Shown here in pieces: positions 1 to 64,000 of a stretch of 64,000 nt of DNA; the stretch's first letter is position 1; each line of letters starts with the position of its first letter. The notes under the pieces are model-generated. The model did no database searches, had not been told where the DNA came from, and saw only the letters and a list, made by a program, of their open reading frames with translations. The DNA is taken from the NCBI RefSeq assembly GCF_030286045.1, contig NZ_CP127390.1, forward strand, positions 2,249,482 to 2,313,481, written 5' to 3'. The DNA comes from Propionimicrobium sp. PCR01-08-3. GTDB lineage: Bacteria > Actinomycetota > Actinomycetes > Propionibacteriales > Propionibacteriaceae. Made by a program: the position numbers and the translations under genes.

Positions 1-2
1 TG

Positions 3-437
3 GGCGTGCTGACCCTGATCGCCCTGATGTCGGGCGTGGGTGTCGGCGCCCCGCTCGCGGCGCTGGCGGTCCTCGCCCTGCCGTCGATACTCGCCGGCGC
101 CTATGCCGGTATCGATGCGATTCCCGCGACCACGATCGATGCTGCCCGCGCGCAGGGCATGAGCGGCTGGCAGCTGCTCACCAAGGTGGAGATTCCGCTG
201 GGCCTGCCCCAATTGATCGGTGGTCTCCGCTCGGCGACCCTGCAGGTGATCGCGACCGCCACCCTGGTCGCCTACGTCGGCGGCGGCGGGTTGGGCCGCT
301 ACCTCTTCCTCGGGCTGAAGACGCAGGACTATCCGCAGATGCTGGCCGCGTCCATTCTTGCTGTGGCTCTTGCGATCATCGGCGAGCTCGGCTTCGCCGG
401 GCTCAGCACAGGGTTGCGCCGACTGCTTCGCCGCTGA
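3..437 (+). CDS. Osmoprotectant (glycine betaine/choline-type) ABC permease, 5' partial
   Basis: The gene is cut by the left edge of the window. The reading frame is open from base 3 and about 144 C-terminal residues are visible. The segment is hydrophobic and contains the permease EAA-type loop (about residues 40-70: a GIDAIPATTIDAARAQGMSG stretch followed by KVEIPLGLPQLIGGLR), which docks on the ATPase. This is typical of the ProW/OpuCB family for quaternary ammonium osmoprotectants. The matching substrate-binding lipoprotein lies at 1634-2545, after an intervening sugar kinase gene, so the ATPase and any second permease are expected upstream of the window. Substrate is inferred from the family and the binding protein. 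Confidence 0.85.
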   Translation, partial: GVLTLIALMSGVGVGAPLAALAVLALPSILAGAYAGIDAIPATTIDAARAQGMSGWQLLTKVEIPLGLPQLIGGLRSATLQVIATATLVAYVGGGGLGRYLFLGLKTQDYPQMLAASILAVALAIIGELGFAGLSTGLRRLLRR

Positions 438-605
438 CCGCAGGCTGCGGCCATCGGTCCGGTGGCCGGATACGCTCCGGTGAGCAGCGCTACTCAGTCC
501 GCTTTGGCCGGCGGCACTCCCTGTTCATCACCGCTCGGCGACAAGCATGCGCTTTGGCATGACGATGGAAGATCCGGCCGGGCGTCCGCCCGGTACCCTG
601 GTCGA

Positions 606-1529
606 GTGAATGAGCACCAGGTTTATGTCGTCGGCAGCATCAATCAGGATCTGCTGATCAGCACCTCGGTTTATCCCAAGCTCGGAGAGACCGTGCACGG
701 CAATGCCGTCGCGCACGATGCCGGCGGCAAGGGCGCCAACCAGGCAGTCGCCGCAGCCCGGCTGGGAGCGTCCACTCGTTTTGTCGGATGCGTTGGGGAC
801 GACGAATTCGGCCCGGTGATGGCCAACAATCTCCGCTTCCATGGCGTCGACACCACCCATGTGGACGAAGTGAGCGGGCTGAACACCGGTCTCGCTGTCG
901 TCACCCGCACCGATTCGGGCCAAAACGCCATCATCGTCATCGAAGGAGCAAACGGCGCGGTCGATGAGGAACGGGTCGAAGCGGGGCTCGCCGAGTTGCG
1001 GACCGGCGACATCGTCGTCCTACAGCTAGAGATACCGACACCGTCGGTGATCGCCGCGCTGGCGATCGCGCATCGGCGCGGCGCGATGACCATCTTCAAC
1101 GCTGCGCCCGCCGCCCCGGTCGCCGAGCTACTGCCCGATGTCGATCTTCTCGTCGTGAACGAGTTCGAAGCGATCACCGTTGCGGGCCTGCCCGAGCAGC
1201 CCGGCCAGGACTACGCGGCGATCGCCCGGCTGCTTGCCGACCAGTACGCGGTCAATGTGATCATCACGCTCGGCGCCGAGGGTTCCTGGCTGGCCGCCGA
1301 GGGCACGGTTTCCAAAATCGATTCCTACCCGGTCACTCCGGTGGATTCGACCGGCGCGGGAGACACCTTCGTCGGAGCATTGGCCTCGCTACTGGCCCAG
1401 GGATACGAGCTTGAGCGTGCCGCCGGGTTGGCCAGTGCGGCCGGCGCCCATGCCTGCTTGAAGGTGGGCGCGCAGGCCGGAGCCCCCACCAAAGCGGAAC
1501 TGGCTGCTGCCTTCGGTATCACGCAGTGA
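606..1529 (+). CDS. rbsK: Ribokinase-like PfkB-family sugar kinase
   Basis: This cytoplasmic kinase would phosphorylate ribose or a related sugar with ATP. Both PfkB signatures are present: GGKGANQAVAAARLG near residue 40 and DSTGAGDTFVGALA near residue 250, which carries the catalytic Asp and anion hole. I chose the GTG at 606 because it gives a 307-residue protein starting right before the first strand (VYVVGSINQD), the usual ribokinase length; the open frame runs further upstream but that part does not look like protein. No strong ribosome binding site precedes the GTG. It sits between two osmoprotectant transporter genes, a context that does not explain its role. No rbs transporter is nearby, so the substrate is uncertain. 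Confidence 0.82.
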   Translation: MNEHQVYVVGSINQDLLISTSVYPKLGETVHGNAVAHDAGGKGANQAVAAARLGASTRFVGCVGDDEFGPVMANNLRFHGVDTTHVDEVSGLNTGLAVVTRTDSGQNAIIVIEGANGAVDEERVEAGLAELRTGDIVVLQLEIPTPSVIAALAIAHRRGAMTIFNAAPAAPVAELLPDVDLLVVNEFEAITVAGLPEQPGQDYAAIARLLADQYAVNVIITLGAEGSWLAAEGTVSKIDSYPVTPVDSTGAGDTFVGALASLLAQGYELERAAGLASAAGAHACLKVGAQAGAPTKAELAAAFGITQ

Positions 1530-1633
1530 CGTGCGCGTTCTCCACTGGTGAACAGGACGCGGCATTTTTCGTGCCCGCATTTTTTGTCACAGGGACGCGT
1601 TAGCGTTGCAAGAAGTCAACCAAGGAGGGCCCG

Positions 1634-2545
1634 ATGAAGAAACTCCCCGCATTGTTGAGCGCTGTGTTGCTCGCGCTGACGCTGGCCGCTTGTGGGTCGG
1701 ACGATCCACTCGATGATTCCGGAGGATCCGCCTCATCAGGTGACGGTCAAACCCTCGTCATCGGATCGCAGCAGTACTACTCGAACGAGATCATCGCAGA
1801 GCTCTATGCGCAGGCGCTGGAGGCCGACGGCTACCAGGTTGATCGTCAATACCAGATCGGTCAGCGCGAGGTTTACATGCCCGAGCTTGAATCCGGCTCC
1901 ATCGATCTTCTTCCCGAATACACCGGAAATCTTCTGCAATACATCGACGAGTCGAAAGCCACCGGCACTTCGGATGAAGTCCTCGCCGCGTTGAGCGATT
2001 CGCTGCCCGACGGTCTGCGCGCACTCGACATCGCAGAGGCGACCGATCAGGATTCCTACACGGTGACCCGCGCAACCGCCGACGAGTACGGGCTGGAGTC
2101 GATCGCTGACCTGGCCAAACTCCCCCAGCCGGTGACGATCGGCGCGAACTCCGAATTCGAGACCCGCCCCTACGGCATTCCGGGTCTGAAAGAGGTCTAC
2201 GGGGTGGAGGGCAGCCTGACCCCCATTGAGGACTCCGGTTCCGCGTTGACCGTGAAGGCCCTGACCGACGGCACCGTGCAGGTTGCCGATATCTATTCGT
2301 CGAGCCCGGCGATTGCGGCCAATGATCTGGTGGGGTTGAGCGATCCCGAGGCGCTTATCCTGCCGCAGAACGTGGTTCCGATCGCGTCCGATGCTGTGGA
2401 CGACGACGCTGCGGCGGTGATCAACAAGGTCACGGCCGAACTCAGCTTGGACGATCTGATCGCACTCAATCAGCGAAGTGTGGACGATCAGCTTCCGTCG
2501 TCACAGATCGCCTCTGATTGGCTCACCGAGAAAGGACTGATCTGA
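1634..2545 (+). CDS. Osmoprotectant ABC transporter substrate-binding lipoprotein
   Basis: The protein begins with a lipoprotein signal peptide ending in the lipobox LAAC, giving lipidated Cys20, followed by a short acidic/Ser/Gly linker. The mature part (about 60-300) matches the OpuCC/OsmF/ProX-like fold for quaternary amines, with the opening strand TLVIGSQQYYSNEIIAELYAQ and the later ELLPEYTGNLLQYI-like motif (here DLLPEYTGNLLQYI). Such proteins capture glycine betaine, choline or carnitine outside the membrane and deliver them to the permease, here encoded at 3-437. AAGGAGGG lies just before the ATG. The next gene overlaps its stop codon by one base, suggesting co-transcription. The exact ligand cannot be read from the sequence. 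Confidence 0.88.
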   Translation: MKKLPALLSAVLLALTLAACGSDDPLDDSGGSASSGDGQTLVIGSQQYYSNEIIAELYAQALEADGYQVDRQYQIGQREVYMPELESGSIDLLPEYTGNLLQYIDESKATGTSDEVLAALSDSLPDGLRALDIAEATDQDSYTVTRATADEYGLESIADLAKLPQPVTIGANSEFETRPYGIPGLKEVYGVEGSLTPIEDSGSALTVKALTDGTVQVADIYSSSPAIAANDLVGLSDPEALILPQNVVPIASDAVDDDAAAVINKVTAELSLDDLIALNQRSVDDQLPSSQIASDWLTEKGLI

Positions 2546-3051
2546 TGCATGCTCTGGACATCCTGCGGGACGGCTTCGGACGCGTCGCGGAGGAATTGCC
2601 CACCTCGATCGAGGGGTTGAGCGCCCGGCAATTGCTCTGGCAGCCCGCTCCCGAAGCGAACCACATCGCCTGGCTGGCGTGGCACATCGGGCGCTGCGAG
2701 GACGCCCAGATGGCGCCGATCGGTAAGCGTCCGCAGGTTTACTCGCAATCCGGCTGGGAAGAGCGGTTCGCGCTTCCCTATGAACCCGGCGCGATGGGTT
2801 ATGGGCAGACGGCCGAGCAGGTTCGCGCGTTCTGCCTCGACGATCCGGCGTTGTTGAGCGACTACTATGACGCGGTTCATCAGGCGACGCTGCAGATCCT
2901 GGACGGGTTGAGCGATGATGATCTTGACGCCGTTCTTGATGATCCCTTCAAGGTGACGGCGGAGGTGCGTCTGGTCTCGGTCGTCAACGACATCACCCAA
3001 CACCTCGGCCAGATCGGCTATCTGCGGGGGCTCTTGGAGAACAAGTCATGA
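2545..3051 (+). CDS. DinB-like / DUF664 protein
   Basis: A 168-residue all-helical protein of the DinB/YfiT four-helix-bundle superfamily. Conserved histidines that would bind a divalent metal are visible in NHIAWLAWHIGRCED (about residues 36-50) and near the C-terminus in DITQHLGQIGYLRGLL. Some relatives are thiol S-transferases using bacillithiol or mycothiol, but the reaction of this member is unknown. The ATG at 2545 overlaps the TGA of the upstream lipoprotein gene and has an AAAGGA ribosome binding site 8 bases upstream, so I prefer it to the in-frame ATG at 2518. Its stop overlaps the start of the VWA gene (ATGA). No link to osmoprotection is evident. Confidence 0.72.
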   Translation: MHALDILRDGFGRVAEELPTSIEGLSARQLLWQPAPEANHIAWLAWHIGRCEDAQMAPIGKRPQVYSQSGWEERFALPYEPGAMGYGQTAEQVRAFCLDDPALLSDYYDAVHQATLQILDGLSDDDLDAVLDDPFKVTAEVRLVSVVNDITQHLGQIGYLRGLLENKS

Positions 3052-3704
3052 CCAACCCGAACCTCACCTATATTCAGGCGATCATCGATCGTTCCGGTTC
3101 GATGCAGTCCATCCGCAGCGACGCCGAGGGCGGATTCGACGCGTTCATCGCCGAGCAGCGCAAGCTGCCGGGTGAATGCCTGGTCTCGCTGGCCCGGTTC
3201 GACGACAAGTACGAGGTCGGCTACCAAGATCTGCCGCTCGCCGAGGTCCCGCCGCTCGAGATCATCCCTCGCGGCACGACCGCAATGCTCGATGCGATCG
3301 GACGCACGGTCAATGAGCTCGGCGCCAGGCTCGCAGCGCTTTCCGAAGATCGGCGTCCGGCCACGGTGGTCGTCGCGATCGTTACCGACGGGCTGGAGAA
3401 CGCCTCCCGCGAGTTCAGCTACCCGGTCGTCCGCCAGATGATCACCACCCAAGAACAGACCTACTCCTGGACGTTCCTCTATCTCGGCGCCGACCAGGAT
3501 GCCATCGAGCAGGGTGCCAAGATGGGCATCGCCGCCGACTATTCGCTGAGCTACGCCCGCGCCAACAGTTCGGACGCCTATCAGGCCGCATCCGGATCGA
3601 TCAGCAGGCTTCGCTCGGCAATGGCCAGCGGAGCGGACGGAGCCGCCGCCAAGAAGGCGGCAGCTTTCAGCGATGAGGAACGTAACAAGTCGGGCGGTGC
3701 TTAA
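3048..3704 (+). CDS. VWA-domain protein (von Willebrand factor type A)
   Basis: A 218-residue cytoplasmic protein consisting almost entirely of a VWA domain. The metal-ion-dependent adhesion site motif DRSGS is at residues 14-18, the conserved Thr is in RGTTAMLDAIG (about residue 75), and an Asp follows in IVTDGLENAS. It has no signal peptide or membrane segment, as in phage- or stress-related cytoplasmic VWA proteins that act as metal-dependent protein-interaction modules. The start overlaps the upstream DinB-like stop by 4 bases. The C-terminus is Ala/Lys rich and ends 13 bases from the convergent larC stop. The partner and role are unknown. Confidence 0.75.
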   Translation: MTNPNLTYIQAIIDRSGSMQSIRSDAEGGFDAFIAEQRKLPGECLVSLARFDDKYEVGYQDLPLAEVPPLEIIPRGTTAMLDAIGRTVNELGARLAALSEDRRPATVVVAIVTDGLENASREFSYPVVRQMITTQEQTYSWTFLYLGADQDAIEQGAKMGIAADYSLSYARANSSDAYQAASGSISRLRSAMASGADGAAAKKAAAFSDEERNKSGGA

Positions 3705-3717
3705 TCCCACGTCAGTG

Positions 3718-5187
3718 TCACGGAACGGCGCGACGGACCTCCTCCAAGCTGATGTGCTCGCGCTCGGCGATGGCCGCGAGATCTTCGTGCTCGGGTTTGC
3801 GGCGCTCGACCCCGTATCCGGCGGCGACCTTGACGTGTACCGGCCCGAACCGTGTTTCGACCGTCTGCTCGGAGCGTTCGAGGGTGTACCGGTGGCAGAT
3901 ATGTTCGCGCACGCCGATGGTCGTTGTGTGCGCGAATATGGTTCTCACTACGACGTCTTTGACCACCGTCGGGCACAGGCAGGTGAGCAGCACACCTGGG
4001 CGTCCCTTCTTCATGCTGACGGCGGTGGTGAAAACTTCGACAGCACCGGCAGCGAAGAGCTTCTGCTGGGCGTAGGCGATCGCCTCTCCGGTCATGTCGT
4101 CCAGGTTGCAGCTGAGTTCAACGACCTCATCGGTCGAGCCGGTGGTCGTGAGATCGACATCGTCGACATCAGTAACGGTCGCTTCTGCCCGATCGCTGCC
4201 GCCGGTACCCAGCCGAATAGCATCACCGGCACCAGGCCCGTCCGTATTGTCGGTGACGGGCTTTGCGTCTGCCGGCCCCTGCTTCCCGGCATCCGGGTCA
4301 GCTACTTCCCCCAGCAATGCGCGGACGCAATTCGCGGCCTCGAAATCTTTGGTGCCCATCCCGTAGCCCGCAGCGGTGACGCGCATCGGCGGCATGGTGG
4401 CCACGAATTCGTCCACGAAGTGCTTGATCAGCGCGGCCCCCGTGGGAGTGCACAGTTCGCCGCGAATGGTGCCGCCATAAACGGGAATGCCTCGCAGCAG
4501 TCGCTCGGTTGCCGGTGCCGGCACCGGGACGATGCCATGCGCGCAACGAACCTTTCCGCTGCCCACATTCAGTGACGAGGCCAGCACCCGACGGGGCTCG
4601 AGCCAGCTCATCAGCACGCTGCATCCGACGATGTCGGCGATGGCGTCCAGCTCCCCCACTTCGTGGAAGTGCACCTGGTCGACCGGCATGCCGTGCACCG
4701 CAGACTCCGCGTCGGCGAGCAGCGAGTAAACGGCGATCGCGTCGGTGCGGGCCCGGTCGCCGATCGCGAGCGTCGAGATCAGTTCGACGATGTGCGGGTA
4801 GCTGGTGTGCGAGTGATGGTGATGGTGCGCGTCGCCCTCGTCCGGAGCCTCTCCCGGGTGGCCATGACGGTGGTGGTGATCATCATGATCATGAGGCCGC
4901 TGTTCCGTGGCGTCCATGACGCGGCCGCGCTCAGGCATGTCGGCGGCGGCCACATGGTCGTCCACGTCGAGGCTTTGTTCGTGCTCGCCGTTCACCTGCA
5001 CATCCACGTGCGTACCGGTGATTCCACACTTCACACTCGGCTCGGCCTCGACCGTAACTCCGCGCAGCCCGAGCCCGTTCATCAACCGCAAGAACTCGTC
5101 GCGCCGCTCGGGCATCAGCTCCAGCAGGGCAGCGGTCAGCATGTCGCCGGCCGCACCCATGCCGAGATCCAGATAGAGCGTCTTCAC
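3718..5187 (-). CDS. larC: LarC, nickel insertion protein for nickel-pincer nucleotide cofactor
   Basis: LarC is a CTP-dependent cyclometallase that inserts nickel into pyridinium-3,5-bisthiocarboxylic acid mononucleotide, making the nickel-pincer cofactor of lactate racemase and related enzymes. Visible marks are the N-terminal LYLDLGMGAAGDML, the HFHEVGELDAIADIVG motif near residue 175, and VELSCNLDDMTGEAIAYAQQ starting the C-terminal half. A striking His/Asp-rich metal-binding stretch covers about residues 99-132, and a low-complexity acidic linker joins the halves. In Lactobacillus plantarum larC1/larC2 need a programmed frameshift; here one 489-residue frame encodes both. GTG 5187 overlaps the larB stop (GTGA), so larB-larC are translationally coupled. 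larE and larA are not in the window. Confidence 0.9.
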   Translation of the reverse strand: MKTLYLDLGMGAAGDMLTAALLELMPERRDEFLRLMNGLGLRGVTVEAEPSVKCGITGTHVDVQVNGEHEQSLDVDDHVAAADMPERGRVMDATEQRPHDHDDHHHRHGHPGEAPDEGDAHHHHHSHTSYPHIVELISTLAIGDRARTDAIAVYSLLADAESAVHGMPVDQVHFHEVGELDAIADIVGCSVLMSWLEPRRVLASSLNVGSGKVRCAHGIVPVPAPATERLLRGIPVYGGTIRGELCTPTGAALIKHFVDEFVATMPPMRVTAAGYGMGTKDFEAANCVRALLGEVADPDAGKQGPADAKPVTDNTDGPGAGDAIRLGTGGSDRAEATVTDVDDVDLTTTGSTDEVVELSCNLDDMTGEAIAYAQQKLFAAGAVEVFTTAVSMKKGRPGVLLTCLCPTVVKDVVVRTIFAHTTTIGVREHICHRYTLERSEQTVETRFGPVHVKVAAGYGVERRKPEHEDLAAIAEREHISLEEVRRAVP

Positions 5188-5966
5188 TTCTTCACTCCCA
5201 GGTGATTGATCATGCTGGCCAGATAGCCGGCCCCGAATCCATTGTCGATGTTCACGACGCTGACCCCGCTCGCGCACGAATTCAGCATGGTCAGCAAAGC
5301 GGCAAGGCCGCCGAAGGAGGCGCCGTAACCGATGCTGGTGGGAACAGCGATCACCGGGCAATCGGCCAGCCCCGCGATCACGCTTGCCAGCGCGCCTTCC
5401 ATGCCGGCCAGCGCGATGATGACCGACGCCTCCATGATCTCGTCGGTGTGCGCGAGCAGCCGGTGCAAGCCTGCTACACCGACGTCGTAGAGCCGGACGA
5501 CATCGTTGCCCAGCGCCTCTGCGGTCACCGCGGCCTCCTCGGCGACGGCTTGATCGCTGGTGCCGCCGGTGGCCACCACGATCTTCCCCACACCGTCCGG
5601 GATGGGCAGCACGCCGGCGACGGCGATGCGCGCCTCGGGAAAGTATCGAAAGCCGACCTGCTCGCCTGTGCTTTGTTCGAGTTGGAGAGCTGGTTCGAGG
5701 TCGAAGCGTGTCACGATCACGGTGTGCTGACCGGCGTCCAACAGTGCCGCCGTGATCTGCTGCACCTGCTCGGAGGTTTTCCCCGCGCCATAAACGATTT
5801 CGGGAATGCCCTGCCGAAGGCCACGGTGCAGATCGAGCTTGGCGAATCCGAGGTCTTCGATCGGCGCTTGCCGCAGAGATTGCACCGCGTCGTCGACCGA
5901 TATCTCGCCATCGGCGACCTGCTGCAGCAATCGAGTGGTCTCCCGTTGATCCACTGCCCCACCCAT
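5184..5966 (-). CDS. larB: LarB, pyridinium-3,5-biscarboxylic acid mononucleotide synthase
   Basis: LarB carboxylates and hydrolyses nicotinic acid adenine dinucleotide in the first step of nickel-pincer cofactor synthesis. The C-terminal half carries the AIR-carboxylase-like (PurE-like) signatures ALAGMEGALASVIAGL, PTSIGYGASFGGLAAL and the Cys-containing LNSCASGVSVVNIDNGFGAG; the Cys is the position that forms the covalent intermediate in the family. The ATG at 5966 gives 260 residues, near the family length of about 250. A longer frame reaches 6179 but its extra N-terminus is Arg/Ser rich and unlike LarB. The gene is followed by larC with a 4-base overlap and lies 139 bases downstream of a separate SDR gene. 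Confidence 0.9.
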   Translation of the reverse strand: MGGAVDQRETTRLLQQVADGEISVDDAVQSLRQAPIEDLGFAKLDLHRGLRQGIPEIVYGAGKTSEQVQQITAALLDAGQHTVIVTRFDLEPALQLEQSTGEQVGFRYFPEARIAVAGVLPIPDGVGKIVVATGGTSDQAVAEEAAVTAEALGNDVVRLYDVGVAGLHRLLAHTDEIMEASVIIALAGMEGALASVIAGLADCPVIAVPTSIGYGASFGGLAALLTMLNSCASGVSVVNIDNGFGAGYLASMINHLGVKK

Positions 5967-6105
5967 TCTTCGACTTCTTGGACGCTCGCCGGCCACCTCG
6001 AACGATACCCGGGGCCGCGAAAGCACCGGATCAGTTGTCCAGTCCATCGCTCGACGGACTGCCCTCCGTGAGGTGCCCGGGCTCCGCGCCGCGACGACGG
6101 TGCCG

Positions 6106-6816
6106 CTAAGGTCTCTCAGACCTGGGCAGCCCCGATGGACGCACGGCGACCGACTCGACAGTGGCGTCCTCGCTCGCATCCAACGCCAACTTGACGGCGG
6201 CTGCGATCGATGACGGCTTCAGGTACTTCTCTGGCTGGTATTCGTGCCCGAGTCGCTCCTGAATCTGCCTTTGCATGTCGGTGTCGACGCGTCCGGGATG
6301 AATGGAGGTGACCCGCAGGCGCCCGCGTTCCTCTTCGCGCAATGCGTCGGTGAAGGCCCGCAATGCGAATTTGGACGCCGAGTATGGCCCGTTTCCGGGG
6401 TTGGAGGTGAACCCGGAACCTGAGTTGATGGCCACCACGTGACCGCGGGAGGCGCGCAATAACGGCAGCAGCATTCGTGTCAGGTCGGCGACTGCCACGA
6501 CGTTGAGTTCGAACTGGTGTGCCCATTGCTCGCGCGATGTCTCCTCGACCGTCGATCCTTCGCTGACGCCGGCCGAATGGACGACAGCGTTCAGCCGGTC
6601 TAATTGCGCTACTGCGGCCCCAACGGCAGTTGGATCGGTCAGATCCGCAACAAAGGGCGCCGCGTCCGGAAGCGCATCGACGGCCGGCTGAACCGACTCG
6701 AGACGGGTACCGCCGACCAGGATCCGCCATTCGCCGGCGAGAGCGTCGGCTATTGCTCGTCCGATGCCCCGGCTCGCGCCTGTGATGAGTACGACTGGTC
6801 GTTCGATTGTGCTCAT
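6106..6816 (-). CDS. Short-chain dehydrogenase/reductase (SDR)
   Basis: A 236-residue classical SDR. The nucleotide-binding glycine motif is LITGASRGIGRAIA at about residues 10-23, VVHSAGVS replaces the NAG motif, the catalytic Ser lies in INSGSG (about 132) and the Tyr/Lys pair is in YSASKFALR (about 145-153). It would carry out NAD(P)-dependent oxidation or reduction of an alcohol/ketone; the substrate cannot be deduced. The ATG at 6816 is preceded by an AGGA-like site. It is transcribed toward larB but separated by a 139-base gap, so membership in a larBC operon is possible but unsupported. Its 5' end faces the tRNA promoter region. Confidence 0.85.
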   Translation of the reverse strand: MSTIERPVVLITGASRGIGRAIADALAGEWRILVGGTRLESVQPAVDALPDAAPFVADLTDPTAVGAAVAQLDRLNAVVHSAGVSEGSTVEETSREQWAHQFELNVVAVADLTRMLLPLLRASRGHVVAINSGSGFTSNPGNGPYSASKFALRAFTDALREEERGRLRVTSIHPGRVDTDMQRQIQERLGHEYQPEKYLKPSSIAAAVKLALDASEDATVESVAVRPSGLPRSERP

Positions 6817-6963
6817 GGATCCATCCTAGGAGAGCCGCCAGCGGAAGGCGGTGCCGGCGACAACGCCATACTCGTCCGGGGCGATGCTCGAGGACGAAAC
6901 TAGCCATCAAAGTGGCACTGACAAGCGCTCATTTCCGAAGCGAACAGTTGAGGCAGTGCCGTT

Positions 6964-6993
6964 TTGCATTCCGCTCGAAAACCACGCTATAGT
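6964..6993 (+). promoter_or_regulatory. Promoter for the tRNA-Asp/tRNA-Phe unit
   Basis: TTGCAT at 6964-6969 and TATAGT at 6988-6993 are separated by 18 bases, a good match to vegetative sigma factor -35 and -10 elements. The -10 box ends 32 bases before the first base of tRNA-Asp, the expected geometry for a stable RNA promoter. Confidence 0.65.
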
Positions 6994-7025
6994 TTCCGAG
7001 TTGCCTAAACCAGGCAAAGCGATCT

Positions 7026-7102
7026 GGCCCCGTAGCGCAGTTGGTTAGCGCGCCGCCCTGTCACGGCGGAGGTCGCGGGTTCGAGTCCCGTCGGGGTCGC
7101 CA
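7026..7102 (+). tRNA. tRNA-Asp (GTC), CCA encoded
   Basis: A complete cloverleaf can be drawn. The acceptor stem GGCCCCG pairs with CGGGGTC (one G-U), the D arm is GCGC/GCGC, the anticodon arm CCGCC-CTGTCAC-GGCGG holds anticodon GTC, and the T arm GCGGG-TTCGAGT-CCCGT is followed by discriminator G and an encoded CCA (7100-7102). It reads Asp codons. Only one base separates it from tRNA-Phe, so both are probably processed from one transcript driven by the promoter at 6964-6993. Confidence 0.95.
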
Positions 7103-7103
7103 T

Positions 7104-7177
7104 GGCCAGGTAGCTCAGTTGGTAGTAGCGTTCGCCTGAAAAGTGAAAGGTCGGCGGTTCGACCCCGCCCCTGGCCA
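7104..7177 (+). tRNA. tRNA-Phe (GAA), CCA not encoded
   Basis: The acceptor stem GGCCAGG pairs perfectly with CCTGGCC, the anticodon arm TTCGC-CTGAAAA-GTGAA contains GAA (Phe), and the T arm GGCGG-TTCGACC-CCGCC is perfect. The D stem is GCTC against TAGC, leaving a C-U mismatch where a GCTC/GAGC stem is usual. After discriminator A the sequence is CAT, so CCA must be added post-transcriptionally, unlike the neighbouring tRNA-Asp. Confidence 0.92.
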
Positions 7178-7205
7178 CATTTGAGCGGCATAGCCGCGAG
7201 CACCC

Positions 7206-8162
7206 TCAGCGAACGTAAACCTTGAGCCAGCGCGTCATCTCGGCGAAGACCTCGTCGCGCACCGGGTGCGGTGACAGGATCAGATCGTGCATCCCGCCCT
7301 CGATTCTCACCAGCGTCACCACCGGGCCCAGCTTCCAGGCCAACGCCCCTAGTTTCTCCACATCGAGCACCAGATCGACCGACTTCAGCGAGTCGTCCCA
7401 CACCGCGGCGGACAAGTTGCTCCGCGCACTGGTCATCATCAGCACCGGGCAGCCGATGTCGAGCCCGGCGGCCACCTGATGTTGCCCGGCCACGATCGCC
7501 TTCGCCCAGCCCAATCTCGGCACGAAGCCCTTGTTCGATTTGAAGTCGAGATCGTAATCCCATTCGCCATTCATCGAGCTGGAGATGGACTGCGCGTAGA
7601 GCTCGGATTCGCTCGTCGAAATGCCGGAGGTGGGCCGAAGCGCCGCTGCCCCCTCCAAAAGCGGACGCATGGCCCGTAGGCCCAGCCTGGATCCGCTCAT
7701 GTCGAGCCACGGTGAATTCAACACCAGGCCGTTGACGGGCCGATCACTCTGAGCTGCCCACAACGCAGTGATCAATCCGCCGGTTGAATGCCCGGTCAAG
7801 GTGATCAGGTCGTGGCCGTCCTCAGCGATCAGCCGGTAGCTCTCGTCAAGTTCCGCGCTGTAATCGGCCAGGTTCGTGATGTAACCGGCGAACAGGCCTG
7901 GCCGCAGATTGCGTCCATATCGCCGCAGATCCACCGCGTAGAAGTCGAAACCTCGTCTGTCCCAGTAGTCCGCCAAATGAGTCTGGAAGAAGTAGTCGTT
8001 CCACCCGTGTACGTAGAGCACTGCGCGATGATGGTGTGGCTCCTGACGCCGCACCAATGTCGCAGTCAACGGACGATCGGGTTCGCCGTCGGCCAAGATC
8101 GCGTCCTCAAGCTGCCAAGAGCATGCCTGGTAGCCGGGCAACACCCGGTCTTGCGTCCACAC
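7206..8162 (-). CDS. Alpha/beta hydrolase (serine lipase/esterase-like)
   Basis: A 318-residue alpha/beta-hydrolase of the Hydrolase_4/serine aminopeptidase S33 type, similar in layout to monoacylglycerol lipases. The oxyanion-region motif LYVHGWNDYFFQTHLADYW is at about residues 54-72, the nucleophile elbow GHSTGG at about 123-128, an acidic residue lies in the late VDLVLDVE segment, and the likely catalytic His is in GGMHDLILS (about 297). There is no signal peptide. The GTG start at 8162 has GGAGG ten bases upstream. It could cleave a lipid or ester; the substrate is unknown. It converges with the tRNA genes and follows the DUF3073 gene on the same strand with a 26-base gap. Confidence 0.8.
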   Translation of the reverse strand: MWTQDRVLPGYQACSWQLEDAILADGEPDRPLTATLVRRQEPHHHRAVLYVHGWNDYFFQTHLADYWDRRGFDFYAVDLRRYGRNLRPGLFAGYITNLADYSAELDESYRLIAEDGHDLITLTGHSTGGLITALWAAQSDRPVNGLVLNSPWLDMSGSRLGLRAMRPLLEGAAALRPTSGISTSESELYAQSISSSMNGEWDYDLDFKSNKGFVPRLGWAKAIVAGQHQVAAGLDIGCPVLMMTSARSNLSAAVWDDSLKSVDLVLDVEKLGALAWKLGPVVTLVRIEGGMHDLILSPHPVRDEVFAEMTRWLKVYVR

Positions 8163-8188
8163 GATGGGACCTCCACGCGAGGCTGTAT

Positions 8189-8419
8189 TCAGCGACGATC
8201 CTCGTCGTCCTCGGTATCGTCATAGGCGACTGCGTCGTCTTCGTCGTACTGAGCAGCTAGATCGGCGTATTGCTCCGGAATCTCGGAGTAGATGTCCTCT
8301 ACCTTGTTCGAGTCCCCACGGAGCTCTCGCTCGAGTGAAGCCAGATCGGTGTTCACCGAACGATACTTCAGATCGCGAGCTACCTTTGTCTGCTTCGCCT
8401 TTGCACGGCCGCGCCCCAT
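8189..8419 (-). CDS. DUF3073 small conserved actinobacterial protein
   Basis: A 76-residue protein starting MGRGRAKAKQTKVARDLKY, the highly conserved basic N-terminus of DUF3073, followed by an acidic tail rich in Asp/Glu/Tyr. The ATG at 8419 is the family start; the open frame extends upstream but without similarity. DUF3073 genes are commonly found beside purM in Actinomycetota, as here (purM at 8717-9772, same strand). The function is unknown; the basic head and acidic tail suggest nucleic-acid or ribosome association, which is inference only. The 297 bases between it and purM hold no convincing gene. Confidence 0.82.
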   Translation of the reverse strand: MGRGRAKAKQTKVARDLKYRSVNTDLASLERELRGDSNKVEDIYSEIPEQYADLAAQYDEDDAVAYDDTEDDEDRR

Positions 8420-8716
8420 ATCGGGTCGACCCCCTCGCTTTGTCCCTCGCGGCCTCGGCCGCGGCAATGTGAATAAGAAACTGTCGTGGCACCTAGGCTA
8501 CCCAATCGAACGCCGCGAGGCCAAAGCAGGATCGCCCGTTGATCACAATCGAGATGGCGCGACCGATCCTGATAACGGGATCAACAGGCTTCCCACGGCC
8601 AGTTTCATCTCATCGAAAAAATCAGGGAGATCCGGCAGGGGAACGACTCGCCCGGCCACGCCGTCCTTACCTCTGGCGGGCGGGCGAGCGACTCAGACCG
8701 ATACAGAGTGCGGCCT

Positions 8717-9772
8717 TCAGCGATGCTCCCCGACAAGTTCCACTCGACCCTCGGCATCGGGAGCAGCGACGATCTCGCCACAGATCCAGGCGTCGATGCC
8801 CCGGCCGGCCAGCAGCCGGACTGCTGCGTCCGCCGCGTCGGGAGCCAGCACGGCAGCCATGCCGACGCCCATGTTGAGCGTCGCCTCGATATCCGGCCGG
8901 CTCACCTTGCCGAGCCGGCGCACCAGCTCGAAGACCGGCGACGGCGTCCAGCTGGCACGGTCGATGCGCGCCGCTACACCGTTCGGCAGCACGCGGGCAA
9001 GGTTGTTGGCGAACCCTCCGCCGGTGATGTGGCTCATGGCGTGTACCTCGACGCCGGCGATCAATGCCAGTGCGTCGAGCGCGTACACCCGGGTCGGCTC
9101 CAGCAGCTCCTCGCCCAGCGTCCGCCCCAGTTCGGCGACGGGATGGTCGAGTTTCAGTCCGGCGTCTTCGAGCAAGACCCGCCGCACCAACGAGTAGCCG
9201 TTCGAATGCAGACCGGACGACGCCATCGCGACGATCACGTCACCCGGACGCACCAGTTCGGCACCGAGCATCTCGTCCGCCTCCACCACGCCGACGGTGG
9301 CGCCGGCCATGTCGAAGTCATCGACGCCCATCAGGCCCGGGTGCTCGGCGGTCTCCCCGCCCAGCAGCGCGGCCCCCGCGCCGGCACAGGCCTCGGCGAT
9401 GCCCGACACGATTCCGGCGATCCGCTCGGGCACCACATGCCCGCACGCGATGTAGTCGGTGACGAACAGCGGCTCCGCTCCGCAGACGACCAGGTCGTCC
9501 ACCAGCATCCCGATCAGATCCCAGCCAACGGTGTGGTAGACGCCCATCGCCTGCGCGACGGCCACCTTGGTGCCCACCCCGTCGGTGCTGGTGGCCAGCA
9601 CCGGATGCCGGTAGTCCTTCAGCGCGGAGGCATCGAAGCAGCCCGCGAAGCCGCCCAGCGCCCCCATCACCTCGGGCCTGGTCGCCTTCGCCACATGGGC
9701 CTTCATGAGTTCGACGGCACGGTCACCCGCATCGATGTCGACGCCGGCGCGGGCATAGGCAGATTCGGTCAC
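8717..9772 (-). CDS. purM: Phosphoribosylformylglycinamidine cyclo-ligase (AIR synthetase)
   Basis: PurM converts FGAM to aminoimidazole ribonucleotide using ATP, the fifth step of de novo purine synthesis. The 351-residue protein shows the family N-terminus (TESAYARAGVDIDAGDRAVELMK), the DGVGTKVAVAQAMG motif (about 65-80), a catalytic/nucleotide region ALLGGETAEHPGLM and ASSGLHSNGYSLVRRV, and the C-terminal HITGGGFANNLARVLP. I chose the GTG at 9772 because it begins the conserved part and has GAGAGG upstream; the open frame continues to 10069 over the end of purF but with no similarity. purF ends 124 bases upstream, so purF-purM probably form one transcript. Confidence 0.95.
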   Translation of the reverse strand: MTESAYARAGVDIDAGDRAVELMKAHVAKATRPEVMGALGGFAGCFDASALKDYRHPVLATSTDGVGTKVAVAQAMGVYHTVGWDLIGMLVDDLVVCGAEPLFVTDYIACGHVVPERIAGIVSGIAEACAGAGAALLGGETAEHPGLMGVDDFDMAGATVGVVEADEMLGAELVRPGDVIVAMASSGLHSNGYSLVRRVLLEDAGLKLDHPVAELGRTLGEELLEPTRVYALDALALIAGVEVHAMSHITGGGFANNLARVLPNGVAARIDRASWTPSPVFELVRRLGKVSRPDIEATLNMGVGMAAVLAPDAADAAVRLLAGRGIDAWICGEIVAAPDAEGRVELVGEHR

Positions 9773-9896
9773 TGGGCCACCTCTCGTGTGCCGGCGCTCT
9801 CGGATAGAGCGCCGATGTGATGTGGACGCCGCCACGCCGAGCCACCGGCGTCGACCGCTCGGCCCAGCCGGCCCCCTACAGGCGATTGGCGGGGTC

Positions 9897-11321
9897 TCAC
9901 GCGTCCTCCTGATCGATGCCCAGCGTGGCCGCCGCCTCGCTGGGAATATGAAGTGGGTAGTGGCCGTCGAAGCAGGCCGAACACAGCTGCCCGGCGTCCA
10001 GACCGACCGCCTGTTGTAATCCCGGCAAGCTGACATAGCCCAACGAGTCGGCCTCGATGGCCTGGGCAATCTCTGCCGTGCTCAGCCCGGGCGCGATCAA
10101 CTCGGCCCGGGTGGCGAAATCGATACCGTAGAAGCATGGCCACTCGACGGGCGGGCTGCTGATCCGCACGTGAACTTCGGTGGCGCCGGCCTCCCTCAGC
10201 ATCCGGATCAACGCCCGCTGGGTGTTGCCCCGCACGATCGAGTCGTCCACCACCACCAGCCGCTTGCCTGTGATGACCTCGCGCAACGGATTGAGTTTCA
10301 GCCTGATGCCCAGTTGTCTGATGGACTGTGACGGCTGAATGAATGTGCGGCCCACGTAGGAGTTCTTGACCAGCCCCATACCGAACGGGATTCCCGATTC
10401 ATTCGCGTAACCGAGCGCCGCCGGGGTTCCTGATTCGGGCACCGGCATCACCATGTCGGCCTCGACCGGATATTCCCTGGCCAGCTGGCGTCCGATCTCG
10501 ACTCTGGTCGGATGCACCGGGCGTCCGGCGATTCTGGTGTCGGGGCGGGCCAAATAGACGTATTCGAACAGGCAGCCCTTGCGGTTCGGCTGCGCAAAGC
10601 GGCAGGTACGCAACCCCGCCGAATCGATGGTGATGAATTCTCCGGGCTCGACCTCGCGGACGAATGTGGCGCCGACGATGTCGAGGGCAGCCGTTTCGGA
10701 GGCGACCACCCAGCCGTTCTCCAGGCGTCCGAGAACGAGCGGACGAACGCCGTTGCGGTCGCGGGCCGCATACAACGCGGTCTCGGTCATGAACGTAAGA
10801 CAGAATGCACCGGCCAGCTTGGGCAGCACATCCAGCGCGATCTGCTCCATGGACCGATCGGCGGGATAGCTCGCCATCAGCGCCGTGATCAACGCCGTGT
10901 CGTTCGAGGAGTCCATCTTGTCCTTGTGCGGCACGTCCTCCTGCCCGGCCAGGAGTTCCTCGAGCTCGTCGGTGTTGGTGAGGTTGCCGTTATGTGCCAG
11001 CGCCAGCCCGCCCGAACCGATCTGGCGGAAAGTGGGCTGCGCGTTCTGCCACACGGACGCGCCGGTGGTCGAATAGCGGTCGTGCCCGATGGCCAGATGC
11101 CCGGTCAATGAGTTCAGCGTGGCCTCGTTGAAGACCTGGCTGACCAGACCCATGTCCTTGAAGACCATGATCCGTTTGCCGTTGGAAACAGCGATCCCGG
11201 CGGATTCTTGACCACGGTGCTGTAAGGCGTAAAGCCCGTAGTAGGTGAGCTTCGAGACGGCCTCGCCCGGGGCGTAGACCCCGAAAACTCCACATTCTTC
11301 ATGTGGACGATCGTCAGTCAT
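9897..11321 (-). CDS. purF: Amidophosphoribosyltransferase
   Basis: PurF makes phosphoribosylamine from PRPP and glutamine, the first committed purine step. The N-terminal Ntn-hydrolase begins after a short propeptide with Cys in HEECGVFGVY; the PRTase PRPP loop is VVVDDSIVRGNTQR (about 350-365). Cysteines in KGCLFEYVY, EWPCFYGID and LCSACFDGHYP fit the [4Fe-4S] ligands of the Bacillus-type enzyme. The start could be ATG 11321 (used here, 474 residues) or the in-frame GTG at 11336; neither has a strong ribosome site. Transcription is divergent from the dehydrogenase at 11481. Feedback inhibition by purine nucleotides is known for the family. Confidence 0.95.
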   Translation of the reverse strand: MTDDRPHEECGVFGVYAPGEAVSKLTYYGLYALQHRGQESAGIAVSNGKRIMVFKDMGLVSQVFNEATLNSLTGHLAIGHDRYSTTGASVWQNAQPTFRQIGSGGLALAHNGNLTNTDELEELLAGQEDVPHKDKMDSSNDTALITALMASYPADRSMEQIALDVLPKLAGAFCLTFMTETALYAARDRNGVRPLVLGRLENGWVVASETAALDIVGATFVREVEPGEFITIDSAGLRTCRFAQPNRKGCLFEYVYLARPDTRIAGRPVHPTRVEIGRQLAREYPVEADMVMPVPESGTPAALGYANESGIPFGMGLVKNSYVGRTFIQPSQSIRQLGIRLKLNPLREVITGKRLVVVDDSIVRGNTQRALIRMLREAGATEVHVRISSPPVEWPCFYGIDFATRAELIAPGLSTAEIAQAIEADSLGYVSLPGLQQAVGLDAGQLCSACFDGHYPLHIPSEAAATLGIDQEDA

Positions 11322-11480
11322 CTCAGGTGACGTCACGTGGTGATCGTATCGCGCCTGCTCGACAGACTGCGGAGTCCGGCCAACCGCCGGACAGCCGGGG
11401 ACGCGATGTGGGTGTCACGGCTGATAGAGGATATGGGATAATCGGGTCGAGAGTTTTCAACGATGAAGGGAAGCCAGAAG

Positions 11481-12446
11481 ATGCGCGTAACGATCACCGA
11501 TCTCGACCACGATGCGTGGGACATCGAGCAGGGTGTTGCCGAGGCCGAAGGCGTCGAGTTCCAGATTCTGGAAGACGGCGGTAAGGACGCCGGCCTTGAT
11601 CCGCGAGTGAAGGGATCGGAAGGCCTGCTCGTCCAGTACGCGGACATCACCCCGGAGGTGATGGATTACCTGCTGCCCGAGCTGAAGGTCATCGGACGCT
11701 ACGGTGTCGGCGTCGACACCATCGACCTGGACGCCGCCGAGGAGCGCGGCATCACCGTCGTCAATGTTCCTGACTACGGCACCCAGTCGGTGGCCGATCA
11801 CGCGATCGCTCTTGCGCTGGCCGTGGCGCGCAACCTGCCGAAGCTCGATTCACTCGCCCGCCGCTCCACCATGGACCTGGCAACGGCAGCACCGATTCAT
11901 CAGTTCTGCGATCAGACCTTCGGCGTGCTCGGTTTTGGCGCGATCGGCCACGCCGTTGCGACCAAGGCCAAGGGCTTGGGCTTCACCGTGCAGGTCAACG
12001 ACGTGCTGATTCCTGAGGGCACCACCGAGGCCGACGGCTTCAAGGTCGTCAGCGAAGACGAGTTGCTCGCGAGCAGCGACATCGTCAGCATTCACGTGCC
12101 GCTCACCCCCGACACCAGCCACATGATCAACGATGACAAGCTCGCCGAGATGAAGGACGGCGCGATCATCGTGAACACCGCGCGCGGCGGCGTCGTCGAC
12201 ACCGATGCGCTGGTGCGCGCGGTGCAGTCGGGCAAGCTTCGCGGCGCCGGGCTCGATGTGCTGGAGACCGAGCCGATCCCGGCTGGCAGCCCGCTGCTGA
12301 GCCTCGAGCGCGTGGTGCTTTCTCCACATGCCGCCTATTACTCGGAGGAGTCCTACTACCAGTTGAAGCGGCGCACCATGCAGAACGTCATCGACGTCTT
12401 GAAGGGCCGCGAGTGCCCGAACATCGTGGTGCCGCGTAAGAAGTAA
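11481..12446 (+). CDS. D-isomer-specific 2-hydroxyacid dehydrogenase (C-terminal-binding-protein-like)
   Basis: A 321-residue NAD-dependent 2-hydroxyacid dehydrogenase. The Rossmann motif is VLGFGAIGHAVATKAKGLGF (about 146-165); the catalytic Arg is in NTARGGVVD, the Glu in LETEPIPAGSP, and the His in LSPHAAYYSEES. It reduces a 2-keto acid or oxidises its D-2-hydroxy acid; the substrate (3-phosphoglycerate, glycerate, lactate-type) cannot be fixed from sequence. At 321 residues it lacks the ACT domain of long serine-pathway SerA. I chose ATG 11481 because AGGGA lies 9 bases upstream; an in-frame ATG at 11463 overlaps that ribosome site. A GATAAT -10-like box lies at 11437-11442. A strong terminator follows. 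Confidence 0.85.
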   Translation: MRVTITDLDHDAWDIEQGVAEAEGVEFQILEDGGKDAGLDPRVKGSEGLLVQYADITPEVMDYLLPELKVIGRYGVGVDTIDLDAAEERGITVVNVPDYGTQSVADHAIALALAVARNLPKLDSLARRSTMDLATAAPIHQFCDQTFGVLGFGAIGHAVATKAKGLGFTVQVNDVLIPEGTTEADGFKVVSEDELLASSDIVSIHVPLTPDTSHMINDDKLAEMKDGAIIVNTARGGVVDTDALVRAVQSGKLRGAGLDVLETEPIPAGSPLLSLERVVLSPHAAYYSEESYYQLKRRTMQNVIDVLKGRECPNIVVPRKK

Positions 12447-12458
12447 GCGGTAAGTAAA

Positions 12459-12506
12459 GAATCCGGCGTCCGATGGATGAGACCAGCGGGCGCCGGATTC
12501 ATTGTG
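12459..12506 (+). terminator. Rho-independent terminator after the dehydrogenase
   Basis: GAATCCGGCG (12459-12468) pairs perfectly with CGCCGGATTC (12491-12500), and the helix extends through three more pairs (one G-U) with a 16-base loop. A T-rich stretch follows (ATTGTGTTCT). It ends 60 bases before the pdxH start, separating the two genes. Confidence 0.75.
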
Positions 12507-12566
12507 TTCTGCCGATCCTCCGGCCTCCCGGCTCCCGGCGCCGGCCCTGGGACTACGGTGGCAGGC

Positions 12567-13208
12567 ATGGGTAAGCGGCTGGCGGATCAACGCAAGAGTT
12601 ACGAACAGGGCCAACTGGACGAGGCCGACACGACCTCGGAACCGTTGGCCTTGTTTCTGCGCTGGCTCGACCAGGCAGAGAAGGCCAAGAACGTGACCGA
12701 GCCCAATGCGATGACCCTGGCGACAGTCGGTGCCGATGGCAGGCCTTCGACCCGCGTGGTGTTGATCAAAGACGTGGACGAACGCGGCCTGGTCTGGTAC
12801 ACGAATTACAACTCCCGCAAGGCTCAGGAGTTGGCTGGCAATCCTTATGCCGCCCTGCAATTTCACTGGGTCGAACTGGAGCGGGTCGTGCGCGTCGAGG
12901 GCCGGGTCGAGAAGGTCAGTGCCGAGGAGTCGGACGCCTACTTCGCCGTCCGGCCCCTGGATTCCAGAATCGGCGCCTGGGCGTCCCCGCAGTCACAGGT
13001 GATCGCCAACCGGGGCGTCCTGGTCGCCAATGTTGCCAAGCTGACCACTCGATTCGGTCTCAATCCGCCCAGGCCCGATCATTGGGGCGGCTACCGGCTG
13101 GTGCCCGACAGCTGGGAGTTCTGGCAGGGACGCAAATCCCGGCTGCATGACCGCATCCGCTACCGGCTCGATGCCGGCATATGGGTTCGGGAGCGCCTGG
13201 CGCCGTAA
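12567..13208 (+). CDS. pdxH: Pyridoxamine 5'-phosphate oxidase
   Basis: PdxH oxidises pyridoxamine or pyridoxine 5'-phosphate to pyridoxal phosphate with FMN and oxygen. The 213-residue protein shows the conserved [36 protein letters not shown] block (about residues 46-82, FMN-binding), [21 protein letters not shown], the [11 protein letters not shown] motif, and the C-terminal signature [22 protein letters not shown] 12567 gives the usual length; the in-frame extension upstream overlaps the terminator and is not protein-like. The dehydrogenase upstream is separated by a terminator, so pdxH probably has its own promoter. Confidence 0.94.
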
Positions 13209-13305
13209 TGACGCCGACACGGTGAGCCATGGCCCACTGCGGCCACAACTGTAGGATCATCTGCTGCGCTGGGATCCTATAGGGTCTGGGTGGTTCAATT
13301 GACCC

Positions 13306-13782
13306 ATGAAAATCGGAATTGGAAGTGACGGTTCAGGCTTCGGCCTGAAGGGAATCATCGTCGATCACCTGATTGCCTCGGGCCATGAGGTCGTCGACTA
13401 CGGGCCCGGCGACGGCGAAGAGCCCGAGTACTCGGCAACTTATGCGCGCAAGGTCGCGCATGCCATCCGCGACGGCGAGGTCGAACGCGGCGTGCTGATC
13501 TGCGGCACCGGAATCGGCATTTCGATCTCCGCCAACAAGGTTCGCGGAATCCGCGCCGCGGTGTGCTCCGAGCCCTTCACGGCGCGTCACACCCGCGAGA
13601 ACAATGGCTCACAGATCATCGCCTTCGGCGCGTTCGTCGTCGGTCCCGAAGTGGCCAAGGCCATCGTGGACGCCTTCCTGGGTGCCGAGTTCAAGGGGCT
13701 CGTCGACCAGGAGTTCAACGATCGTTTCGCGAAGATCGCCGCTATCGAGGACGAAGAGCTGGCACTGGCCGAGGGCAACTGA
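13306..13782 (+). CDS. rpiB: Ribose-5-phosphate isomerase B (RpiB/LacAB family)
   Basis: This 158-residue enzyme belongs to the RpiB/LacA/LacB sugar-phosphate isomerases and would interconvert ribose 5-phosphate and ribulose 5-phosphate, though allose- or galactose-phosphate isomerase activity is possible for the family. The active-site motif with the catalytic Cys is LICGTGIGISISANK (about residues 65-79); N-terminal GSDGSGFGLK replaces the common GSDHAG, so the usual His at that position is absent. The conserved R-H-T-R-E-N-N segment (ARHTRENNGSQ) that binds phosphate and the sugar ring is present. The stem-loop at 13902-13940 follows it. Confidence 0.85.
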   Translation: MKIGIGSDGSGFGLKGIIVDHLIASGHEVVDYGPGDGEEPEYSATYARKVAHAIRDGEVERGVLICGTGIGISISANKVRGIRAAVCSEPFTARHTRENNGSQIIAFGAFVVGPEVAKAIVDAFLGAEFKGLVDQEFNDRFAKIAAIEDEELALAEGN

Positions 13783-13901
13783 GTCCCCTTTGCCCCTGCC
13801 GGAACGCGTGGCATGAGAGTGTTCGGGACGGCTTTCGCCGAATTGATCTGAACACATGGGGGCTCTCGCGCCGCTGGGCAGCTCGGAGGTTTTTCTAAAT
13901 A

Positions 13902-13940
13902 AGGCGATGCCGTGTTCTATTCGGAACTACGGCATCGCCT
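13902..13940. terminator. Stem-loop between convergent genes (probable terminator)
   Basis: A perfect 12-bp inverted repeat, AGGCGATGCCGT (13902-13913) and ACGGCATCGCCT (13929-13940), with a 15-base loop. It lies between rpiB (plus) and the DUF2470-like gene (minus). On the minus strand the stem is followed by TATTTAGAAAAACC, on the plus strand by little T richness, so it best fits termination of the minus-strand gene and possibly both. Confidence 0.65.
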
Positions 13941-13988
13941 CACGTTATCGCTCTGATTTCGAATCGTGAGTTACCAGGCCGAGGCGGT

Positions 13989-14837
13989 TCAGAAGTTCTC
14001 CCACCCGGGCGTGGTCACCAGGGTCGCGGACACCAGCCGCTGAACCTGGTCATTCAGTTCATCGAGGCAACCGACCTCCCGGTCAAAGGCCGCGAAAACC
14101 GAGTAGGTCTCGGTCGGCTCGACCGTGAGCATCGTGATGCCCGTGCAATCGACGTCCGCGCAAAGCACCTGATCCCAGGTATGCGGGCAACCGGCGAGCA
14201 AGGACTGGCGTGAGCACAGGCGCCCCTCGATCGTCCCCTTGAGCACCGAATCGCGGATGCCGCGCAGCGAGTCATTGCTGAGTGCCATCACCAGGTGATG
14301 AGCGTCCAACTCGTCAGCTGGCAGCGGGAACGCGGGGCTGCCGTCGGCCTGGATGAGCTCGTCGAAAGCAAACGATCTGACGCCCGCCGCATCGTGAATC
14401 AGGCAGCGGTCGGTCGTGATGACACCCAGGCGTCCACCTGGCGCGCTGGCGATCGCCGCCACATCGCACGGCAGTTCACCGGCGTCGATCAGTTCGTCGG
14501 TGGCCCAGTCGGGCTGCCACTCGAGCTCGCCGAGCAGGTGCACGGTCGCGGCAACGAGACGGAACCCGGGCTCCGGCGATTCCTTGGTGATGTCCATCCG
14601 GATGGCATAGCTTTGGCCCGGCTCCATCTCGGCCACAGGATCGGCACTATCGGGGCACGCCGCTACAACGAGGCGTCCGCTTCGAGATATGCCGTGCACC
14701 ATGGCCTCACATGAAACCATTGGGCTGCACCGGTATGCGAGCAGCGACGCGTTGCCGGCGCCGCGCAAGATGCGCGCGGTCACGGATCGGGCCGTACGGT
14801 CACAGTCGATAGCTTCGACAGGGACACTATCGGTCAT
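13989..14837 (-). CDS. DUF2470-like protein (split-barrel/heme-utilisation-like), iron-box linked
   Basis: A 282-residue protein with no signal peptide or membrane helix. The N-terminal part (RTARSVTARILRGAGNASLLAY, then GRLVVAACPDSADPVAEM) and the C-terminal part (DAHHLVMALSNDSLRGIRDSVL, then VEPTETYSVFAAFDREVGCLDELNDQVQRLVS) resemble the layout of actinobacterial DUF2470 proteins related to HugZ-type heme-degrading split-barrel proteins; I recognise the layout, not a close match. An IdeR/DtxR-like box lies 126 bases upstream (14963-14981), which fits an iron or heme role. It sits alone between rpiB and an M20 peptidase gene. Function beyond probable iron control is unknown. Confidence 0.6.
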   Translation of the reverse strand: MTDSVPVEAIDCDRTARSVTARILRGAGNASLLAYRCSPMVSCEAMVHGISRSGRLVVAACPDSADPVAEMEPGQSYAIRMDITKESPEPGFRLVAATVHLLGELEWQPDWATDELIDAGELPCDVAAIASAPGGRLGVITTDRCLIHDAAGVRSFAFDELIQADGSPAFPLPADELDAHHLVMALSNDSLRGIRDSVLKGTIEGRLCSRQSLLAGCPHTWDQVLCADVDCTGITMLTVEPTETYSVFAAFDREVGCLDELNDQVQRLVSATLVTTPGWENF

Positions 14838-14962
14838 CTGGGACGCTCCCCCTCATCAGTCGTCATAGCCTGATTTCCCACCGCTCGCCGCTTGTCGCGG
14901 CCCCGTCAGCGATGTCAAGCCTCGGAAGTCATCGATGATGAAAGCTCACCCTCGATGCGTCC

Positions 14963-14981
14963 TTAGGTAAGGCTAGGCTCA
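14963..14981. promoter_or_regulatory. IdeR/DtxR-type iron box
   Basis: TTAGGTAAGGCTAGGCTCA matches the 19-base DtxR/IdeR consensus TTAGGTTAGGCTAACCTAA at 15 of 19 positions, including the whole TTAGGT left half and AGGCTA core. It is 126 bases upstream of the minus-strand DUF2470-like gene. No plausible plus-strand gene starts just downstream, so that gene is the likely target, repressed when iron is abundant. Confidence 0.65.
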
Positions 14982-15222
14982 GAGGGCATCAAAAGAAAGT
15001 CTGTCTCAGATATTTCCGCAAGGTTCGCGTTCTTTTATTTCTGGGAAGGGTTCGGGCGCCGATATCCGGACACCGAGCAGCGCCGATCCATCGATGCGCG
15101 GCGCGGTGAACGGCACCGGACAGATGTGCCTTGAGGCGTCCGCCACCAACCCCAGTCCTCTGGGCTTGCGAGCCAGACGGAGAAGCCCGACTACGCCGAC
15201 CCGGGTGAATCCTGGCGGGACC

Positions 15223-16560
15223 TCACTCGCCCAGCGCCGCAAGCAGCAACGCCTCGGCCAGGCAGACCGCTTCCCAATCGGGCAGGTAGAGCGACTCGTC
15301 GATACCGTGCATCCGGCAGTCCGGATCGCTGACAGCCGTAGCCAGCACACTCGCCTGCGGGAACATCTCCTGGAACTCGGCGATCATGCCGATCGATCCG
15401 CCCGTGCCGATCTGCATCGGATCGATACCGAAGGCCTCATGCCATGCCCAGTTCGCCTTGTCGATCACCTCGGGGTCGAGCCTGGTGCGGGTCGGCTCGG
15501 CAGCCTCGCCATCGGTGAAGACCAGCTGAGCACCCCAGTCGACGTTCTCTTCGAGATGCTTGCGAAGGCACGCGAGAGCGTTCGCGCCGGTGTCGCCCGG
15601 GGCGATGCGCACCGAGATGCGGGCGCTCGCCGAAGGGATCAGCGTATTGGACGAGGTCGCGATGGGGGTGGTGTCGAGCCCGATGACCGAGATGGCCGGC
15701 TTCAGCCAGGTACGGGACGCGACCGGCCCGCTGCCGATGAGCTGCACGCTGTCGAGCACGGCGGAGTCTTGACGAACCGATTCCGGGGTCTGCTCGACGT
15801 CGGTATCCTCACTGCTCACCAGGCCTTCGACCGCGACATTGCCGTCGGCGTCATGCAAGGTGGCCAGCAGCCGGCACAGCGTGGTCAGCGCATCGGGGAC
15901 GACGCCACCGAACTCGCCGGAGTGAATTGCATGGCTGAGGGTGCGCAGCTCGACCGTGCAGTCGACGACGCCGCGCAGGCTGGTGGTGAACGCCGGTTCG
16001 CCGATCCCCCAGTTTCCGCAGTCGGCGACCACATAGAGGTCGGCTTTGAGCTCGTCGGCGTTCTCGGCGAGGATGCGTCCGAGAGTCGGGGAACCCATCT
16101 CTTCCTCGCCCTCGATGAGCACCGTCACGTTCACCGGAGGCTTGCCGCCGAAGGCACGCAACGCCGCGAGGTGAGCGGCCACGCCGGCCTTGTCGTCGGC
16201 GGTGCCGCGTCCAAACAGACGATCGCCGCGCCTGTCAGCCTTGAATGGCTCGGACGACCAGTGCGCCAGGTCACCGGTCGGCTGCACGTCCATGTGCGCG
16301 TACAGGCACACGGTCGGTTTGCCGGGGTCGACATCGAAATGCGCGATCACTGCGGGCTGCCCACCCGCCTGGACGATCTTCACCCGATCGCAATCGAGCG
16401 CCTTGAGATGCGAGACGATCGCATTCGCGGCCGCCATCACATCGTCGGCGTGCTCGGGCTGGGCGCTGATCGACGGAATGGCGACCAGCTTGATCAGATC
16501 GTCGGTCACCGACGGCAGCACGGCCTCGGTGCGTTCGCGCAGAGCAGCAACATCAACCAT
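15223..16560 (-). CDS. M20 family dipeptidase/metallopeptidase
   Basis: A 445-residue zinc-dependent M20 peptidase (ArgE/DapE/CNDP-like). The first metal motif is LYAHMDVQP (about 85-93) with His and Asp ligands; GRGTADDKAGVAAHLAAL (about 115-130) supplies the bridging Asp; LIEGEEEMGSP (about 150-160) holds the catalytic Glu pair; VVADCGNWG and the C-terminal GIDESLYLPDWE region complete the ligands (final His in CRMHGIDES). It hydrolyses dipeptides or acylated amino acids in the cytoplasm. ATG 16560 begins the usual N-terminus; the frame runs on to 16683 without similarity. A long plus-strand open frame over the same DNA is a shadow. About 350 bases separate it from purL, containing the duplicated purL end. 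Confidence 0.88.
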   Translation of the reverse strand: MVDVAALRERTEAVLPSVTDDLIKLVAIPSISAQPEHADDVMAAANAIVSHLKALDCDRVKIVQAGGQPAVIAHFDVDPGKPTVCLYAHMDVQPTGDLAHWSSEPFKADRRGDRLFGRGTADDKAGVAAHLAALRAFGGKPPVNVTVLIEGEEEMGSPTLGRILAENADELKADLYVVADCGNWGIGEPAFTTSLRGVVDCTVELRTLSHAIHSGEFGGVVPDALTTLCRLLATLHDADGNVAVEGLVSSEDTDVEQTPESVRQDSAVLDSVQLIGSGPVASRTWLKPAISVIGLDTTPIATSSNTLIPSASARISVRIAPGDTGANALACLRKHLEENVDWGAQLVFTDGEAAEPTRTRLDPEVIDKANWAWHEAFGIDPMQIGTGGSIGMIAEFQEMFPQASVLATAVSDPDCRMHGIDESLYLPDWEAVCLAEALLLAALGE

Positions 16561-16660
16561 GCTTCTGACACTACCGCGAATGCCAGTTGCGGCGCCCGGC
16601 GAGGTCTTTTGCCGGTAGGCGTACGCGGGGTCGCCGAGGCTACGCAATTGCCGACGTTCG

Positions 16661-16690
16661 CCGGAAAGAAAAGATAGGCTCACTTTCCGG
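16661..16690. other. Perfect inverted repeat downstream of purL
   Basis: CCGGAAAG (16661-16668) and CTTTCCGG (16683-16690) form an 8-bp stem around a 14-base loop. It lies between purL and the M20 peptidase gene, where it could end purL transcription, although no T run follows on the minus strand. It straddles the left end of the first copy of the purL-end duplication; the second copy lacks an intact left arm. Confidence 0.4.
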
Positions 16691-16946
16691 CAATTGACTC
16701 CGCCTCGACTCAGGCAGGATCTATCGGAATACCGTCCCCTCGACTCAGACCATCGCTGCGGGGATCAGCTCCTGCCAGGCAGCGCGGGTGGCAGCAATTG
16801 CGGGTTCGCCGGGACGAGCGAAGTGCCGTCGCGATCCGAAAAGATAGGCTCACTTCCCGGCAATTGTCTCCGCCTCGGCTCAGGCAGGATCTATCGGAAT
16901 ACCGTCCCCTCGACTCAGGCCATCGCCGCCGGGATGGGCGCCTGCC
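16669..16946. repeat. Imperfect tandem duplication of the purL 3' end (170-base period)
   Basis: About 108 bases at 16669-16776 recur at 16839-16946 with an offset of exactly 170 bases and only a handful of substitutions in the first 88 (AAAAGATAGGCTCACTT... through GGCAGGATCTATCGGAATAC). The right copy contains the purL stop codon (16915-16917). In the left copy the equivalent minus-strand stop is at 16745-16747, preceded by codons for WQELIPAAMV, clearly related to the purL C-terminus [10 protein letters not shown]. The left copy is therefore a detached vestige of the purL 3' end plus its downstream sequence. Confidence 0.85.
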
Positions 16947-19170
16947 AAACCTGCCTGATGACGTCCAGCGACAGCGTGAACAGCCCATCGACCTCAAGCA
17001 CACGCTCACGGTTGACCTCGCCGATCTGTGCTGTCGGCACGCCATGTTCGGCGCACAACGCGAGGAATGCCTCCAGCTTCGAGGCTGGCAGTGAGATCAG
17101 CGCGCGGGCCGGAGTCTCGCTGAACAGCGTTGCGGTGGCGTCCAAGCCTTCGGGCAATTGCACGCTCGCCCCGAGGTCGCGGCGCAGGCAGGACTCGGTG
17201 AGCGCGATCGCCAGACCGCCTTCGGACAGATCGTGGGCACCGCTCAGCAACCCGCGCCGGCCCGCCTCGATCATGACGGCGGCGAGTGCCTGTTCAGCGT
17301 CCAGGTTCGGGAAGGGCGGCAGACCACCGAGGTGAGAGTGGATGGTCTCGGACCAGGCCGAGCCGCCGAGTTCTTCCTTAGTCTCACCGAGCAGCACGAT
17401 GGCGTCGCCGGGGTTGAAGAAGCCACCCTGGACGCGCTGACGCACATCGTCGATGACGCCGAGAATGCCCACCTGCGGGGTGGGCAAGATATTGCGTCCG
17501 CCGGTCTGGTTATAGAAGCTCACGTTGCCGCCGGTGACCGGGATGCCGAGCTTGCCGCACCCGTCGACCAGGCCCTTGATGGCCTCTACGAACTGCCACA
17601 TGACTTCGGGATCTTCCGGGGAACCGAAATTCAGGCAATCGGTGACCGCGACGGGCTGCGCGCCCGCGACTGCGACATTGCGGTAGGCCTCCGACAAGGC
17701 GAGTTGCGCCCCCAGGTAGGGGTTGAGCTCGCAGTAGCGCCCGTTGGCGTCGGTCGCCAGCGCGATGCCGAGGTTGGTGAGCTCATCGATGCGGATCATG
17801 CCCGCATCGTCGGGCTGAGCGAGCGCCGAATTACCCCGGACGAAACGATCGTATTGATCGGTCACCCAGCTGCGATCGCAAAGATTCGGCGAGGCCACCA
17901 ACTTCAGCAGCTGATCGGCGAGTTCGGCGCCGCTGGTGGCGCGCGGCAAGTTGTTGGCATGGTCGGCGTTCAGCTGGTCGATCCAATCCGGACGCGCCTG
18001 CGGGCGGTCGTAGGTCGGCCCCTCGTGGGCAACCGTGCGGGGATCGACGTCGACGATGCGCTCGCCATGCCAGTCGATCTGCAATTCGTTGCCCTCGATC
18101 AGCTCGCCGATGACCGTCGCCTGCACATCCCATTTGGCGCAGATCTCCATGAACCGATCAACATCGTCCGGCTCACAGATCGCCATCATGCGTTCTTGCG
18201 ACTCGCTCATCAAGATCTCTTCGGGGCTCATCGTGTGATCACGCAGCGGCACCAGATCGAGTTCGCAGTGCATGCCGCCGTCACCGGCCGAGGCGAGCTC
18301 GCTGGTGGCGCACGAGATGCCGGCCGCGCCGAAGTCCTGCAAGGCCGCGACCACGCCGGCCCGGAACAGTTCGAGGGTGCATTCGATGAGCAGCTTCTCC
18401 ATGAACGGGTCGCCCACCTGCACCGCGGGACGCTTGGAGGGCTTGGAATCGTCGAAGGTCTCCGACGCCAGGATGGACGCTCCACCGATGCCATCGGCGC
18501 CGGTCGACGCGCCGTAGAGGATGACCTTGTTGCCGACACCGGTCGCCTTCGCGAATTTCAGGTCCTCGTGCCGCATCACGCCTACGCACAGTGCGTTGAC
18601 CAGGGGATTGTCGGCATAGGTGGCGTCGAAGTAAACCTCGCCGCCGATATTGGGCAGGCCCAGGCAGTTGCCATAGCCACCCACGCCGGCCACCACACCG
18701 GGCAGCACACGGGCGGTGTCGGGGGCGTCCAGCGGGCCGAAACGCAATCCGTCCATCACCGCGATCGGCCGGGCGCCCATCGCCAAAATGTCGCGGACGA
18801 TACCCCCGACGCCGGTGGCGGCGCCCTGGTAGGGCTCCACGAAGGAGGGATGGTTGTGTGACTCGGACTTGAAGGTGACGGCGTAGCCCTGGCCGATGTC
18901 GACCGCGCCGGCGTTGTCACCGATGCCGGCCAGCAGTGCCCCCCGCGGGGTGGTCTGGGGCAGCGCGCCGAAGCGCTTGAGGTGAATCTTCGAGGACTTG
19001 TAGCTGCAGTGCTCCGACCACATCACGGAGTACATCGCCAGTTCGGCGCCGGTCGGGCGGCGGCCCAGCAGCTCACGGATGCGCCGGTATTCGTCTTCCT
19101 TGAGCCCGAGCGCGGCCCAGGGCTGTTCGGTATCCGGAGTTTCGCGGGCATTCTGCACGGTGTCGACCAC
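16915..19170 (-). CDS. purL: Phosphoribosylformylglycinamidine synthase, large subunit
   Basis: PurL converts FGAR to FGAM using ATP and ammonia delivered by PurQ, with PurS as the third subunit. At 751 residues it is the small bacterial form, which requires purQ and purS (present at 21151-22067). Conserved blocks include [21 protein letters not shown] (about 46-66), [43 protein letters not shown] and [23 protein letters not shown] 19170 starts just before the typical N-terminus. It is not contiguous with purQSC; a kinase gene and a membrane protein gene on the other strand lie between. Its 3' end is duplicated downstream. Confidence 0.96.
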
Positions 19171-19326
19171 GCAATAAGGCTAGCCGAGCGAGCGCGGCTG
19201 CTCGCCCGTTGACCGCGCACCGGCTGGTGCTCGCCGGCACAACGCGCCTGAGTGTGCGCCAGATGCAAGGACGGAGCTTTCGGGATTCTGGAGTGCGTGT
19301 AAGCGCGTTGCGGCTATTTTGTGTCC

Positions 19327-20229
19327 ATGAGCGCAGTGTTGAGCGTTGACGCGGGGCAGACTCGTTGCCGCCTGGTGGCAGGCGTTGCCGAGGTCTTCGA
19401 GACCGACGCCGTGATCACCGACTACCCCGTTTTGCCTCAGCTGGCCGACCGGATTCGGGTGGGCATCGCTGCGTTCGGTGCTGTTGATGGCGTCGCGATC
19501 GGCTCGACCGGGCTACCGGACGACGCCACCGCGGCAGAGTTGCTGAAGCTGCTCGCCGACGACGGCATCTCGCAGGTCTGGCTTGCCCATGACTCGATCA
19601 CGAATTATCTCGCCGCGCTCGGCGCTCGGCAGGGCGTGATGGTCGCGGCCGGAACCGGCGTGGTCACGCTGGCCGTCGGGCCAAGGCGGACGGCGCGCGT
19701 CGATGGCTGGGGCTATCTGATCGGTGACGCCGGATCCGGATACTGGATCGGCCGGGCAGGGCTCGAAGCGGTGATGCGTGCCTTCGATGGACGCGGGCCC
19801 GAAACCCGGTTGACAGGGGTCGTGACGACCGACTTCCCGGATCTTCCGGCGCTCTACCTCAGCCTCCAGAACGACGAGGCGAAAGTCGCCCGCATCGCGT
19901 CCTATGCCCAGCCCGTCGCCGATCTCGCCGCAACCGATGAGGTGTGCGCCGAGATCTGCCGGGCGGCCGGCAATCAACTCGCCCATTCGGCCAACTCGGC
20001 GCTGCGCCGGGCCGAGCTCGGAGCCGTACCCGATCCGCCGGTCGGGCTCAACGGGCGGATCTTCGGTTCCGCGATCATCAGGGAAGAGTTCTGCTCACGC
20101 GTCCTGGACGAACACCCGGACGCCGAATTCGTCGACTGCCACACCAGCAGCCTCGCCGGTGTGGAGCTGCTCGCCGGGCTCGCCCCGGTTTCTCCATTGG
20201 CAAAGTTGGTCGACTCGGCAGCCGCCTGA
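19327..20229 (+). CDS. BadF/BadG/BcrA/BcrD-family kinase (N-acetylglucosamine kinase-like)
   Basis: A 300-residue ASKHA-fold ATPase of the BadF family, most like N-acetylglucosamine or related sugar kinases. The phosphate-1 motif is LSVDAGQTRCRLVAG (about 4-18), the second phosphate/adenosine motifs are AAGTGVVTLAV and GDAGSGYWIGRAGLEAVMRAFDG (about 130-155). It would phosphorylate an amino sugar in the cytoplasm; the substrate is not fixed. ATG 19327 is chosen over the in-frame GTG at 19321. It diverges from purL and has no sugar transporter beside it. Confidence 0.75.
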   Translation: MSAVLSVDAGQTRCRLVAGVAEVFETDAVITDYPVLPQLADRIRVGIAAFGAVDGVAIGSTGLPDDATAAELLKLLADDGISQVWLAHDSITNYLAALGARQGVMVAAGTGVVTLAVGPRRTARVDGWGYLIGDAGSGYWIGRAGLEAVMRAFDGRGPETRLTGVVTTDFPDLPALYLSLQNDEAKVARIASYAQPVADLAATDEVCAEICRAAGNQLAHSANSALRRAELGAVPDPPVGLNGRIFGSAIIREEFCSRVLDEHPDAEFVDCHTSSLAGVELLAGLAPVSPLAKLVDSAAA

Positions 20230-20327
20230 AAACCGAAATATCACTGAATTGGGGCCGATCGAAGACACAAGAACCTGCCGACTTAGCACACAAGTTCATA
20301 GGTAATTGACAGGTCAACCATTTTACG

Positions 20328-21110
20328 ATGGGCATGATGAACATCTTTGACACTATCGACGGCCTACCCGTGCATGCATTGATTGTGCATGCCACAGTGA
20401 TCCTGTTACCACTATCGGCCCTCGCTCTGCTCGCAGTGATTTTCGTCCGGCGCTGGCGACGGTCCTATGCTTGGCTCGCCGTCGCAGGAACCGTGATCGG
20501 AACCGGAGCAGCAGGGATATCCGTACTATCCGGACGCCAATTGGCCACACACGTCGGCACTCCCGACCGCCATGCCCAGCTGGGCACCCTATTGACCATC
20601 GTCGCGGTCGTGCTCAGCCTGGTCGCGCTCGGTTGGTGGCTATTACAGCGACGAACGACCGCCGATACCGATTCCCTCGCGATCCGTCTGCTCGGTTGGC
20701 TGACCGCGGTGTTGGCCGGCGCGGCACTAACGCTCACCGTGCTGGTCGGCCACAGCGGTGCTCAAGCCGCCTGGGGTGGACGCATCAGCGCTGCGGAGTC
20801 AACCAGTACCTCGGATGCCTCCACACCAGCCAGTTCCGAATCATCGAGCGCACCGGCGGACGACTCAACCGTCGCTTCAGAGATCACCCTGGATGAGGTT
20901 GCCCAGCACACCTCGGTGGAATCTTGCTGGGCAGCGATAGACGGCAACGTTTACGATCTGACTAGCTGGATCGATCAGCATCCTGGCGGCCGCGACCGCA
21001 TCATCGCGCTGTGTGGTACCGACGCCACCGAGGCCTTCAGTGCTCAGCACAGCAGCAACGAGCAGGCGAATAACCAGTTGGCCGAACTGCAGATCGGCCA
21101 ACTGGCCTGA
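20328..21110 (+). CDS. DUF2231 membrane protein fused to a cytochrome b5-like heme domain
   Basis: The 260-residue protein has a DUF2231-type N-terminal half with about four membrane helices (residues 15-40, 48-68, 85-105, 125-147), starting with GLPVHALIVHATVILLP. A Ser/Thr/Ala/Pro-rich linker (about 155-185) leads to a C-terminal cytochrome b5-like domain: ITLDEVAQHTSVESCWAAIDGNVYDLTSWIDQHPGG..., with HPGG supplying one heme His and the QHSS His 23 residues later the second, as in cytochrome b5. It may be a membrane electron carrier; partner and side of the membrane are not certain. The start could also be the ATGs at 20334 or 20337. It converges with purQ. Confidence 0.78.
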   Translation: MGMMNIFDTIDGLPVHALIVHATVILLPLSALALLAVIFVRRWRRSYAWLAVAGTVIGTGAAGISVLSGRQLATHVGTPDRHAQLGTLLTIVAVVLSLVALGWWLLQRRTTADTDSLAIRLLGWLTAVLAGAALTLTVLVGHSGAQAAWGGRISAAESTSTSDASTPASSESSSAPADDSTVASEITLDEVAQHTSVESCWAAIDGNVYDLTSWIDQHPGGRDRIIALCGTDATEAFSAQHSSNEQANNQLAELQIGQLA

Positions 21111-21150
21111 GTCCGGCGGTGGCCGACGCCAGCACTCCCAAAACAGGGTC

Positions 21151-21825
21151 TTACGAAGCCAGCGCCAAGAAGTGCTGCACCGAGCTGAAGAACGTCAGGC
21201 CGTCACGGGTTTCGCTGGTCAGCGCCTCGACGCTGTGCTCGGGGTGCGGCATCAAACCCACCACGTTGCCGCGCTCGTTGGTGATGCCGGCGATGTCGTT
21301 GTGCGACCCGTTCGGATTGCCGAGATAGCGGAACACCACCTGGTTGTTTTCCTCCAGCTTGCGCAGGGTTTCGGGGGTCGCCTGGTAGTTGCCCTCACCG
21401 TTCTTGAGAACGATGGTGATCTGCTGCCCTACCGAGAAATCGCAGGTCCACACCGTGTCGACGGTCTCCACCCGCAGCTTCTGCTGCTTGCAGACGAATT
21501 TGCGCTGCTCGTTGCGGATCATCGCGCCGGGCAGCAGATGCGATTCGCACAGCACCTGGAATCCGTTGCAGATACCGAGTACGGGCATCCCCGCGTTGGC
21601 GGCGCTCACCACCTCGTCCATGATCGGTGCGAAACGGGCGATGGCGCCGCAGCGCAGATAGTCGCCGTAGCTGAAGCCGCCGGGCAGGATCACCGCGTCC
21701 ACATCGCTCAATGAATCGGACGCGTGCCACAGCGGCACCGGCTCGGCACCGGCCAGCCGGACGGCGCGCAGAGCGTCATGATCGTCCAGGGAGCCGGGAA
21801 AGGTGACGACGCCGATGCGGCTCAC
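21151..21825 (-). CDS. purQ: Phosphoribosylformylglycinamidine synthase, glutaminase subunit
   Basis: PurQ is the class I glutamine amidotransferase that supplies ammonia to PurL. In its 224 residues the nucleophile Cys is in [14 protein letters not shown] (about 85), and the His/Glu of the triad are in [13 protein letters not shown] near the C-terminus. The N-terminal [20 protein letters not shown] and [18 protein letters not shown] are family blocks. GTG 21825 overlaps the purS stop (GTGA), showing purS-purQ coupling. Upstream are purS and purC on the same strand. Confidence 0.95.
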
Positions 21826-22067
21826 GACTCTTCCACCCGCACGTCGAAGCTCTCGATGACCGTATTGGCGAGCAGTTTTTCGGCCGCATCACGAATCTGG
21901 TCGAGCCGCTCATCGGTCAACTCACCGTCGACGGTGATCTCGAAACGTTTGCCCTGACGCACCGTCAGGCCCTGATAGCCGAGGCGCTGCAGCGATCCGG
22001 TGACCGCTTTGCCCTGCGGATCCAAGATCTCGGGCTTGGGCATCACATCGACGACTACTCGTGTCAT
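21822..22067 (-). CDS. purS: Phosphoribosylformylglycinamidine synthase subunit PurS
   Basis: An 81-residue PurS, the small dimeric protein that bridges PurL and PurQ and helps ammonia channelling. It shows the family pattern [20 protein letters not shown] (residues 4-23), then [16 protein letters not shown] and a C-terminal [15 protein letters not shown] chose ATG 22067; an in-frame TTG lies two codons upstream. It lies 17 bases downstream of purC and overlaps purQ by 4 bases, giving the order purC-purS-purQ. Confidence 0.93.
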
Positions 22068-22084
22068 GGCCAAAATCCTATCGG

Positions 22085-22957
22085 CTAATTCAGGACGAGC
22101 TCGTCACCCGTCAGCCGCTGGAAGGCCAGCAGATAACGTTCCCGGGTTTTCTCGACGATGTGCGGGGGCAGCGGTGGTGGCGGGACGCTCCCGGAGCGGT
22201 CCCAATCCGAATCGTGTGCCAGCCAGTCCCGCAGGTACTGCTTGTCGAAGCTGGCGAGCCTGCCGTGTTCCCATTCCCGGGCGTCCCAGAAACGTGACGA
22301 GTCGGGGGTCAGAACCTCGTCGGCGAGCACCAAGGTGCCGTCTGCGCGCAGCCCGAACTCCAGCTTGGTGTCGGCCAGGATGATGCCGCGCTCGCGGGTG
22401 ATCTGCTCGGCACGCCGGTAGATGCTCAGTGTGGCGTCGCGCAGCTTCGCGCCCAGATCGTCGCCGATCTCGGCGCACATCTGCTCGAAGCTGATGTTCT
22501 CGTCATGTTCGCCGAGTTCGGCCTTGCGGGCGGGGGTGAAGATCGGCTCGGCCAGCCGAGAGCCGTCGTGCAGGCCGGCCGGCAGCTGAACCCCGCACAC
22601 GGTGCCGGAATCCTGGTATTCGATCCACCCCGAACCGGTCAGATAGCCCCGGGCGACCGCCTCGATCGGCACCATGTCGAGACGCTCGGTGATCATCGCG
22701 CGGCCGGCCACGGCCGCCGGCACATCGGTGGAGATCAGATGGTTGTCGATCAGGTCGGCGAGTTGGCCGAACCACCACAACGACAGTTGGGTGAGCACGA
22801 TGCCTTTGCCGGGGACGGCGGGCTCGAGTACAAAGTCGTAGGCAGAGATGTTGTCCGTCGCCACCATCAGCAGCTTGCCGGGGTCGTCCAGTGCGTAGAG
22901 TTCGCGCACCTTTCCGGCATGGATGAGAGGCAGCCCGAGATTCTCGTATTGACTCAC
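22085..22957 (-). CDS. purC: SAICAR synthetase (phosphoribosylaminoimidazole-succinocarboxamide synthase)
   Basis: PurC joins aspartate to CAIR using ATP to give SAICAR. The 290-residue protein is the longer form, with GKVRELYALDDPGKLLMVATDNISAYDFVL near the N-terminus (ATP site), CVVEAVARGYLTGSGW-type block (here IEAVARGYLTGSGWIEY) and LADTKLEFGLRADGTLVLADEVLTPDSSRFW (about 205-235). GTG 22957 starts right at the family N-terminus (SQYENLGLPLIHAGKVRELY). It heads the purC-purS-purQ unit and diverges from the DUF2207 gene; the two starts are only 87 bases apart, so their promoters share that stretch. Confidence 0.95.
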   Translation of the reverse strand: MSQYENLGLPLIHAGKVRELYALDDPGKLLMVATDNISAYDFVLEPAVPGKGIVLTQLSLWWFGQLADLIDNHLISTDVPAAVAGRAMITERLDMVPIEAVARGYLTGSGWIEYQDSGTVCGVQLPAGLHDGSRLAEPIFTPARKAELGEHDENISFEQMCAEIGDDLGAKLRDATLSIYRRAEQITRERGIILADTKLEFGLRADGTLVLADEVLTPDSSRFWDAREWEHGRLASFDKQYLRDWLAHDSDWDRSGSVPPPPLPPHIVEKTRERYLLAFQRLTGDELVLN

Positions 22958-23044
22958 GTGCTCAGCATAGGGGCGTGACACGGCGGAGTGGCACACAGAT
23001 CAACTCTGCGTCCGCCCAGTAAAGTGGCCGCAGGGGGTGACTCG

Positions 23045-24061
23045 GTGCTCGAACTGGTTTTCTTGATAGTGGGGCTCGCAATTTTGGCCGCAGCCGTGAC
23101 TGTCGTTGTGGTGCGCCGTACGCCCGCGGACAAGACACAGACGGCGATTCGAGCAGGCCTGCTCGACACCGAACCCACCTTGACCCCGCCCGCGGAGCTG
23201 CGTCCGGGCATGATCGGAGTGCTCGCCGATGGCGACGCCGGCCTTCGTGATATCAAGGTGACCCTGCTCGATCTGGCGACTCGTGGCTATCTCGTCATCA
23301 CCGCTGCGGACACCCCTGGCGGACGACCGACCTGGGAGCTGGCCCGTACCTCCAAACCTGCCGATGATTCGGGACTGCTGGATTACGAGCGGATACTCCT
23401 CGACGGACCGCTTCGCGACGGACCGGCGTCCCTCAATGAACTGCATCATCATCCGGACGCGCCCCTGGAGACGGCACGTACCTCGCTGTCCGATCACATC
23501 CGGGCGCTGGATTGGCTGACAACCGACGTCAGGGAGCATCACTCCCGGTGGGGCTGGATCGGCGCGCTGGTCTTGGTATTGGGGCTTCTCGCCACGGCTT
23601 TCATGCTGATCGATTGGGTCGCGACCAAAGACTTCCGCGGAGTGATCGGCGGTCTCGGGGTGATAGCCGCCGGTGTGCTGTTGGCGTCCAACGGGCGGGC
23701 TCGCAGCCTTTTCACCCCCGCCGGGCAGATCGCCCGGGCGCACGCCGAGCAGCTTCGCCAAGAACTGCATGATCTGCGCTCCGAGGACATTCCCGTTTCG
23801 GCGGTGAGCAGCGAATTTGGACGCCTGCTTCCCTGGGCGATCGGTTTCGGCTCCGAAGACCGGCTCGCCAGCACCGTGGACGACGAACTGCGCCGCGCAG
23901 CGAATTGGGGCCAGGATGTCCGTCTTCAACTCGGCTGGTTCATTTCCGGCACCGGCCGGCCGGACGAGAAGACCGCGCACCGGGTCGGTAGTGAGCTGGC
24001 TCGCGTCGTCAACCGGAAAATGTCCAGCGGCAGGGCGAAGAGGATCATCAGCCACGTCTGA
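23045..24061 (+). CDS. DUF2207-like membrane protein
   Basis: The 338-residue protein has an N-terminal membrane helix (residues 1-24), a soluble domain starting TPPAELRPGMIGVLADGDAGLRDI then TLLDLATRGYLVIT (the winged-helix-like core of DUF2207 C-terminal regions), two further helices (about 170-215), and a charged C-terminal domain. It lacks the N-terminal beta domain and signal peptide of full-length DUF2207 proteins, so it is a short version. Function is unknown. GTG 23045 has AGGGGG 7 bases upstream. It diverges from purC and is followed after 58 bases by another membrane-anchored protein gene on the same strand. Confidence 0.65.
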   Translation: MLELVFLIVGLAILAAAVTVVVVRRTPADKTQTAIRAGLLDTEPTLTPPAELRPGMIGVLADGDAGLRDIKVTLLDLATRGYLVITAADTPGGRPTWELARTSKPADDSGLLDYERILLDGPLRDGPASLNELHHHPDAPLETARTSLSDHIRALDWLTTDVREHHSRWGWIGALVLVLGLLATAFMLIDWVATKDFRGVIGGLGVIAAGVLLASNGRARSLFTPAGQIARAHAEQLRQELHDLRSEDIPVSAVSSEFGRLLPWAIGFGSEDRLASTVDDELRRAANWGQDVRLQLGWFISGTGRPDEKTAHRVGSELARVVNRKMSSGRAKRIISHV

Positions 24062-24119
24062 AGCAAAGACACCGGCCGAGTCCGGCTAGAATTCGTCTTC
24101 GGACCAAGGAGGCTTGACG

Positions 24120-25424
24120 ATGACCAATCCGCCGAATCCGGAGCAGGGAAATTCCGATCCGGGATCAGAAAGCTCGCATCCGGGACAGGGCGACGGCTCG
24201 CTCCAGCAGCCGGGCGAGGCCTGGCGTCCGGTTCATCAGCCCGCCTCCTTTCCGTCGGCCCAGCAGTTCTCCGGTGATGCGGGCGGCATGCGTCCGCCGC
24301 AAGGATTCGGGAATCAGGGGTCCAATCCCCTGCCGCCGGGCCCTTACCGAACGGCCCAAGGCCCCACCTACGCTCGGCAGACGCCCCAATCGGGCGGCAC
24401 GGCTGCTGCGTCCGCCTATCAACCCAATCCGGTCAACGCCGCGAAGGCCAAGCGCCGGCGCATCATCGCCCTCATCGTCGCGATCGTGCTGATCGTGGGC
24501 ATCGGTGGCTACTTCCTGATCGACTGGCTGACGTCACGCAACGACGAGCGCGACAGCCAGGCTGCGATGACCGGGCTCCTGACCGCGATTCAGCAAGGCG
24601 ATGCCGACACCGCACTCAGCTATCTCGACACTGCCGGCGACCCGTCACTGACCCAAGATCAGCCGCTGCTCACCAATGACGCTTTGACGGGCAATCCCGA
24701 CAGCTTCGTGTTCAACCCGGAGTTTGTGAGCAGCCATTCCGGAGGCACCTATTCGCAGCAGGCAAGCGTCCAGATCGGCGATGACACCAGGGTCGTGCAG
24801 TGGTCGTTCATGAAAGTGGACGGCGAGTGGAAGGCGAAGGGTTCGGATGTGCTCGGCCAGATCAACCTGGCCGCTGGGCAGTCGGTGCTGATCAACGATG
24901 TTGAGGTGCCGTCCGGACCGGCGACGGTGAGCGCATTGCCGGGCAGCTACACCATCACCTCGGGCTTGACGCTGCTGTCATACGCGTCGAGCCAGGCCAA
25001 CTTTGCGGTCTTCACCGGCGGCGACACATCGATCAATGCCGAGCTGGTCGTCGCCGACGGCGTCCAAGATCAGGTTGCCGGCCAGATTCGCGGCATCATC
25101 GCCGGTTGTGTGGCCGAGAAGACCGCTCCCGGAACGTGTAACTGGGTGCTGCAGTTCGACAACGGGCACGCCCAGGACGGCTCGATCACCTGGACGCTGT
25201 CGCCCGAAGATCCCGCTTCGCAGATCGAGTTGCCTACGCAGGGCTGGTCGGCCGAGGACGCCTTTACCCAGACGGTCTCGGTGCGCTATCAGACGACCGC
25301 CGAGGGCAAGGGCGTATTGGACGACGGGTCCGAGGGCACGTTCGACGGCTACACCCGCGACCGCACCAGCTTCTTCAGTGTCGACCTCTCCGGGGACGAA
25401 CCGGTGGTCACGCTGATCTCCTGA
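24120..25424 (+). CDS. Single-pass membrane protein with Pro/Gln/Gly-rich cytoplasmic tail, unknown function
   Basis: A 434-residue protein not recognised as a known family. Residues 1-105 are Pro/Gln/Gly/Ser rich and disordered; a basic KAKRRR patch precedes one membrane helix (about 117-140). The rest (about 300 residues) is an extracytoplasmic domain with an NTF2/DUF4878-like opening (QAAMTGLLTAIQQGDADTALSYLDTAGD) followed by beta-rich repeats and two Cys (in AGCVAEKTAPGTCNW) likely forming a disulfide. AAGGAGG sits 6 bases before ATG 24120. It follows the DUF2207 gene and converges with purB; no terminator is obvious in the 150-base gap. Confidence 0.68.
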   Translation: MTNPPNPEQGNSDPGSESSHPGQGDGSLQQPGEAWRPVHQPASFPSAQQFSGDAGGMRPPQGFGNQGSNPLPPGPYRTAQGPTYARQTPQSGGTAAASAYQPNPVNAAKAKRRRIIALIVAIVLIVGIGGYFLIDWLTSRNDERDSQAAMTGLLTAIQQGDADTALSYLDTAGDPSLTQDQPLLTNDALTGNPDSFVFNPEFVSSHSGGTYSQQASVQIGDDTRVVQWSFMKVDGEWKAKGSDVLGQINLAAGQSVLINDVEVPSGPATVSALPGSYTITSGLTLLSYASSQANFAVFTGGDTSINAELVVADGVQDQVAGQIRGIIAGCVAEKTAPGTCNWVLQFDNGHAQDGSITWTLSPEDPASQIELPTQGWSAEDAFTQTVSVRYQTTAEGKGVLDDGSEGTFDGYTRDRTSFFSVDLSGDEPVVTLIS

Positions 25425-25574
25425 GTCGCCGTCGCCGCGACGTGCTGCTGCCATCCAAGTAGGGCAAATCGCGCCCGAGCGAGACGAAAAGTGCAAAAGA
25501 GTGCGTCGCATGCTGTCTGTGCTCGCAACTGGATAGGGTCCCGTCGCAGGGCCAAGGCGTTGTGTTTCCTGCTT

Positions 25575-27008
25575 CTAGAGCACGGCTCCCGGATGGTAGG
25601 CGGCGGCTTCGGGATCTGCGTCGGTTAAGGGCTTGATCTGCGCAATGACGCGCTCGATCTGGCGGGCGGCGGCGCCGGTCAACTCCAGCGGTGCGCTCAC
25701 CAGGTGGTCGAGTTCGGTTCTGCTCAGGTTCAGCCTGGGGTCTTGGGCCAGCCGGTCGAAGAGCCGGTTCGTCCGCTCACCGGTGGTGCGCATGTCGAGG
25801 GCGACGCCGACGGCGTTCTCCTTGATCGCCTCGTGGGCGTCCTCGCGCCCGACGCCCTTGCGCACCGCGGCCATCAGCACCTTGGTGGTGGTGAGGAAAG
25901 GCAGATAGCGGTCGAGTTCGGCGGCGATCACCTTCGGGAAGGCTCCGAAACCGTCGAGCACCGTGAGGAACGTCTCGAACTGCCCGTCGAGCGCATAGCA
26001 GGCGTCCGGTAGCGCGACGCGGCGCACCACCGAGCAGCTGACGTCACCCTCGTTCCACTGGTCACCTGCCAGTTCGCTGACCATCGACAGGTAGCCGCGG
26101 ATCACCATGGCGAGCCCGTTGACGCGCTCGCAACTGCGGGTGTTCATCTTGTGCGGCATCGCGGACGACCCGACCTGGCCCTCTTTGAACCCTTCGGTGA
26201 CGAGCTCGTTTCCTGCCATCAGCCGGATGCTGGTGGCCAGGTTCGAGGGGGCCGCCGCCGTCTGAGCGAGTGCCGAGATGGCGTCGAAATCCAGCGAGCG
26301 CGGATACACCTGGCCGACCGAGTCGAGGACCTTCGCGAACCCGAGACCGGACGCGATGCGAGCCTCGAATTCGTCCAGCTTCGCCAGATCGCCACTGAGC
26401 AGATCGAGCATGTCCTGGCTGGTGCCGACCGGCCCCTTGATGCCGCGGGCCGGGTAGCGTCCGATCAGGTCGTCCAGCCTGGCATGCGCGATGAGCAACT
26501 CGTCGGCGCAGGTGGCGAACCGCTTGCCGAGGGTGGTGACCTGGGCGGCGACGTTGTGGGTGCGTCCGGCGATCGGCTGATCGGCGTATTGCGCGGCCAA
26601 CTCGCCGAGCCTGGCCAGCACGGTGACGGTGCGGGAGCGGATCAGTTTGAGCGAGTCGAGCTCCTGCAGCTGCTCAACGTTCTCGGTCAGATCGCGGCTG
26701 GTCATGCCCTTGTGGATGTGCTCGTGGCCGGCCAATGCATTGAACTCTTCGATGCGTGCCTTCACGTCGTGACGGGTGATGCGCTCACGGGCGGCGATGG
26801 AGTCGAGGTCGACGTCGTCGATGACCGCCCGGTAGTCGGCGATCACCTGGTCGGGATCGTCGCCACCGAACTCGACGCCGAGGTCGCGCTGCGCTTCGAG
26901 GACGGCGATCCACAGTTTGCGTTCGGCGATGATCTTGGTCTTAGGCGACCAGATCGCGCGCATCTGCTCGCTGGCATAACGGTTGGCCAGCACGTCGGGA
27001 ATAGTCAA
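25575..27008 (-). CDS. purB: Adenylosuccinate lyase
   Basis: PurB cleaves SAICAR to AICAR and adenylosuccinate to AMP, releasing fumarate. The 477-residue protein carries the fumarase/aspartase superfamily signature GSSAMPHKMN (about 295), the catalytic His regions TSRDLTENVEQ and AGRTHNVAAQVTTLGKRF, and the N-terminal IPDVLANRYASEQMRAIWSP. The start is TTG 27008, with GGAG 6 bases upstream; the next Met is inside the conserved block. purD ends 13 bases upstream, so purD-purB are one operon. Confidence 0.95.
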   Translation of the reverse strand: MTIPDVLANRYASEQMRAIWSPKTKIIAERKLWIAVLEAQRDLGVEFGGDDPDQVIADYRAVIDDVDLDSIAARERITRHDVKARIEEFNALAGHEHIHKGMTSRDLTENVEQLQELDSLKLIRSRTVTVLARLGELAAQYADQPIAGRTHNVAAQVTTLGKRFATCADELLIAHARLDDLIGRYPARGIKGPVGTSQDMLDLLSGDLAKLDEFEARIASGLGFAKVLDSVGQVYPRSLDFDAISALAQTAAAPSNLATSIRLMAGNELVTEGFKEGQVGSSAMPHKMNTRSCERVNGLAMVIRGYLSMVSELAGDQWNEGDVSCSVVRRVALPDACYALDGQFETFLTVLDGFGAFPKVIAAELDRYLPFLTTTKVLMAAVRKGVGREDAHEAIKENAVGVALDMRTTGERTNRLFDRLAQDPRLNLSRTELDHLVSAPLELTGAAARQIERVIAQIKPLTDADPEAAAYHPGAVL

Positions 27009-27021
27009 CTGAATCTCCTCG

Positions 27022-28281
27022 TCAGACCGCTTTTGCGGCAATATCGGAGCGGCAGAAGCCGTCCGGGAAGTCGATGGTGCCGATGTGGGTGTAGCAGGCC
27101 TCGCGGGCTCCGGCGATGTCTTTGCCGGTCGCCACCACCACCAGGACGCGTCCGCCGTTCGCGATGAGCCGCCCTTGCGAATCGAGTGCTGTGCCTGCCT
27201 GGATGACATGGACGTCGTCGGTGTCGGCGGGAAGGGCGATGCGTCCGCCCTTGCGCGGGGCGGCCGGGTAGCCGTCGGCGGCCAGCACCACGCAGACCGC
27301 GGCCTGGTCGCTGAATTCGAGCGGGCCGATATCGGCAAGGCTTCCGCTGGCCGCGGCGTAAAGCACCTGGCCGAGCGGGGTTTCGAGCAGCGGCAGCACA
27401 GCTTCGGTCTCGGGATCGCCGAAGCGGGCGTTGAACTCGATCACCTTGGGGCCGGTCTTGGTGATGGCCAGGCCGACATAGAGCAGGCCTGCGAAGGGGG
27501 TGCCGAGTTCGCGCATTTTCGCCAGGGTCGGGGTGACCACTTCGGTCATGACCTGATCGACGGTTCCGGGAGCGAGCCAGGGCAGCGGGGTGTAGGCGCC
27601 CATGCCGCCGGTGTTCGGGCCCTCGTCTCCATCGCCGACCCGCTTGAAGTCCTGGGCGGGTTGCAGCGGCAGCGCGCGCGTCCCGTCGGTGATCACGAAG
27701 AGGCTGACCTCGGGCCCGTCGAGGAACTCCTCGACAACGACCTGGTCGCTACCGGCACCGTGAGCCAGCGCGGCCTCACGATCATTGGTGACCAGGACGC
27801 CTTTGCCTGCGGCCAGGCCGTCATGCTTGACCACATAGGGGGCACCGAATTCATCGAACGCTTGGACCAGCTCGGCCTGATCGTGGCAGACCCGATGCCC
27901 TGCGGTGGGCACACCGGCCTCGGCCATGATCTGTTTGGCGAAGGCCTTGGAGCCTTCGAGTTGGGACGCCTGGGCGCTCGGTCCGAAACACGCGATTCCT
28001 GCTTGCCGCACGGCATTGGCGACGCCCGCCACCAGCGGTGCTTCCGGCCCGACGACCACCAGGTTCGCGCCGATCTGGACGGCAAGCGCGGCGACCGCGT
28101 CCGGATCGAGGATGTCGACCGGGTGATTGGTGCCGATGGCCGCAGTGCCCGGATTGCCGGGTGCGATGTGTACCGCTTCGACGGAAGGATCATGAGAGAT
28201 GGCCAGTGCCAAGGAGTGTTCTCGTCCCCCGGACCCCACCACCAGAACGGTCAACGGAATGCCAGTTTGGGCTGCGCTCAC
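27022..28281 (-). CDS. purD: Phosphoribosylamine-glycine ligase
   Basis: PurD ligates glycine to phosphoribosylamine with ATP, giving GAR. The 419-residue ATP-grasp enzyme shows [17 protein letters not shown] at the N-terminus, [57 protein letters not shown] (ATP-binding) and the signature [18 protein letters not shown] 28281 begins the normal N-terminus. purB follows after 13 bases. The 222 bases upstream separate it from the divergent gene at 28504 and must hold both promoters; I saw no clear regulatory motif there. Confidence 0.96.
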
Positions 28282-28503
28282 GAGGTGAGTTTAGCCCAGA
28301 TGCCACCCACCAATGCCGCAGCGAGCGGCAGCCGGCGAGGGGTCCCAGGGACTCCGTTCGCGAACCCGGCTGTGACCTCATCGGGGCACAAAGTACTTGC
28401 GTTCCCGTCACCTCGATCACGATGCGGTACAAGGTGGGATGGCGCGACTTCGCATTTCGTGTCTGCCTCGGCGATTAGGGGGCAAGCACCTATACTCCTT
28501 CAG

Positions 28504-28995
28504 GTGCTAACCAGGCGAATCCGGGCAGCCGCGATTCTTTCGCTCGTCGTAGGCCTGATCATTGCTGGAGTCATGACCGGAGGTTTGCGTCAGTACGGCG
28601 GCGAGCGGCTCACGCAGCTGAGTATCGGTGACAGCATCGAGACATCTCTCGTCCATGTCGATACTCACGCGCTGAGCAGGGACGATGAGAGCATCGTCGC
28701 CCGGGTGCGGGCAACCGTCATCGCAGATCATCCGGTTCCCGTGAGTGATGTCTTCGCATTTCGTGTGGAAGGCGAGCGCGAGCGGCCGTCAGGCGTGCAC
28801 GCCAATGATGTCTTGGTCTCATACCTGAATCCGCAGGTGCCGATCGAGCTTGAGCTCAGCTATCGGTTGGACGATGGGCAGCCCGAGGCCGAACTGCTGA
28901 TCCTGGATGGCCGGTGGCAGACGCAGAACGAGAACGCGCTGGCCCTGCCCGATCACTCCGTGTTGGTCACTCCTGTGGCGGTGGTAGCCGGATGA
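28504..28995 (+). CDS. Membrane-anchored protein of unknown function (first of three)
   Basis: A 163-residue protein with one N-terminal membrane helix (residues about 8-28: AAAILSLVVGLIIAGVMTGG) and an extracytoplasmic beta-rich domain with regular alternation (SIETSLVHVDTHALSRDDESIVARVRATVIADHPV). The family was not recognised. GTG 28504 was chosen because the helix directly follows; the same frame stays open far upstream over purD but that is the complement of a real gene. Its stop overlaps the next start by 4 bases (ATGA), so it begins a three-gene translationally coupled unit. Confidence 0.62.
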   Translation: MLTRRIRAAAILSLVVGLIIAGVMTGGLRQYGGERLTQLSIGDSIETSLVHVDTHALSRDDESIVARVRATVIADHPVPVSDVFAFRVEGERERPSGVHANDVLVSYLNPQVPIELELSYRLDDGQPEAELLILDGRWQTQNENALALPDHSVLVTPVAVVAG

Positions 28996-29549
28996 GAGCG
29001 CTGAAGGGCCGGTGGTCACTCGGTTCCGTGGCGATCGCCGTCGCCATCGTCGCGGTTGCGCTGGTCCTGCATCAGTTCTCGCCGGGCAACGCCGAATGGC
29101 GGGCCGACTACGAGACGGTGGGCGACGGCGGCGTCGACGCTGCCACCATCACCGTGCAGAACGCCGAGTTGACCGCCGCACCGAAGGCGAGCTTCGACGG
29201 GACCGAATGCAGCGAAGACGGCATCTTCCTGCTCTTGCGCGCCTCTTATGTCTTCACCGAATCGGGCAACTTTCCCGACCGCGGTATGACCGCCGACGGC
29301 GTGCGCTATCTGCCCGCGGCCTGCCAGGACGATACCGCCGGCCCTCCTGTCGTGCCCGGTCAGCAAGCCCAGGTCGACACCGTCTTCGTGGTGGGTGCCG
29401 AGACCTGGGAGGAGATCCGCGGTACCCAGGTGAGCTTCCAGGTGGCGCAACTCGACCCCTGGTACCAGAATTTCGGAACCCGCGCCGTCATCACGATGAC
29501 GGTTCCTGTGCAACTGGACGACGCCATCACCGCCCAGGTGCCGCGATGA
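28992..29549 (+). CDS. Membrane-anchored protein of unknown function (second of three)
   Basis: A 185-residue protein with an N-terminal helix (about 12-28), then an extracytoplasmic domain. Two Cys (TECSEDG and AACQDDT) may pair. The pattern of a strand-rich domain with ATITVQNAELTAAPKASF..., then FLLLRASYVFTESG..., and late VITMTVPVQLDD resembles small DUF4352-like exported domains, but this is only a shape similarity. Starts and stops overlap with both neighbours by 4 bases, indicating that the three products are made together, perhaps as one complex. Confidence 0.62.
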   Translation: MRALKGRWSLGSVAIAVAIVAVALVLHQFSPGNAEWRADYETVGDGGVDAATITVQNAELTAAPKASFDGTECSEDGIFLLLRASYVFTESGNFPDRGMTADGVRYLPAACQDDTAGPPVVPGQQAQVDTVFVVGAETWEEIRGTQVSFQVAQLDPWYQNFGTRAVITMTVPVQLDDAITAQVPR

Positions 29550-30058
29550 CCGGCCCACACAGGCAGGTGCGGTGGCTGGCCGTGGTGCTGATGCTGGCCC
29601 TGGTCTTGGTGGTGACATCGTCGTGGCGGGGCTTCCGGGAGCTGCTGCGCGATGAACCGATCTGGACCCGGACCGTGTCAACCGGCGACGCCGTCCAGAT
29701 CGGCGGGGCGTCGGTCACCGTGACCTCCGCCGAGTTCGGCGACAGTGAACGCTTCGATATCGGACGCATCGATGACCAGGCACAACAGATACTGAGGGTC
29801 TCATCGTTGTATCTGCCCACCCAAACCAGCGACGACGTGGAGTATTGCGCGGCCGCGTTGGACGTGACCGTCGGCGACATCTCGTCCAGTCACCGCCCCC
29901 GTTTCTCTGCGTCCGAAGTGGCCTGTGACGGAACCGACCCGGCAGCCCAGCAGTCCGAGTTCTATTTCATCCTGCCCGCGGGAGAAGTCGCCGAGGCCAC
30001 GTTCTATCTACAGGTCGGCGAGGATTCGTTCCGGTGGCTGGCGGTCGAGATCGCTTGA
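29546..30058 (+). CDS. Membrane-anchored protein of unknown function (third of three)
   Basis: A 170-residue protein with a helix at about 9-26 (WLAVVLMLALVLVVTSS) and an extracytoplasmic domain that resembles the preceding gene product in order: TRTVSTGDAVQIGGASVTVTSAEFGD, a strand with ILRVSSLYLPT, a Cys pair (YCAAALDV, VACDGTDP) and late EATFYLQVGED. The two are likely diverged duplicates. It is coupled to the upstream gene by ATGA. Its last 51 bases overlap the end of the convergent membrane protein gene at 30008-31210. Confidence 0.62.
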   Translation: MTGPHRQVRWLAVVLMLALVLVVTSSWRGFRELLRDEPIWTRTVSTGDAVQIGGASVTVTSAEFGDSERFDIGRIDDQAQQILRVSSLYLPTQTSDDVEYCAAALDVTVGDISSSHRPRFSASEVACDGTDPAAQQSEFYFILPAGEVAEATFYLQVGEDSFRWLAVEIA

Positions 30059-31210
30059 GTGGGCGCGGCGATACAGCACATCGAAGCTGACGAGCGCGAC
30101 GGTGACCGTGGCTGCCAGGGTCAACTGCCCGCCCAGGCCGATCAGGGCCTCTCCGAGCAGCCCGGTGAACGGTGCCGCCGCCGGCGTGGGCAGATGAGCG
30201 AGCCCGGCGGTGAACCAGCCGCCGGCGAAGGTGGCCAGAGTTCCTATCGCGACCGCCGTCGCCAGCGCGACTGCCCCGGCCCGCGCCAGCACGGTGATGG
30301 CGCCCACCACAGGAATCCAGCGATCGCGCAGGTCGATGATCGTTTCTGCAACGATGTCGTCGACGATCGGAGGTAGTCGATCGGCAATTTTTTCCAACCG
30401 CCGCGCCAGCCCCGTGTCTGCGAACTGGTTTCCTTTCACGATCGTGATCCCGGCCAGGGTCACCCACAGCAGCGGGGTGAAGATCGCGTATGCGCCCGCC
30501 AGGACGAAGTCCAGCGATGTCAACAGAGTCTGGCCCCACACGACTACGTCGTCCAGTGCCTTGCGAATGCCGACGATGACGGACATATTGCCGAGATAGG
30601 CCGTGATGTCGCGTAGCCATTGCCCGATGATCATGGCCGCCAGGAAGGCCCACACCGCTTCGAGGAGGATGAGGACGACGGTCTTGATGCCGGCGAGTTC
30701 GGGCAGCCACCTGTGTATCGCGATCCGCCCGACGAACGCCGCCGCGATGACGATGATCACCGCTGCGGTGACCTGCACATCGATGATCGAACCTGCGCCT
30801 CCCTCGCCCGCCGAGAAATCGAGCGAGTTCAGGGCATCGCGGGCGTAACGGTTCAGGTCGTCCTGGTAGAGACCCCAAGAGTGGTAGAGCAGAAAGAACG
30901 GCAAAACGGTGACGGTGAAAGTCTCGGCAATCTCGCGCCTGCGTCCTTGCCGATCATCGGGAAGCGGCCGAACCGAGGCGAGCACGTCGTGGCAGACCAC
31001 GCAGGTGGCGACCAGTCCGGCGACGGCGATCAGCGTGCCCAATCCGGTGAGCAGCAATCCGGCGATGGCATCCGAGCCGCCGCGCTCCACCGCCTGCGAA
31101 TGGACGATCGTCTGGCCGATGCCCGCCAGCAGCTGGATGGCCAGGATCTGACCCCAATGGGCCCGCACCACACGCCAGGCCGTCGCGCCGAAATCGGCCA
31201 GAAAATCCAC
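30008..31210 (-). CDS. Polytopic membrane protein of unknown function
   Basis: A 400-residue integral membrane protein with about eight predicted helices (for example residues 45-70, 95-112, 145-165, 175-200, 235-260, 320-345, 360-385). Two Cys occur in VATCVVCHD and a charged stretch RPLPDDRQGRRREIAE follows. No family was recognised. GTG 31210 has AGGG 10 bases upstream. It ends tail-to-tail with the three-gene cassette, overlapping it by 51 bases, and diverges from the lipoprotein gene at 31338. Its role is open. Confidence 0.65.
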   Translation of the reverse strand: MDFLADFGATAWRVVRAHWGQILAIQLLAGIGQTIVHSQAVERGGSDAIAGLLLTGLGTLIAVAGLVATCVVCHDVLASVRPLPDDRQGRRREIAETFTVTVLPFFLLYHSWGLYQDDLNRYARDALNSLDFSAGEGGAGSIIDVQVTAAVIIVIAAAFVGRIAIHRWLPELAGIKTVVLILLEAVWAFLAAMIIGQWLRDITAYLGNMSVIVGIRKALDDVVVWGQTLLTSLDFVLAGAYAIFTPLLWVTLAGITIVKGNQFADTGLARRLEKIADRLPPIVDDIVAETIIDLRDRWIPVVGAITVLARAGAVALATAVAIGTLATFAGGWFTAGLAHLPTPAAAPFTGLLGEALIGLGGQLTLAATVTVALVSFDVLYRRAHSSDLDRQPPERILADL

Positions 31211-31337
31211 AGCGCTACCCTAAGGGACCGCTGTGCTCAGATCCAGCGCCGCTCGATGTGCGAGGGATGCGGCACGTCTGGCTGTACGGTAGGTAGCTCC
31301 AAGGCGTCGATGGGACAACTCCCCGCGAGGGCAAACT

Positions 31338-31796
31338 ATGACGAGAACAGGGTGCTGGGCGGTTTCAGCAATACTTATGGTCGCACTCGTGGGTCTCACC
31401 GGATGCAAAGATCTGCCACCAGGCGACGATGCAAGTTCGCCCTCAACGACGCCGCGACCCACACCGAGCCGAACTGAGGACGCCCGCGCCGGGTCCGTAT
31501 CGATTGACGTGAATGAGCAGGTTCTGCTTGACATCGGCGAATACAACCAGTCGATCGGCGACGCGTGGGGCGTGATCGACTCGACCGACCCCAACGTCGC
31601 TGATGCCGACATGCACATCGCGTCTGTCGGAGATGCACCCGGCGGGCCGTCCGAAATGGGCATCGTTGTCACCGGGAAAGAAGCCGGCGAGACGACACTG
31701 ACGATCCAGTACTGCTACCGCGCCGAGGTAGTGGCTGACTGCGATCAGGGCGAGACGCCGACCGATCCGATCGAGGTCACGATCACTGTCGAGTAG
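31338..31796 (+). CDS. Lipoprotein with Ig-like/chagasin-like domain
   Basis: A 152-residue lipoprotein: signal helix then lipobox LTGC with Cys23, a Ser/Thr/Pro linker, then a small beta domain. The order VNEQVLLDIGEYNQSIGDAWGVID..., MGIVVTGKEAGETTLTIQYCYRAEV..., IEVTITVE resembles bacterial Ig-like or chagasin (I42 protease inhibitor) domains, in which G-x-x-x-L-x-L/I-x-Y is typical; the characteristic NPTTGY motif is absent, so inhibitor function is not claimed. GAGGG precedes the ATG by 8 bases. It converges with the ABC permease gene at 31805, only 8 bases away. Confidence 0.65.
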   Translation: MTRTGCWAVSAILMVALVGLTGCKDLPPGDDASSPSTTPRPTPSRTEDARAGSVSIDVNEQVLLDIGEYNQSIGDAWGVIDSTDPNVADADMHIASVGDAPGGPSEMGIVVTGKEAGETTLTIQYCYRAEVVADCDQGETPTDPIEVTITVE

Positions 31797-31804
31797 CCGT
31801 CCCG

Positions 31805-32554
31805 TCACACGTGGGTGTCGTGCCTGTCGAGTGCCGCCGCGCTGAGCATCACAACGGTTCCGGCGAGGATCACGGTCGAGATGAGGATCGCGGCGATGTC
31901 GCCGCCGGTGATGGTGCCGTCATCGACGAACGATCCGGTCCCCAGCAGCGCAGCCCTCGTCGCGACGCCGTAGGGCGAGACGAGCGCGGCGTTACCAACG
32001 GCCAGGAGAGCGACGGTGGAGATGCCGGAGGCGACCAGGGCGACGGCGATCGGGGCTGCGAAGGAGCGCAGGAACATCGACAGCGCCGACTGGAGCGCGG
32101 CGGCAGGGATGGTCGCCACGATCAGCAGGGCGGTGACAGCGAGGTATTCGGTGGGCAACATGCCCGGCAGCCCGAACGCGGCTTTGCCGATCACGATCAC
32201 TGCGGCCAGCAGGACGAGCTGCATGATCGCGGTGAGCACTGCCACAACGACGGCTTTCGCGGTGACGATGCGCAGCGATGAGACCGGGCCACTCATGAGG
32301 GCATTCCAGTTGCTGCCGCGGTGCTCGGGCCTCCAGACGAGGGAGCCGAGGATCGCGATGCCGATTGCGAGGGGGAACAGCCCATAGAAGCCGACGGACT
32401 GCAGCCAGACGGTGTGCCACCCGTTGTCGGGCCGGCGGCTGGCGGCGAGTTGAGTGGCGGCCCCGGCGAGGACGAGGACGATGGGCAGGAACACCACGAT
32501 CGACCACGCCAGGGAGCGTTTGAGCTTGATCAGTTCGGCGGACAGTGCGCTCAT
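31805..32554 (-). CDS. ABC-2 permease, lantibiotic-immunity type (second permease)
   Basis: A 249-residue permease with six predicted helices, beginning ALSAELIKLKRSLAWSIVVFLPIVLVL, the cytoplasmic-entry pattern of MutE/EpiE/BcrB-like subunits. The motif EHRGSNWNALMSGPVSS before helix 3 is typical of lantibiotic immunity transporters. Together with the permease at 32556 and the ATPase at 33317 it would expel or resist a membrane-active peptide. ATG 32554 lies just at the end of the upstream permease gene (stop 32556-32558 overlaps by sharing the ATG-TGA boundary), so the genes are coupled. It is the last gene of a five-gene operon. Confidence 0.82.
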   Translation of the reverse strand: MSALSAELIKLKRSLAWSIVVFLPIVLVLAGAATQLAASRRPDNGWHTVWLQSVGFYGLFPLAIGIAILGSLVWRPEHRGSNWNALMSGPVSSLRIVTAKAVVVAVLTAIMQLVLLAAVIVIGKAAFGLPGMLPTEYLAVTALLIVATIPAAALQSALSMFLRSFAAPIAVALVASGISTVALLAVGNAALVSPYGVATRAALLGTGSFVDDGTITGGDIAAILISTVILAGTVVMLSAAALDRHDTHV

Positions 32555-32555
32555 G

Positions 32556-33320
32556 TCAGGCCTCCTGACGGTCGAAGCGGAAGGTGAGGACGGCAAACAC
32601 GACCCCGACGATCACGGCGAGGGCGACGATGCTCGGGTAGGAGATCGGTAGCATCAGGAGCTGGTCGCCCTGGTAGCCGGCGGCTTGGGCAAGCGCGTAG
32701 TAGCCCCACGGCGTGACGTGCGCTGCGGCGGCTGGCAGGCCTTGGGAGAACACGGCCAGGATGCAGCCGAGCACTCCGATGCCCAGCGCGACGAGCTGGT
32801 TCTCCACCTTCGCGGACAGCAGGATGTGCAACGCCAGGACCGCGAGATTCACCGCGAGCATGCAGAACGTGAACCCGGCCCAGTGCCCGAGCGGGGCCGG
32901 AGGCAGGATTCCCGCGAGCAACTTTCCGACGATGAGGACGATCAGGTTGGTGCCGATCGTGATGGCGGTGACGATGATCCCGAGCGCGACGAGCTTGGCC
33001 CGGCACACCTCACCGGGGGTGATGCCGGAGGTGGATTGCAGCAGCCACCCACTGCCCTGGTGCTCGATGTCGACCTGACGGGATGCGAGTACCGCCAACA
33101 GCAGCGGGGAGATCAGCGGAACGCCCAAGGACATGCCCCCCAGCAGCGCGTTCCAGGCGTCCGGGGTATCGGGGTCGAAGTCCGGGCTGGACGCGACGGC
33201 GAACAGCGACAGGGCCAACACTCCGATGACCATGACCGTCGAGACCAGCCCGACGCTCAGATGCCGCATCTTGGCGAACTCGTTCACGACTGCGCGTCCG
33301 GTTGCTATCCGGCGGTTCAC
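32556..33320 (-). CDS. ABC-2 permease, lantibiotic-immunity type (first permease)
   Basis: A 254-residue membrane protein with six helices and the same family layout as its neighbour, including EHQGSGWLLQSTSGITPGEVCRAKL after helix 2. GTG 33320 overlaps the ATPase stop (GTGA), so translation is coupled. The open frame extends to 33533 inside the ATPase gene but that part is not protein-like. Two different permease subunits per transporter are usual for MutEG/EpiEG-type systems. Confidence 0.82.
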   Translation of the reverse strand: MNRRIATGRAVVNEFAKMRHLSVGLVSTVMVIGVLALSLFAVASSPDFDPDTPDAWNALLGGMSLGVPLISPLLLAVLASRQVDIEHQGSGWLLQSTSGITPGEVCRAKLVALGIIVTAITIGTNLIVLIVGKLLAGILPPAPLGHWAGFTFCMLAVNLAVLALHILLSAKVENQLVALGIGVLGCILAVFSQGLPAAAAHVTPWGYYALAQAAGYQGDQLLMLPISYPSIVALAVIVGVVFAVLTFRFDRQEA

Positions 33321-34225
33321 AGCCCGCCCCCTGCGGTCAGATTCATGAACACGTCCTCGAGAGTCTGCTCGTGGCGGCGCACCCCATAGACGCCGACCTC
33401 CTCGCCGACGAGCGCGGCGACGACGTCGGCGGTCTGCCGATCGTCCAGGCCCGGAACTGCAACCTCGCCGGCCGCGGTGAGGCGGGCGTCGAACGATTGC
33501 AGAGTGACGGCGGCGGCCTGTGGGTTGGAGCAAGTGATGATGACATCCGGGTTGGACGCGGCCGTCAGCTCCGAGCGGGAGCCCTGGAAGATCATCCTGC
33601 CGCCGGAGAGGATGCCGAGCATGGTGGCGGTCTTGTCGATCTCGCCGAGCTGGTGCGAGGACACCATCACGGTCACCCCGCCTTCGGCCAGCTGCCGCAG
33701 CAGATGACGGATTTCCTCGATCCCCGCGGGATCGAGCCCATTGGTCGGCTCGTCCAAGATGAGGAGCCGAGGCTTGCGTGCCAGGGCCATCGCGATCCCG
33801 AGGCGCTGCTTCATGCCGAGGGAGTAGTTGCGGACCTTCTTGTCCATCTGATCCTGCAGCCGCACGGTGCGGACCGCGTGGTCGATCTGTTGCCGGTTCA
33901 GGCCGAGCATCCGCTGCACCAGACGCATGTTCTCGACCCCGGTCAGATGCGCATATCCCGGTGGGGCCTCGATGAGGGAGCCGATCTCGGCGAGCAGGTT
34001 CCGGCGGGTGCTGCGGGTCATGGGCTGTCCCATGATCTGAACCTCGCCGCTGGTGGGCTGGACGAGGTTCAGCAGCATCTTCATCGTCGTGGACTTCCCG
34101 GCCCCGTTCGGGCCGAGGAACCCGTACACGCTCCCGGCAGGAATGCGCAGGTTGAGGTTCTCAACGACGGAGTGCCCGCCGTAGCGCTTGGTCAGGTTCG
34201 ACGTTTCGACAATCGCGGAGGACAT
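33317..34225 (-). CDS. ABC transporter ATPase, antimicrobial-peptide export/immunity type
   Basis: A 302-residue ATPase of the BcrA/MutF group. Walker A is GPNGAGKST (about 38-46), the signature is LGMKQRLGIAMAL (about 137-149, NYSLGMKQRL), Walker B is LLILDEPTNGLDPAG and the switch His is in VSSHQLGEI. The C-terminal domain (QSFDARLTAAGEVAVPG...) is typical of drug/peptide exporters. ATG 34225 has GGAGG close upstream. It is preceded after 174 bases by the response regulator gene on the same strand, so the operon may be read through or have an internal promoter containing the dyad at 34294-34314. Confidence 0.85.
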   Translation of the reverse strand: MSSAIVETSNLTKRYGGHSVVENLNLRIPAGSVYGFLGPNGAGKSTTMKMLLNLVQPTSGEVQIMGQPMTRSTRRNLLAEIGSLIEAPPGYAHLTGVENMRLVQRMLGLNRQQIDHAVRTVRLQDQMDKKVRNYSLGMKQRLGIAMALARKPRLLILDEPTNGLDPAGIEEIRHLLRQLAEGGVTVMVSSHQLGEIDKTATMLGILSGGRMIFQGSRSELTAASNPDVIITCSNPQAAAVTLQSFDARLTAAGEVAVPGLDDRQTADVVAALVGEEVGVYGVRRHEQTLEDVFMNLTAGGGL

Positions 34226-34293
34226 GCCTCCACGATCCCGAAATCACAGTTCCGGATCGTCTCGCTGCAGGCATATCTTCCGCCTACCGCTCA

Positions 34294-34314
34294 CGGCGTA
34301 CACCGCGTGCGCCG
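34294..34314. promoter_or_regulatory. Imperfect dyad upstream of the ABC-2 transporter
   Basis: CGGCGTAC (34294-34301) and GTGCGCCG (34307-34314) form an inverted repeat with 7 of 8 pairs around ACCGC, about 70 bases before the ATPase start. Two GGCATAT copies lie on either side (34270 and 34334 areas). It could be the binding site of the NarL-type regulator encoded just upstream; this is an inference from position. Confidence 0.4.
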
Positions 34315-34399
34315 TATCACTTGCGGCATATGCGCCGCGGGGCCGGGCAGTCATGGAACGGCGTCCGGCTTGTGTGGCTGATTTCGGCGATCCAAGGGG

Positions 34400-35077
34400 T
34401 CAGGTGGTGCCGGTTTCGACGAGTCCGGATTCGTAGGCGAGGACGACCGCCTGGACCCGGTCGCGCAGATCGAGCTTGGTGAGAATGCGACCGACATGCA
34501 CCTTCACGGTGCCCTCCGACAGCACCAGATGCTCGGCGATCTCCGCGTTCGACCAGCCTCGCGCGACCAGCCGCATCACCTCGTGCTCCCTCGGCGTCAA
34601 CTCATCGAAAACCTTCTGCGTCGGCGCCGGCTCTTCAGTAGCGGGTGCCGGCAGCCTGCGGGCAAAATGGTCCAGCAGGCGGCGAGTCGTGGACGGCGCG
34701 ACCACCGCATCACCCTCGTACACATGACGGATCGCAGTGACGACCTCATCGAGCGGAGTGTCCTTGAGCAGAAACCCCGACGCCCCTGCCCGCAGAGCTT
34801 CATAGGCGTACTCGTCCAGATCGAAGGTCGTCAGGATCAGCACCTTGGGCGGGTTCTCGCGTTCCCGGACGCGGCGGGTCGCTTCGACCCCACTCATTCT
34901 GGGCATCCGCACATCCATCAGCACGACATCCGCCTCGACCTCGTCCAGCAGCGCGAGGGCGGTGTCGCCGTCGTCGGCCTCTCCAACGATGTCGATGCCG
35001 TCACGGGCGTCGAGCACCATCCGGAACCCGACCCGGATCATCTCCTGGTCATCGACCAGCAGCACACGGACGCTCAT
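34400..35077 (-). CDS. NarL/LuxR-family response regulator (ABC-2 module)
   Basis: A 225-residue response regulator. The receiver phospho-acceptor Asp is in EADVVLMDVRMPRMSG (about residue 54), with ILILTTFDLDEYAYEALRAGASGFLLKDTPLDE following. The C-terminal LuxR-type helix-turn-helix is LTPREHEVMRLVARGWSNAEIAEHLVLSEGTVKVHVGRIL (about 160-200). It is coupled to the kinase gene upstream (stop of the kinase overlaps the ATG by 4 bases). It probably activates the ABC-2 peptide-resistance genes downstream. Confidence 0.9.
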   Translation of the reverse strand: MSVRVLLVDDQEMIRVGFRMVLDARDGIDIVGEADDGDTALALLDEVEADVVLMDVRMPRMSGVEATRRVRERENPPKVLILTTFDLDEYAYEALRAGASGFLLKDTPLDEVVTAIRHVYEGDAVVAPSTTRRLLDHFARRLPAPATEEPAPTQKVFDELTPREHEVMRLVARGWSNAEIAEHLVLSEGTVKVHVGRILTKLDLRDRVQAVVLAYESGLVETGTT

Positions 35078-36300
35078 GACTCTCCTCCCACCGGCAGCCG
35101 CACCGACACCGTGAACCCGCCCGTGGGCCCCGGCCCTGCCTGCACCGTCCCGCCGTACGCGGCGGCGCGCGCGGTCATTCCGACCAGTCCATGCCCACCA
35201 CCGGGTACATCGCCTGCGTCCGATGAGCCGGTGCCGTCGTCGCTGATCGTGACCATCACCGCTTCATCACCATAATCCAGCCGCACGTCGACTTGAGAGA
35301 CCGTGCCGGCGTGCTTACGCACATTCGTCAGTGCTTCCTGCACCACGCGGAACACGGCCAGATCGACCCCGGCCGGTAACGAAACCACGGTGCCCTCGAC
35401 GGTGAATTCGACCGGCAAGCCCGCCTCACGCGCCTGGCCGATCAGATCGGGCAGGCGATCGATGCCGGGTTGTGGGGCGTGCGAACCCGGCTCGTCGTCA
35501 CGGAGCACGTCGAGCATGCGCCGCATCTCCGCGAGCGCACTCCGACCGGTATCCCGCACCCGCCACATCACTGTCTGTGCCTGCGCCGGGTCGGCATCGA
35601 CGGTAGATGCGGCGGCGTCAGCGAGCACCACAACCTCGGTCAAACCATGCGAGACGACATCATGCATCTCCCGGGCGATCCTCGCCCGCTCCGTCGCAGC
35701 GACGACCTGCGCCAGCGCCGCCTGCTCCCGCTCCAGCTGAGCGGTCCGCTCACGCAAGCCCTCGATATAGGCTCGCCGAACCCGGGCGAGTGTTCCCCAC
35801 GTCCACACCCACGCGATCACGACGACAAGCACACCGACATCGCCGATGTTCACCCATTTCAGCCGCAGCAGGTCCTGCACTGCGACGACCAGCCAACAGA
35901 TGACAGCGGCCGCCGCAGGCACCGACACCGGCCATCGGTAGCGGGAAGCGACGTTGTAGACCGACAGCACCAGCATCGCGTCCGCGACGATCAGCGCGTT
36001 GTCCGCGTCCAGCAAGAAGGGAACACAAGCCGCCACCAGCATCACCGCGAGCACCGGCAACGGGAACCGGCGACGCCACAGATACGAGAAACACAGCACG
36101 ATCGAGACGAGCAGCATCACGATCAGCCGCAGTGCATCGTCCGCATACAGCGGCAGAAACGGCACCATGTACACGAACACCCCGGCAGCGATCAACCCAT
36201 CGATCAGACGCGGGTGCTCCCGAAACCATGGCAACGACGACCGCCCGGCTGGTGGAGGCACAGGAGTCACCGCAGTCGCCGCGGACCCCGTCGCCTCCAT
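35074..36300 (-). CDS. Sensor histidine kinase, NarL-partner (HisKA_3) type
   Basis: A 408-residue membrane kinase with about five to six N-terminal helices (residues 30-180) and no large extracytoplasmic loop, as in kinases that sense at the membrane. The phospho-acceptor His is in RIAREMHDVVSHGLTEVVVLADAA (about 220). The ATPase N box is VQEALTNVRKHAG and the G box GGGHGLVGM. ATG 36300 is chosen because it has a plausible short N-terminus; the frame runs further upstream. It leads the operon kinase-regulator-ATPase-permeases. Ligand is unknown; cell-envelope-active peptides are likely from context. Confidence 0.9.
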   Translation of the reverse strand: MEATGSAATAVTPVPPPAGRSSLPWFREHPRLIDGLIAAGVFVYMVPFLPLYADDALRLIVMLLVSIVLCFSYLWRRRFPLPVLAVMLVAACVPFLLDADNALIVADAMLVLSVYNVASRYRWPVSVPAAAAVICWLVVAVQDLLRLKWVNIGDVGVLVVVIAWVWTWGTLARVRRAYIEGLRERTAQLEREQAALAQVVAATERARIAREMHDVVSHGLTEVVVLADAAASTVDADPAQAQTVMWRVRDTGRSALAEMRRMLDVLRDDEPGSHAPQPGIDRLPDLIGQAREAGLPVEFTVEGTVVSLPAGVDLAVFRVVQEALTNVRKHAGTVSQVDVRLDYGDEAVMVTISDDGTGSSDAGDVPGGGHGLVGMTARAAAYGGTVQAGPGPTGGFTVSVRLPVGGES

Positions 36301-36360
36301 GCCTCTTGACAGTAGCAAGTTGCCCGCGGAGCCCGACTGAGGTCGACGCCGAGCGGCGGT

Positions 36361-36381
36361 CAGGTTCAAAGGAAGAACCTG
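36361..36381. other. Perfect dyad between toxin gene and kinase gene
   Basis: CAGGTTC (36361-36367) and GAACCTG (36375-36381) form a perfect 7-bp inverted repeat with a 7-base loop. It lies 61 bases upstream of the kinase start and 32 bases beyond the toxin stop on the minus strand. No T run follows, so it may be an operator rather than a terminator. Confidence 0.4.
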
Positions 36382-36412
36382 TCGCAGACTACTCGCCTGT
36401 CGCCTCGTAAGA

Positions 36413-36724
36413 TCAGAGGCGATCTTCCCAATAGCCCGGCTTACGACGGTTGTGCGCGAAGGCGACGACCATGAGTTTGCTTTCGGTCAGGTAGTAGAGC
36501 ACTCGATAAGGAAATCTCGCGACGGCCTGAGTGCGAACGACTGGCTCGCGATCCCAGCCAGGGAATACGGGCGCGATTTGTGGCCATTCAAGAATGAGAC
36601 TTACGGCTCCCTCGACCGATTCAAGGAAATCGTCGCCGAGGCCGAACTGCCTGCTCTCGTACCACTTCGCGGCTTCAATCAGTTCGGCCGTAGCCTTCGC
36701 GTGGGTATCTCTGACGTGGTTCAC
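36413..36724 (-). CDS. ParE/RelE-family toxin
   Basis: A 103-residue toxin of the type II ParE/RelE superfamily. Family marks are AELIEAAKWYESRQFGLGDDFLESVEGAVSLILEWPQIAPVFP in the N-terminal half and VVRTQAVARFPYRVLYYLTESKLMVVAFAHNRRKPGYWEDRL at the end, with Arg and Tyr in the usual positions. Members either poison gyrase or cleave mRNA at the ribosome; the sequence does not decide. The GTG start overlaps the antitoxin TAG by one base, so the two are co-translated, antitoxin first. The pair lies between two histidine kinase/ABC modules. Confidence 0.85.
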   Translation of the reverse strand: MNHVRDTHAKATAELIEAAKWYESRQFGLGDDFLESVEGAVSLILEWPQIAPVFPGWDREPVVRTQAVARFPYRVLYYLTESKLMVVAFAHNRRKPGYWEDRL

Positions 36725-36975
36725 TACCGCATTGCCGCCAGTGCCGCCCGGGCGCTGGCGAACGCTTCTTCCAGCGGTATTGTCTCAACATTGCCGCTTT
36801 GAATATCATCAATGCGCTTCGCGAGTTCATTACGCCAGGCGGCATCGACTTCTTCTTGGCTCGCGGTCTCGCCGTCCTGGTCGAGTGCCTGAATGCCGCG
36901 ATGCACCAAAGCAGCAATCTCGCGCTGGTCAAGCGCAAGCATCGCTTGTTCTACCTCAGCAACAGTCATCGACAT
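36724..36975 (-). CDS. Antitoxin of the putative addiction module component (TIGR02574-like) family
   Basis: An 83-residue acidic antitoxin: MTVAEVEQAMLALDQREIAALVHRGIQALD then SQEEVDAAWRNELAKRIDDIQSGNVETIPLEEAFASARAAL. The segment AAWRNELAKRIDDIQSGNVE matches the short addiction-module antitoxins usually paired with ParE/RelE toxins. No DNA-binding domain is obvious. ATG 36975 is used; ATG 36969 is two codons inside and equally possible. It directly precedes the toxin and would neutralise it by wrapping its active surface. Confidence 0.82.
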   Translation of the reverse strand: MSMTVAEVEQAMLALDQREIAALVHRGIQALDQDGETASQEEVDAAWRNELAKRIDDIQSGNVETIPLEEAFASARAALAAMR

Positions 36976-37077
36976 GTCGCTAGTGTATGACGGAACTTCG
37001 TGAATGAGAATGATGGCAAGCGGCATCACGGAGTCGGTCAGTCGGCATTTCCGCAGGCTCGCGGCGTCGTCCCGCAG

Positions 37078-37776
37078 CTACAACCCGGCCCTGTACCACT
37101 CGACGGCGATCTGCACGCGGTCGCGCAAGTGAAGCTTGGCGAGGATTCTGCTGACATTCCTTCTGACCGATGGCTGCTGCAGGACGAGACGCTCGGCGAT
37201 CTCGGCATTGGACAGCCCGTCCGCGATCAGCCGTGCAATGGCGGCCTCGCGCGGGCTGAGGCTGTCGAACAGCTCTCTGATGCGCTCACGCCGATCGGCC
37301 GGAAGCGCCCTCGGCACCCCACGTTCGATGACCTGCCGGGTGATTCTCGGGGTGAGGATCGCGTCCCCCTGAGCGACCGCGTGAATGGCGGTGATCAGCT
37401 GCGGCGTGCGCACGTCCTTCAGCAAGAAGCCGGACGCTCCCGCGGCGATCGCGCCGAATGCGTAGTCGTCCTCGTCGTAGGTGGTGAGGATGAGGATTTT
37501 GACCGATGGATACCGGCCGGCGATCCGGCGGGTTGCCTCGATACCGTCCATCACAGGCATCCGGACATCCATCAGCGCAACATCGGGCAGCGGCAGGCGA
37601 TCGCGTGTCCGCTGCTCAAGGATGTCGATGGCTTCAAGTCCCGATGCCGCCGCGGCGACCACGTCGATGTCGGCCGCTTTCCGCAGCATCAGGGCGAACC
37701 CGGTGCGCGCCAGGCGCTGATCGTCCACCAGCATGACGCCCAGCCGCGCGCCCGACGATCCCGCTGTGTCGATCAT
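37078..37776 (-). CDS. NarL/LuxR-family response regulator (MacB-type module)
   Basis: A 232-residue response regulator with receiver Asp in PDVALMDVRMPVMDG (about residue 65) and LuxR-type HTH LSPREAAIARLIADGLSNAEIAERLVLQQPSVRRNVSRILAKL (about 170-212). The recognition helix reads PSVRRNVSRI where most relatives read GTVKTHVSRI, an unusual change. Its ATG overlaps the kinase stop by 4 bases. It is the last gene of the operon ATPase-permease-kinase-regulator; it may act on the dyad at 41358-41377 upstream of that operon. Confidence 0.9.
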   Translation of the reverse strand: MIDTAGSSGARLGVMLVDDQRLARTGFALMLRKAADIDVVAAAASGLEAIDILEQRTRDRLPLPDVALMDVRMPVMDGIEATRRIAGRYPSVKILILTTYDEDDYAFGAIAAGASGFLLKDVRTPQLITAIHAVAQGDAILTPRITRQVIERGVPRALPADRRERIRELFDSLSPREAAIARLIADGLSNAEIAERLVLQQPSVRRNVSRILAKLHLRDRVQIAVEWYRAGL

Positions 37777-39080
37777 CGGTCTGCCTCGCCGGCTGCCAGG
37801 ACTCTCGCCTGCACGGTCCACTCGCCGGCCGCGGACGCCCCGTAGCTCATCGTGCCACCGGTTTCGATGACCATCGCCTGCAAGCGCTGTAGCCCGGTTC
37901 CGGTTTCGGACGCGGCCGGATGGCCGGACGTGCCCGCCTCGTGTGATGGATCGCTGACGCTTCGCACTGTGACCGTCGTCGCCACGTCGTCGTCGTGATC
38001 CCAGGCGACGGTGATCTGCCGTAGATCGTCGCTGTGACGCATCGCGTTCGTGATGGCCTCCCGCGTGAGGGCGAAGCAGAGATCGGCATGGCATATGTCT
38101 GATGGCCGTCGTCCGGTCTCGGTGAAAACGACGGTCACTCCGAGCGAGCGCACGCGCCCCAGCACGCCACGGATCTCGTCCCACTCATGCACCCGAACCG
38201 GGACAGACGAGGTGTCTTCGGGCTGATCGTCCGGATCGGCCAATGCCCGAACCGCCCGCCTGGTGTCGTCCAGGCTCTCCCGGGCCACCGAATTGATACC
38301 TGCCAGCGCCTCATCGACCGTGGCGTCGCCGGTCGTTCCCGTCAGCCCCTCGGCCAGGGCGATGATCGTCGTGAGACCGTGGCCGACGCTGTCGTGCAGT
38401 TCGGCCGCGATCCGGGTGCGTGAGATCGCGCGGTCTCGTTGCCAGGCGAGCTGCTCGGAGCGGCGTTCTTCGCTCAACGCTTGCAGGCGAGAGCGTCGCC
38501 AACCTTGGACGCTCCGGGCGGCCACCGCCAGCGCGATCGTCGCGGCGGCAGTTACCAGTTGGCCCAGATACTCCGAGTCGAACGCGCTCGGCTCTGCCGA
38601 GACCAGCGCGCTGACGGTCATCACCACCCACACAACACCGATTCCGGCGGCGATCTGCCGGCCCGCCGGACGCGCGACGCAACTGAACAAGGCAAACAGA
38701 AGCGGAAACACCAGGTAGTCGCTCATCTGAAACGCGGAGGCGAGGCCGTAGAGAAGACACTCGATCAACAGCACCACCAAGGGCTGTCGCGGTCTCCAGA
38801 TCAGCAGCACTGCCGCACCGATGGTCATGAAGATGACGATCAGCGCGCCATACCAGTCACGGGTGAGTAGGTAGGCGGTGCCGTCGAGCACGGTGCCGGC
38901 AAAGAGCAGTCGGGTCACCAGCAGCGTCTGATAGCTCGTGCACAACAGAACCGAGATCATGGCGCCGACGGTCGGGCGCTCCGGTGCCCGCGCGGACTGC
39001 TGCGTCCACTCATCGAGGGACGACCAGATCGCGTGCAGGCCATCACGCGCGACGTGTGTTGTCTGCCTGCCCACATGCAC
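37773..39080 (-). CDS. Sensor histidine kinase (HisKA_3), MacB-type module
   Basis: A 435-residue kinase with about six helices in residues 40-205 and little extracytoplasmic sequence. The phospho-acceptor His is in RTRIAAELHDSVGHGLTTIIALAEGLTG (about 235) and the N box is FALTREAITNAMRHSDD. The G-box region is abbreviated (SETGTGLQRLQAMV). GTG 39080 has GTAGGG-like sequence upstream and starts just after the permease stop (39083), so the genes are coupled. The kinase sits in the same operon as its ABC transporter, a layout seen in envelope-stress or peptide-sensing modules. Confidence 0.85.
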   Translation of the reverse strand: MHVGRQTTHVARDGLHAIWSSLDEWTQQSARAPERPTVGAMISVLLCTSYQTLLVTRLLFAGTVLDGTAYLLTRDWYGALIVIFMTIGAAVLLIWRPRQPLVVLLIECLLYGLASAFQMSDYLVFPLLFALFSCVARPAGRQIAAGIGVVWVVMTVSALVSAEPSAFDSEYLGQLVTAAATIALAVAARSVQGWRRSRLQALSEERRSEQLAWQRDRAISRTRIAAELHDSVGHGLTTIIALAEGLTGTTGDATVDEALAGINSVARESLDDTRRAVRALADPDDQPEDTSSVPVRVHEWDEIRGVLGRVRSLGVTVVFTETGRRPSDICHADLCFALTREAITNAMRHSDDLRQITVAWDHDDDVATTVTVRSVSDPSHEAGTSGHPAASETGTGLQRLQAMVIETGGTMSYGASAAGEWTVQARVLAAGEADR

Positions 39081-39082
39081 CC

Positions 39083-40504
39083 CTACGCTCTTCTCAGGCT
39101 TACCGCGATCTCCCGACGAACCCACGATGCCACCTGAAGCCATTGGACGAGGAACAACGCTCCCCAACAGGCGAGCACCGCGACCAGGAGCCCTGTCCAG
39201 GGGATGTCGAGAATCGGATGCCCGGTGAGGATCACAGAACGCGAGACAAGCAGGGTTGCGCCGAGGCCGATCGGGATCAGCGCAAACACAACCGCACAGC
39301 CGGTGAGCAGGACGCTCCGCCAGGCGGTGAAGGCGAGCACCTGGCCTGGCGTCATGCCCGCGCTGCGCAACACCGCCTGCTCCCTGACGGCATCCCGGCC
39401 GGAGAGCATGATGACGGCGACGCTGGTGAGCAGGCACACGAACCCGAACAACCCTGTCATCACGACCGTGTCCGAATAGTTCGGGACGGCCAGCTCGAAC
39501 CCCGCCGCCTGCATCGTCGTCTGGTAGGAGCGCAGGACGGTGAAGATCACCCCGCCCAGCCCGAGCGCGGCCGCGAGCGGCGCGATCATGTTCGCGTTCG
39601 CCTCGGCATCCGCACGTGCCGCCCGCGTCGCCAGCACCCCGAGCGCTACGGCCCGGAACGGGCGCAGGATCACGCGGATGAGAGCGAGAACGATGGGGAT
39701 GAGCTCGGGGCCAAGAACGTAGACGCCTGCAGCGGCGAATAATCCCGCCTGGATCGCGGCGTTCACCATCCCGGCCGCCTCCACACCCGGCTCCAACGCG
39801 GCTGGAGCGAACGCGCCGCCGAGGGAGAACGTGACCGCTATCAGGAGCAGCAGTCCGCCGAACACCCACCTGCCCCACGCGCCCCGGCGACGCCGCACCG
39901 CCAGCCCGCGCACCGCCTCGACCGGCTCTACGGCAGCGGCACGTCGGGACGGCACGAATGCCCCAAGCAGGCACGTGATCGTCCCGAGGGAGAACGACGC
40001 CGCCCACGCGAGGAATGACGGATGGAAGGCGGGAGGATCGAAGTCCCCGAGACCACCGGGGAAACTGTTCGCGGCCATCTGATTGAACACCGGGATCGCC
40101 GCCGCGCTCGCCCCGATCGACACCAGCGACCCCGGCAGCGCACCGGTGATGCTCGCGACGGCGACGAGGCACCACAGGGCCGATCGGATCTGCCGAGGCG
40201 TCGCACCGGCGAGCCGCCACTGCGCGAACGTGCCCCGCGTGCGCTCCACGGTCGCCGATCCGACGACGGTGAGTGCGAAGAACGACAGCACCGCGACAAG
40301 GACGTAGATCGTGACCGACACGATACCGAACGCTGCCGGATCAAGCCCCGCCCGTGTCGCAGCTTGTGTGAAGCCGGGGCTGTTAGTCCAGACGAACTGG
40401 TTCATGCACGTCCCGATCAGCACTGTCACCAGGGCGATCACCACGATTACCGGCATCCAGCCCCGCAGATCGCGGCGGAGAATCCGAAGCACGTGTCTCA
40501 GCAC
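39083..40504 (-). CDS. FtsX-like ABC permease (MacB/DUF214 type)
   Basis: A 473-residue membrane protein with two FtsX-like halves. It begins LRHVLRILRRDLRGWMPVIVVIALVTVLIG, with an ATPase-contacting stretch RTRGTFAQWRLAGATPRQIRSALW (about 90-112), a linker VPSRRAAAVEPVEAVRG, and a second half with REQAVLRSAGMTPGQVLAFTAWRSVLL. Eight to ten helices are visible. It has only a small extracytoplasmic loop, not the large MacB periplasmic domain. With the ATPase at 40508 it may move lipids or peptides or signal to the kinase. GTG 40504 lies 3 bases after the ATPase stop. Confidence 0.85.
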   Translation of the reverse strand: MLRHVLRILRRDLRGWMPVIVVIALVTVLIGTCMNQFVWTNSPGFTQAATRAGLDPAAFGIVSVTIYVLVAVLSFFALTVVGSATVERTRGTFAQWRLAGATPRQIRSALWCLVAVASITGALPGSLVSIGASAAAIPVFNQMAANSFPGGLGDFDPPAFHPSFLAWAASFSLGTITCLLGAFVPSRRAAAVEPVEAVRGLAVRRRRGAWGRWVFGGLLLLIAVTFSLGGAFAPAALEPGVEAAGMVNAAIQAGLFAAAGVYVLGPELIPIVLALIRVILRPFRAVALGVLATRAARADAEANANMIAPLAAALGLGGVIFTVLRSYQTTMQAAGFELAVPNYSDTVVMTGLFGFVCLLTSVAVIMLSGRDAVREQAVLRSAGMTPGQVLAFTAWRSVLLTGCAVVFALIPIGLGATLLVSRSVILTGHPILDIPWTGLLVAVLACWGALFLVQWLQVASWVRREIAVSLRRA

Positions 40505-40507
40505 CGT

Positions 40508-41257
40508 TCAGCCCTCCCGCGTCGAGTCGGCGGGCAGCTGCCGCATCCGGGCCAGGATGCTGTCCGCGTCGAGCGGGCCGGTGACACCGGTGATCGCCCC
40601 GTCTCGCATGAACACCACGCGATCCGCGAGCGCGGCCGCATCGACGTCGTGCGTGACCATCACCACCGTCGTGCCCTGCATGGTGAGATCCCGCAGGACG
40701 CGCAGCACCAGCTGCGAGTTCGCGCTGTCGAGCGCACCGGTCGGCTCGTCGGCGAACACGATCGACGGACGCAGCAGCATCGCCCGGCACAGCGCCGCCC
40801 GCTGCTGTTCCCCACCCGACAGGGCGCTCGCGACCGTCGTCCGCTTCTCCTCCAGCCCGAACCGGGCCAGCATCTGCGTCGATTCATCGCGGGGTACGCG
40901 CCGCCCCGCGAGCTGCTCCGGCAGCAGCACATTCTCCTCCAGCGTGAGATACGGGATCAGGTTGTACTGCTGGAACACGAACCCCACTCGGTCGCGCAAA
41001 AATTTCGCCCGCCGTTCCCGGCCCAGCCTGTAGATGTCGGTGCCGTCGAGTAGGACCCGCCCCTCGGCCGGGCGATCCAGCCCGCTCAGGCAATACATGA
41101 GCGACGTCTTCCCCGCGCCGCTCGGCCCCACGATCGCCGTCAGCCCGGCACGCGGCAACTGCACCGAGCAGCCCCGCAGAATCCACGTGTCGGAGCCGGC
41201 GATCCGCTGGCTCACACCCTCCGCCGATATCGGATCGACCATAACCTGCTCTGTCAT
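40508..41257 (-). CDS. ABC transporter ATPase (LolD/MacB type)
   Basis: A 249-residue ATPase with Walker A GPSGAGKTS (about 43-51), Q-loop VFQQYNLIPYLTLEENVLLP, signature LSGGEQQRAALCRAML, Walker B SIVFADEPTGALDSAN and switch His VTHDVDAAALAD. These are typical of the LolD/MacB/FtsE group that pairs with FtsX-like permeases, encoded next. ATG 41257 gives a normal length; the frame continues to 41308. It is the first gene of the operon, with a strong dyad 100 bases upstream. Confidence 0.9.
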   Translation of the reverse strand: MTEQVMVDPISAEGVSQRIAGSDTWILRGCSVQLPRAGLTAIVGPSGAGKTSLMYCLSGLDRPAEGRVLLDGTDIYRLGRERRAKFLRDRVGFVFQQYNLIPYLTLEENVLLPEQLAGRRVPRDESTQMLARFGLEEKRTTVASALSGGEQQRAALCRAMLLRPSIVFADEPTGALDSANSQLVLRVLRDLTMQGTTVVMVTHDVDAAALADRVVFMRDGAITGVTGPLDADSILARMRQLPADSTREG

Positions 41258-41704
41258 ACGCGCTTCCAGTCCTTCGTAACCGTCGCCGCCGAGGCAAACG
41301 GCGAACACCGTTCAGGAAACCGCATTCGATCAGGGCCGCGCCACCGCAGCGCGAGGATTGTCATCTCGTGATGACAACCGGATGTCGGCGTCAAATCGAC
41401 GAGCAATCGCCGCGACGGAAAAGGCAGCCACGTCGGTGATGCCTTTCGTCCCTGATCTCAGCGCCCGACGCCGTAGGCGGCGACTCCCCGGCCTCGCGTC
41501 CGTACGAGTCCGGACAGTCCAGAGAATCGCGTAATCAGGCGAAGGTAGACGGAACTGTCTTTGCTGCTGCAAGGTTCTCAAGTCGTCGTAGCAGCGCACC
41601 GGACCCGATGATCATCACCACTCAGGTCGATGATGTTGAAGGCGTGGACCACAAGGGCGTCCGTCCGAGAAAAAGGCTGTTGGCAAACGGTGCCACCGAG
41701 CAAG
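41258..41704. other. Intergenic region upstream of the MacB-type operon
   Basis: About 450 bases without a convincing gene. A 90-codon minus-strand frame (41330-41599) is Arg rich and has no recognisable features. The only clear structure is the dyad at 41358-41377. The region must hold the promoter of the operon starting at 41257. Confidence 0.5.
41358..41377. promoter_or_regulatory. Perfect operator-like dyad TTGTCATC-N4-GATGACAA
   Basis: TTGTCATC (41358-41365) and GATGACAA (41370-41377) are perfect inverse complements around TCGT. The dyad is 100 bases upstream of the ATPase gene that starts the MacB-type operon. Size and symmetry suit a dimeric NarL-type regulator, and one is encoded at the end of the same operon, so autoregulation is likely but unproven. 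Confidence 0.55.
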
Positions 41705-42142
41705 TCAGTCCGCACTTCCGCGGGGAACAATCCACTTCGTCTGCAACTGAGGCATGACGCTGGCGATCTGATCGAAATCTGCGTCGTAGTGCACGATCAC
41801 GACGGGGCGATCCGGGCTCGAGTAATGCATCGCAGTCGCCGCGATTTGGATATCGCTCACCCCTGCAGATCGACCCTTCTCCGCCGCGAAGAGCGCGCTT
41901 TGGATCGTGAGCGCGATGGTCAGGATCTCCGGCGCCGGCGCGAGCACGACCTTCGCGCTCTGCTCAAGCTCAAGCAACTCGGCATGATGGGGCGCCGAGC
42001 GCGCCGAGTATCCCGCCTCCAGCAGCAGCGGCAGGCAGCTTGCAATGTCCCCGCGCTCCGTCAGCCCTCGCCAGGCTTGTCGTACGACGGGTTTGGCGAG
42101 CCGTTGGATGACGGAATTGTCGACAAGAAACAGCGGCCTCAT
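41705..42142 (-). CDS. vapC: VapC-type PIN-domain toxin ribonuclease
   Basis: A 145-residue PIN-domain protein. The first acidic residue is in FLVDNSVIQRLAK (about residue 8), a Glu in LPLLLEAGYSAR (about 42), an Asp in AGVSDIQIAATAMHY (about 95) and Asp in VHYDADFDQIA near the C-terminus; these four are the expected metal-binding set. VapC toxins are Mg-dependent RNases that often cut tRNA or rRNA. The start overlaps the vapB stop by 4 bases, so VapB is translated first. Confidence 0.88.
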   Translation of the reverse strand: MRPLFLVDNSVIQRLAKPVVRQAWRGLTERGDIASCLPLLLEAGYSARSAPHHAELLELEQSAKVVLAPAPEILTIALTIQSALFAAEKGRSAGVSDIQIAATAMHYSSPDRPVVIVHYDADFDQIASVMPQLQTKWIVPRGSAD

Positions 42143-42345
42143 CGCTGTGCCGATTGGGTCACCTGAGGGTCGGCCAGATCGTCAAGAGCACCTGATGAAA
42201 CGAACTCGACATAGCGGTCGAGCGCGGCACGACGAACCGTATCCTCCAGTGCCGCAGTGACGACGCCCTTCTTCGTCCGGATGCCGGACGCCTCTTGTGC
42301 GCGTTGAACCAGTTCGTCATCAAGGTCGATCAGTGTCTTGGTCAT
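42139..42345 (-). CDS. vapB: VapB-type antitoxin (ribbon-helix-helix)
   Basis: A 68-residue antitoxin: MTKTLIDLDDELVQRAQEASG at the N-terminus is a ribbon-helix-helix DNA-binding motif, followed by TKKGVVTAALEDTVRRAALDRYVEFVSSG and a C-terminal tail that would occupy the VapC active site. ATG 42345 has GGAGG 5 bases upstream. The frame is open to 42819 but only this part is protein-like. VapB-VapC complexes normally repress their own promoter; AT-rich palindromes lie just upstream. Confidence 0.88.
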   Translation of the reverse strand: MTKTLIDLDDELVQRAQEASGIRTKKGVVTAALEDTVRRAALDRYVEFVSSGALDDLADPQVTQSAQR

Positions 42346-42354
42346 ATCGCCTCC

Positions 42355-42386
42355 ATATATATTAGGCCTCGTCAACAGTATATACT
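42355..42386. promoter_or_regulatory. AT-rich palindromes upstream of vapBC (candidate operator)
   Basis: ATATATAT begins at 42355 and the perfect 10-base palindrome AGTATATACT lies at 42377-42386, 10-40 bases upstream of vapB. This AT-rich block stands out in GC-rich DNA and fits a ribbon-helix-helix operator that overlaps the promoter. Confidence 0.5.
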
Positions 42387-42471
42387 CTCGGTGATTCTGC
42401 CTTCGCTGGCTTTCGCTTAATTCGGAGCGAGGACGACCGCCCGCACTCGCACGCGACGTAACCGGTGCGTC

Positions 42472-42489
42472 ATGCAAGATTGCTAGCAT
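42472..42489. promoter_or_regulatory. Dyad ATGCAA-N6-TAGCAT upstream of the family-5 transporter
   Basis: An inverted repeat with 5 of 6 matching pairs 43 bases upstream of the binding-protein gene. It is loosely like the nickel-responsive Nur box (TTGCAA-N5-TTGCAA) of streptomycetes, but the match is weak, so this is only a pointer. Confidence 0.25.
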
Positions 42490-42531
42490 CACGGCGGGAG
42501 AAAATGTCGGACGCCTGAGATAGAAAGACTT

Positions 42532-44121
42532 ATGCGTGTTTTGAGGGTTCTGGCCGGGGCTGCGGTGGCGCTCGCGCTCGTCGCCTGCCAGGCGACCGGA
42601 TCTGGCACGCCCACCAATCCCCACGATGCGAGCACGACATTGCGGCTGGCGGAAACCAACGAATACGAGACCCTCAACCCCCTTGAGTACACGTTTTCGA
42701 TCACGTCGAAGTTCTATGACTCGCTGGTCACCGTCGGCCCGGACGGACTGGAGCCCGAGTTGGCCACCGAGATGCCCGTCGCCAACGCCGATCTGACCCA
42801 GTGGACAGTCAGTCTGCACCAGGGCATCACCTTCAGCGACGGTTCTGTTTTCGATGCGGACGATGTCGTCGCCGCCTACGAGGCGGTGCTCGACCCGGCT
42901 ACTGCTTCGCCGCTGCGCGGCAGCTATCAGATCGTCACCGACGTCGAGGCGACCGACGCCGATACCGTGGTATTCACCTTGTCACAGCCCTATGCAGACT
43001 TCCCCGTGATGCTGATGCTCGGCATTCCTTCTTCCGAAATGGTGAGCGGCTCGATACTCGATTCGTCGCTGGCCCGCGAGCCGGTCGGCACCGGCCCCTA
43101 CACCCTCGCCGACTGGCAGCAAGGCAGTTCGATGACGCTGCAGGCCCGCGACGACTACTGGCAGGGCACGCCGTCGATCGCCCAGATCTTTATCGGATTC
43201 GTGCCGGACGAGAACGCCCGGGCACAGCGCCTGCTGGCCGGTGACTTCGACGGAGCCCAGCTCTCGCCGGTCGTCGCCTCAAGCCTTGACGGCCAACAGG
43301 GCCTGGAGATGTTCAGCAACCAGACCGGCGACTACCGGGGCATCACCTTGCCGCAGTCGCTGCCGTTTTTCACCGACCCCGATGTGCGAATCGCGTTGAA
43401 TCTGGGCACCGACCGGCAGGCCATGGTCGACGGCATCCTGGCCGGTCACGGCACCGCGATCAGCACGCCCATCACTCCGTCGTTCGGAGATGCTTTCAAC
43501 CCGGACGCCACATTCGGCTATGACCCCGAGCGAGCCGCATCCCTGCTAGACGAGGCCGGTTGGCCAGTTGGCGAAGACGGCGTCCGGGCGAAGGACGGCG
43601 TCCGATTCTCGTTCGAGCTGATGTACTTCGCCGAAGACAGCGTGCGTCGCGACATCGCGCAGTCGTTCGCGTCCGATATGGCGCAGCTCGGTATCGAGGT
43701 GCAGCTGAGCGCAGTCGACCGGCCGCAGGCCAAGCAGAAGATGGAGACCACGGCGTTCGTGCTGGGTGGCGGCGACGTGCCCTACTCGCCCGACACGCAG
43801 GCCTACAGCGCGCTGCATTCGTCGTTCGCCGATTTCGATCCGGATGATCCGTACTCGAACCCGAGCGGGTACCGCAATGCCGAGGTGGATGCGTTGCTGG
43901 ACGCCGCAAGAAGCGAGCCCGATCCGGCAGCGCGTGACTCCGACTACCGCGAACTGCAGCAGGCGCTGATCGCCGATCCACCGACGGTGAGCGTTTTCGT
44001 GCTCGAGCACACCTACGTCGCCCGCGGACTCGAGCAGCACTCCCCCATCGAACATGTGACTGAGCCCCACGAGCATGGCATCGCCTGGGGTCCGTGGTGG
44101 AATGTGGCGAGCTGGCGATGA
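42532..44121 (+). CDS. Family 5 ABC substrate-binding lipoprotein, probably nickel or peptide
   Basis: A 529-residue binding lipoprotein with lipobox LVAC and lipidated Cys19. The family 5 (DppA/OppA/NikA) core shows ETLNPLEYTFSITSKFYDSLV, LATEMPVANADLTQWTVSLHQGITFSDGSVFDADDVV and PVGTGPYTLADWQQG. The C-terminus has EHVTEPHEHGIAWGPWW, whose His residues could bind nickel or a nickel-histidine-type complex. The transporter lies immediately upstream of the urease genes, interrupted only by an HNH gene, so nickel uptake for urease is a reasonable inference; peptide uptake remains possible. Genes 44118-48277 complete the transporter in the same orientation with overlapping ends. Confidence 0.83.
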   Translation: MRVLRVLAGAAVALALVACQATGSGTPTNPHDASTTLRLAETNEYETLNPLEYTFSITSKFYDSLVTVGPDGLEPELATEMPVANADLTQWTVSLHQGITFSDGSVFDADDVVAAYEAVLDPATASPLRGSYQIVTDVEATDADTVVFTLSQPYADFPVMLMLGIPSSEMVSGSILDSSLAREPVGTGPYTLADWQQGSSMTLQARDDYWQGTPSIAQIFIGFVPDENARAQRLLAGDFDGAQLSPVVASSLDGQQGLEMFSNQTGDYRGITLPQSLPFFTDPDVRIALNLGTDRQAMVDGILAGHGTAISTPITPSFGDAFNPDATFGYDPERAASLLDEAGWPVGEDGVRAKDGVRFSFELMYFAEDSVRRDIAQSFASDMAQLGIEVQLSAVDRPQAKQKMETTAFVLGGGDVPYSPDTQAYSALHSSFADFDPDDPYSNPSGYRNAEVDALLDAARSEPDPAARDSDYRELQQALIADPPTVSVFVLEHTYVARGLEQHSPIEHVTEPHEHGIAWGPWWNVASWR

Positions 44122-45239
44122 GTGCAACCGTCAACGATCGGGGAACTTCTGGCCGGGGGCAGCCCCGGTTCACACCCACCGGTGTGCCTAATACCTCTCC
44201 TCGGCGCGCCATCTGGTGGTCGGCCTGGAAAGGAAACGACTCCGGCCGCATCCGGACGCAGTCCCGCGCCGCCCAGACTGCCCGGCTCATCGCTCGCCGG
44301 CTTGGTTGGCTGATCCCGCTATTGCTCGGGCTCAGTCTGCTGGTCTTCGTGCTGGCCGCGTTCTCACCGGTTGACCCCACCTCGGCGTTTCTCGGCTCTC
44401 AGGACGAGTTCACCAACGGCGCGGGACGGGAGGGGATCGAAAACGCTGTTGGCGGCCGCTCCTGGTTTGGGACGTGGCTGGCCTGGCTCGGATCGCTGCT
44501 GACCGGCGATCTCGGCTATTCAATGTCGGCTCGGATGCCCGTCGCCGACGTGGTCTCGGCCCGGCTGGGCTGGACCATGCTGCTGATGGCCGGCGGTCTG
44601 CTGCTCGGTTTCCTGATCTCGGTGCCCCTGGCGTTGATCGCGTCCCGGCGTCCGAATGGTGTCGTCTCCCAGCTGCTCGATTTGGTGATGTGGGTGCTGG
44701 CAGCAGTTCCGCCGTTCCTTCTCGGGTTAGGACTGGTGGCGGTCTTTGCTCTCGGACTGCATACGCTGCCCGCTGGCGGCACCGGCACGCCCGGGCTCGA
44801 TCTCGGCGTCACCGATTTGGCCAGACACCTGGTCTTGCCGATGAGCGCCGTCGCCGCGGGCCAGCTGCCCTGGATCACGTTGCATCTGCGCAAGGCTTTG
44901 ATCGAGGCATCGGACGATCCGGGGGTGCGCGCCGCCCGATTGCGCGGCATCCCGGAATACCGGGTGTTGGCTAGGCATATCTTGCCGACCGCGATGATCC
45001 CCGTGCTGGCCATCACCGGCGCCAGGCTGACCGAGGTGATCGCGGGCTCGGTGCTCGTCGAGCAGATCTTCTCGTGGCCCGGGCTCGGCCAATCGTTGGT
45101 GAGCGCGGCCCTCGCCCAGGATTTTCCGTTGCTCGGCGTGGTCTCCATGCTGTTGGCCGCGATGGCTCTGCTCGGCGGCCTGATCGCCGACCTGGCACTG
45201 GTCTGGTGTGACCCGAGGACGGACCCCCATGAACTGTGA
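44118..45239 (+). CDS. ABC permease, DppB/NikB-like
   Basis: A 373-residue permease. After an unusually long hydrophilic N-terminus (about 60 residues) come six helices; the first is LGWLIPLLLGLSLLVFVLAAFSPVDPTSAF, the classical DppB/NikB opening. The EAA loop is RKALIEASDDPGVRAARLRGIPEYRVLARHILPTAMIPVL (about 255-295). ATG 44118 overlaps the stop of the binding-protein gene (ATGA). The next permease starts 105 bases downstream. Confidence 0.85.
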   Translation: MSATVNDRGTSGRGQPRFTPTGVPNTSPRRAIWWSAWKGNDSGRIRTQSRAAQTARLIARRLGWLIPLLLGLSLLVFVLAAFSPVDPTSAFLGSQDEFTNGAGREGIENAVGGRSWFGTWLAWLGSLLTGDLGYSMSARMPVADVVSARLGWTMLLMAGGLLLGFLISVPLALIASRRPNGVVSQLLDLVMWVLAAVPPFLLGLGLVAVFALGLHTLPAGGTGTPGLDLGVTDLARHLVLPMSAVAAGQLPWITLHLRKALIEASDDPGVRAARLRGIPEYRVLARHILPTAMIPVLAITGARLTEVIAGSVLVEQIFSWPGLGQSLVSAALAQDFPLLGVVSMLLAAMALLGGLIADLALVWCDPRTDPHEL

Positions 45240-45344
45240 ACAGCCTCCGATGAAGTCGACAGCAGGCCCCTTGTCCAGGCGCCAACCCTTTCGTTCCCGG
45301 CATCAGCAGAATCCTTGGCCCGCTCGCACAGAAGGTGTAGACAC

Positions 45345-46397
45345 ATGAGCGGCAACATCGAGAGGTACCGACCCACAGCGGCGCGCCTTAATATACCCGC
45401 TGTCAGACCACGACTGCTTGCAGCCGCGACGGTGGCCGCATTGCTCGTGTATGTAATCGTCATCCCGCTGGTTTCCGGAATCCAGCTCAGCGACGTGGCC
45501 TATCAGACCGGTGCGCGGCCACCGTCCGCCGAGCACCTTTTCGGCACTGACCTGGCCGGGCGAGACCTTTTCGTCCGATGCGCCTACGGTCTGCGGATCT
45601 CCATTCTGGCGGCGCTGGCCGGCGCGTTCAGTTCCGTGGTTATCGGCTCCGCGGTCGGCATATCGTGCGGGCTGATCGGCGGACGATTCGACCGTTTCGT
45701 GATGCGGATCGTCGACGGCTTCAACTCGCTGCCCCATCTGCTGCTGGGCATCGTGATTGCCGCCACCTTCCGCGGCTCGCTGCTCGCCATCATCATGGTC
45801 GTCGCCATCACCCACTGGCCGCAGACCGCGCGCCTCGCCCGGGCAGAAATGCTCGCCTTGTCGGCACGCGACCACTACCGAGCCGCCATCACCCAAGGAT
45901 TCACCAGGCTTCAGCTGCTCCGCTATCACGGCCTTCCCCGGCTCGCCAACCAGTTGAGCGTGGCATTCGGGCTGCTGATTCCGCATGCGATCTGGCACGA
46001 ATCGACTCTCACCTTCCTCGGGCTGGGCCTACCGCCGCACCAACCCTCGCTCGGGTCGCTGCTGAATCTCGGTCAGCAGGCGCTGCTCACCGGCAGCTGG
46101 TGGACGCTCGCCGCCCCGGCCGGGCTACTCATCGTCACGACGGTCACCATCACCGCGCTGGTCCGCCCGAACGGTCGGTCGGGATCGGCATCGCCTAGGA
46201 CGAAATCAACAGGTCGTAGGCCGAAGTCAGCAGACGCTACTAGCGTCGGCGACCCTGCGACCAACCAACGCCCCGCAGCAATGGCTCATCGACCCCAGCA
46301 CTCGTCCGCCGATACGCTCGCACAACACTCGTTCGCTTCAACACGCTCGCCAGCCGACGGCCGGCCCCCTAGTGACGCCGAAAGCTCACGACCATGA
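45345..46397 (+). CDS. ABC permease, DppC/NikC-like
   Basis: A 350-residue permease with the DppC pattern: one early helix (about 22-42), then HLFGTDLAGRDLFVRCAYGLRISILAALAGAFSSVVIGSAVG, and the EAA loop RAEMLALSARDHYRAAITQGFTRLQLLRYHGLPRLAN (about 165-200). The last about 75 residues form a hydrophilic, low-complexity tail not usual for the family. ATG 45345 has AGAAGG 9 bases upstream. The stop overlaps the ATPase gene start by 4 bases. Confidence 0.85.
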   Translation: MSGNIERYRPTAARLNIPAVRPRLLAAATVAALLVYVIVIPLVSGIQLSDVAYQTGARPPSAEHLFGTDLAGRDLFVRCAYGLRISILAALAGAFSSVVIGSAVGISCGLIGGRFDRFVMRIVDGFNSLPHLLLGIVIAATFRGSLLAIIMVVAITHWPQTARLARAEMLALSARDHYRAAITQGFTRLQLLRYHGLPRLANQLSVAFGLLIPHAIWHESTLTFLGLGLPPHQPSLGSLLNLGQQALLTGSWWTLAAPAGLLIVTTVTITALVRPNGRSGSASPRTKSTGRRPKSADATSVGDPATNQRPAAMAHRPQHSSADTLAQHSFASTRSPADGRPPSDAESSRP

Positions 46398-48277
46398 GGC
46401 GACGTCCGGTTGACCATCCATCCGAGACAGCGGGCCACGCCCAGGCGCGCATTGCCGTGCATGACCTGCGGGTCGAATACGGCGACCATGCGGCTCTTGC
46501 CGGGATCTCTCTCGGCCTTCAACCCGGTGAGCTACACGTGCTTCTCGGCCCTTCCGGTGCAGGCAAGTCCACCCTCATCAATGGCCTGACCGGCATGCTT
46601 CCTGGCGAGGCAACGGTATCCGGATCAGCCGACTTGTGCTGCGGCGAAGAACACTGGGACCTGGTCCGAACCTCGGGCCGAACTTTCAGGTCGCGAATTC
46701 TCGGCCGGATCACCGGTGTCACGATTCAGGGCTCGGTGACCGGGTTCACCGCAACCAGCACCATCGGCACACAATTGCGCGAGGCCATGCGGGTGCTGTC
46801 ACATAAGCCTCCGCTCGCGTCCGAATCCATCGATCGGCGCCCGGGAAGACTCCTGTCAACCCATCCGCACGTCGCGAGCGCTGACCCCGACCAGCGTATC
46901 CGGGAATTGTGCTGGACGTGCGGCGCAGAAGTTAACTGGCTCGATCGCTACCCCCATCAGCTTTCCGGCGGGCAGTTGAGCAGGCTCGGTCTGATGGCTG
47001 CCATGATCGCGCATCCGCCGGTGCTCCTTGCCGACGAGCCGACATCCGGGTTGGACGCAGATTCTGCGCGGGCGATCATCGGTTCGCTCGCCAATTTTGC
47101 CCACAGCGGTCACGCGGTGCTGCTCATCACGCATGAAGCCGATCTGGCTCGCCGCTTCGCCGACCAAGTGTTGATCATCGAGAACGGGACGATCATCACC
47201 CAAGGAGGCGCAGATGCGATTCCGGGTCGCCCTATCTCCCGTCACCACTCGGCCACCGGTCCCGCCCACTCGGAAATAGCACCCGACTCTGATACCGCGG
47301 GTCAGCAGTTGTCCGAACGCGCGTTTCTGATCCAGGACGGGCAGCCCCCGAGGACTACGGTGACGGACCCCGAACCCGGAATCCATGACAGGCGCCCGCA
47401 CCCGCCGACCGCGACCACCAGTCGAACCGTGCGCGGACTGCCGGCGCTATCGGACGTGGGCGAAATGACCAGTGTTGCTACCCAAGATCACCTGGCAGAC
47501 CAGGCGCCAGCATCTGATGCTGAGGCCACCCGGGTGCTGGCGGCGCGAGGGGTCACTCGTGTCCTGGGTGGGCGTCCGATCGTCCACGATCTCGATATCG
47601 AGATTCCTCGCGGCCAAATCGTCGGATTGGCCGGGCCATCGGGCGTCGGAAAGTCGACTCTGGCGTCCATGTTGGCGTTGTTGGTGGCGCCCGATGAGGG
47701 CAGCATCGAGATCGACGGTCACCGGCTTCAGGACGCGGGGTTGAAGCTTGCGCCGGCGATCCGCCGCAAGGTCGGCTGGGTCTCTCAGCAGCCGTTCACC
47801 GCGGTCGATCCCCGAATGAGGTTGGGCGAAGCGATCGAGCTTCCGGCCCGGCTCGCCGGGGTCGATGTCAACATCGACGAACTCGCCAAAAGCTGCGGAC
47901 TCGATCCGGCGTTGCTGACCCGTCATCCACACCAGGTTTCGGGTGGCGAGCTGCAACGAGCCTGCGTCGTCCGAGCTTTGGCCTTGCAACCCGACTACCT
48001 GGTGCTGGACGAGATCACCGCCATGCTCGACGAACGGACCGCCATCGACCTGCTGCAATGCATACGCGACCAGGTCCATGAGCGGCACATCGGTGCGCTG
48101 CTGATCTCCCACGACCAACGATTGCTCGACGAGTTCGCAGACGTGTGCTGGACGATGGAACCCACCAAGACCGGCACCTACCTTCGGCCCCACAGCGGCT
48201 CATTTTGGAGTCATCGACCGACGCCGTACGCAGAGCCCGGCCAGGCCCGGCGTACGAACATAACCGGCATGCAATGA
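46394..48277 (+). CDS. Fused double-ATPase subunit (DppD-DppF / NikD-NikE type)
   Basis: One 627-residue protein holds both ATPases of a family-5 transporter. First domain: Walker A GPSGAGKST (residues 52-60), signature LSGGQLSRLGLM, Walker B VLLADEPTSGLD, switch His in LLITHEADLA. Second: Walker A GPSGVGKST (about 413), signature VSGGELQRACVVRAL, Walker B LVLDEITAMLD. A low-complexity linker of about 110 residues joins them. ATG 46394 overlaps the permease stop. The last codons (TNITGMQ-stop) lie in the 25-base repeat that recurs beyond the HNH gene, so the original end of this gene may have been altered by insertion. Confidence 0.85.
   Translation: MRRRPVDHPSETAGHAQARIAVHDLRVEYGDHAALAGISLGLQPGELHVLLGPSGAGKSTLINGLTGMLPGEATVSGSADLCCGEEHWDLVRTSGRTFRSRILGRITGVTIQGSVTGFTATSTIGTQLREAMRVLSHKPPLASESIDRRPGRLLSTHPHVASADPDQRIRELCWTCGAEVNWLDRYPHQLSGGQLSRLGLMAAMIAHPPVLLADEPTSGLDADSARAIIGSLANFAHSGHAVLLITHEADLARRFADQVLIIENGTIITQGGADAIPGRPISRHHSATGPAHSEIAPDSDTAGQQLSERAFLIQDGQPPRTTVTDPEPGIHDRRPHPPTATTSRTVRGLPALSDVGEMTSVATQDHLADQAPASDAEATRVLAARGVTRVLGGRPIVHDLDIEIPRGQIVGLAGPSGVGKSTLASMLALLVAPDEGSIEIDGHRLQDAGLKLAPAIRRKVGWVSQQPFTAVDPRMRLGEAIELPARLAGVDVNIDELAKSCGLDPALLTRHPHQVSGGELQRACVVRALALQPDYLVLDEITAMLDERTAIDLLQCIRDQVHERHIGALLISHDQRLLDEFADVCWTMEPTKTGTYLRPHSGSFWSHRPTPYAEPGQARRTNITGMQ
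48253..48277 (+). repeat. Left 25-bp direct repeat flanking the HNH element
   Basis: This 25-base sequence (core TAACCGGCATG) recurs at 50418-50442 with 3 differences. It covers the final codons and stop of the fused ATPase gene. The right copy, read in the same frame, encodes TNVTGM-stop against TNITGMQ-stop here. The two copies bracket 2,140 bases that hold the HNH gene. Confidence 0.75.
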
Positions 48278-48356
48278 GATGACCAGTCTCATCGGCGTTG
48301 TCAACGTCAACCTCAAGATCAACCAGCACCAAATCCGCGTCCGCTTTCGAACGCTC

Positions 48357-48415
48357 AGCCGATGACGACGGCGACGAATTCGCGGATCGGCATCTGATAA
48401 GTCGCAGCATCCGAA
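48357..48415 (-). pseudogene. 3' remnant of a secreted-protein gene like that at 61337-62185
   Basis: Read on the minus strand, this stretch encodes TSDAATYQMPIREFVAVVIG followed by a stop, nearly identical to the C-terminus NTVTYEMPIREFVTVVIG-stop of the secreted protein encoded at 61337-62185. The DNA matches over about 47 bases (GATGACGACG-GACGAATTCGCGG block). Upstream the similarity ends and stop codons appear, so only the gene tail survives. It sits between the left 25-bp repeat and the HNH gene. Confidence 0.65.
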
Positions 48416-48507
48416 GTCAGATCGACTGGGCCCCTGCTGCCCCAAAGCAGCCCCCTACCCGAATTCACGTTCGAATATTTCGAAATGTGTTTGAATGATG
48501 CTTGTAT

Positions 48508-48523
48508 TCGTACTCGTGTTCGA
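48508..48523. promoter_or_regulatory. SOS (LexA) box upstream of the HNH gene
   Basis: TCGTACTCGTGTTCGA matches the actinobacterial/Bacillus-type LexA consensus TCGAAC-N4-GTTCGA with one mismatch. It ends 13 bases before the HNH gene start, where bound LexA would block transcription. A second TTCGAA pair (TTCGAATATTTCGAA, about 48471-48485) lies just upstream. Confidence 0.6.
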
Positions 48524-48536
48524 GTAGACTTCTTTC

Positions 48537-50411
48537 ATGGAGACACCTTCAGCAAGAGCCGGCAGGCGGGCAGCATCCCTGGCTGCTGCTAATGCTGCCG
48601 ACCGCGCGGACGGCCAAGAACCGGATAGCTGGAAAGAAGTTCTCGACCGTATCTTCCCCAACGAGGGAAAGACCCCTGCCGAGGGCCTGGATTTCGTTGT
48701 GAAACCGCCGGCTTGTCCGGCTTCGCCTACCAGTCCGCGCAACGACGCAGATCCGGACCCGGCCGCGACCAGTATGACGCCACCTGATACCGAGGGGTTA
48801 TCTCCCGAAGCCCTGATACCTGCCGACAAGAACGCATCAGTTGAGGCCCTACTTTCACCGGCCGTACCCGAACCGATCCGTAGGATGATCGCACCCGCTG
48901 AGCCTGATATGCCTGTCATTGCGTCCGTCGCTCGGGTCGCCGATCCGTTGTTGGAAGTGTCCTCCCAAGCCCGCCAGCAAGCATTCGCCGCGCTCGATCA
49001 CGCCCACCACCAACTGGTAGCAGCCGAATGCGCCGAACTCATCGCCATCCTGTACGCCGCCCAACTCTGGCACGTCAACCTCGACGAAATCGACGCAGCC
49101 TTGGACCGCAGTAGCTGCGGAGAAAATCTAAGATCCTACGGACACGACGGCACCCCACAGTTGGGCGAGTACCTGGCCTTGGAGATCGGACCGCTGCTGG
49201 GGATCACTCCCCGATCAGCCGTCCTGCGAATCGGCGAAGCGCTCGATCTCGCCTACCGACTACCGCAGACACTGCACCAAGTGCTAGCGGGCAACATTCG
49301 CGTCTGGCAAGCCGTGAAAGCATCTGAAAAGTGCAAGGAACTGCCTCTGGCGGCGGCGCTCGAAGTCGACGCCAAACTCGCCCGAGCCCTCCGCACAATG
49401 ACACCAGGGCGGGCGAACAAGCACTTGGAAGAATGGATCATCGCCGCCGATCCCGTCCGCGCCCAACAACGCGTCGAAGCCAAACGCAACGCCCGATTCC
49501 TGCGGATCTCACCCATCGAAGACGGCCACATATCGATCTATGGCATCGTGGGCGCAGACGAAGGCATCCTCTTCGATCACATCCTCAAACAAGTCGCCGC
49601 CGTCCTCCCCCACAACCTGGACACACCAGACTCCTTCACCGACCACAACATCCGCCGGGCACAAGCATTAGGCCACCTCTGCCGCGAATGGCAGCAACCG
49701 GCACAGCTCCCCGACCTCAGCAATGGAACCCTGCCCCAGCAAACAGAAACCAGCAGACGAGATCCACATCCCGACGCAACCGCCGCGATTGCCGGCCAAC
49801 CAACACACAACACGAAGGCCAACCCCAGCGACAACAACCCCATGCCCACCCACATCCTCGTCGTCCACATCAACGCAGCCGACCCCGCGCTCACCGCGGT
49901 ACCGGTCGATGTAGCCAGGATCGACGACTGGGGACCACTCCTCACGGCGAGACTCCCCGAATTCCTGAAAGACTCGAAAGTGATCGTCCGGCCCATAATC
50001 GATCCCTCAACCATTGAACCCACCGACTCCTACCAGGTGCCGGACAAAATGCGATTCGCGATCGAGCAACGCAACCCGGTCGACGTCTTCCCCTACGGAA
50101 CCACCGCAGCAAAACACTGCGATCAAGACCACACGATCCCCTACTCCAAGGAAGGCCGAGAGCAATCAAGCTCGCTTGAATTGCCGAGACCAACGAAAGA
50201 GTTGAAAGCGCAAAGCGCTCAACACTCACGAGGGATGAACGCTCCACCCGGGCAAACCAGACTCGACAATCTCGGCCCCCTCAGCCGAACAACCCACAGA
50301 GCGAAAACCCACGGCGGCTGGAAACTCGAACAACCGAGCCCCGGCCACTACACCTGGACCTCACGACTCGGCTACCAATACTCAGTCACGCCCGCAGGAA
50401 CCACTCGCTGA
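48537..50411 (+). CDS. DUF222 / 13E12-repeat-family HNH endonuclease
   Basis: A 624-residue protein with a DUF222 domain (about 140-330: LHQVLAGNIRVWQAVKASE..., LAR ALRTMTPGRANKHLEEWI) and a C-terminal HNH nuclease, CDQDHTIPYSKEG ... RLDNLGPLSRTTHRAKTHGGW (about 525-605). Such genes occur in several copies in many actinobacterial genomes (REP13E12 in mycobacteria) and some are SOS-regulated. Between the two HNH halves is an extra Ser/Gln/Lys-rich segment (about 545-572) not expected in the family. An SOS-like box precedes the gene and 25-bp repeats flank it, so it behaves like an inserted element. Substrate and biological role are unknown. Confidence 0.82.
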   Translation: METPSARAGRRAASLAAANAADRADGQEPDSWKEVLDRIFPNEGKTPAEGLDFVVKPPACPASPTSPRNDADPDPAATSMTPPDTEGLSPEALIPADKNASVEALLSPAVPEPIRRMIAPAEPDMPVIASVARVADPLLEVSSQARQQAFAALDHAHHQLVAAECAELIAILYAAQLWHVNLDEIDAALDRSSCGENLRSYGHDGTPQLGEYLALEIGPLLGITPRSAVLRIGEALDLAYRLPQTLHQVLAGNIRVWQAVKASEKCKELPLAAALEVDAKLARALRTMTPGRANKHLEEWIIAADPVRAQQRVEAKRNARFLRISPIEDGHISIYGIVGADEGILFDHILKQVAAVLPHNLDTPDSFTDHNIRRAQALGHLCREWQQPAQLPDLSNGTLPQQTETSRRDPHPDATAAIAGQPTHNTKANPSDNNPMPTHILVVHINAADPALTAVPVDVARIDDWGPLLTARLPEFLKDSKVIVRPIIDPSTIEPTDSYQVPDKMRFAIEQRNPVDVFPYGTTAAKHCDQDHTIPYSKEGREQSSSLELPRPTKELKAQSAQHSRGMNAPPGQTRLDNLGPLSRTTHRAKTHGGWKLEQPSPGHYTWTSRLGYQYSVTPAGTTR

Positions 50412-50417
50412 TCGACC

Positions 50418-50442
50418 TACGAATGTAACCGGCATGTAATGA
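50418..50442 (+). repeat. Right 25-bp direct repeat flanking the HNH element
   Basis: Second copy of the repeat at 48253-48277 (22 of 25 identical). It begins 7 bases after the HNH stop and about 135 bases before ureAB. It reads like a copy of the end of the transporter ATPase gene. It also contains GTAAC-N6-GTAAT, half-site spacing seen in GlnR sites, which may be chance. Confidence 0.75.
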
Positions 50443-50576
50443 CAACTTGCTAACGTCTTCGACGGCAAACCAGACGCAGCACAAGTCCACTGCCGGGATA
50501 CGGCAAACGACAGTCGTGCACGGACGCCGCGGTGGGCATCTTCGGGCCAGGTTCATTCGGATAGAGGAGTACGACC

Positions 50577-51242
50577 ATGCATCTGACTCCAGGTGATCAA
50601 GAACGGCTGATGCTGGCGCTGGCCGGCATGGTCGCTCGCGATCGTCGTGACCGCGGCGTCAAGCTCAACCAGCCCGAGGCCGTGGCACTGCTCACATCGT
50701 GGATCATCGAGCGGGCGCGCGACGGCGCCAGCGTCGCCGAACTCATGCAGTCGGGGCGCACGGTGCTCACCCAAGACGACGTCATGCCGGGTGTCGCAGA
50801 GCTGCTCACCGAGGTGCAGGTCGAGGCGATGTTCCCAGACGGACGCAAGCTGGTCACCGTGCATCATCCGGTCGCCGCGACAACCACCGGTGAGGGCCCC
50901 GGAGCAATTCGTGTCAGGCCGGGCACAGTTGAGATCAATGCCGACCGCTCCCCTGCCGAACGGATCGAGTTGGTCATCACGAACACCGGAGATCGTCCAG
51001 TGCAGATCGGTTCGCATCTCCACTTGCCGGACGCCAACTCGGCGCTCGACTTCGATCGGGCGAAAGCGTTCGGTTTCCGGCTCGACATCCCCGCAGGCAC
51101 CTCACACCGGTTCGAGCCGGGCGTCTCCCGCACCGTGCAGGCAGTGACGATTCGCGGCAACAGGCGCGTCCCCGGCCTTCAGATCGGCAAGACCGACGGC
51201 GGTGGCCTCGGCGAATCCACCGGCCACGCCGAGGAGGCCTGA
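50577..51242 (+). CDS. ureAB: Urease subunit gamma/beta fusion
   Basis: A 221-residue fusion of the two small urease subunits. Residues 1-100 are UreA ([44 protein letters not shown]..., then [22 protein letters not shown]), and about 108-215 are UreB ([14 protein letters not shown]..., [39 protein letters not shown]). They form the urease core with UreC. GAGGAG precedes the ATG by 8 bases. ureC follows one base after the stop. A fused gamma/beta subunit is known in Helicobacter and some actinobacteria. Confidence 0.95.
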
Positions 51243-51243
51243 G

Positions 51244-52944
51244 ATGCAGATCACTCGCGAAAAATACGCATCGCTGTATGGCCCGACCACCGGCGATCAG
51301 GTGCGGCTGGCCGACACCGATCTGTGGATCGAGGTCGAGCAGGACCTCACCTTCGGCGGCGATGAGGCGGTCTTCGGTGGCGGCAAGTCGATCCGCGAAT
51401 CGATGCTGCAAGGCTCGGTGACCAGTGCTGAGGGCGCCCCGGACACGGTGATCACCAACGCGATCGTGCTCGACTGGTGGGGCATCGTAAAGGCCGACGT
51501 CGGCATCAAGGACGGCCGCATCACAGCGCTCGGCAGAGCAGGCAACTCCGACATCAGTGACGGGGTGCATCCCGATCTCGAGATCGGGCCGTCCACCGAG
51601 ATCATCAGTGGTGAGGGCAAGATCTTGACCGCGGGCGGTTTCGACTCGCACGTCCACATGATCTCGCCGTCACAAACCCTGGAGGCCCTGTCGACCGGCA
51701 TCACCACGATCAGCGGTGGCGGCACGGGGCCCGCGGAGGGCACCAAGGCAACCACCGTCACACCCGGCCCGTGGCATCTCGGGCTGATTCACCGGGCGTT
51801 CGACCCGTATCCGGTCAATGTGCTGTTGCTGGGCAAGGGCAACACCGTCAGCGCCGAAGGCCTGGCGGAGCAGGCACTCGCCGGAGCGGGCGGCTACAAG
51901 GTGCACGAGGATTGGGGTTCCACCCCGGCTGCCTTGGACGCAGCTTTGAGGGCCGCCGACGAGTTCGGGTTGCAGGTCGCCCTGCATTCGGATTCGTTGA
52001 ACGAGGCCGGGTATGTCGAATCGACGATCCGGGCGATCGCGGGACGCTCGATTCACACCTTCCACACCGAAGGCGCCGGCGGTGGTCACGCCCCGGACAT
52101 TTTGAAGCTCGCCGCCGAGCCGTACGTGCTGCCCGCGTCCACCAATCCGACTCTGCCGCACACCAAGAACACCGTCGATGAGCATCTCGACATGTTGCTG
52201 GTCTGCCACCATCTCAACCCGAAGGTACCGGAGGATCTGGCCTTCGCGGAGTCGAGAATCCGGGCCACCACAATCGCCGCCGAAGACATCTTGCACGACA
52301 TGGGTGCTTTGTCGATCACCTCATCGGACGCGCAGGCGATGGGCCGCATAGGCGAGATCATCACTCGCACCTGGCAGGTCGCGCATGTGATGAAGGCCCA
52401 TCTCGGCGCGCTCGGCGGTGGGCTGCCTGCCGACAACGAACGAGCCCGCCGGTATGTGGCAAAGTACACCATCAACCCGTCCATCGCGCACGGGATCGAC
52501 TCGGTCATCGGTTCGGTCGAGGCCGGCAAGCTGGCCGATCTGGTGCTGTGGGATCCCCGCTTCTTCGGGGTGCGTCCCGAGATGGTGATCAAGGGCGGTG
52601 CGGTGGTCTGGGGTGCGCTGGGCGATCCGAATGCGTCCATCACCACCCCGCAGCCGGTGGTCGAGCGTCCGACTCTTGCCGCTCCCGCAGCACCGCAGTT
52701 GTCGGTTTCGTTCGTTGCTCCCGCCGCCTTGGACGCGGGGCTTGCCGGCGAACTCGGTTTGCGCCGCAAGCTGCTGCCGATCGCGCCGACTCGGGACAAA
52801 TCGAAGGCCGACATGAAGAACAACGCGGCCACGCCTGCCATCGACATCAATCCGGAGACGTTCGCGATCGACGTCGATGGTGTGCGCATCACCCCCGACC
52901 CGGTCGATGAGTTGCCGATGGCCCAGCTCTACACGCTCTACTGA
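51244..52944 (+). CDS. ureC: Urease subunit alpha (catalytic)
   Basis: UreC hydrolyses urea to ammonia and carbamate with a binuclear nickel centre. The 566-residue protein keeps all active-site residues: HVH (136 and 138), carbamylated Lys219 in [10 protein letters not shown], His221, His248, His274, and flap Cys321-His322-His323 in LVCHHLNP, with Asp near 362 in [10 protein letters not shown]. The offset from Klebsiella numbering is +2. ATG 51244 starts at the family N-terminus ([25 protein letters not shown]). It ends where ureF starts (TGATG overlap). Confidence 0.97.
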
Positions 52945-53597
52945 TGACCACCCAGGCCATGATGATGGCGTTCCTGGCCGATGTGCGACTGCCGGTTGGC
53001 ACCCACACCCAATCGGCGGGCCTGGAGCCTGCCCTTCAGGCCGGTATGCCCGCCGGTGCGGTGGCCGATTACGTGCTCACCAGGCTGGCGACGGTGACCG
53101 AGGTGGAAGCCGCCACCGCGGTGGTGGCCCGATTCACCGAACTCGCGGGCAGTGAGTTGGATCCGGTCGAACGCGCGTGGGCGGCGCGGACGCCGAGCAG
53201 GGCGCTGCGAGACAATTCCCGGCAACTCGGACGCGGCCAGTCCAGATTGGTCGACGCTTTGTGGCCCTCGGCCGGTGGCGAGCGGTGCGGACGCCACAGC
53301 CGTGCCGTACTGATCGGGGTCACGGCGGCCAGGGCCGGACTCGGGCCTGGCGAGACGGCCTCACTGATCGGCTACGACGATTTGCAATCGGCGACCTCCG
53401 CCCTGCTCAAGCTCGAACCCACCGATCCCGTGCAGATCGCCGCCCTGACCAGAGATCTGCTGCCCGAGGTGGACGCGATGGCCGAGAGGGTCGCGGATCT
53501 CACTCGTCCGGAAGACATCCCTGCCCATGCGGCACCGCAACTGGAGCTATGGGCCGAGCAGCACGCCCACGCGACCGAGCGGCTGTTCCATGCCTGA
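52944..53597 (+). CDS. ureF: Urease accessory protein UreF
   Basis: UreF joins UreD and UreG in the pre-activation complex and gates nickel delivery. The 217-residue protein is all-helical, with the conserved [21 protein letters not shown] near the N-terminus (the usual SxAxG pattern) and [22 protein letters not shown] in the C-terminal half. The start overlaps the ureC stop by one base. The gene order C-F-G-D without ureE is typical of several actinobacteria. Confidence 0.92.
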
Positions 53598-53637
53598 GCC
53601 CAATTCTCAGATCCAAACCAGAGCCAAGGAGGACGAC

Positions 53638-54399
53638 ATGTCCGTACAAGATCAACAGATGGCATCGCCAGATGCACCGACCCGTGCGATGCGGCTCGGG
53701 GTAGCCGGGCCGGTGGGCACCGGCAAGAGCTCGCTGATCGCCACGATCTGCCGCGCGTTGTCCGGTTCGCTATCGCTGGCCGTGGTGACCAACGACATCT
53801 ATACCGACGAGGACGCCCGCTTCTTGAAGGCTGCCGGGGTGCTCGATCCCGAGCGGATCCGCCCGGTCGAGACCGGGGCCTGCCCTCACACCGCCATCCG
53901 CGACGACGTCACAGTGAATCTGCTTGCCGCAGAGGATATCGAGGCCGACTTTGCGCCGGTGGATGTCGTCCTCATCGAGTCGGGAGGCGACAATCTGACC
54001 GCTACCTTCTCGCCCGCGTTGGTCGACGTGCAGATCTTCGTGCTCGACGTGGCCGGTGGCGGCGACGTGGTGCGCAAGGGCGGGCCGGGCATCGCCAGGG
54101 CCGATCTGCTGGTGATCAACAAGACCGATCTCGGGCCGTTCGTCGAGGTGGACGTCGCGCGGATGATCCGGGAAGGACGCGAGGTGCGTCAGGGGCGTCC
54201 GGTGCTCGGGGTCTCCCGCAAAGATCCGGGCTCGATCACAGCCCTGGAGCAGTGGGTGCTAGATTCGCTGGCCAGTTTCCGCAGCGGGCACCACGTCGCG
54301 GTCGATCCGGGACCGATGGCACCACACGTGCACGCCGACGGCACCGTGCATTCCCACGCCGGAGATGGGCCCGGGCATAACCACTCCCACCAGCACTGA
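53638..54399 (+). CDS. ureG: Urease accessory GTPase UreG
   Basis: UreG is a SIMIBI GTPase that delivers nickel to the urease active site. The 253-residue protein has P-loop GPVGTGKSS (24-32), the [14 protein letters not shown] nickel-binding CPH motif, [13 protein letters not shown] (switch II) and NKTDLGPF (guanine specificity). A His-rich tail ([36 protein letters not shown]) could store nickel and may compensate for the absent UreE. ATG 53638 has AAGGAGG 5 bases upstream, so it is preferred. It overlaps ureD by one base. Confidence 0.95.
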
Positions 54400-55121
54400 T
54401 GCGCGCCCGAATCGTTGTCTCGCCGGCACCCCTGATCACACTTGAAGGCGATGTCCTCTCACCTCGGATCTTGTCCGCCAGTTCTCCGGGCACCGCGCAG
54501 GTCGCTCTCGTCGGGACCCAGATGGTGCTGCTGGCCGGGGACAGCATCGGGATCGACATCGTGGTGGGTGCCGGCTGCACGCTGGAGATCGTCGAGCCGG
54601 TCGGCACCGTCGCCTATGGCGGCGACGGCGATTCGGAGTGGGATATCTCGATCGAGATCGCCGATGGCGGAACGCTGATCTGGCAGGGCCAGCCATTCGT
54701 GATCTCGGACGATGCCCGAGTGCGCCGCTCCACTCGAGTGAAACTCGGCACACATGCCCGGCTGCTGCAGCGCGAAATCTTGACATTCGGACGCTCCGGT
54801 CAGCGTGGCGGAGATCTGGTTAGCAAATTCCACGCGTCCTCCTCCAGCACTGATGGTGAACCTCTGCTGATCGAGGACCTCGATCTGAGTCGCGGTCGGC
54901 GCGGGCGCGTCGGGGTGCTCAGCGAAAACAGGGTGCTCGACTCGATCATCGCGCTGGGCTGGCGTCCCACGGCGAAAATTCCCACAGATCTGGCCGCCTT
55001 CGACTTAGCGGAACCTGGGACCATGGTGCGTCGGCTAGGCAGCGACCATGACCACCGGCCAATGGACACCTGCTGGCAGGCCTGGTACCACGAGCTTGTG
55101 GCCGCACCGCAGCCGAACTAG
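54399..55121 (+). CDS. ureD: Urease accessory protein UreD
   Basis: UreD (UreH) is the scaffold that docks on apo-urease and recruits UreF/UreG. At 240 residues it is on the short side. Family features are the beta-rich core with IDIVVGAGCTLEIVEPVGTVAYGG and WQGQPFVISDDARVRRSTRVKLGTHARLLQREILTFGRSGQ. The start overlaps the ureG stop by one base. It is the last gene of the urease operon; a weak GC stem (GGCCGG/CCGGCC at 55139-55157) lies just downstream. Confidence 0.9.
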   Translation: MRARIVVSPAPLITLEGDVLSPRILSASSPGTAQVALVGTQMVLLAGDSIGIDIVVGAGCTLEIVEPVGTVAYGGDGDSEWDISIEIADGGTLIWQGQPFVISDDARVRRSTRVKLGTHARLLQREILTFGRSGQRGGDLVSKFHASSSSTDGEPLLIEDLDLSRGRRGRVGVLSENRVLDSIIALGWRPTAKIPTDLAAFDLAEPGTMVRRLGSDHDHRPMDTCWQAWYHELVAAPQPN

Positions 55122-55339
55122 CTACCGCCCGATCTTTCGGCCGGTTGGCTGCCGGCCACTGCCCGCTGGTCCTCGTCCCGCCCGCCCGCCTGCCCTTATA
55201 GCGCGTTGTCTGGGGTCAAGGCCGTCCAGCCATGTCAGAGGAGTGCAATACGGTAGTTGCCATGAACCTAGATTCGACCAGCGCCACCTCGCTCGAGCTC
55301 ACACATCACCGCGCAGGCTGATGTGCGCTCGCACCGTTC

Positions 55340-55876
55340 ATGATGTTCTCTTCTGGCGACCGCGTCTTCATAGACGAGTCGAAGTCACGCGGATACATCA
55401 TCGCAGCATGTGCGTCACCCCACAGCTCGCTTCGAACCTCTGAGAGAGCGCTTCGGGAACTGCTCAGGCCTGGTCAACGACGGCTTCACTTCAAGAGCGA
55501 ACGGGATAGTCGCCGCCGGGAGATCCTTTCACGCATGTGCGAACTCGACCTGCGTGCCGCCGTTTGGGTCTCATCCGGCCTACCGAACAAAGAAGCTCGC
55601 GATCTCTGCCTGGCATCTATCGTTTCAGAATGTGCCCGATCCGATTCGTCGGAACTCATCATCGAACGAGATGAATCACTTATGGGCGCAGACCGAAGGG
55701 TCATAAGCGCTGCCCTGCGGCTAGAGCTCAAGCGCACGCTGAAATACAAGCATGCCCTGCCGCACGAACAGCCTCTCCTCTGGGTGAGCGACGCTCTCGC
55801 CTGGTGTTACGCGAAAGGCGGAGATTGGAGGAGGCGTGTCGATCCCATCATCGAGAACCGTGTGATCAAGCTATAG
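55340..55876 (+). CDS. Uncharacterised protein, DUF3800-like (RNase H-like?)
   Basis: A 178-residue protein beginning RVFIDESKSRGYIIAACASP, resembling the VDES-x-gyy opening of DUF3800-type proteins thought to have an RNase H-like fold. Further acidic or metal-like positions are LHFKSERDSRRREIL, LIIERDESLMGADRRV and LWVSDALAWCYAKGGDWRRRVDPIIE. These four blocks recur in uncharacterised actinobacterial proteins as I remember them, but no activity is known to me. It lies alone between ureD and the convergent urt genes and probably has no role in urea use. The start could also be the next ATG at 55343. Confidence 0.6.
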   Translation: MMFSSGDRVFIDESKSRGYIIAACASPHSSLRTSERALRELLRPGQRRLHFKSERDSRRREILSRMCELDLRAAVWVSSGLPNKEARDLCLASIVSECARSDSSELIIERDESLMGADRRVISAALRLELKRTLKYKHALPHEQPLLWVSDALAWCYAKGGDWRRRVDPIIENRVIKL

Positions 55877-56198
55877 AAACGCGTGAACCTGGCCCGTCGT
55901 ACCGTCCGGAAGACTGCCAGGTTCTGAGGGCTACTGCCCGCCGCACGTCTAGGATAGCTCAGGATCAAGCTGAAGGCGATACGAACTCGCGTCCGCCAAG
56001 CCTCCCCGTGATCCGGACGGTCAAGAGTCCTTGCTGTCAGCAGCTCGAATGCCGAGCATCCTGGCGGACTCCGTCAGCCCATCCTTGGGTCAGTACCAAC
56101 GCAGGAACTCCTCGACGGAGAGGTTGGAAGCGCGAATTGGGCGAGCATGCAGAGCGGAGGGCATCGAATCATCCTAGTGGGCAGTCCTGAGCCGCAAA
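55877..56198. other. Intergenic region between the DUF3800-like gene and urtE
   Basis: About 320 bases with no convincing gene. Plus-strand frames here are Arg rich and lack start signals. On the minus strand a 24-codon frame (56090-56164, ending NLSVEEFLRWY) could be a degenerate remnant but cannot be assigned. Confidence 0.4.
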
Positions 56199-56894
56199 CT
56201 ATAGTGCCATCGCTTCGCGCGCCTGAGACACTGCGGCCGCACCACCTGCTCCGGTGCTCATCACTCGTCCGGACGCGAGCACGGCGAATGAGTCCGCCAT
56301 CTCCAACGCATAGCCGACATGCTGCTCGACCATCAGCACCGAGATGCCTGCTCCGCTCATCATCGTCGAGATCGCCGCTTGAATTTCGGCGACGACATTC
56401 GGCTGGATGCCTTCGGTCGGCTCGTCCAGAACCATCAGCTTGGGACCGGTGATCAAGGCCCTGGCGATCGCCAGCTGCTGGCGCTGACCGCCCGACAACA
56501 AACCGGCCCGGCGCGTGAGCAGCCCACCCAAGGCGGGGAAAAGGTCGAGTGCCTCACTCATTCGTCTTGCACCGGCCTGCCCATGGCGTTCGGCGATGAG
56601 CACGAGGTTCTCGCGGGCAGTCAGCTGCCCGAACGACTGCTGGCCCTGCGGAACGTACGCGATGCCCCGGCGGACTCGCTTATTGGTGCTCAGCTTGGTG
56701 ATATCCGCACCATCAAAGACCACCGAGCCGGTCCGCACCGGCAGCAGCCCCATGACTGCCCGCAGCAGCGTCGTCTTGCCGGCCCCGTTGTTGCCCAGCA
56801 CCGCGACCAGTTTGCCGTCCGGAACCGTGAGGCAGACATCGAAGACCACGGAGACTCGTCCGTAACCCGTGGTGACCGATTCAAGCTGCAGCAT
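56199..56894 (-). CDS. urtE: Urea ABC transporter ATPase UrtE
   Basis: A 231-residue LivF-like ATPase. Walker A is GNNGAGKTT (about 34-42), signature LLSGGQRQQLAIARAL, Walker B KLMVLDEPTEGIQPNVV and switch His in VEQHVGYALEMAD. The phrase EPTEGIQPNVVAEI is typical of UrtE rather than amino-acid LivF proteins. ATG 56894 overlaps the end of urtD by 14 bases. It is the last gene of urtABCDE and energises urea uptake. Confidence 0.92.
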   Translation of the reverse strand: MLQLESVTTGYGRVSVVFDVCLTVPDGKLVAVLGNNGAGKTTLLRAVMGLLPVRTGSVVFDGADITKLSTNKRVRRGIAYVPQGQQSFGQLTARENLVLIAERHGQAGARRMSEALDLFPALGGLLTRRAGLLSGGQRQQLAIARALITGPKLMVLDEPTEGIQPNVVAEIQAAISTMMSGAGISVLMVEQHVGYALEMADSFAVLASGRVMSTGAGGAAAVSQAREAMAL

Positions 56895-57684
56895 CGGATT
56901 CTCCTAGATAGACCTCGATCACCTTCGGGTCGGCCTGCACCTCGGCAACGGTCCCCTCGGCGAGCACTTTGCCCTGATGCAGCACCGTCACCGAATTGGC
57001 GAAGCTGCGCAAGAACTCCATGTCGTGTTCGACCACGACGACGGTGCGCTGGTCGCCGATGCGTTTCAGCAGTTCCCCGGTCTGTTCCCGTTCGACCGCA
57101 CTCATGCCGGCCACCGGTTCGTCGAGCAGCAGGCACCGGGCGCCCTGGACGAGCAGCATGCCGATCTCGAGCCATTGTCTTTGGCCGTGGGCGAGCACAC
57201 CGGCCGGCGCATTCAGCAGGCCGGTCAGCCCGATTGTCTCCGCTGCGATCTGCACCTCTTCGGGTATGCCCTTGCGGCGGCGGACGAGCTCGCGCGGTTT
57301 GCGGTGCAGGCCAGCTGCTATGTCGAGGTTCTGCAGCACGCTGAGTTTCTCGATCACGCTCGCGGTCTGAAAGGTGCGCCCGACCGATGCCCGCACGATC
57401 TTGTGCGAGGGCAGACCCAGCAGTTCGACACCGCCGAAACTCGCCGACCCCGTTGCGTTCGCCAACCCGGTGATGGCGTCGATGAGGGTGGTCTTCCCGG
57501 CGCCATTGGGACCGATCAGGAAACGCAAATCGCCCGCGGTGACCACCAGGTCGACGCCGTCGACCGCAACGAATCCGTCGAAGTCGACCCGCAGATTCTT
57601 GACCTGCAGGTAGTCACGCCGGAATTCACCGGCGGGCGCGGAGATCGCTTGTTCCAGCGCTTGAAAGTCCGGTCGTGGAGCCAT
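56881..57684 (-). CDS. urtD: Urea ABC transporter ATPase UrtD
   Basis: A 267-residue LivG-like ATPase with an N-terminal extension of about 25 residues, then YLQVKNLRVDFDGFVAVDGVDL, Walker A GPNGAGKTT, GRTFQTASVIEKLSVLQNLDIAAG, signature LAHGQRQWLEIGMLL and Walker B CLLLDEPVAGMSAVE. LAHGQRQWLEIGMLL replaces the usual LSGGQ and is a hallmark of UrtD. ATG 57684 gives the normal length. It follows urtC by 2 bases and overlaps urtE. Confidence 0.92.
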   Translation of the reverse strand: MAPRPDFQALEQAISAPAGEFRRDYLQVKNLRVDFDGFVAVDGVDLVVTAGDLRFLIGPNGAGKTTLIDAITGLANATGSASFGGVELLGLPSHKIVRASVGRTFQTASVIEKLSVLQNLDIAAGLHRKPRELVRRRKGIPEEVQIAAETIGLTGLLNAPAGVLAHGQRQWLEIGMLLVQGARCLLLDEPVAGMSAVEREQTGELLKRIGDQRTVVVVEHDMEFLRSFANSVTVLHQGKVLAEGTVAEVQADPKVIEVYLGESDAAA

Positions 57685-57686
57685 GG

Positions 57687-58805
57687 CTAGGTCCTTCCCG
57701 CCAGTTCGGGTGCCTCGATGGATTCGGGGGTCTCGCGGGCCCGGGCCGATACTTTGGTTCGGCGGTAGCGATAGTGGTCGGCCAACCTCTTCAGCCAGGG
57801 CCCGAGTGTCGCGACGCCTTGCGGGAGGAAAGCGATGACGAGAATGAACAATGCGCCTTGGAAGTAGGTCCAAAATCCCGGGTAGGTCTCCGAGAGGTTG
57901 GTCTCGATGAGCCGTAGCGCAATGGTTCCGAGCACCGGGCCGAGCAGGGTCGTCCGGCCGCCGATCACGACACCGGCCAGGAAGAGGATCGACGGGGTGA
58001 CCCCGACGTCCTTCGGCGAGATGATGCCGACGATCGGCACGAACAGCGCGCCACCGATGGCCGCGAAGACCGCTGCGATCGTATAAGTGAGGGTTTTGAT
58101 CATCGCCGGGTTGTAACCGAGGAACCGTACCCGGTTCTCTTCGTCGCGCACGGCGATCAGCAGCTCGCCGAACCGCGAGCGCATGATCTGCCGGGTGAGC
58201 AGCACCATGCCGATCAGCACGATGGCAGCGATGAAGTAGAGCATGCGTTTGTTCGCCGGATCTTTCAGGCTGTAGCCGAAGAATCCCTTGAAGTCGGTGA
58301 TGCCGTTGAAGCCGCCGGTCGAGGTGCCCTGGTTCACCAGCCAAAGAGCGAAGGCGGCTACCAGTGCTTGCGAGAGGATCGCGAAATAGGCCCCGCGGAC
58401 GCGCCGGGCGAACACGGCCCAGCCGAGCACGAAGGCGACGGTGGCAGGTATCACCACGATCAGAATCAATGTGACTGCCGGGCTGCGGAACGGCTCCCAC
58501 CAGCCGGGCACCTGGCCGTTGCCGTAGAGCGACATGAAGTCGGGCACCCCGCCGGGGCCGGCGTCCACCAGCTTGAGATGCATCGCCATCATGTATCCGC
58601 CCAGCCCGAAGAACAGGCCTTGGCCGAGCGTCAGCATGCCACCTTGCCCCCAGGCCAGCCCGACGCCGACGGCGACCATCGCCAGGCAGATGTACTTGGC
58701 GAGCAAGCTCAGCCTGAAGCCGCTGAGCAGCATCGGAGCGATGGCGATCGCGATGATGGCCACCGCCAGCCAGATCCACAGCGATGATCTCTTGATGAAT
58801 GTCAT
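57687..58805 (-). CDS. urtC: Urea ABC transporter permease UrtC
   Basis: A 372-residue LivM-like permease with nine to ten helices. UrtC marks are GLAWGQGGMLTLGQGLFFGLGGYMMAMHLKL near residue 50, GTSTGGFNGITDF in a long loop, and ENRVRFLGYNPAMIKTLTYTIAAVFAAIGGALF (EAA-like, about 225-257). ATG 58805 overlaps the urtB stop (ATGA). The frame continues upstream across urtB but that is shadow. Confidence 0.93.
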   Translation of the reverse strand: MTFIKRSSLWIWLAVAIIAIAIAPMLLSGFRLSLLAKYICLAMVAVGVGLAWGQGGMLTLGQGLFFGLGGYMMAMHLKLVDAGPGGVPDFMSLYGNGQVPGWWEPFRSPAVTLILIVVIPATVAFVLGWAVFARRVRGAYFAILSQALVAAFALWLVNQGTSTGGFNGITDFKGFFGYSLKDPANKRMLYFIAAIVLIGMVLLTRQIMRSRFGELLIAVRDEENRVRFLGYNPAMIKTLTYTIAAVFAAIGGALFVPIVGIISPKDVGVTPSILFLAGVVIGGRTTLLGPVLGTIALRLIETNLSETYPGFWTYFQGALFILVIAFLPQGVATLGPWLKRLADHYRYRRTKVSARARETPESIEAPELAGRT

Positions 58806-59686
58806 GCGAGGCTCCTTGTGCGGACCGAGACCAGGCCCTGTGGGCGGAATTGCAGCAGCAGGACGACCAGCAGCAGGACGATCACCTTCGCGGCGGAGGC
58901 GTCCGTCCAGTATTCGAGGAAGGCCTGGGCGATGCCGAGCCCGAAGGCGGCGATCACGGCTCCCTTGAGCTGGCCCACTCCGCCGGCCACGACGACCAGG
59001 AAAGCGTCCACGAGGTATCCGGAGCCGAAGTCGAAGGAGATGGCGTCCATCAATGTCAATGCCACTCCCGCGAGGCCGGCGATCCCCGACCCGATGAAGA
59101 ATGTGAGCACATCCACGAAGCTGGTGGAGATGCCCGAGGTTTCGGCCAGGTCGCGGTTCTCGACCGTGGCGCGGATCTCCCGGCCCAGCGGGGTGAGCTG
59201 CTGCACTAGATACAGCCCGACGAGACTGGCGACGGCAACCAGCAGAATGAAGACCCGGGTCGCCGGTACCTCGACGCCGGCAACCCACACGGGTCCGCTC
59301 AGCCAGCCGGGAGTGACTGCATAGACCGGCTGTGCCCCGAAGACATCGCGAGCGAGCTGTTGCAGCACCAGTCCCACGCCGAAGGTGGCGAGCAAGGTGT
59401 CGAGTGGACGCGCTCTCATCCGGGAGATCAGTGTGACTTGCAAGAACGCGCCCAACAGGCCTCCGACCAGGAAACCGGCCGGTAGCGCAACCAGGAGCGA
59501 AACTCCCGAGTACGGGATCAGTCCGGCCACGATATAGGCCGCATAGGCGCCGGCCATCATGAACTCGCCATGGGCATTGTTGATCACGCCGAGCTGCCCG
59601 AAGGTCAGCGAAAGGCCCAACGAAGCTAGCAGAAGCACCGATCCCAGGGAGATCCCGGCGAGCAGCTGGGAGATGACCACATCCAT
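58802..59686 (-). CDS. urtB: Urea ABC transporter permease UrtB
   Basis: A 294-residue LivH-like permease beginning MDVVISQLLAGISLGSVLLLASLGLSLTFGQLGVINNAHGEFMM, the UrtB opening with NNAHGEFMMAGAY. The EAA-like loop is GREIRATVENRDLAETSGISTSFVDVLTFFIGSGIAGLAG (about 165-205). It forms the membrane pore with UrtC. ATG 59686 is followed by this conserved block; upstream sequence in frame is not protein-like. It lies 112 bases downstream of urtA. Confidence 0.93.
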   Translation of the reverse strand: MDVVISQLLAGISLGSVLLLASLGLSLTFGQLGVINNAHGEFMMAGAYAAYIVAGLIPYSGVSLLVALPAGFLVGGLLGAFLQVTLISRMRARPLDTLLATFGVGLVLQQLARDVFGAQPVYAVTPGWLSGPVWVAGVEVPATRVFILLVAVASLVGLYLVQQLTPLGREIRATVENRDLAETSGISTSFVDVLTFFIGSGIAGLAGVALTLMDAISFDFGSGYLVDAFLVVVAGGVGQLKGAVIAAFGLGIAQAFLEYWTDASAAKVIVLLLVVLLLQFRPQGLVSVRTRSLA

Positions 59687-59798
59687 CGCGCTGCCTTTCA
59701 GTAATGAGGTGAAGGTGGAGCGAGAGTGCGGTGCCCGGCATTGGTGAGGGGCACCGCGCCCTCGTGGTCGATTCAGGTGTGAGGGATGACCTCGTTGA

Positions 59799-61055
59799 TC
59801 AGGCCTGTCCCTCCCACCAGGAGTAGGTCTCCAGGAAGGGGTCGGGCTCGATCGGAGCCTCCGAACTCCAGACCACATGGAGCAGCCCGTCGGAATCGAT
59901 CTGGCCGATCAGCGCGGTCTTCGAGATATGGTGATTCTCGCCGTTTACCGTCACCGTTCCCTCGGGGGCCTCGAAGGTGACGCCGTCAGCGGCGGCGGTG
60001 ATCTCCTCTGTGGAGAAGCCGCCGGCCTTCTCGGCCATCGCCTTCCACAGATAGAGCGAGGTGTACGCAGCCTCCATCGGATCGGAGGTCACCCGGTCAT
60101 CGCCGTACTCGGCCTTGAAATCCTCGACGAATTCGGTGTTCTGCGGGCTCTCAATTGTCTGGAAATAATTCCAGGCAGCGAGCTGGCCCTCCACATTCTC
60201 GAGGCCGATTCCACCGACTTCTTCTTCGGCAATGGAAACCGAAATGACCGGCATCGACTCGGCACTGAGGCCGGCATTCTTGTATTCCTTGAAGAATGCG
60301 ACATTCGAGTCACCATTAAGCGTATTGAAAACGGCCTGGGCGCCGGATCCCTTGACTTTGTTGACGATCGTGGAGAAGTCGGTGTGCCCAAGCGGGGCGT
60401 ATTCCTCGCCCACGATCTCAATACCGTTAGCCTCGGCGTAGGCGTTGATGATCTTGTTTGCCGTGCGGGGGAACACGTAGTCGGAGCCCACCAGGAAGAG
60501 CGACGTCACGCCCTGCGATTTCAGATAGTCCATGGCGGGGATGATCTGCTGGTTGGTGGTCGCTCCGGTGTAGAAGATATTCGGTGAGGCCTCCAGTCCC
60601 TCGTACTGCACCGGGTAGAACAACAGCGAATCATTGTCCTCGAAAACGGGGAGCATTGCCTTGCGAGAGGCCGATGTCCAACCGCCGAAGACAGCCGCAA
60701 CACAATCCTGCGAGATCAGTTTCTCGGCCTTCTCGGCGAAGATGGTGGGCTCGGACGCGCCGTCCTCCTGGACGATCTCCAGGGTCTTGCCGTTTACTCC
60801 GCCGGCCGCGTTGATCTCCTCAGCAGCTAGGTGCAGGGAATCGCTCACAGTCTTCTCGGAGATCGCCATGGTTCCGGACAACGAGTTGACGAAGCCGATT
60901 TTGATCGTGGACCCGGACGTATCAACGCAGGTCCCCGATGCGGCACTGGTTCCGGATGAACTTGACTCCGCGCTGTCGACTTGCGCGCCACATGCGGTAA
61001 GGCCCAACGCGCCCGCAGCAATAATTGCCACAGCAATGCGTGTTCTCGACACCAT
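59799..61055 (-). CDS. urtA: Urea ABC transporter substrate-binding lipoprotein UrtA
   Basis: A 418-residue binding lipoprotein: signal helix, lipobox LTAC with Cys22 (in LGLTACGAQ), Ser-rich linker, then a type I periplasmic-binding fold. UrtA-specific segments are [95 protein letters not shown] and [19 protein letters not shown] 61055 is chosen because AAGGA lies 6 bases upstream; another ATG is two codons earlier. It leads urtABCDE; a GlnR-like dyad lies about 140 bases upstream. Confidence 0.95.
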
Positions 61056-61193
61056 CTGCATTCCTTTCGACCGGGGTCATCATTCGACGGACACGGCGCG
61101 AAGAGGGACTGGCAGTCAGCGAGCAATGGATCGCATTTTGGTCCCGTATTCCGTATCTCGGGAATTACTCTCGCAATCCGATATGTCAGCCAC

Positions 61194-61209
61194 GTAACCG
61201 TCCAGTTAC
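61194..61209. promoter_or_regulatory. GTAAC-N6-GTTAC dyad upstream of urtA (GlnR-like site)
   Basis: GTAAC (61194-61198) and GTTAC (61205-61209) are perfect inverse complements with a 6-base spacer, 139 bases before urtA. Actinobacterial GlnR sites use GTnAC-type half-sites at 6-base spacing in nitrogen-transport promoters, so nitrogen control of urea uptake is plausible. The match is short. Confidence 0.4.
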
Positions 61210-61336
61210 CGGCGTTCGTCAAATCGAGCCCCCGTTGCGGGAATATCCGGACGGCATGAGAGATGCCGATTCATGGCAGGAGCATCTGGCTTCAGCGCGA
61301 GGCGCGGGAGCACCTCCAGATGCACGAAAGGGAAAA

Positions 61337-62185
61337 TCAGCCGATGACGACGGTGACGAATTCGCGGATCGGCATCTCATAGGTCACGGTATTCGAGACC
61401 AACGGCACCTCACCATGCTGACCCAACGCCGACCACGCCACCGACCACTCCGAAGTCACAGTAATCATGTAATCGCCACGCTTGAGATACGTATGCCCAC
61501 ACGTCGGAGACGAGGTCAACGGATCCACACCCGCCGGACGCTCCATCATCGCCGTGCACTCCGAGATGGTGCCATCACCCCAATCAAAGACCACCGTCCC
61601 CCGCGACGCCGTCAACGAAATATCAATCCCCTCCGCACTGGCCGACTGAGTCAAAGAGCCGGGATCATCCACCCAACCCCAAATCGGCAACCCCACACCC
61701 AAAGCACCCCACTCATTATCCTGAGGCTCCGGAGACAACCGAACCAAAGGCGCAGGAACACCAAGAGACGCAACAGCAGACCGGGCAACAGCACCCACAT
61801 CCACCACCGGGACCTCCGCAACAGGCGCCGTCGGCGCCGGACCCCGCAACAACCTCCCGCCATTCGGACACTTCAACCCCGAAGCACCCTCCGCAGCCAC
61901 ATGGGAGAACAAATCACACACCACCACCGGCACATCCTCACCGCCACCAGAACCACCAGCGACACCAGGATCACCATCCACCACAGCCCAACCCGAATCC
62001 GCCGCCACCCCAGCATCAGTCTGCTCAGCAGACACGGTCACCTCAGAACCACTCGAACTGGTCTCGACGCCTCCTCCAGATCCCGACAAAATGTCACTCT
62101 CTGCCTGCGCAGGCTGGACAGGCAGTAACGTCAACACAAGCGAAATAGACAGGACTATTAGGACACGAGTCATCCAACCCAGCAT
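61337..62185 (-). CDS. Secreted protein of unknown function, PKD-like end
   Basis: A 282-residue exported protein with a signal peptide (cleavage about AQA, residue 28), a Gly/Ser/Val-rich middle, and a C-terminal domain FDWGDGTISECTAMMERP..., SPTCGHTYLKRGDYMITVTSEWSVAWS. WGDGT and the GHTYLKRGDYMITV pattern are characteristic of PKD-type beta-sandwich domains. Two Cys pairs may form disulfides. It overlaps the preceding lipoprotein gene by 16 bases, so the two are co-expressed. ATG 62185 has AAGGAG 8 bases upstream. The last codons recur as a remnant near 48.4 kb. Codon choice is strongly C-ending. Confidence 0.7.
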   Translation of the reverse strand: MLGWMTRVLIVLSISLVLTLLPVQPAQAESDILSGSGGGVETSSSGSEVTVSAEQTDAGVAADSGWAVVDGDPGVAGGSGGGEDVPVVVCDLFSHVAAEGASGLKCPNGGRLLRGPAPTAPVAEVPVVDVGAVARSAVASLGVPAPLVRLSPEPQDNEWGALGVGLPIWGWVDDPGSLTQSASAEGIDISLTASRGTVVFDWGDGTISECTAMMERPAGVDPLTSSPTCGHTYLKRGDYMITVTSEWSVAWSALGQHGEVPLVSNTVTYEMPIREFVTVVIG

Positions 62186-62745
62186 TCGCTCATCTCCTTG
62201 CTGGTCCCGTCGAAAAGTTTCAGCTTCCCGTCGAAATGCTTAAAGAACATTTCCCAACGATGCACGTTTCCCTCGGAAACAATCTGTCCATCGCTGTTCA
62301 ATGCGGGAGTGGGCCGAGTATCGATGCATGCCACCAGCGCTACTTCAGACCCTGACTTGGCCGCGCCCGGATATCGAGCAACAGCTACTACTGGCTCAGC
62401 GCCTTCAGGACTGTGCCACTGCTTTTCGACGTAAAAATCGTACTGAGCCTTCGCGGCTTCAAGGTACCTATCAGCGAGCAATTCGCTCATCTCATCAGGG
62501 AACGGCGCAAAATCGCCCCGTAATTCATAGGCATACCGCAACTCCATTGACCGCCAGAAGACCTGCTCGGCTTCCGCATACAGTGCGTCCATCTCAGCAT
62601 CCGACGACGGCGTCGCAGACACCGAAGCCATCGGAGTAGCCGACGAAGCCTCACCTCCGCTCGGCTCCGCACCGCCCGGAGTGCACGCCCCGAAAGCGAG
62701 CACAACCGATAAACCGACCGCCACTACACCCATGCGTCCACGCAT
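62170..62745 (-). CDS. Lipoprotein of unknown function, paired with the secreted protein
   Basis: A 191-residue lipoprotein with lipobox FGAC (Cys21), a Ser/Ala/Pro linker, then a helical segment DALYAEAEQVFWRSMELRYAYELRGDF and a domain with VALVACIDTRPTPALNSDGQIVSEGNVHRWEMFFKHFDGKLKLFDG. The pattern of an exported protein with two Cys and a final strand pair resembles NTF2-like folds, not a named family. AGGAG lies 7 bases before ATG 62745. It precedes the secreted protein gene and overlaps it, forming a two-gene cassette. Confidence 0.7.
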   Translation of the reverse strand: MRGRMGVVAVGLSVVLAFGACTPGGAEPSGGEASSATPMASVSATPSSDAEMDALYAEAEQVFWRSMELRYAYELRGDFAPFPDEMSELLADRYLEAAKAQYDFYVEKQWHSPEGAEPVVAVARYPGAAKSGSEVALVACIDTRPTPALNSDGQIVSEGNVHRWEMFFKHFDGKLKLFDGTSKEMSECWVG

Positions 62746-62905
62746 CTGAAACTCCTGGGGTCCCACGTCGCCACTGACAGGTACCCACAGTCTCAGCTAT
62801 CCGGCAGCAAGCGTCAAGCGAGCCATCGCCACCTGTGGACAACTGCGTGCATCAGGCCTCACGGCACCTTAATGAGACAGAGTGCCGTAGACAGCTACAG
62901 GCCTA

Positions 62906-63628
62906 CTATACCCCGCAGACGCTCAGGGCGTGATCGAAGGCCTCATATTCAGCGGGCGTCGCCCATAATCCGTAGTCAACCTTGACCGAGATTTGAGCCG
63001 CCACGTAGTCGCACTGAAAGCCGGTGTTGACCGGCAGCCACTGGGATGCGTCCTTGTCTTGCTTGGACTGATTGGCCGAACCGTCGACGGCCAGCAGATT
63101 GTCGGGATCGTTGGCGAACTCTTCGCGGGTCTCGTCGTCCCACGCGAAGGCTCCGGTACGCCAGGCGTCGGCCAGCGCGACCAAGTGATCGATCTGCACC
63201 TTGGACGCATCGGCCTTGGCAAAGATCACCGTCTCGCCGGTATACGGATCGTCCAGCGTCCCGGCGACGATCACGCAGCCGGAGCCTTCCCGGTACTCCA
63301 CCTCGGTCAGGTCGCGAGCCAGGATGTCGTTGCGTGTGTCGCATCCGTTATGGTCGACATCGGCCCAGCGCTGCCCGAACAGCTCACGCTGGTAGCTATC
63401 GGCATTCTGCACGTCTTGGACGCCCAACTGCGCCAGCAGCTCGCGCGCAGCCTCAACTGAGTCGATCTTACTTGGGCTGAGAGAAACCTCCGGTCCATCG
63501 GCCGAGGGCAGGCCGCCGAGATCGCCAAAGACATCTCCCGAATACAGATAGGCGATGAACGCGATCACCGCCACGATGACTACGCCGAACCGGCCCGCAA
63601 TCGATGTGGACGACCTGCGCTTGCTCAT
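62906..63628 (-). CDS. Exported or membrane-anchored DUF1524-type HNH nuclease
   Basis: A 240-residue protein with an N-terminal membrane anchor (about 15-32) and a DUF1524/GmrSD C-terminal nuclease-type domain. The HNH-like residues are in VQIDHLVALADAW (His about 146), NLLAVDGSANQSKQDKDASQWLP (Asn and Lys set) and the Cys pair GCDTRNDIL/GSGCVIV. Such secreted proteins probably degrade extracellular DNA, but activity is not shown. ATG 63628 has GGAGAGC upstream. It is followed downstream by a weak stem (ACGGCAC/GTGCCGT, 62861-62888). Confidence 0.8.
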   Translation of the reverse strand: MSKRRSSTSIAGRFGVVIVAVIAFIAYLYSGDVFGDLGGLPSADGPEVSLSPSKIDSVEAARELLAQLGVQDVQNADSYQRELFGQRWADVDHNGCDTRNDILARDLTEVEYREGSGCVIVAGTLDDPYTGETVIFAKADASKVQIDHLVALADAWRTGAFAWDDETREEFANDPDNLLAVDGSANQSKQDKDASQWLPVNTGFQCDYVAAQISVKVDYGLWATPAEYEAFDHALSVCGV

Positions 63629-63763
63629 GCTCTCCAAATCCGCCTGACTCCGGCCATCGTTCAGGCCAAAATCAGGCCAGAGTCAGGCAGTCTAATCAGA
63701 GTTCGCCGGCGATGGCTCGCGCCACGCGGCGCAGGTCGTCCTCAGTCCTTGGTGGGACGAATC

Positions 63764-64000
63764 TCAGACCAGCGGATTGATGATGATCGACTCTTCGCGT
63801 CCCGGGCCGACACCGATACCGCTGATCCGGCAGTGCACCAATTTCTCGAGTGCGTGCACATACGCCTGGCAGTTGGCGGGCAACTCATCGAAGCTGCGCG
63901 CCGCGGTGATGTCCTCGATCCAGCCCGGCAGGTAGTCGTAGATCGGCTTGGCAGCGCACAATTCGGGCTGAGTCATCGGGTACACGTCGCTGCGCGTGCC
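63764..64000 (-). CDS. purA: Adenylosuccinate synthetase, C-terminal part (5' end outside window)
   Basis: The last about 79 residues of PurA are visible and the gene runs off the right edge. The segment [37 protein letters not shown] matches the conserved PGW-x-x-DI stretch, and [15 protein letters not shown] is the C-terminal signature with the nucleotide-base contact. PurA joins IMP and aspartate with GTP, the first step to AMP; the second is done by PurB (25575-27008). It adds a purine gene to the cluster but is separated from the others by more than 30 kb. Confidence 0.93.

Follow-up and report, generated by a model that had tools for sequence, protein, structure and literature searches.

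A DUF222/HNH gene inserted between nickel-type transporter and urease genes in Propionimicrobium sp. PCR01-08-3 is bracketed by a direct repeat best read as a GlnR-type promoter module

In Propionimicrobium sp. PCR01-08-3, a DUF222/13E12-type gene with HNH residues sits in a lineage-specific insertion that separates the urease genes from those of a nickel-type ABC transporter. A short direct repeat brackets the gene; our preferred interpretation of its sequence is a GlnR-type promoter module that belongs to ureAB and is related to the nikA promoter. On balance we favor an account in which the right copy would serve ureAB(C) and the left copy would be its decayed duplicate. To our knowledge, the way in which 13E12/DUF222 genes spread is unsettled. 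The locus described here offers an empty and an occupied site within one genus as well as a second bracketed copy of the same polarity, it makes the last codons of the DUF222 gene a testable border of the unit, and it presents an operon split by an insertion while its downstream half carries a promoter module of the nitrogen-control type.

Coordinates without a contig prefix are positions in the window, the 64,000-nt stretch of DNA that was analysed, and G000 is the genome from which it comes. The nik names used for the window are based on context and on matches below the cut-offs. The features are collected in Table 1.

Table 1. Positions of genes, repeats and promoter-like elements
Feature	Position	Strand	Remarks
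Solute-binding-protein gene, called nikA from context	42532-44121	+	Nickel-type ABC transporter
Transporter permease genes	44094-45239 and 45315-46397		Nickel-type ABC transporter
Fused ABC ATPase gene, NikD/NikE-like	46394-48277	+	627 aa; below NCBIfam curated cut-offs
DUF222/13E12-type gene with HNH residues	48537-50411	+	Pfam DUF222 and alignment
Fused urease gamma/beta subunit gene, ureAB	50577-51242	+	Followed by a frame read as ureC
Periplasmic-binding-protein gene, urea-uptake-type	59799-61061	-	Box 132 nt upstream
Lineage-specific extra DNA, ~2.37 kb	48191-50564		From ATPase homology to ureAB homology, by comparison with relatives
Left repeat copy	48253-48277	+	TACGAACATAACCGGCATGCAATGA; degenerate box ATAAC-n6-GCAAT at 48260-48275
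Right repeat copy	50413-50442	+	Begins at the second base past the DUF222 stop codon
Promoter-like module before ureAB	50425-50456	+	Box GTAAC-n6-GTAAT at 50425-50440; -10-like hexamer TAACGT at 50451-50456
Like module 5' of nikA	42458-42489	+	Layout as at ureAB; gene 42532-44121
GlnR-type box GTAAC-n6-GTTAC	61194-61209	-	GTAACTGGACGGTTAC; 132 nt upstream of gene 59799-61061
Relic, 3' end of a PKD-like protein gene	48358-48441	-	28 aa, 64% identity to intact gene 61337-62185
Dispersed palindromic repeat, in-frame insertion	50149-50236	+	Within the HNH loop, between D-H and N
Palindromic repeat, other places	L067 4465-4534 (query); G000:C1 2568433, 2408175, 573852, 287674, 698878, 2505050, 1762838
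DUF222 copy L062	G000:C1 447148-449271	-	Convergent to gltX, ends overlapping by 6 nt

The insertion and its empty sites

The initial annotation, made from the sequence of the window, had proposed that the HNH gene was inserted between the transporter and urease, and comparison with relatives bears this out. In three genomes of the same genus (G001, G002 and G003) the ATPase gene joins ureAB directly, with no DUF222 gene between them; the two genes are separated by 9 nt in G001 and overlap by 20 nt in G002 and G003. The start of ureAB lies 34-54 nt beyond the last conserved ATPase codon in these relatives and 2386 nt beyond it here. The site is empty in all three relatives that have it. The other four same-genus genomes searched could not be scored, because none gave an ATPase match above 37% identity among the matches listed.

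The same annotation had read the repeat as the end of the ATPase gene and predicted that an empty site would join the transporter to ureAB with a single repeat copy. The direct junction was found in each of the three relatives, but the single repeat was found in none. An ancestral target with one copy was therefore not seen among the three empty sites, and the repeat does not just represent the end of the ATPase gene. Translation of the right copy does give TNVTGM-stop, as had been noted, but the homology of the relatives' ATPases to ours stops at 'LRP' (residue 599 of 627) and the tails beyond it are unrelated and differ, so TNVTGM-stop is not a conserved gene end, and we regard it as a by-product. 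The ATPase frame closes with 28 codons not matched in any of the three relatives, and it reads across the left repeat.

These observations bear on the possibility that the gene arrived by a classical, transposition-like event in which 25 nt at the 3' end of the ATPase gene were duplicated as the target site. Such an event would leave direct repeats on either side of a lineage-specific insert, as are found here. In its simple form we rejected it on the three empty sites without a repeat, and the differing ATPase tails argue against it as well. For the one long gene of the insert, Pfam gave DUF222 and nothing else. Among the repeat pairs listed, 25 of 32, none is an inverted repeat that links the two ends of the insert. 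We consider this explanation very improbable, and return to it with the other DUF222 copies below.

Besides the DUF222 gene, the insert holds the relic of a PKD-like protein gene. Intact PKD-like genes are present at 61337-62185 in the window and beside the DUF222 copy at gltX, and both adjoin a small lipoprotein-like gene. The PKD/lipoprotein gene pair is itself adjoined by a gene (62906-63637, minus strand) whose protein has a GmrSD C-terminal domain.

The direct repeat

The 25-bp direct repeat that the initial annotation had pointed out is confirmed: 22 of 25 bases are identical between TACGAACATAACCGGCATGCAATGA (48253-48277) and TACGAATGTAACCGGCATGTAATGA (50418-50442). It extends to 30 nt at 83% identity (48248-48277 and 50413-50442). 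A pattern search of the whole genome allowing up to three mismatches matched at these two places only, and the reversed control gave no match. A duplication longer than 30 nt was rejected, since extension of the left copy beyond that length was not significant under any of three scorings (p 0.10, 0.66 and 0.59).

We also compared the right copy with 2386 overlapping 400-nt windows of G000, G001 and G003, on both strands. Its best non-self match was the left copy, with a score of 20, followed by the nikA promoter of G003 with 18 and then by matches at 13. When gaps were allowed under strict scoring, the score of 35 obtained at the nik-ure locus was reached by 5 of 384 pairs of real flanks drawn at random. 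Three of these five (scores 48-60) resemble true repeats or related genes, and the other two, with scores of 39 and 40, are without explanation; the pair scoring 39 is a 27-nt pair inside the window. The control match with a score of 60 is a duplication of about 140 nt located 5' of two neighboring open frames (L063 1871-2017 and 4108-4243), possibly another duplicated promoter.

A probable GlnR-type promoter module before ureAB

The module at the right copy faces ureAB and lies 120 nt before its start codon. Its box fits GTnAC-n6-GTnAC, the GlnR box of Streptomyces venezuelae as given in the part of the source consulted (PMC10704036), at 9 of 10 arm positions when n is counted as a match; the exception is the final base, T instead of C. 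In Streptomyces coelicolor, ureA and amtB are under GlnR control according to the same part of that source (PMC10704036). A GlnR gene is present in G000 (Pfam GlnR_1st, 1.8e-27), and the best solved-structure matches of its protein are 8hig and 8hih, with 4o1h, whose chain is named GlnR, also matched. Boxes before amtB read ATAACCGGCTTGTAAC in G000 and ATAACTCAGCTGTAAC in G003. The locus resembles the GlnR-controlled ureA and amtB promoters of actinomycetes in having a box near GTnAC-n6-GTnAC together with a GlnR gene; it differs from them in that a nuclease-like gene parts ureAB from the nik genes and is flanked on either side by the module.

The closest relatives of the module are found before nikA. 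Positions 50421-50457 are 86% (G002) and 89% (G003) identical to the stretch before nikA over 37 nt. With one mismatch allowed, the 32-nt pattern GTAAC-n6-GTNAY-n6-TTGNTANNNT occurs at four places in four genomes, all of them before nikA or ureAB; none of these is in G001, and the reversed control gave zero. The pattern was drawn from the sites that it then found, so the informative part of this result is that no further places appeared.

A scan of the window for boxes gave four sites, each on both strands, or eight strand-hits, compared with 3.4 (s.d. 2.6) in mononucleotide shuffles. Three of the sites precede nikA, ureAB and gene 59799-61061, and the fourth lies inside nikA. We take the minus-strand binding-protein gene at 59799-61061 to be urtA. 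We also scanned 30 regions upstream of ureA, 26 of them outside G000-G003 (25 in other genera and one in G006). A box-like match was present in 5 of these 26, always 83-97 nt before the gene and in two cases identical, and no such box was present in the remaining 21; shuffles of the regions gave 0.09 strand-hits per region. No box stands directly before ureAB in G001-G003, which is what would be expected if the nik promoter serves ureAB there.

From this evidence we infer GlnR control of ureAB. The sequence that had been taken for the 3' end of the ATPase gene and the target of insertion is better read as a GlnR-type module, of which the left copy merely happens to form the ATPase tail. The left copy looks decayed, because the arms of its box are ATAAC and GCAAT and it lacks a TANNNT hexamer at the spacing of the right copy.

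A competing explanation is that the copies are GlnR boxes of separate origin, one belonging to ureAB and the other being a weak control site of the DUF222 gene or having been brought in with its flank, so that their likeness would reflect a shared motif plus chance. Part of the 22/25 identity does fall in the core of the box, where independent boxes would resemble each other too, and the 16-nt cores represent one motif that is also found at amtB (ATAACCGGCTTGTAAC) and nikA. However, 8 of the 9 further bases outside the core also agree (TACGAA and GA), the left copy outranks the nikA promoter of G003 as a match to the right copy among the 2386 windows, and the left copy lacks a -10-like hexamer at the proper distance. 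We regard independent origin as unlikely, if still a serious alternative to duplication.

Flank duplication at gltX and at other DUF222 copies

As the initial annotation had stated, 13E12/DUF222 genes are multicopy: six genes in G000 exceed the Pfam cut-off, and a C-terminal fragment lies at 1955106. It had named other 13E12 copies lacking a flanking duplication as a finding that would refute its proposal. No clear duplication is seen at 18 of 20 copies, two of them borderline; the copy at gltX (L062) is bracketed. At gltX, a decayed copy of the 3' end of the gene (131 aligned columns, its stop codon included) lies 278-149 nt before the start of DUF222. This duplicate scores 73, compared with a maximum of 42 over the 2386 windows. 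Among the random real flank pairs, 4 of 384 reach the 40 of the gltX copy under strict scoring and 9 of 384 reach its 73 under permissive scoring. The site is empty in most relatives: gltX is followed by the gene read as rpsJ, with no DUF222 gene between, in four (G001-G004) of the five same-genus genomes viewed, and in G006 other genes lie 3' of gltX.

The two bracketed cases share a pattern. In both, the near copy starts at the coding end of the DUF222 gene (at gltX, 17 nt before the stop codon and just past the conserved VP), and the polarity is alike, with the intact copy 3' of the DUF222 gene and the decayed copy 5' of it.

The 20 copies surveyed comprise the 6 of G000 and 14 in G002, G003 and G006; two of the latter (L151 and L158) are truncated. 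Flank duplication was clear in 2 of 6 copies in G000 and in none of 14 in the relatives, so duplication is not a constant signature of DUF222 copies and we rejected it as a general rule. A target-site duplication of fixed length also does not fit, because the extent varies from 25-30 nt at nik-ure to 131 nt at gltX and 18 of the 20 copies show no clear duplication. Two orthologs among the 18, L150 and L155, are borderline. Under strict scoring they lie at the 0.27% and 0.43% level of null windows, some 12 windows having been tried for each, and the L150 flank pair beat 200 shuffles. Shuffles proved too lenient a control, however: of the 384 random pairs of real flanks, 103 scored at least 41. 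These brackets were dropped.

When the copies in G000, G002, G003 and G006 are grouped into distinct sites by their neighbors, DUF222 is convergent to the neighboring gene at 6 of 14 sites by an uncontrolled count, with stop-to-stop distances of -20 to +66 nt. All six convergent neighbors match a family: gltX, an auxin-efflux-type carrier, a threonate-kinase-like gene (below cut-off), fructose-bisphosphate aldolase, an acyl-CoA dehydratase activase and pnp. L061, beside a putA-like gene, was rejected as a seventh such site: it only looked convergent through a reading frame that carries on for 384 nt beyond the conserved end. Tested at that conserved end, it showed no bracket. The L061 frame (5116-7455) departs from the conserved C-terminus and runs on into an unrelated open frame.

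How the insertion may have arisen

In the account that we favor, a DUF222-HNH (13E12-type) unit would have been inserted between the transporter ATPase gene and ureAB in this lineage, likely by break repair or single-crossover recombination. DNA adjoining the 3' end of the unit would have been duplicated onto its 5' side during insertion. A single event of this kind, carrying the DUF222 gene and adjacent 3' DNA, would explain both the polarity and the variable length of the duplications. The right module abuts the HNH gene at its 3' end and is the predicted promoter of ureAB(C), and for that reason urease would have kept its nitrogen control though severed from the nik promoter. The left copy would be a decayed duplicate 5' of the unit that is now read as the tail of the ATPase. 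The promoter of ureAB may either have been in place before the insertion or have arrived with the insert.

Another explanation is that the gene itself is not mobile and that a rearrangement took place: a block from another DUF222 locus, with a PKD relic beside a divergent DUF222 gene as at 447-451 kb, would have recombined into the site, and the promoter would have been duplicated separately from the nikA promoter. The PKD relic and the divergent order do resemble the gltX locus, and the ureAB module does resemble nikA promoters. However, of the copies at 2828 kb and at gltX, it is the former to which the DUF222 gene of the window has the higher identity (63% over the best piece, against 58%), and the insert shows no match to gltX or its relic. 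We find this rearrangement improbable.

Beyond this locus, we offer a tentative generalization of the favored account, which we hold to be less likely than not. DUF222-HNH genes might be self-moving units whose 3' border is formed by their own last codons. They would insert flush against promoters or the 3' ends of genes, and a stretch of that DNA, of varying length, would be duplicated onto their 5' side. By trapping the promoter of a downstream operon, here urease, they would become hard to lose.

The element shares with the known DUF222/13E12 (REP13E12) genes of actinobacteria its DUF222 domain, its HNH residues and the presence of several diverged copies per genome. In Mycobacterium tuberculosis, REP13E12 elements are described, in the part of the source consulted, as repeats without defined function that include a putative prophage attachment site and undergo frequent gene conversion (PMC13061034). 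The portions of the openly licensed DUF222/REP13E12 literature consulted (including PMC10589994 and PMC13061034) deal with repeats and gene conversion, and no description of insertion sites was found in them. Here, in contrast, two insertion sites are empty in relatives and are bracketed by duplicated neighbor sequence.

A functional parallel may be drawn with the free-standing HNH homing endonucleases of phage T4 (the mob genes), which likewise are intergenic genes between conserved genes and absent from relatives. An intergenic gene missing from co-linear relatives, a trait of homing endonucleases, was observed at both nik-ure (3/3) and gltX (4/5). For the T4 endonucleases, the part of the review consulted (PMC2988022) states that the inserted gene contains or adjoins a promoter for its downstream neighbor, which is said to favor retention of the insert. 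Target duplication goes unmentioned in the main text of that review, where 'duplicat' has 0 occurrences. The present case differs from the mob genes in its bacterial chromosome and its DUF222 domain.

The DUF222/HNH gene and a dispersed palindromic repeat

The DUF222 gene of the window matches Pfam PF02720 at 36.8 bits (cut-off 24.4; E=3.6e-9). Residues D531, H532, N578 and H587 are invariant over 12 aligned DUF222 copies and are the predicted HNH catalytic residues, on our assumption that the D-H, N and H of the motif correspond to these positions. The gene ends at GTTR and is without the I/V/L-x-x-P codons found next in most of the 12 copies. A palindromic repeat inserted in frame adds about 27 aa to the HNH loop and is absent from the other 11 copies; the DUF222 copy of the window may be inactive. 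In a search for DUF222 carriers, viral contigs gave 17 pattern matches, none of which was confirmed, and plasmids gave one distant match at 28.9% identity.

The palindromic repeat is about 70-80 nt long and consists of GAGCAATCGAGC..GCTCGAATTGC and a second hairpin. With the L067 copy as query, it was found at eight places in G000 at E<=1e-3, the query included, among the matches listed (Table 1); the window copy is not among these. A search of Rfam gave no family in window positions 48000-51000, and three sub-threshold matches for the L067 copy. At L168/L171 (G003:C1 ~1013120-1013246), the palindromic repeat occurs as a tandem pair directly 3' of a tRNA-like end, read by eye as GGTTCAAATCC...CACCCCGAC, the last bases of which recur in each unit.
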